A DNA stretch of 22,134 bases from a virus. The position numbers and the translations under genes are program-made. Under the pieces are notes generated by a model that saw only the letters and a list, made by a program, of their open reading frames with translations, did no database searches and was not told the origin of the DNA. The stretch's first letter is position 1; every line of letters begins with the position of its first letter. The stretch is from positions 1 to 22,134 of the IMG/VR virus record IMGVR_UViG_3300037070_003619; one strand, written 5' to 3'. Positions 1 through 22,134 of the stretch are shown here, in pieces.

Positions 1-333
1 GATGCCCTCCCCTTCGAGCTTGAAGCCGTCGGGGAGGCCAAAACCATATTCTGCCGGCGTCGCGGGGACCCGCGCCTCCCGGCTCTTGTAGGTCGCCAAC
101 TCGGTCGAGGTCGACGCGGCGTCCCTCGCGAGGTCGGCGAGCTTCACCTCGCCCTTGTCGGCGTCCCAATAGCGGGCGTCGAGGCCGTCAGGCGGGGTCT
201 TCGCCGCGGATGGCGCGTCGGCGGGCGTCGGACTTGGCGGCGTCACGGGCGCGGGCGTCGGCGGCACGCTTGCGGACGGCGCGGTTTGCTCGGTTGTCTG
301 CGGTGTGACTGCGGTCGGCGTCGGGTCGGGCAT
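1..333 (-). CDS. Probable capsid scaffolding protein, N-terminal part (3' end outside window)
   Basis: The ATG at 333 lies 8 bases after a GAGGA ribosome binding site, and the frame stays open to the window edge (111 codons). Residues 1-45 are rich in Pro, Thr and Ser with almost no hydrophobic residues, so probably disordered. After that comes GLDARYWDADKGEVKLADLA and then a PAEYGFGLPDGF stretch. This layout (disordered head, 'yWd..kgevk..dLa...' segment, 'P..Yef.lPegf' segment) is what I associate with scaffolds of T7-like podoviruses, which sit inside the procapsid and guide coat assembly. Position two genes after the portal fits, since scaffold and major capsid usually follow. The first 146 bases are shared with the preceding gene in another frame. 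The family call is by resemblance only; the C-terminal part is not visible. Confidence 0.6.
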   Translation of the reverse strand, partial: MPDPTPTAVTPQTTEQTAPSASVPPTPAPVTPPSPTPADAPSAAKTPPDGLDARYWDADKGEVKLADLARDAASTSTELATYKSREARVPATPAEYGFGLPDGFKLEGEGI

Positions 334-535
334 TCGTCACGTCCTCGCCGTGGGCCAATGCCCACATGATCGCTGCAAAGTTGCGACGAGCTTCGTGCGC
401 GTGCAACGCACAGGCCTCGGACGTCGGCGAAATGACGATAAACAGTTGGCGGCGAAGGAAATTTAGGACGAGCTGGCCGTCCTGCGAGGAGGCGATCCGC
501 TTCCACGCTGCAAGTTCATCAGGCTCCATGATCAT
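188..535 (-). CDS. Hypothetical protein (115 aa) between portal and scaffold
   Basis: The ATG at 535 overlaps the portal stop (ATGA), which suggests translational coupling; a second in-frame Met follows at 529. Residues 1-65 look like a normal folded, mostly helical protein (MIMEPDELAAWKRIASSQDG onward). Residues 66-115 are Arg-, Ala- and Asp-rich and coincide with the stretch where the scaffold gene runs in another frame, so the tail composition may be imposed by the overlapping gene. I do not recognise a family. Given its place it may be a small morphogenesis factor. Coding status is fairly sure; function unknown. Confidence 0.65.
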   Translation of the reverse strand: MIMEPDELAAWKRIASSQDGQLVLNFLRRQLFIVISPTSEACALHAHEARRNFAAIMWALAHGEDVTNARPDADRSHTADNRANRAVRKRAADARARDAAKSDARRRAIRGEDPA

Positions 536-2163
536 GTAACAGCTCGGGGTCGGCCGGGTTGGGCTGCGGGTTGCGGGGTCGGCGAGGGCGAGGCCCCCGA
601 GGCGGTGCCGCCGACGCCACCGGAGGCGCCGCCGCCACCTTCGAGCATCGGAGCGAAGAGCTTCGCCGCCGCTGCCATCTGGTCGGGCGTGTTGATCTGG
701 ACGAGTTCGTCGCCCAGCTTCGCCTTGATCGCCGCGAACGTCTGCGGGAGGTTGATGATGACCTGTCCCATCTGCGGCGAGACGCCGAAGATCGTCGCGA
801 GCAGGGCGTTGGCGATCTGCACCTCTTGGTGATCGCGAGCCCTGTCGGCGGGGTTGTAGGGCGTCAGCGAAACCACCCTGCCGTGGAGTGTCACCTCGAC
901 GCGCTCGCGCGCCAGCTTGAGGTACATGAACCGGAGGTAGGCCGAGACGCAGAACTCTTGGAAGAAGACGCGGCCCGGCGTCCCGAGGCGCCGCTGCGCC
1001 TGAAGCATCTCGTCGAGCCATTGCGTCGCCGTCGGCGGCGTCATGCCCCGCTGCTCCGGGAAATCGACGTAGTGGAGCCTGCGGATCATCGACCGCATGT
1101 CGGACTGTTCGAGGTAGCCCGCGTCCCATTTGCCCTCGAAGTAGAGCGACTGGAAGTCGTCGCCACTGCCCGGCAGGATCGGCACGCCGACGCCGGGCGC
1201 CAGCCCGTTGTCGAAATTCAGCGTCCCGTCAGAGGGATAGCTGAAAGGCGGATGCACCGCGTAGTCGAGATGTTTCAGGTTCAAGTCCCGGGTCGTGTCG
1301 AGCGTCCGCAGCTCGGGGAGCGAGAGGATCGTCGGCCCGATGCCGAAGGCGCTCTCGGGGTCCGGGTTGAAGCGCCCGATGATCATCGGGACGCACCCCT
1401 CGCCCTTCATGGTGCTCTCGCCGACGAGCTTCTGTTTCACCATGCAGACGTGTTGGAAGACGGTGTCGCCCCGCTCGCCCCATTTGCGCCAGAAGCCCTT
1501 CACCACCTCGACCGCTTGGTCGCGCGAGGTCGGCCGCTCGCGCATCTGCTTCACGTCCTGCGGAAGGGCGTCCATCTCCTCTTCGGAGAGCACCGCTTCG
1601 AGGTCGCGCGCCCGATGCCACTGGACGAGAAAGCGATCGTCGATGAGCCCGTCCGGGCCGACGTTCAGCTCCATCTCCCGGATTGGGATGACCATGACGA
1701 CCGCCGGCTCGCCCGGGCGCGGCTCGTCGATCCAGAGGCCGATCGTTCCAATGGCGAGGTCGGGGGAGAAGGTCTGCGCGCAGGCCGCGACGAAGTTCGA
1801 CGCGCCGATGTCCTTGAAGATCGACGAGTTCAGAGCGTCCGCCTGCGACTGTATCTGTCGCTTGTGCGCGTCCGGGACGGCGACCGCCGGCCGGAGCTTG
1901 GCCCAATGCTGGTTTTCCGGGATGTAGGCGTTCAGCACCTCGGTCGCGAAATCGCCGGCCGCCTCGATCGCCGCCGAGGTCGCGAGCTGCCCGGCATCGT
2001 CGGGACGCCAGAGCCCGCGCTTCTGGTTTGAGCTGATGCTGCGGTTCCGGTGCGGCGCCGCGAACCAATAGGCCTCGCGAATGTCGCCCTCGGCGATCGA
2101 CTTTTGCTCGCGAGCGGCGGCGAGGCGGTCCTTGGCATCCCGCTGGAGGGCGTCCTCGGCCAC
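532..2163 (-). CDS. Head-to-tail connector (portal) protein, T7 gp8-like
   Basis: The portal forms the dodecameric ring at the capsid vertex through which DNA is packaged and the tail attaches. The 543 aa length is typical of the podoviral head-tail connector family. Supporting text includes EGDIREAYWFAAPHRNR near residue 25, the helical core with AIEAAGDFATEVLNAYIPE (about 65-85), RFNPDPESAFGIGPTILSLP (about 265-285), and a Gly/Ser/Pro-rich C-terminal tail from about residue 510. The start is a GTG at 2163 preceded by GGAGG at six bases, which also covers the stop of the upstream 67 aa gene. The stop overlaps the next start by ATGA. Together with the nearby TerL this fixes the window as a tailed phage with T7-type head genes. 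High confidence. Confidence 0.93.
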   Translation of the reverse strand: MAEDALQRDAKDRLAAAREQKSIAEGDIREAYWFAAPHRNRSISSNQKRGLWRPDDAGQLATSAAIEAAGDFATEVLNAYIPENQHWAKLRPAVAVPDAHKRQIQSQADALNSSIFKDIGASNFVAACAQTFSPDLAIGTIGLWIDEPRPGEPAVVMVIPIREMELNVGPDGLIDDRFLVQWHRARDLEAVLSEEEMDALPQDVKQMRERPTSRDQAVEVVKGFWRKWGERGDTVFQHVCMVKQKLVGESTMKGEGCVPMIIGRFNPDPESAFGIGPTILSLPELRTLDTTRDLNLKHLDYAVHPPFSYPSDGTLNFDNGLAPGVGVPILPGSGDDFQSLYFEGKWDAGYLEQSDMRSMIRRLHYVDFPEQRGMTPPTATQWLDEMLQAQRRLGTPGRVFFQEFCVSAYLRFMYLKLARERVEVTLHGRVVSLTPYNPADRARDHQEVQIANALLATIFGVSPQMGQVIINLPQTFAAIKAKLGDELVQINTPDQMAAAAKLFAPMLEGGGGASGGVGGTASGASPSPTPQPAAQPGRPRAVT

Positions 2164-2166
2164 CGA

Positions 2167-2370
2167 CTACCTCCGCAGGAAGTCGTCGAGCGAGAAGCCG
2201 CTATTCTTGCCGCGGGCGCCGTAGTAGCGCATCGCCAGCTCGGTGTCGTCGGCGAGGGCGTCGGAAATCGCCGTCAGATTGAGGTCGCGCTCGGTGCGCT
2301 CGTCGTCCTTTAGGTCCTTCCGGAGGATTTTATCCTGTCGAGTAGGTCCCGGGGCCACTGGGGTGTTCAT
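2167..2370 (-). CDS. Small hypothetical protein (67 aa) upstream of portal
   Basis: A short charged, probably helical protein with many Asp, Arg and Lys residues and a C-terminal GFSLDDFLRR. The ATG at 2370 is preceded by a purine-rich GGAGAGAGG. It starts 41 bases inside the previous gene and stops 3 bases before the portal GTG, so it is embedded in the packaging/head operon. No family recognised; small acidic proteins here are often head accessory factors, which is inference only. Confidence 0.7.
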   Translation of the reverse strand: MNTPVAPGPTRQDKILRKDLKDDERTERDLNLTAISDALADDTELAMRYYGARGKNSGFSLDDFLRR

Positions 2371-2785
2371 CGAACCTCTCTCCGCCGTTCTCGATGAGGA
2401 GACGGTAGAGGCCGTCGGGCGTCAACGCACAGCCCCGCAGCCCGAGAAGGTGCTTGATCGAGGGGACGCAGTAGTAGCCGAGCCGCCCGATCCGCGGCGG
2501 GCCGCGCAGCACCGGGAACGAGACAACCTCGGCCGCCGCTTGCACCAATTCGGCGAGCGTGTCGTCGAACGCCGCCGGGATCAGCTCAACCCGGGTCCGG
2601 TGAAGACTGACGTCGAACCAGACCCAGAGGTCGAGGCCCATCGGCTTGCCGAGCGCCGAGGCATGCCGGAAGCGGCCGAACGGGAGGTTGCGCGCGAGCC
2701 AACTGTCGTTGGGCGCGGTGCAGTCGTAGAAGAGCACGAACCAGCGGGTGATCGGAAAGGCGCCGACCGGGCCGACGTGGTTCAT
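2330..2785 (-). CDS. Hypothetical phage protein, possible permuted papain-like (NlpC/P60-type) fold
   Basis: 151 aa. The ATG at 2785 overlaps the upstream stop by ATGA, which decides the start over longer in-frame openings. Features seen: GRFRHAS with His41, a LDLWVWFDVS segment with Asp58, then RLGYYCVPSIKHLLGLRG with Cys106, followed by LTPDGLYRLL. An order of His, then acidic/aromatic strand, then Cys at the start of a helix is the arrangement of circularly permuted papain-like proteins, and 'CV..IKhLLGLR...LTP..LYR.L' is a pattern I associate with uncharacterised phage proteins near terminase genes. Catalytic activity is a hypothesis. It lies between the nuclease-like protein and the portal group. 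Confidence 0.6.
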   Translation of the reverse strand: MNHVGPVGAFPITRWFVLFYDCTAPNDSWLARNLPFGRFRHASALGKPMGLDLWVWFDVSLHRTRVELIPAAFDDTLAELVQAAAEVVSFPVLRGPPRIGRLGYYCVPSIKHLLGLRGCALTPDGLYRLLIENGGERFDEHPSGPGTYSTG

Positions 2786-3270
2786 CAGAAGAGCATCCTG
2801 TCGAGCAGCTCGGCGACCGGACGCAGCTTGGCGACCGGCACGACATGGTTGACCACATGCCGCGGCCATGCCCGCGGCGGATATTGCAGCACCTCGGCGC
2901 CCCATGCATAGCCGAGCCACGCGGAGACGCGCTGCCCGGACAAGTCGACCAGCCCGAGCACGTAGGCGACGTTCTTCCGCACCTTGCCGGCCTCGACCAG
3001 CAGTCCATAAGGCTTCTGCGCGCCCTTCACGTCGACCAGCAGCGTCGCCACCGACCAGTTCTCGGCCCACACCTTGTGCTCGAAGTCATGGCCGCCGTCG
3101 CTGCCGGCACCGATCGCCTCGGTGTCCGGCCGGGGCGCCCCGGTCAGCGCCGACCAATCGCGCTCGGCGATCAGGCCGATGATCTCGTAGGCGGGCGTGA
3201 AGCGCCGCTCCGGTTGCTGACCATCGTGAAAGCCAGAGCGGCGGCGTGCCTCGGCGTATAGATCGCTCAT
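2785..3270 (-). CDS. Hypothetical protein with PD-(D/E)XK nuclease-like motif, downstream of TerL
   Basis: 161 aa, starting by an ATGA overlap with the TerL stop. The central segment GGHDFEHKVWAENWSVATLL leads into VDVKGA. Asp62, then 17 residues, then Asp80-Val-Lys82 has the spacing of a PD-(D/E)XK metal-dependent nuclease core, followed by predicted strands (YGLLVEAGKV, VAYVLGLVDL, VSAWLGYAWG) like the rest of that fold. In the packaging operon such a protein could process DNA ends or branches, but this is inference. Resemblance rests on one motif and strand order, so the nuclease call is moderate while coding status is firm. Confidence 0.75.
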   Translation of the reverse strand: MSDLYAEARRRSGFHDGQQPERRFTPAYEIIGLIAERDWSALTGAPRPDTEAIGAGSDGGHDFEHKVWAENWSVATLLVDVKGAQKPYGLLVEAGKVRKNVAYVLGLVDLSGQRVSAWLGYAWGAEVLQYPPRAWPRHVVNHVVPVAKLRPVAELLDRMLF

Positions 3271-4814
3271 TGTCCCCGCCTGCCCACTCGCCGGCCGGCG
3301 TACATCGGCCTCGGAACCAGCGCCGCGGCCTCGGGGAGGTGGACGAGCCGCCGCCCCTCGCCCGAGCCGAGGATGAGATACTGGAGCCCGTCGGCTGCGT
3401 CAGCATACTTGTCCTTTTCCGGAGCCTTCTTGCCGTCGCCCGTCTCCGTCCAGTGGTACGCGCCCGCGCAGGCCATCTTGAGCTGCCGGCACTTCGGCGA
3501 GATGAGCAGCGCCGGCCGCCCGTCGATCGCCCGGCCGAGAATGTGGTCGACGGCCTCGATCCGGACGAGAATGTCGTTCACTTGCCCGACGAAGCGCACC
3601 GCCTCGACGCGCAGCCCGAACGATCGGAACACGTCGTAGGCGGTTTTCTCGTCACTCTGCCCGCGGTCCTTGCCCTTCGGGTCGCCCCAGAGATGGATCG
3701 CCGGACACCCGGCATATTCGACTTCGAGCATGCGCTTCACCTTTGGGGCGAAGCGGCTCGCGCCCTCATTCCTGCCGACGATCTCATTCTGGATGAAGAG
3801 CCGGCCGCTGATCATCTGCCCGAAGCACGCATAGGGATTGCGGCCGAAATCGAGCCCGACATAGACCGGATAGTTCGCGTTCGGGACCAAATTCTGGCGC
3901 GCGACGTGGACGTCCGGGTTGAACGTCGGCCAAACGGCGTCACCTTCAGTATAGATTGTGATCTTATTGAGAATACGGCTGTCGATCCACGTCTTCGACT
4001 TGCCCTTTATTAGTCGAGCATAGTAATCTTCCGGGAGCCACTTGAGATTTTCTGCCTTCGGGTTGATCCTGTAGTCGATCACGGTCCCTTCGGCGTCCCT
4101 GATCTCGATCATGCCCGGCGGCTGGATGTGGTAGCCCCACTTCTCGGGCTTGCGCCACTCCATGCGCTCCTGCTCGGTGAATTCCTCGGGGAGCGGGACG
4201 TCGCCGAGGAGCATCGGCACCCAATGGTCCTCCGCCGGGGCGTTCATGTCGCCAATCACGCCGTACCAGCTCGGGCCGCCCATGCTGATCGGCGGGTAGC
4301 GCCCGCACCGCGACTGAATTTCGTCGAAGATCGGTTTGTCGAGAAATTCCAGCTCGTTGACGAAGGCCCCGGTCAGCTCCAGCGAGCGCAGCTTGGCGAT
4401 GTCCTTCTCGTCGTCGAGCGCCACGAAGAGCACTTCGAGGTCGACGCCCGGAACCTCGTTGCCGCGCATGTCGATGCCCGCCGGCAGCACGATGTGATGC
4501 GTGAAGGGCCGCGACATGGCGACAGGCCCATAAAGCTCCTCTTCGTACCAGAATTTCCACGTTTTCAGGGTCGTGTCCCTGAGCGCCGGGAAGGTGTTGC
4601 GGACGATGGCCCAGCGGGAATAGCGGACGCCGCTGTAGGGGGTCTGTTCGATCGCGTGCGCCCAGATGCGGACGCAGCTCGCCGAGCTGGAGCCCGAGCC
4701 GACCGGCCCGCGCACGATGTCGACTTCGTTGCGGGCGGCGAGGAACTGCCGGAGAATTTCACCGTCGGGGATGTAGAGCTTGTGCCCGGCCGCCGTGCGA
4801 TCAATCGTCGGCAT
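3267..4814 (-). CDS. Terminase large subunit (TerL)
   Basis: 515 aa ATPase-nuclease that pumps phage DNA into the prohead. The ATPase half has an atypical Walker A, GPVGSGSSSA (residues 36-45), with Ser where the usual Lys would be. It continues with the RNTFPALRDTTLKTW segment and a Walker B LTGAFVNELEF (147-157) with the catalytic Glu. The RNase H-like nuclease half has YVGLDFGRN (Asp322), HLWGDPKGKDRG (Asp378) and DKYADAADGLQYL (Asp468/472/475), the usual acidic trio. It lies 15 bases after the sulfatase stop, and no good Shine-Dalgarno is visible because that gap is taken by a parS-like palindrome. Its stop overlaps the next start. The small terminase candidate is not adjacent but divergent, at 10536. 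Confidence 0.93.
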   Translation of the reverse strand: MPTIDRTAAGHKLYIPDGEILRQFLAARNEVDIVRGPVGSGSSSASCVRIWAHAIEQTPYSGVRYSRWAIVRNTFPALRDTTLKTWKFWYEEELYGPVAMSRPFTHHIVLPAGIDMRGNEVPGVDLEVLFVALDDEKDIAKLRSLELTGAFVNELEFLDKPIFDEIQSRCGRYPPISMGGPSWYGVIGDMNAPAEDHWVPMLLGDVPLPEEFTEQERMEWRKPEKWGYHIQPPGMIEIRDAEGTVIDYRINPKAENLKWLPEDYYARLIKGKSKTWIDSRILNKITIYTEGDAVWPTFNPDVHVARQNLVPNANYPVYVGLDFGRNPYACFGQMISGRLFIQNEIVGRNEGASRFAPKVKRMLEVEYAGCPAIHLWGDPKGKDRGQSDEKTAYDVFRSFGLRVEAVRFVGQVNDILVRIEAVDHILGRAIDGRPALLISPKCRQLKMACAGAYHWTETGDGKKAPEKDKYADAADGLQYLILGSGEGRRLVHLPEAAALVPRPMYAGRRVGRRGQ

Positions 4815-4829
4815 GTTTCACATGAAACG
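4814..4829. promoter_or_regulatory. parS-like 16-bp palindrome in the sulfatase-TerL gap
   Basis: TGTTTCACATGAAACG matches the bacterial parS consensus TGTTTCACGTGAAACA at 14 of 16 positions; the mismatches are one central base and the last base. It fills exactly the 15-base gap between the sulfatase stop and the TerL start, including the last base of the TerL ATG. ParB binds parS in chromosome and plasmid partition systems. No ParA or ParB gene is visible in the window, so a host or phage protein acting here is conjecture. It could equally be an operator or a packaging signal. Confidence 0.5.
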
Positions 4830-6056
4830 TCAGTTCGATTGCGTCTGCCACGGGTCCGTCTCCAGATCGTAGGTCTCGCTGCCGCCGCCGTCGAGGTGCT
4901 GGAAGTGCCGGACGCCGTTGACGTCGAAGGTTCCCTCCGACAGGCCCGACGGCCCGGGCGCGCTCTCTTGCTCGCCCCAGCGCCCCCAGACCTTCACGGC
5001 CTGCCGCGGGTTGCCGCGGATGTCGCGGGCGGCGAAGTCGAGAGGGCGCCCGGGTTCGGCCCCCGCCAGCGCGAAGATGGTCGTCGTGAGGTCCGTCGTC
5101 TGGACAAGTCGGCTGTCGACGCCCGGGGCGAAGTCGCCGCCGAAGACGATGAGCGGGATGCGCGCCATCTCTTCATAGAGGTACAGCTTGCCGGTCAGCC
5201 GTCGATCGCCGTGCGCCATGCCGTGGTCGCCCGTCACCATGACGATCGTGCCCGGCCCGGCCCGGTTGATCATCTTCTCGGCGTACTTGTCACTCTCGCG
5301 CATCGTCTCGCACGTCGTGCGCCACTTCTCCGCCTGCTTCGCTGCCTTGCCGGCATCCATGAGCAGCGGGTCGAACCAACCCGGCTTGTCGGAGATGTCG
5401 GCCTCGTTGAAGCTCGGCCGACCGGCGATCGGGAAGGGGATGTCGGCGCAGGAGCCCCCATGTTCCGGCTTCGGAACGTTCGGAGAGTGCGGGGCGATGT
5501 CGGCGCACCACAGGAAGTAGGGCCGCGGCGCCGTGTCCATCACATCGAGGCACCGCTGGCCGATCCTTGCCGGCGTATAACCGCTCTCGAAGACGAGCCC
5601 GGCCGGCGTCTCGAAGGTCGGATCGAAGTAGCGATCGTCGTCGTCCCTTCGGCCGTGAAGTCGGATGACCGCCCAGTCGTCGAAGCCGATCCGGCCCATG
5701 CCGAAGGGCACCCCTTGCGGGTCCTTGCCGACAATCGCCGTGTGATAGCCGGCAAGGTGGAGCTGCCGGGGAAGAAGCTGCTCATGCGAGGCGAGCTTTT
5801 GCTCGTCGCTGAGCACGCCATGCGTCGGCGGGTTCTGGCCGGTCAGAAAGCACACCCGCGCGGGCGCGCAGACCGTGAAACAGGCGTAGGCCCGCCGATA
5901 TTCGCGCCCCTCGGGCATGCGATCGGCGAGCCGCGGCATGAAAGCCCGAATGTCGGCCCCACGGAGGTCGTCGTACATGACGACGACGATGTTCGGCTGT
6001 TGCGCGAGCCCCGGACCGGCAATCGCCGAGGCGAGAAGAGCCGCGGCGAGCCTCAT
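4830..6056 (-). CDS. Exported type I sulfatase
   Basis: 408 aa hydrolase of sulfate esters, alkaline-phosphatase superfamily. The ATG at 6056 overlaps the upstream stop (ATGA) and gives a classic Sec signal: Met-Arg, an Ala/Leu-rich core, likely cut near GLA-QQ (about residue 18). Mature start PNIVVVMYDD carries metal-binding Asp29/Asp30. The sulfatase signature C63-A-P-A-R67, followed by T72-G73, marks a Cys-type enzyme whose Cys63 must become formylglycine, presumably by a host enzyme as no maturase is in the window. Also present are G-K111, APH190, TGDHG (Asp277/His278), TGK290, and a C-terminal ETYDLETDP, so the active site looks complete. The gene sits between an Ntn hydrolase and TerL, an unusual place. 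Likely role: removing sulfate from a host surface polysaccharide or scavenging sulfate; both are inference. Confidence 0.92.
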   Translation of the reverse strand: MRLAAALLASAIAGPGLAQQPNIVVVMYDDLRGADIRAFMPRLADRMPEGREYRRAYACFTVCAPARVCFLTGQNPPTHGVLSDEQKLASHEQLLPRQLHLAGYHTAIVGKDPQGVPFGMGRIGFDDWAVIRLHGRRDDDDRYFDPTFETPAGLVFESGYTPARIGQRCLDVMDTAPRPYFLWCADIAPHSPNVPKPEHGGSCADIPFPIAGRPSFNEADISDKPGWFDPLLMDAGKAAKQAEKWRTTCETMRESDKYAEKMINRAGPGTIVMVTGDHGMAHGDRRLTGKLYLYEEMARIPLIVFGGDFAPGVDSRLVQTTDLTTTIFALAGAEPGRPLDFAARDIRGNPRQAVKVWGRWGEQESAPGPSGLSEGTFDVNGVRHFQHLDGGGSETYDLETDPWQTQSN

Positions 6057-6541
6057 TCCTTGAAATCCCATCGGGCTCCGTCACCGCCGAGGGCAACACC
6101 CGGCATCCGGCACGTCGATGTCCACCGACAGGCCTCGACAACGGCGGCGACCGCATTCGCGCCGACGCCCAGAGCCCCATAGGCGATCGAAGAGCCCGAG
6201 CCAATCGCGACAAAGCCGTGATGCAGCTCGATCGGGATCAAAATGTCGCCTTCCCAGAGCCACGCCCGCCGATCCGGAGCGATGAGAATGCCCTGATCGT
6301 CGTCTTTGTCCTTGCAATCGGGCAGTTCGAGCCATTCGTCGGCCGTCGACTTCTCCGGACCGCCGTCCTCAACCCATTTTACGAAGCCCCACGCCCCGAC
6401 GATGCTGCCGACGGCGCCGCCGAGCCAGCCAGCAGGCGAGCGGGCGATCTTGTTGAAGAGATAGCCGGCGATCCAGCCGTTGCCGGACGTCGCCAGCGTG
6501 TCGGAAGCGATGATGCCGCCCCGAAAGACCACCACGCTCAC
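6053..6541 (-). CDS. Proteasome-beta/HslV-like Ntn hydrolase
   Basis: 162 aa. The GTG at 6541 overlaps the previous stop (GTGA) and is preceded by a GGAGG. After loss of the initiator Met the chain would start with Ser2, in the place of the nucleophilic Thr1 of HslV. Asp14 (GIIASDT) and Lys31 (FNKIAR) lie close to the Asp17 and Lys33 spacing of HslV. There follow LGGAVGSIVGAW and a late AIGSGSSIAYGALGVGANAVAAVVEAC (about residues 113-139), the 'GSG..yA.gal..Ga.a..Av..a' motif of this superfamily. HslV-like proteins occur in phages, where the substrate is mostly unknown; prohead maturation is a reasonable guess. No HslU-like unfoldase is seen. Confidence 0.7.
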   Translation of the reverse strand: MSVVVFRGGIIASDTLATSGNGWIAGYLFNKIARSPAGWLGGAVGSIVGAWGFVKWVEDGGPEKSTADEWLELPDCKDKDDDQGILIAPDRRAWLWEGDILIPIELHHGFVAIGSGSSIAYGALGVGANAVAAVVEACRWTSTCRMPGVALGGDGARWDFKE

Positions 6542-6972
6542 GAAATCTTCGCCTCCTCCGCCCTCGGCCACGTCGTCAGCGGCTCGACGGGCATCAGCAC
6601 ACCCAAGCGGACGGTGTAGTTGATCGCCGCCCCCCGCGTCCATTCGTCCGGACGCGCCTCGACCACCGCCGGGCCGCCGAGATAGATGAGGTCGTGCGCC
6701 AGCGCGAGTGAAAGCCGGCGCTCGACGTGATCGTTCATCTCCTTCTCGGGAAGGCCCGCCTCGAACATCGAGCGGGCGACGGTCGCCGTCGCGCTCTTCA
6801 GGCGCAGCCGGGCGCCCAGCTCGAACATGATCCGGTCGGAGATGAGGCTCCGCTGCGGCTCCGCGACCTTCGCCCATTCGAGCGCCCGGTTGACGAGAGC
6901 CCGCACGCCCCACGTCTCCGAAAAGAGGCCGCGGCCGATCGGCACGACGTTGTTAGCGCGCTCGGTCTGCAT
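6538..6972 (-). CDS. Hypothetical protein (144 aa)
   Basis: The ATG at 6972 has AGGAGA upstream and lies 20 bases inside the preceding gene. The sequence is mostly helical: SETWGVRALVNRALEWAKVA, then EPQRSLISDRIMFELGARLR, and LPEKEMNDHVERRLSLALAH. A loop-rich C-terminal part follows. No membrane segment or signal peptide. No family recognised. The stop overlaps the start of the Ntn hydrolase gene by GTGA, so the two are probably translated together; a partner role is possible but unsupported. Confidence 0.75.
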   Translation of the reverse strand: MQTERANNVVPIGRGLFSETWGVRALVNRALEWAKVAEPQRSLISDRIMFELGARLRLKSATATVARSMFEAGLPEKEMNDHVERRLSLALAHDLIYLGGPAVVEARPDEWTRGAAINYTVRLGVLMPVEPLTTWPRAEEAKIS

Positions 6973-7216
6973 TGATCTTCTCCTGATACTCCTTCGCCAA
7001 GCTCCGGCAGGCGTCGCCCCGCCAGATGCAAATCGCCGCCGCCGCCACGCCCATCCACGCGCCGCTGTCGTAGGGCTGCTCGACAATCATCCGGACGCCG
7101 ATGTGCGCGAGACACGCCCCGAGCCCGGCGCCGTAGAAAATCCGGCACCAGCGCAGGGCGTCGTCGCGCATGGCGATGTCGACCGGGTTTGGCCCCCGGC
7201 CGCCGGTCAGCCTCAC
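6953..7216 (-). CDS. Small membrane protein (87 aa), holin-like possibility
   Basis: The GTG at 7216 overlaps the Acb2-like gene stop (GTGA); an in-frame ATG at 7171 would give 72 aa. Two hydrophobic segments are visible, WCRIFYGAGLGACLAHIGV and AWMGVAAAAICIWRG, with a charged C-terminal end (EYQEKINADRAR). Two short membrane spans and a charged tail resemble small class II holins, but no endolysin or spanin is recognisable nearby, so this is only a possibility. Confidence 0.6.
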   Translation of the reverse strand: MRLTGGRGPNPVDIAMRDDALRWCRIFYGAGLGACLAHIGVRMIVEQPYDSGAWMGVAAAAICIWRGDACRSLAKEYQEKINADRAR

Positions 7217-7524
7217 GCCGCCCCCCCACCGTCGGTGGGCCAGCCCCCAGTCCCAGCGGGCGGCATCAGCGGCGGGTCGTCCGGCAGGCTGATCCGCCGC
7301 GGCTGGAAGATCGCCCGGTTCAGAGCCATGAACCCCTTCTGGAGGTCCGTCCTCGCGATCGCCAGCCAACGCTTGTCCACCTCCATTTTGCCGTCCATCA
7401 GAAGGTCGATGACGCGAAGCACCCGCTCCTCCGCCTCCTTGTTCAGGTTCACCAAGTCGATCGCCGCCGCGTTCTGCGGCACGTAGCCCGCCACCGGCAG
7501 GCCCTCGAAGCGCTTCGGGTCCAT
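7213..7524 (-). CDS. Acb2/Tad1-like hairpin-domain protein (probable anti-CBASS nucleotide sponge)
   Basis: 103 aa. The segment VNLNKEAEERVLRVIDLLMD (residues 26-44), an EVDKRWLAIARTDLQKGFMA block (48-67) and ALNRAIFQPRRISLP (67-81) match the pattern of the Acb2 family: two helices joined by a short turn, then 'RWLaIgrT.l..GfMal.RAi..P'. Known Acb2 proteins bind cyclic di- and trinucleotides and so blunt CBASS, and relatives act on Thoeris signals. The start at 7524 keeps the usual short N-terminus and has a GGAG upstream. An in-frame ATG at 7641 overlapping the upstream stop would add 39 Arg-rich residues, but a strong hairpin lies in that stretch. Placement among late-type leftward genes is notable for a defence-evasion protein. 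Confidence 0.78.
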   Translation of the reverse strand: MDPKRFEGLPVAGYVPQNAAAIDLVNLNKEAEERVLRVIDLLMDGKMEVDKRWLAIARTDLQKGFMALNRAIFQPRRISLPDDPPLMPPAGTGGWPTDGGGAA

Positions 7525-7559
7525 AGGTCGTCTCCGTCGTTGGGTGAGATAGGCCGCCG

Positions 7560-7580
7560 CGAGAGAGCGCTTCTCTCTCG
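7560..7580 (-). promoter_or_regulatory. Hairpin upstream of the Acb2-like gene
   Basis: Perfect 8-bp arms CGAGAGAG and CTCTCTCG enclose a 5-base loop, within the 113-base gap before the Acb2-like start. There is no U-run on either strand, so a simple intrinsic terminator is unlikely; it may be an RNA stability or translation control element. If the 7641 start is used instead, the hairpin is within the coding region. Confidence 0.45.
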
Positions 7581-7637
7581 ATGCGTGTTCGTCACGAAGC
7601 GTCTGCGAAGCGCGCTTAACGCATTGCCGCAAGTGGT

Positions 7638-7913
7638 TCATCGCACCTCGGCGGTGGCGGCGAGGGCGGCGCGCAGGCGGTCGACGGCGACGATCGTGCT
7701 CTGCCATGCGAGCGGCTGCGTGCTGGAGAGCGCATCGAGCAGCGCTTTGGCGTGAGCCTCCAGCTCGGCAATGCGCGTTCCCTGCGCCTCCATCACCTCG
7801 GACAGCGCCTGCCGCGCGGCGTCACGCTCGGCAGTCAGTTGGTCGATGCGCTGGTCCTGCTTGGCGGCCTCGCGCAGCCGCTCCCGCCGGACGGCGTCGC
7901 GCAGACGGGCCAT
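7638..7913 (-). CDS. Small coiled-coil protein (91 aa)
   Basis: The ATG at 7913 follows the previous stop by one base, with GGGAGAAGG upstream. Almost the whole chain is charged and helical (QDQRIDQLTAERDAARQALS, then GTRIAELEAHAKALLDAL) with heptad-like spacing, so a coiled coil is likely. No signal or membrane segment, which argues against an Rz-type spanin. Role unknown; oligomerisation or a structural accessory function is possible. Confidence 0.7.
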   Translation of the reverse strand: MARLRDAVRRERLREAAKQDQRIDQLTAERDAARQALSEVMEAQGTRIAELEAHAKALLDALSSTQPLAWQSTIVAVDRLRAALAATAEVR

Positions 7914-7914
7914 G

Positions 7915-9045
7915 CTACTCGCCCTTCTCCCGCCGCTTCGTCCGCCGCGGCATGATCCGGACAACCCCGTCCGGGCAAAGCTCGTAGCCCGAGCCGGACG
8001 GCGGATCGGCCGCCGGCACGTTCGCCCACTCCGGCTCATCGCGCCCGAACAGCTTCACCCGCCGCACCACATAGCCCTCGACCGGCGTCCCGACGTAGCG
8101 GTTCGCCTCGACGTACCCAACCCCCGCCGGCTGCGCGAGGACAACCTCGCCCGTCTTCATGTTGACAGATTGGATCACGCCGACGATCTCCCCCGGCTCC
8201 GGTTGAGCATTCTCGAAGGCGCGATCGCGAGCGGCCTCCGCCTCCCGGTGGCGCAGCTCCGCCTCGGCATACGGCGACGTCGTGTTGTCGCCGATCGACA
8301 GCTCCCCCGTCTCCCCGTCGATGATCTCCCGAAGGTCCGACGCAACCCCCGCGTCCAGCTCCGCCAGCGCAGCCGGCGACAGCGCAAGCAACTGCGACGC
8401 CGAAAGCCCCGCCTCTTGGGCGTGATCCTCCTCGCCCTCAAGCCCCAGCTCCGGCTGATCCGCCATCGGCAAAGCCGGAGCCCGCTCGCCGTAAAACTGC
8501 GACGGGTCAATCAACATCAAAACCGCCCGGCCGTTCGCGTGGTCGAGCAATGCATGCCCGTCCGAAACCAGCGGCGACCGAACCGTGATCACCAACCCGC
8601 CACGCTCCGGGTCCGGGTCCGCCGTCCACTTCCCAAGCCGTACCTCAATCGTCGGAAAATCCACCGAGGCCACAACCTCGATCGCATTCAGAAGAACCAT
8701 CGACGAAACCGCCCGCGCGCCGTCAATCACCCGCGTCTGGTCCAATGCCGACAGCTTCACCCAAGCCGAAGACAACGGACCGTGCCGGACAATCTCGTCC
8801 AAAAGCCGATCCCGAATGTCGCCGCTCAAAGTCGAGGCGCCGTAATCCATGCCTCGAACCCCCGAACCGAGCCGCTCAAAAACTCCATCTCCTCGAACGA
8901 CGGAACCGACCGGCTCAAAAACTCCATCGCCAGACGATGCCGCCGACGAACCCGGCGGCGCTCCTTCCGAAACCAAAGACGCTCCGCCCACGTAGGAAGT
9001 CTCGTCCCCGGGGTCGCCACCAACCAGCGCTTCATCAGCCGACAT
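7915..9045 (-). CDS. Hypothetical phage protein (376 aa; 395 aa from an alternative start at 9102)
   Basis: I chose the ATG at 9045 because of a very strong GGAGGAG just upstream. An in-frame ATG at 9102 overlaps the preceding stop (ATGA) and would add a short Cys-rich head, ECDCADCC. Residues about 20-60 are low complexity and hold a 13-residue tandem duplication (GDGVFExxGSxVRG). The core (about 65-200) contains SAWVKLSALDQTRVIDGARA, a FPTIEVRLGKWTAD segment, RAVLMLIDPSQFYGER and ending DQPELGLE. A charged helical region and a small C-terminal domain with GYVVRRVKLFGRDEPEW follow, then a basic tail. I have seen cores of this style in uncharacterised phage proteins but cannot assign a function. 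Confidence 0.8.
   Translation of the reverse strand: MSADEALVGGDPGDETSYVGGASLVSEGAPPGSSAASSGDGVFEPVGSVVRGDGVFERLGSGVRGMDYGASTLSGDIRDRLLDEIVRHGPLSSAWVKLSALDQTRVIDGARAVSSMVLLNAIEVVASVDFPTIEVRLGKWTADPDPERGGLVITVRSPLVSDGHALLDHANGRAVLMLIDPSQFYGERAPALPMADQPELGLEGEEDHAQEAGLSASQLLALSPAALAELDAGVASDLREIIDGETGELSIGDNTTSPYAEAELRHREAEAARDRAFENAQPEPGEIVGVIQSVNMKTGEVVLAQPAGVGYVEANRYVGTPVEGYVVRRVKLFGRDEPEWANVPAADPPSGSGYELCPDGVVRIMPRRTKRREKGE
8864..8929 (-). repeat. 39-base tandem duplication inside the 376 aa gene
   Basis: Two near-identical blocks beginning GAACCGA and sharing GCTCAAAAACTCCATC start at 8864 and 8903, exactly 39 bases (13 codons) apart, and encode the duplicated GDGVFE...GS.VRG segments. 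In-frame duplication in a linker-like, low-complexity region. Confidence 0.8.
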
Positions 9046-9098
9046 CGCTCTCCTCCTTCGACAACAGTCCGCACAGTCGCACTCCGCCAAATATCGCC

Positions 9099-9251
9099 TC
9101 ATCGCCGCCAAGCCAAAAAACAACGAACCCGCCGTGTCAGAGGCACCACCTCCAGCCAAAAATAGTCGGCCAACAGCACATCCAGCCCGGCGACATCAAC
9201 CATCGCCCGATCGTAAATGAAAAATCGAACAGGGCTCGGCAGGCCGATCAC
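9099..9251 (-). CDS. Small hypothetical protein (50 aa)
   Basis: A GTG start at 9251 overlaps the stop of the upstream gene (GTGA), and its stop at 9099 overlaps a possible ATG for the next gene (ATGA). The product reads MIGLPSPVRFFIYDRAMVDV, then AGLDVLLADYFWLEVVPLTR and a basic end. The mixed hydrophobic-aromatic composition looks like a small folded protein, but there is no recognised family. The exact overlaps at both ends are the main evidence that it is real. Confidence 0.5.
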   Translation of the reverse strand: MIGLPSPVRFFIYDRAMVDVAGLDVLLADYFWLEVVPLTRRVRCFLAWRR

Positions 9252-9478
9252 GGAGCATCACGCCCCAAATCCTGAGCCCGAGAACCGTCCCGGCTCCCGT
9301 CCTCCCACGGAGCGCCGCCCTGCGAAAAAATCGAAACCGCCCACGACACGTCATGCGACAAAAGCTCCACAATCGAACCAACCGCTCGATCCGCCGCTGC
9401 CCGCGACGTAAACCCGCCCATCGTCAAAATCTGACGCCACGGCGAACTAATCGCCAACCCAAATCCCCAAAGCTCCAT
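9248..9478 (-). CDS. Small hypothetical protein (76 aa), first gene of the leftward operon
   Basis: The ATG at 9478 sits nine bases after GGAGG, which itself abuts an earlier in-frame ATG that is too close to use. The N-terminal half (MELWGFGLAISSPWRQILTM, then GGFTSRAAADRAVGSIVEL) has a 'GGFTSrAAAdrAV' strand-helix pattern similar to several small proteins of the right arm. The tail is Gly/Asp/Arg-rich. It is followed by a GTGA overlap. Function unknown; moderate confidence that it is coding. Confidence 0.55.
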   Translation of the reverse strand: MELWGFGLAISSPWRQILTMGGFTSRAAADRAVGSIVELLSHDVSWAVSIFSQGGAPWEDGSRDGSRAQDLGRDAP

Positions 9479-9491
9479 CCCAATCATCCTC

Positions 9492-9586
9492 CGATATGAA
9501 AAGCGCCCCGCCCCCCCCAGAGGTGAAGAGGCAGGGCGCCCGCGCAGAAGGGCTAGGGCTTCTCGCGCGACTGGCAGGAGCCAGTA
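9492..9586 (-). promoter_or_regulatory. Structured leader of the leftward operon with terminator-like hairpin
   Basis: Three stem-loops follow each other in the transcript direction. The first is 9584-9571 (CTGGC/GCCAG, 4-base loop). The second is 9569-9541, a 9-bp stem with one bulged base around an 8-base loop. The third is 9539-9503, a 10-bp GC stem with one G-T pair, then TTTT (9502-9499). The third looks like a weak intrinsic terminator placed 20 bases before the first start codon. Attenuation or antitermination control is a reasonable inference. Confidence 0.45.
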
Positions 9587-9591
9587 AACCG

Positions 9592-9620
9592 AACGTATCC
9601 AACGGTCACAGACCTTGCAA
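9592..9620 (-). promoter_or_regulatory. Candidate leftward promoter
   Basis: On the minus strand TTGCAA (9620-9615), a 17-base spacer, then TACGTT (9597-9592). The -10 resembles those of the rightward promoters (TACGTA, TAGGTT). There is no CGTTACC dyad in the spacer, so if real it is regulated differently. It lies just before the structured leader of the leftward genes. Weak match, based on position and hexamers only. Confidence 0.35.
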
Positions 9621-10365
9621 GCCGGAAAAACCAAAATTGCGCGCGGGTGAGGGGTAGGAACGCGGGCCAGCCGGTTTTACCCCCCACCCCCGGGTCGGGC
9701 GCCGCGCGAGGGCCGAGGCCTCGGCCGGGCGCGTACTGCCCAGCCTACGCTACGCCCCCGACGTGCCCTCCCCGGTGCGTATGTGGTATGGACTGAGGGC
9801 GCGCATCCCACGCCCCACGCCTATGTGCCTGATCCTGCTGCGCTATCTCGCACCGCATGGCGGACGAGCCATCCGCCCACATGCCCCGCGCGCCCTCCTC
9901 CGAGGCGCATGAGCTGCCGGGCGCAGGACGCCGACGCTGTTGTGCATCCTCCTCCTCACGCGGCAAGGGTAGCGTCTCGGCTGGGAGGGCTCGGGACGGT
10001 CGGGGCGCATCCTTGCAGCGCGTAGCGTAGCGTAGCGTAGCGACCGAGCGTAGCGTAGCGAAGCGCTGCAACCGTTGCGAGCATGGAGCTTCCTACTAGT
10101 CCCGAGCACAAGAAGAGAGGGAGGGCTCGGGCCGGGCGCCGCTTACGCTTCGCTGCGCTATGGCTGACGCTACGCTACGCTTCAGCGGCGCCGAGCACTG
10201 GGACAAGAGGGAGGGCTCGAACGCGCGACCGTGGAAGTCGCGAGAATGGCCCGCGTCCGGCGCATAGCGTCAAGACACGGTTGCGTTACCCCCTGCGCTT
10301 CGAGCTGCTCCCCGGCGGCCTCTGCCCACTTGACAGCATTCGGGGCGCGAGGCGTTCTTGGTGCG
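9621..10365. other. Gene-free central region between divergent arms
   Basis: I see no convincing protein gene here: open frames on both strands have Arg/Pro/Ala-rich, unprotein-like translations. Contents are a 16-bp perfect palindrome GGCCGAGGCCTCGGCC (9711-9726); TAGCG pentamers in both orientations (9744-9756, 10022-10060, 10168-10183 and single copies); three GGGAGGGCTCG blocks (about 9981, 10119 and 10210); and a half-match to the rightward promoter family at 10280 (GCGTTACC). A TTGACA at 10330 could be a -35 for the first rightward gene but lacks a good -10. Candidate origin, packaging or regulatory locus. Confidence 0.6.
10013..10071. repeat. TAGCG pentamer array within a 9-bp inverted repeat
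   Basis: TTGCAGCGC (10013-10021) and GCGCTGCAA (10063-10071) are perfect inverted arms. Between them lie four consecutive TAGCG units, the spacer ACCGAGCG, two more TAGCG units and a variant AAGCG. Inverted copies (CGCTA) lie at about 10159 and 10170-10179. The arrangement resembles iterons for a DNA-binding protein and could also extrude as a long hairpin. Confidence 0.7.
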
Positions 10366-10539
10366 ATGACGCAGCCGAAGGCCTCGACGCCGACGCTCAC
10401 CCTTGCCGCCCTCGACGCGCTGCTCACCCGGCTCGGCCCGGCGCCGAGGACGATCGCCGTGCCGCGCTGGAGGCTGGAGAGGCTGGAACGCGAGTTGAGG
10501 CGCATCGGCCGGCCCGAGCTGATCCCGAGGCGCTTGTGA
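10366..10539 (+). CDS. Small hypothetical protein (57 aa), first gene of the rightward arm
   Basis: ATG at 10366 (MTQPKASTPTLTLAALDALL), ending in a basic helix with ERLERELRRIGRPELIPRRL. The stop overlaps the next start as GTGA. No clear ribosome binding site is seen, so the start is the least certain part. The basic helical end suggests nucleic acid contact, but no family is recognised. Confidence 0.5.
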   Translation: MTQPKASTPTLTLAALDALLTRLGPAPRTIAVPRWRLERLERELRRIGRPELIPRRL

Positions 10540-11327
10540 CCGACCGCCATGAGCGGCCATTCCCGGACGAGCCGCGCCCCGAGCGGCCGAGAGTGACGCT
10601 CGAAAGCCTCGCCGCCGGGCGCCGGGAACGGCTGGCGAGAGAGGCCGAGGAGGCGAAAGCGCTCGCCGCGATCGCGCCGCCGGCACGGCCCGAGCTGTCG
10701 GATGAGGAGCGGCTTTCAATCCGGGCCGCCGTCGAGCGGCAGATGATCGCCCGGGCCGAGGAGACGGCCGCACGCTACGCCGCCACCGGGAACGACTACG
10801 ACCGCCGGGAACGCCTGCGGCGCCTGCGATCGCTGCCCTTGCCTCAACGCCGCGCCCTGCTGGCGATGTCCCTCGAAGGAATGGACCTCGACCGTGCCGC
10901 GCAGCTCGCCGGCATGGCGAAGGATCGGTGGACGCGAATGCTGATGTACCCGACAATCCGCCGGTTCCTCGCCGAGATGCAGCGCGAGATGGCGCCGGCC
11001 CGGGTGGCGCTGGCCCTCGGGGCGCTGACGAACGCGGCGACCGATCCGCTCGCCTCGCCGAAGGAGCGAGTGCAAGCGGCGAAGGAGCTGGCGAAGATCG
11101 GAGGCGGCGACCGAGCGCTGACGCTCCACCCGGTGCGCGAGGCCTCGACCGCCAACGTGCAAGTAAACGTCGGGGCGCTGCCGGCTGGGCCGGGCGAGGT
11201 GATCCGGGCGGCGCCCGGCATCGTGCTCGACCTCCGCCGGGAGAGTATGGACGCCCGGCACCTTGTCGAGGACGCCGTGACGATCGAGCCTGCGCTCGAC
11301 GTCCGGGACGCTCGCCGTGGACGATAG
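10536..11327 (+). CDS. Probable terminase small subunit (TerS)
   Basis: 263 aa from a GTG overlapping the previous stop. Residues 21-100 are charged and helical. The segment 102-150 contains LEGMDLDRAAQLAGMAKDRW, an HTH-like 'A..lAGma.dr...ml..p.irr.l' pattern as in small terminases that recognise pac/cos. A further helical part with SPKERVQAAKELAKIGGGDR (175-193) resembles the oligomerisation/linker region of such proteins; the C-terminal 60 residues look extended, as for a TerL-contacting tail. A longer in-frame opening upstream to 10083 translates to Arg-rich non-protein-like text and is discarded. It is divergent from TerL and 5.7 kb away, which is unusual, so another DNA-binding role remains possible. 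Confidence 0.5.
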   Translation: MTDRHERPFPDEPRPERPRVTLESLAAGRRERLAREAEEAKALAAIAPPARPELSDEERLSIRAAVERQMIARAEETAARYAATGNDYDRRERLRRLRSLPLPQRRALLAMSLEGMDLDRAAQLAGMAKDRWTRMLMYPTIRRFLAEMQREMAPARVALALGALTNAATDPLASPKERVQAAKELAKIGGGDRALTLHPVREASTANVQVNVGALPAGPGEVIRAAPGIVLDLRRESMDARHLVEDAVTIEPALDVRDARRGR

Positions 11328-11502
11328 CGCCCGCCGGCTGGCCGAGCTGCAACGGCGCATCGAAGCAGCGCGCGGCGACCTCGACCGGCACCTTCGGCCG
11401 ATGCGCGGAGAGGCCGAGCTTCCGCCCTACCGCCGGCAGACATGGGCCGAGCGCCTCGGCCGCGCCCTCCGGCATGTCACAAATCGCCCAGGTAGACGCT
11501 AG
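11317..11502 (+). CDS. Small hypothetical protein (61 aa)
   Basis: GTG start overlapping the end of the TerS-like gene by 11 bases. The product is charged and helical (DSARRLAELQRRIEAARGDL), then PPYRRQTWAERLGRALRH and a basic end. Probably a short coiled coil. Function unknown. It is the last gene before the first operator-type promoter. Confidence 0.6.
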   Translation: MDDSARRLAELQRRIEAARGDLDRHLRPMRGEAELPPYRRQTWAERLGRALRHVTNRPGRR

Positions 11503-11555
11503 CGCCTGGCATTGATGCCTCACACATCACACTGACGCGAAAGTCGAGCGCTAGC
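11498..11555. repeat. 8-bp inverted repeat at the end of the first rightward unit
   Basis: GCTAGCGC (11498-11505) and GCGCTAGC (11548-11555) are perfect inverted arms around the end of the 61 aa gene, with a small GGCA-ttga-TGCC hairpin inside. No U-run follows, so intrinsic termination is not supported. Confidence 0.4.
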
Positions 11556-11568
11556 AGGCACTTAGCCC

Positions 11569-11625
11569 TGCGGCGCCCTGTCGCAGCTAAACCCCCTTGA
11601 CGTTACCATGAGGTAACGCTAGGTT
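11569..11625 (+). promoter_or_regulatory. Rightward promoter/operator cassette 1
   Basis: -35 TTGACG (11597-11602), 17-base spacer, -10 TAGGTT (11620-11625). The spacer region holds a perfect dyad CGTTACC-ATGA-GGTAACG (11601-11618). An upstream dyad TGCGGC...GTCGCA (11569-11585) lies 11 bases before the -35. The next ATG is 36 bases after the -10. It shares this layout with four other sites in the right arm, so a common regulator is likely. Confidence 0.8.
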
Positions 11626-11661
11626 CATGGGCATGGGCAAGCCCGCCCACGGAGAACTGAG

Positions 11662-11901
11662 ATGCAGACCCAGACCCAGACCCAGACCTTCGCCGCCCTC
11701 TGGACCCAGACCACGGGCTTCAAGGCCTCCCCCGCGCTCCTCGCCGAGTTGCTCGCCAAGTACCCCGGGAGCACGGAAGCGGATTGGTGCCGGGCCTACG
11801 CCGCGGCTTGGATCGAGAAGCCCCAGACCTTCGAGGGCCGGATGGCTGCCGAGACGATCGCGGCGGTCGAAGACGAGATGGACCGGGCCTACGGCCTCTG
11901 A
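11662..11901 (+). CDS. Small hypothetical protein (79 aa) with N-terminal QT repeats
   Basis: First gene after promoter 1, with GGAG before the ATG. The N-terminus is (QT)4 from four exact CAGACC hexamers (11665-11688). The rest (PALLAELLAKYPGSTEADWC, then RAYAAAWIEKPQTFEGRMAA) is helical. No family recognised. Change in hexamer number would keep the frame and alter only the QT count. Confidence 0.75.
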   Translation: MQTQTQTQTFAALWTQTTGFKASPALLAELLAKYPGSTEADWCRAYAAAWIEKPQTFEGRMAAETIAAVEDEMDRAYGL

Positions 11902-11942
11902 GATGCCAGCGGGGCGCGGCCGGATGCCGCACCCTGCCCCAC

Positions 11943-11971
11943 TTGCGTTACCACACGGCAACGCCTATCCT
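11943..11971 (+). promoter_or_regulatory. Rightward promoter/operator cassette 2
   Basis: -35 TTGCGT (11943-11948), 17-base spacer, -10 TATCCT (11966-11971). Dyad CGTTACC-ACAC-GGCAACG (11946-11963), one mismatch from symmetry. A related GC dyad (CGCGGC...GCCGCA) lies upstream around 11915-11931. The next ATG is 27 bases after the -10. Weakest -35 of the set but best -10. Confidence 0.7.
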
Positions 11972-11998
11972 CACAGTGTAGCCCACGGAGAAGACCGA

Positions 11999-12157
11999 AT
12001 GCCCCTCACCCTCCTCGCGCTCGCCGCCCTCCTCGCGCCCGGCTGGCTCGCCTTCCTGAGCCTCGGGTTCGCCGGCTGGATCATCCTAGTGCTCTGGGCC
12101 GGCATCCTCCTCGCCCTCCCCCCGGCGCCCAAGGCGCCCAAGGGAGGCGCCCTCTGA
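11999..12157 (+). CDS. Small membrane protein (52 aa)
   Basis: ATG at 11999 with GGAG upstream. Residues 1-42 are almost entirely hydrophobic (MPLTLLALAALLAPGWLAFL, then SLGFAGWIILVLWAGILLAL), enough for two membrane spans or one signal-anchor plus a span, followed by a Pro/Lys-rich tail. Sits directly behind promoter 2 and overlaps the next gene by TGATG. Could act on the host membrane (superinfection exclusion, antiholin-like), which is inference. Confidence 0.75.
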   Translation: MPLTLLALAALLAPGWLAFLSLGFAGWIILVLWAGILLALPPAPKAPKGGAL

Positions 12158-12399
12158 TGGCCCGGAAGGTCAAGCCCCTCCCCGGTCAGCTCGGAATGTT
12201 CGGCCTCGCGCCCCTCCCCGAGAAGGCCTCCCAGCTCGGCCTCGGCCTCGAAGGTGGCGAGCTGCTCGGGGCGCCGCCGGCTAAGCGGCCGAAGGCGGCG
12301 CCCCCGGCGCCTCCCCCGATCGAGGCGGCGCTCGTCCACTACGAGACGCAGGCCGGCTTCGCCCCGCTTGCCCTCAGCTTCGCCCTCAAGTGCTTCTGA
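12157..12399 (+). CDS. Small hypothetical protein (80 aa) with possible sliding-clamp-binding motif
   Basis: Start overlaps the upstream stop (TGATG). The N-terminus has KPLPGQLGMFGLAP; QLGMFG resembles the QLxLF beta-clamp-binding motif. It continues Gly/Leu-rich with a Pro/Ala-rich linker (PPAPPPIEAAL) and ends ALSFALKCF. Largely disordered looking. Clamp binding is a guess from one short motif. Confidence 0.65.
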   Translation: MARKVKPLPGQLGMFGLAPLPEKASQLGLGLEGGELLGAPPAKRPKAAPPAPPPIEAALVHYETQAGFAPLALSFALKCF

Positions 12400-12422
12400 C
12401 CCCCAGCCCGAAAGGACACCCC

Positions 12423-12671
12423 ATGCAGCTCAACGCCTACGTCTACATCGCCGAGTGGGAGACTGCCGTCTCCGCCAAGTTCGGCTTCATGCCCGCCGGC
12501 AAGGCGGTCTTCGCCACCGCCTACGAGGCCAAGGCTTGGGCCGAGGCGCACGTCGGCAAGAGCGCCCCTTGGTGGATCGAGCGGGCGCCGGTCCTCACCG
12601 TCCCCGTCACCGGCCGGCGGCTCGCCGAGGCCGCCGAGGCCGGCGAGTACGCCTTCGCCCCGCAGCAGTAG
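12423..12671 (+). CDS. Small hypothetical protein (82 aa), strand-helix family
   Basis: ATG at 12423 behind AAAGGA. MQLNAYVYIAEWETAVSAKF begins the chain; the motif VFATAYEAKAWAEAHVG (about residues 29-45) matches the strand-helix pattern repeated in other right-arm proteins. No function recognised. Runs in one operon with its neighbours. Confidence 0.7.
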   Translation: MQLNAYVYIAEWETAVSAKFGFMPAGKAVFATAYEAKAWAEAHVGKSAPWWIERAPVLTVPVTGRRLAEAAEAGEYAFAPQQ

Positions 12672-12681
12672 GAGAACGCCC

Positions 12682-12960
12682 ATGCTCTTCGCCAAGGCCG
12701 GCCGCACGAAGTGGCCCAAGCCCAAGCTCTTCCACCTCCTGTCCGGTCGGTCCGGCTCCGTCACCTCGACGGGCGAGCGGATCACCGGCCGCTTCACCTT
12801 CCACCACGGCGTCTCCGAGGGCGCCGCGATCGGCAAGGGCGAGCTTCTGGAGATCGAGTTGACGCAGGCCGAGGCCGCCGAGATCGCCGAGTGGTTCGGC
12901 CCGATCGCCGGCCGGCGGGGCCTCTACGCCACCACCCGGCCGACCACCGCGCCCCGATAG
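12682..12960 (+). CDS. Small hypothetical protein (92 aa)
   Basis: ATG behind AGGAGAA, 10 bases after the previous stop. Basic N-terminus (MLFAKAGRTKWPKPKLFHLL), a central ERITGRFTFHHGVSEGAAIG segment, then an acidic helix ELTQAEAAEIAEWFGPI. Mixed alpha/beta, soluble. No family recognised. Confidence 0.72.
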   Translation: MLFAKAGRTKWPKPKLFHLLSGRSGSVTSTGERITGRFTFHHGVSEGAAIGKGELLEIELTQAEAAEIAEWFGPIAGRRGLYATTRPTTAPR

Positions 12961-12973
12961 GAGGGACCCCCGC

Positions 12974-13168
12974 ATGTTCTACGCAGGCCAGCGCATCATC
13001 GTCCGCGAGCCGGCGAGCTTCTACTACGGCCGAGAGGCCGAGGTGGAAGCGGCGCCCCCCGGCTACCTCAAGGTCTTCATTCCCAGCCTTGCCGGCGGTC
13101 GGATCGAGTTCGGCCTCCGGCCCCGGTTCGCCGAGCCGGTCGAGCGCACCCCCGCGTTCGCCAAGTAG
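12974..13168 (+). CDS. Small beta-rich hypothetical protein (64 aa), SH3/KOW-like appearance
   Basis: Strong AGGAGGG before the ATG. The text GQRIIVREPASFYYGREAEV then GYLKVFIP and RIEFGLRPRFAEPV alternates hydrophobic and charged residues as in a small beta barrel. Resemblance to KOW/SH3-type barrels is only by eye. Function unknown. Confidence 0.72.
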   Translation: MFYAGQRIIVREPASFYYGREAEVEAAPPGYLKVFIPSLAGGRIEFGLRPRFAEPVERTPAFAK

Positions 13169-13177
13169 GGAGAACCG

Positions 13178-13636
13178 ATGCCCCTCTACCCCGTCAAATA
13201 CGACACCGACCACCGGGTTTACTGCGGCCCGGCGGCGCTCGCCTCGATCACCGGCAAGCCCGTCTCGACGGTGCTCGCCGCCGTCCTGACGCTCCGGAAG
13301 GGCCGCACCGTGACGCCGAGCTGGGTTCGGACCACGAAGAAGCTGCCGAAGGCCCCGGTCGTCGGGATGACGAACTGGGAGGCGGTCGCCACGCTCAAGA
13401 AGCTCGGCTGGCGAGTGATCGAGCGGCAGGCCTTCGGCCGCGATCGGCCGACGCTCGCCGCCTTCGCCGGCAAGCTCTTGCCCGGCGTCTGGCTGGTCGG
13501 CGTGACCGACCACTTCGTCGCCGTCTCGGGCCGGACCTTCTGCGACACCAAGAGCCGCCAGCCCGTGCCGCTCCGCGATGCGCCCCAGCGGCGGAAGCTG
13601 GTCAACGTCGCGTGGCGACTGTGCAAGGGCAAGTGA
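13178..13636 (+). CDS. Papain-like cysteine hydrolase (C39/transglutaminase-like), putative
   Basis: 152 aa, ATG behind GGGAGAA. HRVYCGPAALASITG (Cys16 opening a helix), then a long alpha/beta middle, VTDHFVAVSG with His112 on a strand, and FCDTKS with Asp123. Cys at a helix start followed by His and Asp on strands is the papain/C39 triad order. Such small proteins recur in phage accessory regions; possible targets are host proteins or ubiquitin-like conjugates, but none can be named here. Triad identification is from motif order alone. Confidence 0.75.
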   Translation: MPLYPVKYDTDHRVYCGPAALASITGKPVSTVLAAVLTLRKGRTVTPSWVRTTKKLPKAPVVGMTNWEAVATLKKLGWRVIERQAFGRDRPTLAAFAGKLLPGVWLVGVTDHFVAVSGRTFCDTKSRQPVPLRDAPQRRKLVNVAWRLCKGK

Positions 13637-13643
13637 CCGAGGC

Positions 13644-13690
13644 CGGAGGCGCCCCGCGCGCCTCTCACCGCGGACACCCCCGCGAGGAGG
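13644..13690 (+). ncRNA. Tandem-hairpin element, copy 1 (cis-acting RNA candidate)
   Basis: Hairpin 1: GGAGGCGC with GCGCCTCT around a 5-base loop. Hairpin 2: CGCGG with CCGCG around ACACCC. A CACCG linker separates them and a GAGGAGGAG ribosome binding site follows, before the ATG at 13696. Two further copies lie at 18203 and 19843; the second stem differs in sequence but keeps pairing. Confidence 0.5.
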
Positions 13691-13695
13691 AGAGC

Positions 13696-13872
13696 ATGAA
13701 GAAACCCAACACCGGCCCCATGACCGTGATCCGGGGCGGCACGTTCGTCCGGCGCGTCACCCTTGACGAGCTGTTCGCCAACCCGGGCGGCTGGCTCGGG
13801 GCGCAGCGGCCGAAGGTCAAGGCCCGGCGCCAGAAGGCGGCGAAGGCTCCGCCGAAGGCCGCCGGCAAGTGA
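13696..13872 (+). CDS. Small basic hypothetical protein (58 aa)
   Basis: ATG behind GAGGAGGAG. Core TGPMTVIRGGTFVRRVTLDE and LFANPGGWLGAQRPKV, then a Lys/Ala-rich tail (KARRQKAAKAPPKAAGK) likely to bind nucleic acid or be disordered. Expression is probably influenced by the tandem hairpins just upstream. Unknown function. Confidence 0.72.
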   Translation: MKKPNTGPMTVIRGGTFVRRVTLDELFANPGGWLGAQRPKVKARRQKAAKAPPKAAGK

Positions 13873-14072
13873 CCACCTACGCCGTGACCGTCGCCGGCCA
13901 CCCGAAAGGCGAAGTCTTCCGGAGGCACCGCCGCTGGAAATGGTGGACGGCGGCGCGCGGGGTCGAGACCTACGGCCCCAACGCCACCCTCGCCGACGTC
14001 CGGGAGCACATCGCCCGGGTCTGCCTTGTCGACGGGAGCGCCGTCGAGCTGAAACCACAGGAGACAGGATGA
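13869..14072 (+). CDS. Small hypothetical protein (67 aa)
   Basis: GTG start overlapping the upstream stop (GTGA). TTYAVTVAGHPKGEVFRRHR, then WKWWTAARGVETYGPNATLA and DVREHIARVC; a strand, an aromatic-basic patch and a helix. Loosely like the other strand-helix proteins. Ends in an ATGA overlap. Function unknown. Confidence 0.68.
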   Translation: MTTYAVTVAGHPKGEVFRRHRRWKWWTAARGVETYGPNATLADVREHIARVCLVDGSAVELKPQETG

Positions 14073-14356
14073 ACGACATCGGCAAGACGCTTGGCCTCGC
14101 CCTCAAGGCGAAGGCCGAGCAGCGCGAACGCTGGGCGGCCGAGGCCGCGATCGAGGCGGCCCGGCGCCGGCTGGCCTACGGGGACCTTGTCCGCATGGCC
14201 TACACCGGCCGGCGGGTTCCCGGGTTCCCGTGGCTCGTCTGGAACTACACCGCCCGGCCCAACGAGCTGCTCGGCAAGTTCGCCGATCGCGACGCGGCCG
14301 AGGCTTTCATCCGCAAGCTCGACGTCGAGCGCGAGCGCAAGGAGGGCCGCATCTGA
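14069..14356 (+). CDS. Small hypothetical protein (95 aa), strand-helix family
   Basis: ATGA-overlap start. Long charged N-terminal helix (ALKAKAEQRERWAAEAAIEA), then VPGFPWLVWNYTARPNELLG and LGKFADRDAAEAFIRKL, the shared strand-helix motif. Ends with charged residues and a TGATG overlap. Function unknown. Confidence 0.72.
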   Translation: MNDIGKTLGLALKAKAEQRERWAAEAAIEAARRRLAYGDLVRMAYTGRRVPGFPWLVWNYTARPNELLGKFADRDAAEAFIRKLDVERERKEGRI

Positions 14357-14574
14357 TGGACCCCGTCCTGCACGCCATCCGGCACATGGAGTTCGCACAT
14401 CGCGGCGAGGCCTATTGGCTGCACGTCAAGACGACCGACGGGACGCTCCACGTCCTCGACGTCCGCCGCAGCGGCGGCGCCCCCGGCTACGTCCTGACCC
14501 CGTTCGACAACGCCGCCGAGCCCGTCTTCCTCAACCCGGCGCGGATCGTCAGCGTCGCCGTCAAGACCACGTAG
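14356..14574 (+). CDS. Small hypothetical protein (72 aa)
   Basis: TGATG-overlap start. MDPVLHAIRHMEFAHRGEAY, then WLHVKTTDGTLHVLDVRRSG, and the C-terminal half PVFLNPARIVSVAVKTT. Alternating hydrophobic pattern suggests a compact beta sheet protein. Last gene of the unit started at promoter 2. Function unknown. Confidence 0.7.
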   Translation: MDPVLHAIRHMEFAHRGEAYWLHVKTTDGTLHVLDVRRSGGAPGYVLTPFDNAAEPVFLNPARIVSVAVKTT

Positions 14575-14577
14575 GGG

Positions 14578-14634
14578 TGCGACCGCCTGTCGCGGCCAAC
14601 CCCCATTGACGTTACCCCTTGGCAACGCCATACT
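14578..14634 (+). promoter_or_regulatory. Rightward promoter/operator cassette 3
   Basis: -35 TTGACG (14606-14611), 17-base spacer, -10 CATACT (14629-14634). Dyad CGTTACC-CCTT-GGCAACG (14610-14627). Upstream dyad TGCGAC...GTCGCG (14578-14594), enclosed by GGGG and CCCC runs. Next chosen ATG 30 bases after the -10. Confidence 0.8.
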
Positions 14635-14664
14635 CTGAGCATGCCCACCGGAGAAGCCCACCGC

Positions 14665-14847
14665 ATGACGCCGAAGCCCTCCTACCTCATCGAGAGCGAG
14701 CGCCTGATGGGCGCCGAGCGGGGACGCCTCCGGGCGCTGCTCCGCAAGGCCGCAGCGCTGGCCGGCGAGATGGGCCTCCCCATCCGGGCCGAGATCGAGG
14801 AGCTGATCCTCACCGTCACCAAGAAGGAGCACGAATTTGCAGGTTAG
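14665..14847 (+). CDS. Small hypothetical helical protein (60 aa)
   Basis: Start at 14665 chosen because GGAGAAG precedes it; an upstream in-frame ATG at 14641 would lie at the expected transcript start. Mostly helical: SERLMGAERGRLRALLRKAA and MGLPIRAEIEELILTVTKKE. Possibly a small regulatory or adaptor protein; no family. Confidence 0.7.
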   Translation: MTPKPSYLIESERLMGAERGRLRALLRKAAALAGEMGLPIRAEIEELILTVTKKEHEFAG

Positions 14848-15064
14848 CAGCCACACATGGGGGATCGCCTACGCCGCGGGCGCCGAGCTTCGGGCGATCG
14901 TCCGACCGATCGCCGCGGCGCCGAGCCCCGACTGGGAGGTGATCCTCATCGGCCGGATGCAGGTCGCCCCGCGCTTCCCCACCCTGATCGCCGCGCAGTC
15001 CTACGCCCGCCGGGAGCTGGGCCTCGGCGCCCCGCGCCACGGCGAGCGCATCCGGATCATCTGA
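14837..15064 (+). CDS. Small hypothetical protein (75 aa), TTG start, strand-helix family
   Basis: The TTG at 14837 follows AAGGAG at eight bases and lies 11 bases inside the previous gene; no ATG offers a comparable site. VSSHTWGIAYAAGAELRAIV, then DWEVILIGRMQVAPRFPTLI and AAQSYARRELG with the shared motif. Function unknown. Confidence 0.68.
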   Translation: MQVSSHTWGIAYAAGAELRAIVRPIAAAPSPDWEVILIGRMQVAPRFPTLIAAQSYARRELGLGAPRHGERIRII

Positions 15065-15264
15065 TGCGCGCCGGCCGCACCCCGAACATCGCCGAGGCCC
15101 GGCTATTCCCGAGCCGCGGCGCCGCGGTCGCATTCATACGGCGCCTCAAAGAGCGGAGCGGCGAGCACCGCTTCATCGCCGAGCTGCCGAACGGCACCGC
15201 GATCGTCTTCCACCCCGCCGGCTGCAAGAGCGGCCGGACCTACCTCGCGAAGGAGAAGGCATGA
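15064..15264 (+). CDS. Small hypothetical protein (66 aa), strand-helix family
   Basis: TGATG-overlap start. EARLFPSRGAAVAFIRRLKE carries the shared strand-helix motif; HRFIAELPNGTAIVFHPAGC forms a beta-like second half and the end is basic. Function unknown. Confidence 0.68.
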   Translation: MRAGRTPNIAEARLFPSRGAAVAFIRRLKERSGEHRFIAELPNGTAIVFHPAGCKSGRTYLAKEKA

Positions 15265-15374
15265 ACCTCGAACGCGCATCCCTCACCGACCGGCTGGCTG
15301 CCGGCGTCGCCCGCACCCGGGCGGACCGGGTTGACCGGATGCTGGAGGGCCTCCGCGGCGCGGCGCGGAGGTGA
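15261..15374 (+). CDS. Very small hypothetical protein (37 aa)
   Basis: ATG at 15261 overlaps the previous stop (ATGA) and its own stop overlaps the next start (GTGA). MNLERASLTDRLAAGVARTR, then ADRVDRMLEGLRGAARR: a single amphipathic helix. Its size is unusual, but the exact overlaps at both ends continue the operon pattern. Confidence 0.5.
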   Translation: MNLERASLTDRLAAGVARTRADRVDRMLEGLRGAARR

Positions 15375-15475
15375 ACGCCCTCCTGCTCGGCATGCCCGAG
15401 CTGGCCTCGATCATCTACCAGACCCGGAAGGCCGCGATCCGCGGCGCCTTCGGCCCTGCCGGCGGAGAGAGGTGA
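15371..15475 (+). CDS. Very small hypothetical protein (34 aa)
   Basis: GTG at 15371 overlaps the previous stop and the stop overlaps the next ATG (TGATG). MNALLLGMPELASIIYQTRK, then AAIRGAFGPAGGER. Possibly a short helix with a hydrophobic face. Real mainly on overlap evidence. Confidence 0.45.
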   Translation: MNALLLGMPELASIIYQTRKAAIRGAFGPAGGER

Positions 15476-15708
15476 TGGCAATGATCATGAGCCGCCTGCC
15501 GGGCGGCAAGCGGAACTCGAAGCACGCGATCGGCCCACTCGCCTCGATCATCGTCGGCGAGCGCGCCGGCTACGGGCTGACGCTCGTCATCAAGGACGGG
15601 AGCGACCGGAACTTCTCGGTCTACCTCGACCGGGAGGACGCGAAGGCGATCGCCGAGACGCTCTTCGACGGCGTCCCGAGGAGCCGGGAGAGAGGAGCAG
15701 GATGGTGA
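15475..15708 (+). CDS. Small hypothetical protein (77 aa), strand-helix family
   Basis: TGATG-overlap start. MAMIMSRLPGGKRNSKHAIG, then PLASIIVGERAGYGLTLVIK, and FSVYLDREDAKAIAETLFDG, the shared motif preceded by two strands. Ends inside the next gene by 7 bases. Function unknown. Confidence 0.72.
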   Translation: MAMIMSRLPGGKRNSKHAIGPLASIIVGERAGYGLTLVIKDGSDRNFSVYLDREDAKAIAETLFDGVPRSRERGAGW

Positions 15709-16175
15709 CGATGAACCTTCGCGAGTGCCTCCAGCAGTACGCCAACGGCTGGGAGAAGATGGGACACCCCCGGTTCGCCACGATGGAGCGCTTCGTCCTG
15801 AAGCACGGCGTCGAGGGCCGGGCGCGCAAGCCCGGCCGGCGGAAGGGCAAGCTGAAGGAATGCTTCAAGAACTCGACGGTCGCCGCCTTCAAGGGAGGCC
15901 TCCGCTACGTCGAGGGCTACGCGCTGAAGCCCGGCCTGATCCCGGTTCACCACGCTTGGAACCTCGACGAGGAGGGCCGCGTGATTGACCTCACTTGGCG
16001 CGACAACCTCGCCGCCGAGTACCTCGGCATCGAGATTGACACCGTCACCCTCACCCGCACCGCCTGCCGCACCGGCTACTTCGGAATGTTCGCCCCGGGC
16101 GACATGGTCAACATCGAGTTCCTGAAGCAGCTCGATCCCGAGCTGTTCGCAACCCTCTGGAAGGAGGCCGCATGA
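15702..16175 (+). CDS. Conserved-type phage protein with Cys-His-Asp triad (transglutaminase/papain-like?)
   Basis: 157 aa. KECFKNSTVAAF holds Cys54 at a helix start. Next is LRYVEGYALKPGLIPVHHAW, with His84 on a strand and Trp86 after it, then GRVIDLTW with Asp96 and a YLGIEI segment. The 'CF.N...lrYVEGYa......HaW..d..grViD.TW..yLGi' pattern recurs in uncharacterised phage and bacterial proteins and has the residue order of a transglutaminase-like triad. Start chosen at the first ATG, which overlaps the previous gene; a further ATG at 15711 is possible. Enzymatic role is inferred only. Confidence 0.8.
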   Translation: MVTMNLRECLQQYANGWEKMGHPRFATMERFVLKHGVEGRARKPGRRKGKLKECFKNSTVAAFKGGLRYVEGYALKPGLIPVHHAWNLDEEGRVIDLTWRDNLAAEYLGIEIDTVTLTRTACRTGYFGMFAPGDMVNIEFLKQLDPELFATLWKEAA

Positions 16176-16513
16176 TGGAAGGCCCTGACGTCACCTACAC
16201 CCGGACGATCCCGTTCACCCAGTTCCTCCGGCCCTTCGGCCACCGGACGCCCGTGACGATCGACCGGCCGGACGCGGTCGTCGACAAGGCGGAGAAGATC
16301 ATCGCCGCCGGGTTCTGGTTCGAGATCGAGGAGCTGCGCGAGGGAACCGTCCACATGACGGTCTCCGGCAACGTCCCCGACGTCGGCGAGTGCGACGTCG
16401 TCTCCGAGCTGTGCCCGAACGGCCCCGGCGTCCCCGAGACGGTCGACCGGCTGGTCGAGCGGGCCTTCGCCAAGGTCGTCGAGGGCGGCGGCGGGTTCGT
16501 GGTGCTGCCATGA
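16172..16513 (+). CDS. Hypothetical protein (113 aa)
   Basis: ATGA-overlap start. YTRTIPFTQFLRPFGHRTPV, then DKAEKIIAAGFWFEIEELRE, EGTVHMTVSGNV (strand) and CDVVSELCPNGPGVPETVDR, a helix-rich end with VERAFAKVVEGG. Compact alpha/beta protein; the 'pF..fLrPdGr....v' opening is common in small phage proteins of unknown role. Confidence 0.74.
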   Translation: MMEGPDVTYTRTIPFTQFLRPFGHRTPVTIDRPDAVVDKAEKIIAAGFWFEIEELREGTVHMTVSGNVPDVGECDVVSELCPNGPGVPETVDRLVERAFAKVVEGGGGFVVLP

Positions 16514-16767
16514 GCCGCTCGCCCTTCGGCTGGGACCTTCCGCCGGGCTGCACGCAACGGCACATCGACGAGGCCTTCGGCGACGGCGGAGGCGTCACGG
16601 ACCTTGAGGAGAAGGTGCTCGGCCTGCTCGAAGCGGCCGGCATCCCCGAGGCCATCTGCGACCAAATCCTCACCCTGATCATGGCCGGCGAGGCCGCGAT
16701 CGCCCCCCCCGAGAAGGAGCACGACGATGAGCAGCATGTGGGTTATCGCGTCGACCTCGACGACTGA
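16510..16767 (+). CDS. Small acidic hypothetical protein (85 aa)
   Basis: ATGA-overlap start. SRSPFGWDLPPGCTQRHIDE begins it ('PpGct..dId...g' is frequent in small phage proteins), then an acidic helical middle LEEKVLGLLEAAGIPEAICD and an acidic C-terminus. The last 41 bases overlap the next gene. Function unknown. Confidence 0.7.
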   Translation: MSRSPFGWDLPPGCTQRHIDEAFGDGGGVTDLEEKVLGLLEAAGIPEAICDQILTLIMAGEAAIAPPEKEHDDEQHVGYRVDLDD

Positions 16768-17023
16768 CTGGGACGGCCGAAACCCGGTGAAGGTCTACCC
16801 CATCTTCCTGCTGCGGCCCGAGAGCCGCACCCGGGCTTGGTGGGCGAGGGACACCTTCTTCGCCAGCAAGTACCCGACGCGGGAAGACGCCGAGGCCGCG
16901 CTGGCGCTGCTCGACCTCAATCGCGACTACGTCACGAGCTTTGTCGTCCCCGCCGGCACCGACGACGAGGTGCTGGCATCCATCGACGCGGGCCGCGCGG
17001 CGGCCAGAAAGGAGAAGGCATGA
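16727..17023 (+). CDS. Small hypothetical protein (98 aa), strand-helix family
   Basis: ATG behind AAGGAG; starts within the previous gene. MSSMWVIASTSTTDWDGRNP, then TFFASKYPTREDAEAALALL (the shared motif) and a C-terminal helical stretch. ATGA overlap with the next gene. Function unknown. Confidence 0.7.
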   Translation: MSSMWVIASTSTTDWDGRNPVKVYPIFLLRPESRTRAWWARDTFFASKYPTREDAEAALALLDLNRDYVTSFVVPAGTDDEVLASIDAGRAAARKEKA

Positions 17024-17355
17024 AGAAACCCCGGTGGGGGCTGAGCTTCCACCTTGAGCAGGAGACCAAGCCCGAGACGTGGCGGTACTTCGAGACCTAC
17101 GTCACCCGGGCGAAGGCGGTCGCCGCCGGCCGCAAGATCGTGACGGGCCGCTGGCGCGTCGTCGAGGTGGCGAGCCGGATCATCTGGGTTCACGAGCCCG
17201 AGCGCCGCAAGGCCCCGCTCCCGACCGAGCTGACGGGCAAGCAGAAGACCACCTTGAAGCAGATCGCCGCGCGGGCCGAGACGGCCGAGGCGATCCGCGC
17301 CGACAAGGTCGAGACCGCCCGCCAGTACGCCCGCACCGTGATGCGGAGGAAGTGA
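17020..17355 (+). CDS. Hypothetical basic protein (111 aa), strand-helix family
   Basis: ATGA-overlap start. WGLSFHLEQETKPETWRYFE, then TYVTRAKAVAAGRKIVTGRW (strand-helix motif followed by strand) and a long basic helical tail (ARAETAEAIRADKVETARQY). Might bind nucleic acid. Function unknown. Confidence 0.7.
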   Translation: MKKPRWGLSFHLEQETKPETWRYFETYVTRAKAVAAGRKIVTGRWRVVEVASRIIWVHEPERRKAPLPTELTGKQKTTLKQIAARAETAEAIRADKVETARQYARTVMRRK

Positions 17356-17723
17356 TGCGCGACCTGACACTGTTGAACTCACTTCGCCGCCCGGACCTCG
17401 AACTCGCCCTGTACGGCGAGCCGGGCGGCCCCGCCGACGGCATCTTCCGACTGCCGCACCCCTCGACCGGCGTCGTCCTGCACGTCATCGCGTCGAGCGG
17501 CTACGACTGGGATCATGTCTCGGTCAGCCTGCTCAATCGCTGCCCGAACTGGCAGGAGATGGAGCACGCGGCACGGATGTTCTTCCGCGACGACGAGACG
17601 GCGATGCAGCTTCATATCCCGGCCGTCGAGCACATCGACTGCCACCCCTACTGCCTGCACTGGTGGCGCCCGCAGGCCGAGCCGATCCCGCGCCCGCCGG
17701 GCTGGATGGTCGGCCCGAAGTAA
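17355..17723 (+). CDS. Conserved phage protein of unknown function (DUF7694-like)
   Basis: 122 aa, TGATG-overlap start. YDWDHVSVSLLNRCPNWQEM, then FFRDDETAMQLHIPAVEHID and CHPYCLHWWRPQ match a pattern known from many phages: 'W.HvSvS...RcP.W.eM...k..Ff.dde...q.hp....yv..Hp.cLHlWrP'. No biochemical role is established to my knowledge. The conserved His, Cys and Trp could bind metal or nucleotide. Last gene before promoter 4. Confidence 0.8.
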   Translation: MRDLTLLNSLRRPDLELALYGEPGGPADGIFRLPHPSTGVVLHVIASSGYDWDHVSVSLLNRCPNWQEMEHAARMFFRDDETAMQLHIPAVEHIDCHPYCLHWWRPQAEPIPRPPGWMVGPK

Positions 17724-17729
17724 CGGAGG

Positions 17730-17785
17730 TGCGGCGCCCTGCCGCATCTCGCCCGCTTGACGTTACCGTCCGGTAACGCTACGTA
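17730..17785 (+). promoter_or_regulatory. Rightward promoter/operator cassette 4
   Basis: -35 TTGACG (17757-17762), 17-base spacer, -10 TACGTA (17780-17785). Perfect dyad CGTTACC-GTCC-GGTAACG (17761-17778). Upstream dyad TGCGGC...GCCGCA (17730-17746), nearly identical to that of cassette 1. Next ATG 24 bases after the -10. Confidence 0.82.
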
Positions 17786-17809
17786 AGAGGAGCAACAGAA
17801 GGAGAGCGC

Positions 17810-18196
17810 ATGAAGCCCAACGAAAATTCCGCCCGATACGAGAGCCTGCTCTCGATCGCCCTCACGAGCGCCTTCGCCGCCTCGAAGAAGCTGGAACGGG
17901 AGATGGTCTACGACCGCGGCGCCTGCGGGTTCGCATGGGTCAAGATCGACGGCACCGAGCCCCTCGCCCGCTACTGCCGGGCGGAGCTGAAGCGCCTCGC
18001 CAAGGACCCCGAGAGCGGCTCCGCCTACCAGAAGGGCCTCCGCTACGGCGACAAGGGCGAGCCGGGCTGGATGTGGTGGGACCCGGGCCGGAGCAACTGG
18101 CAGAACATCGACGTGAAAGAGGCCGGCGCCAAGGCCTTCCGCGACGTCCTCGGAGCCTACGGCATCCGGGCCGACGCCGGCAGCCGGTTGGATTGA
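17810..18196 (+). CDS. Hypothetical protein (128 aa)
   Basis: ATG behind AAGGAGAG. ESLLSIALTSAFAASKKLER, then FAWVKIDGTEPLARYCRAEL, a basic helical middle, YGDKGEPGWMWWDPGRSNWQ and a helical end. 'gcaWV.i.g....arycr......G..yekG' occurs in several uncharacterised phage proteins. Immediately downstream are the tandem hairpins. Function unknown. Confidence 0.78.
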   Translation: MKPNENSARYESLLSIALTSAFAASKKLEREMVYDRGACGFAWVKIDGTEPLARYCRAELKRLAKDPESGSAYQKGLRYGDKGEPGWMWWDPGRSNWQNIDVKEAGAKAFRDVLGAYGIRADAGSRLD

Positions 18197-18202
18197 TCGG
18201 CC

Positions 18203-18246
18203 GGGGAGGCGCCACGGCGCCTCCCACACCGAGCAATCCGCTCGAT
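18203..18246 (+). ncRNA. Tandem-hairpin element, copy 2 (cis-acting RNA candidate)
   Basis: Hairpin 1: 9-bp stem GGGAGGCGC/GCGCCTCCC with loop CACG. Linker ACAC. Hairpin 2: CGAGC/GCTCG with loop AATCC. The next gene's ATG is at 18261 with GGGGAGA between. No U-run. Confidence 0.6.
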
Positions 18247-18260
18247 GGGGAGACCAAGTA

Positions 18261-18464
18261 ATGAAGCTCTGCTTCTGCGGTTCTGGCAAGGAACGCTACC
18301 AGCTCGTCGACGCGGCCGGCATCTTCTGCGCCTACGTGTGTGAGGCGTGCGAGGCCAAGAAGCGCCGGACATACAACCCGATCATCTTCGAGAGCGGCAC
18401 CGTCTACTCGGCGACCGGAGAGGAGGAAGACATCTACATCGACGACGACCGGAGGGAAGCATGA
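18261..18464 (+). CDS. Small zinc-ribbon-like protein (67 aa)
   Basis: ATG behind GGGGAGA. MKLCFCGSGKERYQLVDAAG holds Cys4 and Cys6, and CAYVCEACEAKK adds three or four Cys, enough for a C4 zinc site; the second half is acidic (GEEEDIYIDDD). May contact nucleic acid or a host protein. Follows hairpin copy 2. ATGA overlap with the next gene. Confidence 0.75.
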   Translation: MKLCFCGSGKERYQLVDAAGIFCAYVCEACEAKKRRTYNPIIFESGTVYSATGEEEDIYIDDDRREA

Positions 18465-18748
18465 TCATCGTTCGCTACCTCGCCGTCGACGGCTACCGCC
18501 AGACGCGCACCTTCAAGACCTTGGCCGGCGCCCGGGCCTACGCCCAGAAGTGGGTCGGCAAATTCCCCGAGCTTGGCAGCGACTACGCCGTCAGCTTCGA
18601 CGGCATCGGCACCATCCGGGTCGCGGGCGGCGCCACCCTCCGCGAGCTGTTCCCGGAGGAGCCGCTCCCCGAGCCCGATCCCCACGACACATGGGCGGCC
18701 GAGCAGGCCCGTCTCGACGCCCTCGACGAGGAGAAATACCCATGGTGA
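18461..18748 (+). CDS. Small hypothetical protein (95 aa), strand-helix family
   Basis: ATGA-overlap start. IIVRYLAVDGYRQTRTFKTL then AGARAYAQKWVGK is the clearest example of the shared motif. A second part DYAVSFDGIGTIRVAGGATL is beta-like; the C-terminus is acidic. Function unknown. Confidence 0.74.
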   Translation: MIIVRYLAVDGYRQTRTFKTLAGARAYAQKWVGKFPELGSDYAVSFDGIGTIRVAGGATLRELFPEEPLPEPDPHDTWAAEQARLDALDEEKYPW

Positions 18749-19131
18749 ACTTCAAGGCCCCGATCATCTACGACGACGAAGGGGAGGCGATCGAGCTGCC
18801 CTTCCGGATCGCCCTCTGCCCCGAGTGCGGAGGCCGCGGCACGACCACCCGGCACATCGAGCCGGACGGCGGCGGGTTCACCGCCAGCGAGTGGGCCGAG
18901 GCCTGCGGCGACGACGACGAGTTCGCCGACAACTACTTCAGCGGGCGCTACGACCGCCCGTGCGACGAGTGCGACGGCGCCGGCAGGATCGCCGAGCCGG
19001 ACGAGCGGCAGATGAGCCCCACGCTGCGGAAGCTCTACCGCGAAGACGCCGAGATGATGCGCGAGCTGCGGGCCGAGGAGCGGGCCGAGCGTGAGGCCGA
19101 GGAGGGCTGGGCGCGGAGGTTCGGCTACTGA
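18742..19131 (+). CDS. DnaJ-type zinc-finger phage protein (129 aa)
   Basis: ATG at 18742 behind GAGGAGAA. Two CxxCxGxG-like knuckles, CPECGGRG (about residue 28) and CDECDGAG (about 75), should build one C4 zinc site. Between them GGFTASEWAEACGDDDEFAD then NYFSGRYDRP is the insertion typical of this phage family ('fta.d.aed.dF...Y..G.yd..C..C.G...'). The C-terminal third is an acidic/basic helix. Role unknown; the zinc fold may bind nucleic acid or unfolded protein. Confidence 0.8.
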   Translation: MVNFKAPIIYDDEGEAIELPFRIALCPECGGRGTTTRHIEPDGGGFTASEWAEACGDDDEFADNYFSGRYDRPCDECDGAGRIAEPDERQMSPTLRKLYREDAEMMRELRAEERAEREAEEGWARRFGY

Positions 19132-19132
19132 C

Positions 19133-19170
19133 TTGACGTTACCCCTTGGCAACACTACGTAAGTGTTGCC
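19133..19170 (+). promoter_or_regulatory. Rightward promoter/operator cassette 5 with an extra palindrome
   Basis: -35 TTGACG (19133-19138), 17-base spacer, -10 TACGTA (19156-19161), dyad CGTTACC-CCTT-GGCAACA (19137-19154). A second perfect dyad, arms GGCAACACT (19148-19156) and AGTGTTGCC (19162-19170) around ACGTA, covers the -10. The upstream GC dyad of the other cassettes is absent because the preceding gene runs up to the -35. Confidence 0.8.
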
Positions 19171-19192
19171 ACCACAGAGGAGACCCTACCGA

Positions 19193-19450
19193 ATGCCCAT
19201 CACACAGACAGCCGGCGGCGGGATGACCTTCGACGGTCCGGCCGCGGTCAACGTCTACCGGATGACCGTGATCGCCTCGGCCCTCCGGCTCTACGCCAAG
19301 ACCGGGATGAAGGTGAACGCCGCCTACACCCCGAAGGCGATGATGGCGACCGCCGCGGCGCTCACCGGGCAGAAGTTCAAGGCTCGGGACTACCTCGGCG
19401 CCGCCGACGCCCTCACCGCCGCGGCGAGGGCCGCGGCACCCACCGCCTGA
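19193..19450 (+). CDS. Conserved-type small phage protein (85 aa)
   Basis: ATG behind GAGGAGA, 31 bases after the -10 of promoter 5. MTFDGPAAVNVYRMTVIASA, then LRLYAKTGMKVNAAYTPKAM and TGQKFKARDYLGAADALTA. The 'gpdAv...r...l..aL.lyakTGmk..r..tp..ml..at..TGkkykr..y..Aa.dl' pattern is common in phages with no known role. Compact helical bundle likely. Confidence 0.8.
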   Translation: MPITQTAGGGMTFDGPAAVNVYRMTVIASALRLYAKTGMKVNAAYTPKAMMATAAALTGQKFKARDYLGAADALTAAARAAAPTA

Positions 19451-19461
19451 GAGGAGGCGCC

Positions 19462-19833
19462 ATGACCTACAACGGATGGACAAACCGCGCGACTTGGAAC
19501 GTGAACCTCTGGGTCGACAACACCGAGCGGACCTACCTCGCTCGCCTCGACGCCTTCCGCCGGCAGAAGCCCACCGCCGCGACGGCCGAGGCCTTCGCCC
19601 GGCAGATGTTCCCGAACGGGACCCCCGACATAAGGGGCTTCGCCGCGGTCAACTGGGCCGAGCTGGCCGAGAGCTGGGGCGAAGACACCGGCCCCGAGCT
19701 GCCCCGGACGATCGGCCCGGGCTGGTCGGACGATCCGGTCGAGAAGGCCGCGCAGATCGCCGAGCAGGAGCGCATCGTCTCGGAAGTCGCCGAGATCGCC
19801 GAGCAGCTCGGGGACCCCGCGCTCGACGGATAG
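19462..19833 (+). CDS. Conserved phage protein of unknown function (DUF7249-like)
   Basis: 123 aa, ATG behind GAGGAGG. NGWTNRATWNVNLWVDNTER is the hallmark 'NGW.NraTWNvnLWl.Nde' block found in many phage, plasmid and prophage small proteins. RGFAAVNWAELAESWGED and a helical acidic C-terminus follow. Role unknown. Second gene of the promoter-5 unit; hairpin copy 3 follows it. Confidence 0.83.
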   Translation: MTYNGWTNRATWNVNLWVDNTERTYLARLDAFRRQKPTAATAEAFARQMFPNGTPDIRGFAAVNWAELAESWGEDTGPELPRTIGPGWSDDPVEKAAQIAEQERIVSEVAEIAEQLGDPALDG

Positions 19834-19842
19834 CACGACCGG

Positions 19843-19885
19843 GGAGGGCGAGCCCCTCCCACACCGTGCAATCCCGCACGACCGA
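19843..19885 (+). ncRNA. Tandem-hairpin element, copy 3 (cis-acting RNA candidate)
   Basis: Hairpin 1: GGGAGGG/CCCTCCC around CGAGC. Linker ACAC. Hairpin 2: CGTGC/GCACG around AATCCC. Compared with copy 2 the linker and loop are nearly identical while the central stem pair changes from A-T to T-A. The ATG of the next gene is at 19894. Confidence 0.6.
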
Positions 19886-19893
19886 GAGGAGAA

Positions 19894-20103
19894 ATGAAAC
19901 TCAAGCGCCCCGTCACTCTGACGCTATGGGGGGCGACCTTCACCGTTCCCGCGGGGACCGCCTGCACCCTGATCAAGGGCGCGAGCGGAACCGAGGGCGA
20001 CCTCTACGCCGTCACCAGCGTGGCTCTTCTGATCCGGCTGAGCGGCAACGGGTTCGATCCGCACTACCACTACGCCTTCGTCCCCACCGACGCGGTCGGC
20101 TAG
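19894..20103 (+). CDS. Small beta-rich hypothetical protein (69 aa)
   Basis: ATG behind GAGAGGAG. LKRPVTLTLWGATFTVPAGT, then ACTLIKGASGTEGDLYAVTS and DPHYHYAFVPTDAV. Alternating strands suggest a small barrel; 'vp.Gt.v..i.g..g.....yav' is frequent in phage proteins of unknown role. Its leader carries tandem-hairpin copy 3. Confidence 0.75.
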   Translation: MKLKRPVTLTLWGATFTVPAGTACTLIKGASGTEGDLYAVTSVALLIRLSGNGFDPHYHYAFVPTDAVG

Positions 20104-20123
20104 ACCCCCGCAGGAGAAACCGC

Positions 20124-20462
20124 ATGATTTCGTGCATCCGAACCGGCTACCAAGCCTATCTCGTCCAGTACGACGAGCTGATCATCGGCGACGCCTTCGA
20201 GAGCGCCGGCACCCTGATCCTTCGCGTGAACGCCCGGTGCTACGACGGCCTCGGGGCGCGGACGCGGCCCTTCCGGACCCGCGTGCAGTTCGAGGTTGAG
20301 AAGATCGGCCAGTGGTTCGACCGCCGCGACGCCGGGGAGCGGCAGAGTTCCACCCTGCTCGCCGAGCCCGGCGATTGGAGGATGCTCGGCGACTATGACG
20401 GCGTCGACTTCGAGGAGTACGCCCGGGAGGTGCGGGCGAGGTGGCGAGCCGAGGCCGGTTGA
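20124..20462 (+). CDS. Hypothetical protein (112 aa)
   Basis: ATG behind AGGAGAA. MISCIRTGYQAYLVQYDELI, then LILRVNARCYDGLGARTRPF and VQFEVEKIGQWFDRRDAGER: mixed alpha/beta with a charged C-terminal helix. No family recognised. A 26-base gap separates it from the HTH gene. Confidence 0.74.
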   Translation: MISCIRTGYQAYLVQYDELIIGDAFESAGTLILRVNARCYDGLGARTRPFRTRVQFEVEKIGQWFDRRDAGERQSSTLLAEPGDWRMLGDYDGVDFEEYAREVRARWRAEAG

Positions 20463-20488
20463 AACCCGCCTGACGATCGGATACGTCT

Positions 20489-20728
20489 ATGCGCGTTATG
20501 ACAGGAAAAGACCTCAAGGCGGCTCGGCTGCGGCTGAGCCTCTCCAACTCGCAGCTCGCCGCCCTGATCGGCATGCGGCCCGTGACCGTGCGGCGCATGG
20601 AGATGGACCCGTCGAACGCCGGCCACCGGACCATCAATCCACAGGTCCGCCGGCTCGTGAAGGCGTACCTCTCCGGCTATCGGCCGCCGGACTGGCCCGA
20701 CCAGCCCTTCTACGAAAAGGCCGCATGA
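20489..20728 (+). CDS. Small XRE-type helix-turn-helix protein (79 aa)
   Basis: GKDLKAARLRLSLSNSQLAA then LIGMRPVTVRRMEMD (about residues 6-40) is a Cro/CI-like HTH: helix, 'sqLAaliGm....vrRmE'. An in-frame second Met at residue 5 is an alternative start. The C-terminus (VRRLVKAYLSGYRPPDWP) resembles small phage/plasmid regulators of this group. It is a prime candidate to bind the CGTTACC dyads of the five rightward promoters. ATGA overlap with the next gene. Confidence 0.8.
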   Translation: MRVMTGKDLKAARLRLSLSNSQLAALIGMRPVTVRRMEMDPSNAGHRTINPQVRRLVKAYLSGYRPPDWPDQPFYEKAA

Positions 20729-21213
20729 CCGGGCGACCGCGATCATCGTGCCCGTCCGCCGCAGCGATCCGCAAGCGGGCGAGCCGTGATCGCGTTCGCC
20801 GGCATCGGGAGCGGAAGGCGGAGGAAAACCGTCGCTACCGGCTCCGGAAAAAAGTTCGTGACCTCTGTCGAGGGGACTGGCGCTCCGCGCAAGCCTCTGA
20901 CTTCACGCCGGGAATACCCCCGGACGTGGACAAACCCGTGACAAAGACCTTTGTGAAGCGCGTCCGCCGGTACGGCGACCTTGTGTCCGCCTGCCGGCGA
21001 AGGCGCGAGGCCCTCGGGATGACGCAAGCTCAACTCGACGAGGCCGCGGAGCTGACGCCCGGCTACACCTCGCACGTCGAGGGCCGCGGCAAGAACGTCC
21101 GCTCGCTCGGTGCGCGCTCCTTGCCCGCGTACCTCGAAGCGCTGGGGCTGGAGATGCTGATCGTCGCCTCGGGCGACGGCAAGGTGCTGACGACCGAAGG
21201 AGCACGCCGATGA
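20725..21213 (+). CDS. HTH regulator with long basic N-terminus (162 aa)
   Basis: ATGA-overlap start. Residues 1-50 are very basic (AIRKRASRDRVRRHRERKAE, then RYRLRKKVRD), probably a DNA/RNA-contacting extension. Residues 86-145 form an XRE-like HTH: LVSACRRRREALGMTQAQLD, EAAELTPGYTSHVEG, then SLGARSLPAYLEALGLEMLI. The 'lGm..tLpayLeALGl.l' end is typical of one-domain repressors that dimerise. Co-transcribed with the other HTH protein, so both may act together. Operator not known. Confidence 0.76.
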   Translation: MTGRPRSSCPSAAAIRKRASRDRVRRHRERKAEENRRYRLRKKVRDLCRGDWRSAQASDFTPGIPPDVDKPVTKTFVKRVRRYGDLVSACRRRREALGMTQAQLDEAAELTPGYTSHVEGRGKNVRSLGARSLPAYLEALGLEMLIVASGDGKVLTTEGARR

Positions 21214-21599
21214 GCCGCTTGGGCCGCCTGATGAAGCGCAAGGAGCCGCCGCTGCGGCTGGTGCTGGCGCCCGAGCTGGAGAAGCACTCGCAAGACCTTT
21301 TCCGGGCGATGGACATGGGGCTGAAGATGGGGGCGACCGCCCGGGACCCGTCCGGGACGATCGTCACGACCGCCGCCATCAAGGCGTGCGCGATGCTCGC
21401 CGCCATGTACGCTTCCCTCAATGCGATCTGCGAGACGGAGGAGGGCCGGGAGCGCGTCAAGACCGCGTTCGCCAACACATTCGACGAGCACGTCGTCGCC
21501 TTCGTCGAGGGCCGCAAGGCGGTCCGGGCCGCGCCGGCTACACTTCCGGCATCTCCAACGGCGCCGACGACCGAGCCGGATTGTGAGCAGCCCGCATAG
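21210..21599 (+). CDS. Hypothetical helical protein (129 aa), last gene of the rightward arm
   Basis: ATGA-overlap start. A basic N-terminus (SRLGRLMKRKEPPLRLVLAP), then a helical core with ELEKHSQDLFRAMDMGLKMG and AAIKACAMLAAMYASLNAIC; the tail after about residue 105 is Ala/Pro/Thr-rich. That tail overlaps the end of the opposing helicase gene by 62 bases, so its composition may be constrained. Function unknown. Confidence 0.72.
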   Translation: MSRLGRLMKRKEPPLRLVLAPELEKHSQDLFRAMDMGLKMGATARDPSGTIVTTAAIKACAMLAAMYASLNAICETEEGRERVKTAFANTFDEHVVAFVEGRKAVRAAPATLPASPTAPTTEPDCEQPA

Positions 21600-22134
21600 C
21601 CTCGGCGACGGCAGTCTCCTCGAAGCGACAGCTCTCCTTGTTGAGGTTCGTCGGCAGCTCGCAAAGGTCGCCGAGGACTTCCACGTAGCGCGATTTGACC
21701 ACCCTGAGTTTGCCCGTCGTCTGAGGCTTGCCGTCGATGGGCTTATCACGCTCAATGACGAAGCCCTGATCCGCAACATTTGCGAAATGCGCCGAGCCGG
21801 CGATCGCTTCGAGGCCGAGCTTCTGGGGATTGCCGAGCTGCTTCGAGAAATGAGCGCTGAGCATGATGTGAGCGCCGGCCTCCCGGGCGAGGCGCCGCAG
21901 CGCGAGCAGCTCGTCGAGGATGATGTCCGTCTCCCGGAGCGTCCGATCTGCCGGCGGGAGGGCGATGTGGTTCTGCGGGTCGATGAAAATAAACTTGGCG
22001 CCGTCCCGGAGGATCGACGCCTCGATGCGGTCCATGATGAAGGTGAATGACGCCGGCCCGTCGGGCGGCCACACCCACCGCATGCGCGTCTCGACAAAAT
22101 CCTCGGTCCGCTTCAGCTCCTCCGCCGACATTTT
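21538..22134 (-). CDS. DnaB/Twinkle-like replicative helicase, C-terminal part (5' end outside window)
   Basis: The frame is open to the window edge, so the Met at 22131 is not necessarily the start. Seen features: DGAKFIFIDPQNHIALPPAD, a Walker B-type strand ending in Asp; GAHIMLSAHFSKQL, the following 'h..ms.H' strand; and AIAGSAHFANVADQGFVIER, the 'i.GSa.f.n.aD.gfvi.R' segment of phage RecA-fold helicases; then KLRVVKSRYVEVLGDLCEL. It is the ATPase core of a hexameric helicase or helicase-primase. It is transcribed leftward against the small-gene arm and overlaps its last gene tail to tail. Confidence 0.75.
   Translation of the reverse strand, partial: KMSAEELKRTEDFVETRMRWVWPPDGPASFTFIMDRIEASILRDGAKFIFIDPQNHIALPPADRTLRETDIILDELLALRRLAREAGAHIMLSAHFSKQLGNPQKLGLEAIAGSAHFANVADQGFVIERDKPIDGKPQTTGKLRVVKSRYVEVLGDLCELPTNLNKESCRFEETAVAEAMRAAHNPARSSAPLEMPEV

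Follow-up and report, generated by a model that had tools for sequence, protein, structure and literature searches.

On balance, we read the smaller of two helix-turn-helix (HTH) proteins encoded in this viral DNA, HTH1, as a small autorepressor of the Aca (anti-CRISPR-associated) type, acting as a dimer, that reads a family of GTTACC dyads and thereby controls a regulon of five early operons. The link between HTH1 and the dyads, which we hold to be somewhat favoured, comes from the behaviour of the HTH1 family, the predicted fold and the position of the gene in its operon, and not from a shared operator sequence.

Five promoters carry the same embedded dyad

The window, by which we mean the whole stretch of DNA analysed, is an entire virus contig of 22,134 bases that is classed as linear; this class often denotes a fragment, and the contig is probably incomplete. 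Structural genes, among them a portal gene (PF12236, E 6e-25) and the terminase large subunit, lie on its minus-strand half. The plus strand from ~11.6 to 21.6 kb holds a series of small ORFs; at the right end, part of a primase/helicase gene (phrog_239, E 5e-14) reaches into the contig on the minus strand. Neither Rfam nor a tRNA scan matched anything in the window.

The operator family described in the initial annotation is well above chance, with CGTTACC present 8 times against 1.09 expected, a count reached in none of 100 shuffles. Five 18-bp dyads of the form GTTACC-N4-GG[T/C]AAC, all on the plus strand, each lie within a promoter spacer. The -35 and -10 elements are 17 bp apart in all five promoters, the -35 being TTGACG (TTGCGT in P2); the first ORF begins 25–37 nt past each -10, and each promoter precedes a series of small genes.

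11597–11625, plus strand: promoter P1, TTGACG-N17-TAGGTT, with its dyad at 11601–11618
11943–11971, plus strand: promoter P2, TTGCGT-N17-TATCCT, with its dyad at 11946–11963
14606–14634, plus strand: promoter P3, TTGACG-N17-CATACT, with its dyad at 14610–14627
17757–17785, plus strand: promoter P4, TTGACG-N17-TACGTA, with its dyad at 17761–17778
19133–19170, plus strand: promoter P5 of the HTH operon, TTGACG-N17-TACGTA, with its dyad at 19137–19154 and a palindrome at 19148–19170

Since TTGAC occurs only 16 times on the plus strand, it is not credible that four dyads abut it by chance. P5 has a third half-site (19165–19170), which creates a second perfect palindrome, GGCAACAC-N7-GTGTTGCC, across its -10. 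The right arm reads GGTAAC in P1 and P4 and GGCAAC in P2, P3 and P5; such single-arm changes break RNA pairing but keep a readable half-site, and the dyads therefore look like DNA half-sites.

Among 82 viral stretches that carry the exact dyad, a scan found no second promoter-embedded case, and among the sequences searched the GTTACC operator is so far private to this contig. Matches to TTGACGTTACC-N4-GGYAAC in four contigs were set aside: the sites resemble chance, and no convincing HTH1 or HTH2 match accompanies them.

Two overlapping HTH genes lie downstream of the most elaborate operator

The two HTH ORFs that the initial annotation had placed at 20489–21213 were confirmed there, downstream of the promoter whose operator, with its third half-site and second palindrome, is indeed the most elaborate. 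P5 and HTH1 are 1.36 kb apart, with four genes between them.

19193–20462, plus strand: four small ORFs between P5 and HTH1, from the ORF list and family scans (singly 19193–19450; 19462–19833, DUF7249; 19894–20103; 20124–20462)
20489–20728, plus strand: HTH1, 79 aa, HTH_3, C-terminal GYRPPDWP; proposed Aca-like autorepressor
20725–21213, plus strand: HTH2, 162 aa, long basic N-terminal helix and XRE-type HTH; proposed accessory DNA-binding protein
21210–21599, plus strand: third ORF, 129 aa, likely co-transcribed with HTH1 and HTH2; no family found

HTH1 overlaps HTH2, and HTH2 the third ORF, through ATGA (start-to-stop), so that co-transcription of all three, previously suggested for the HTH pair, is likely. 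The description of the pair as one small protein and one with a long basic extension also holds. HTH1 matches HTH_3 at E 1.5e-5, which passes the Pfam cut-off, and the PHROGs family phrog_14076, a 'transcriptional regulator', at E 1.2e-18; an alternative start at 20498 agrees with most relatives and may be the start used. In HTH2 the HTH spans residues ~86–154 and matches HTH_31 at E 2.6e-4, under the Pfam cut-off. The structural model of HTH2 (pLDDT 74 overall) places the basic N-terminal helix at residues 12–48; its confidence is high only for part of this helix and for the HTH.

No other HTH was found in the 28 distinct window frames scanned with Pfam or the 31 scanned with NCBIfam, in keeping with the earlier view of the pair as the only recognisable HTH regulators apart from a TerS-like protein. 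The TerS-like frame (10509–11327) gave a weak Sigma70_r4_2 match (E 0.037). Scans with Pfam, PHROGs and NCBIfam matched no known toxin family among the neighbours of HTH1 and HTH2, where a type II antitoxin (HigA/MqsA/HipB-like) would have its toxin gene, though a toxin of a new kind may be present. The 28 scanned frames of the partial contig held no restriction-modification genes, to which a controller (C) protein would be linked.

Promoter-embedded repeats are enriched upstream of HTH1-type genes

Alignment-driven scans yielded an HTH1 family of 70 members, mostly from phages, which form 47 clusters at 80% identity; the 70 comprise 31 viral loci, 7 bacterial loci, 29 new loci of the 36 from a second viral scan, plus Pkon1, V18 and the window itself. 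Annotated phages, searched first, gave relatives in Paracoccus phage Pkon1, in Ruegeria phages (as a tandem pair) and in Rhizobium phage 16-3, and the seven bacterial-genome loci include Stappia, Paracoccus and Roseicyclus. L099 is the closest by sequence (49%) among the viral loci first found. The C-terminal motif GYRPxDWP marks the family, with G63, P66 and W69 invariant in an alignment of 46 sequences. In bacterial genomes HTH1 is rare: phrog_14076 at E ≤1e-13 matched 1 of 385 genomes in a single class and, in a single family, 3 of 394 (both counts include the centre genomes), and a laxer cut-off, with matches in 9 of 14 control genomes, was unspecific.

A promoter-embedded dyad lies upstream of the HTH1-type gene in 13 of 47 clusters, compared with 15 of 1354 random positions (Fisher p 3e-13), when scored, within 700 bp upstream, as a dyad with 5/6 pairs or more in a promoter rated 9/12 or higher, thresholds that were set only after the first examples had been seen. 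Under a stricter 6/6 pairs the figures are 8 of 47 clusters and 12 of 1334 random positions, and among promoter-like sites only they are 13/27 against 25/265 elsewhere (p 2e-6). The window does not drive this enrichment, because it is among the 47 clusters but does not score. The other 34 clusters are without such a promoter, and the scored matches in L160, L123 and L155 resemble chance.

The HTH1-operon promoters of Pkon1 and L100 carry TAGCGCC-N3-GGCGCTA, and L150, L163 (in two promoters), L171, L172, L167, L139, L104, L107 and L128 have sequences of their own at the same promoter place. The usual order is promoter, one or two small ORFs, then HTH1. In the group resembling phage 16-3, 11 of 18 loci have 6-N4-6 dyads directly upstream of the gene, in most loci two, ~33 bp apart, and otherwise one; the nearer usually sits between -35 and -10. 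Half-sites are TAG[C/T]GA in the three relatives whose recognition helix carries RATQ and of the TAA[T/G]GA type in eight others, a covariation that may be partly due to common descent.

A search for recurrent dyads across all HTH1 loci gave mostly noise in GC-rich DNA, save for the window, L127 and a few tandem pairs. L127 was not counted as support, its eight copies or near variants of TTAGTGTGACACTAA (4316–19224) lying mostly outside promoters, where they form a possible operator or stoperator family. L099 was likewise rejected as an example of the same promoter type: its six intercistronic dyads sit between stop codon and ribosome site, with no -35 or -10. These dyads (1784–3353; AGTGCC-N5-GGCACG, some GAGCC-N5-GGCTC) occur among small ORFs, show compensatory arm changes and are probably RNA hairpins.

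The predicted fold of HTH1 resembles Aca proteins

The AlphaFold2 model of HTH1 has four helices (pLDDT 91.9). With Foldseek, the best TM among the matches listed belongs to Aca1 (7c0g, 0.72/0.79), and no match falls below E 0.001. VIA-align gave Z scores of 9.9 for 2ox6 (a Shewanella protein), 9.6 for Aca1, 9.5 for Aca2, 9.2 for HigA2, 8.8 for Aca10, 8.8 for MqsA and 6.3 for P22 c2, where rows within 1 Z are tied and a common fold shows no function; Aca1, Aca2 and Aca10 are all in the top ten by Z. A search of viral structures returned mostly generic XRE proteins. Compared with the PDB, the HTH1 family profile matched Aca3 (E 1.4e-6) second after a designed protein, and Aca2 at 2e-3, through the HTH core, while Aca1 aligns to the family over only 26 columns of the HTH.

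The features of Aca systems found at HTH1 are thus the predicted fold, the downstream place in an operon of small genes and the inverted repeat in the core promoter of P5. In acr-aca operons the inverted repeat always lies inside the core promoter, according to the accessible part of PMC9410906, and the operon layout given there matches the small ORFs between promoter and HTH1 in the relatives. Repeats in the core promoter are also described for the Aca2, Aca3 and Aca10 systems (PMC9410906 and PMC9410881, as far as accessible). HTH1 is tied to Aca2 and Aca10 by fold and to Aca3 by its family profile; unlike all three, the HTH1 family has its own C-terminal motif. A further 36 Aca families have been reported (PMC9765179, accessible part).

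Aca1, like HTH1, is a small HTH protein of the same fold (matched over 66 residues in VIA-align), encoded after a small gene in an operon whose promoter holds an inverted repeat, and the operator of L104 has 16 nt in common with the published Aca1 site (AGGCACAATGTGCCTA). In contrast, HTH1 has no convincing full-length homology to Aca1 and no known acr beside it, the operator sequence differs, and Aca1 has one promoter where the window has five. Known anti-CRISPR families (NCBIfam) had no match in 43 proteins (31 from the window, 12 from relatives), Acr diversity being too great for this to exclude one.

Other candidate readers of the dyads

The strongest alternative, which we regard as unlikely, is that the missing half of the genome encodes a CI- or LexA-like repressor which reads the dyads, and that HTH1 reads another site. 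The linear, probably partial contig leaves room for such a gene outside, and Mwe-JY08 (L098, PP395640.1), the nearest structural relative (TerL 45%, portal 41%), has a LexA-like gene and no HTH1 relative. Furthermore, the window operator differs from the HTH1-family type: half-sites in the relatives mostly start with TA, their dyads are centred 15–16.5 nt from the -35 start and the right arm lies over the -10, whereas the window dyad is centred at 12.5 nt (11.5 in P2) and has no outer TA. The separation of P5 from HTH1 exceeds that in the scored relatives; no repeat of the family type was found directly upstream of 20489, nor any convincing TA-ended dyad upstream of HTH1. However, Mwe-JY08 has neither the GTTACC dyad (best site, 3 mismatches) nor recurrent promoter dyads, and the most elaborate operator belongs to the operon that carries HTH1, as expected under autoregulation.

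It is improbable that HTH2, alone or together with HTH1, reads the dyads, its basic helix adding affinity. Its co-transcription with HTH1, the modelled basic helix and the presence of relatives of both proteins in L099 speak for this reading. HTH2 relatives were found in Mwe-JY08, L099 and six further viral loci; several have a basic terminal extension, and besides the window only L099 among these also carries an HTH1 relative. Against an HTH2 reader, none of five distinct HTH2-only loci (seven loci: L098 and L178–L183) has a recurrent dyad family in promoter spacers; the near-identical L181–L183 have one single perfect promoter dyad, ~1.7 kb from HTH2. The most likely role of HTH2 is accessory DNA binding, not reading of the dyads. 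The earlier proposal that the co-transcribed HTH proteins read the operator family is therefore plausible for HTH1, from the promoter repeats of its family and the match of its predicted fold to autorepressors that bind such repeats, and weak for HTH2.

The initial annotation also suggested that the two proteins form a Cro/CI-like pair setting a lysis-lysogeny or immunity switch. Both proteins are XRE-type, a fold family that HTH1 shares with Cro and CI of lambda, 434 and P22, and the operators of those phages are similar in length to the window dyads; temperate phages are also among the hosts of HTH1 relatives. Even so, this reading fails and is highly improbable, because the genes are oriented wrongly for it, CI features are missing and relatives have their CI/Cro, C or LexA-like genes elsewhere. 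The two genes overlap on the plus strand, with no divergent genes sharing operators between them, and P22 c2 has a lower fold score than the Aca proteins. Pfam, PHROGs and NCBIfam show no S24 or CI-type C-terminal domain in HTH1 or HTH2, and no integrase was found in the window; some CI-like repressors also lack S24, according to the accessible part of PMC6536676. HTH1 relatives occur in named temperate phages with no immunity role: in Pkon1 the relative, p71, is beside a holin and an amidase, apart from the annotated CI/Cro pair p23/p24 (same source). The relative in Rhizobium phage 16-3 is p099, upstream of a polymerase/primase gene, and the C repressor is p067 (PMC10460002, accessible part). 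In the literature searched, which covered few subscription journals, no paper on p099 was found. Similarly, the HTH2 relative in Mwe-JY08 is apart from its separate LexA-like gene.

Least probable of all is that the dyads have nothing to do with the HTH proteins and act as RNA hairpins or as sites of a host regulator: the compensatory changes in L099 mean that a relative has hairpins, but an A-C mismatch breaks pairing in three of the five window dyads, and all five hold a near-fixed place between -35 and -10.

A possible single burst of early expression

If HTH1 is the Aca-like autorepressor of these promoters, we infer dimer binding, the identity of the reader, a burst-then-repress timing and a function for the small genes as follows. 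Infecting DNA brings no repressor, so P1 to P5 would all fire at once on DNA entry and the small early genes would be expressed. HTH1, encoded two genes before the end of the P5 operon, would then build up, and its dimer is predicted to bind the GTTACC-N4-GGTAAC dyads, which cover the spacer and the -35 edge at every promoter. Bound HTH1 would close all five promoters, its own included, and the third half-site at P5 may tune autoregulation.

This mechanism is proposed by analogy with the Aca proteins and two further systems. In the archaeal virus SIRV2, a conserved regulatory sequence precedes 11 of 13 early genes, which one Aca, Aca8, is thought to shut off (PMC11065993, accessible part); unlike HTH1, Aca8 acts at archaeal promoters and belongs to another protein family. 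Regp576 of plasmid p576 acts as a repressor at its own promoter and at others, which limits the establishment genes to a transient burst after DNA entry, as the accessible portion of PMC8708921 describes. It differs from HTH1 in being a ribbon-helix-helix protein, in its repeated-motif operators flanking the promoter and in belonging to a plasmid, not a phage.

That a bacterial-phage Aca-type repressor serves as the early-phase master off-switch, closing five operons by itself after a single burst, is a tentative proposal that we consider possible. Aca-type repression is already known, and what is apparently new is an Aca-like autorepressor with an enlarged regulon; in the literature searched, which covered few subscription journals, no paper was found that describes one Aca regulating several operons of a bacterial phage. 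If HTH1 reads all five promoters, the early small-gene region would be switched as one regulon, and the operator sequence would be a handle on anti-defence genes that have no homologues. As a master off-switch site, the dyad would mark about two dozen small, mostly unannotated anti-defence and host-takeover genes that could be listed from sequence, for which Aca8 motifs in archaeal viruses are a precedent. The 70-member family with its own core-promoter repeats also offers a data set on how recognition helix and operator change together.

Further features of the contig and its relatives

Short GC-rich hairpins, located by eye and approximately, lie just upstream of P1, P3 and P4 (11570–11590, 14578–14596 and 17724–17746), with apparent compensatory change between copies; the hairpin in front of P2 is a different one, and P5 has none that is evident. 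The record of Mwe-JY08 labels it a Microcystis phage, yet its GC content is 66%, an indication that its host may not be the cyanobacterium. In L104, a promoter with the AGGCACAATGTGCCTA repeat (309–344) is followed by two small ORFs and then the HTH1 relative; a small acidic ORF there, similar to one in L167, is a candidate anti-defence gene.

Three other genes of the window gave informative matches.

4830–6071, minus strand: sulfatase (PF00884, E 4e-29), inside the run of phage structural genes and adjoining the terminase gene
7213–7707, minus strand: frame in a minus-strand operon with an Acb2/Tad1 hairpin domain (PF24729, E 1.2e-18), by that domain an anti-CBASS or anti-Thoeris type protein
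18742–19131, plus strand: last gene before P5, with weak DnaJ zinc-finger and anti-TRAP matches
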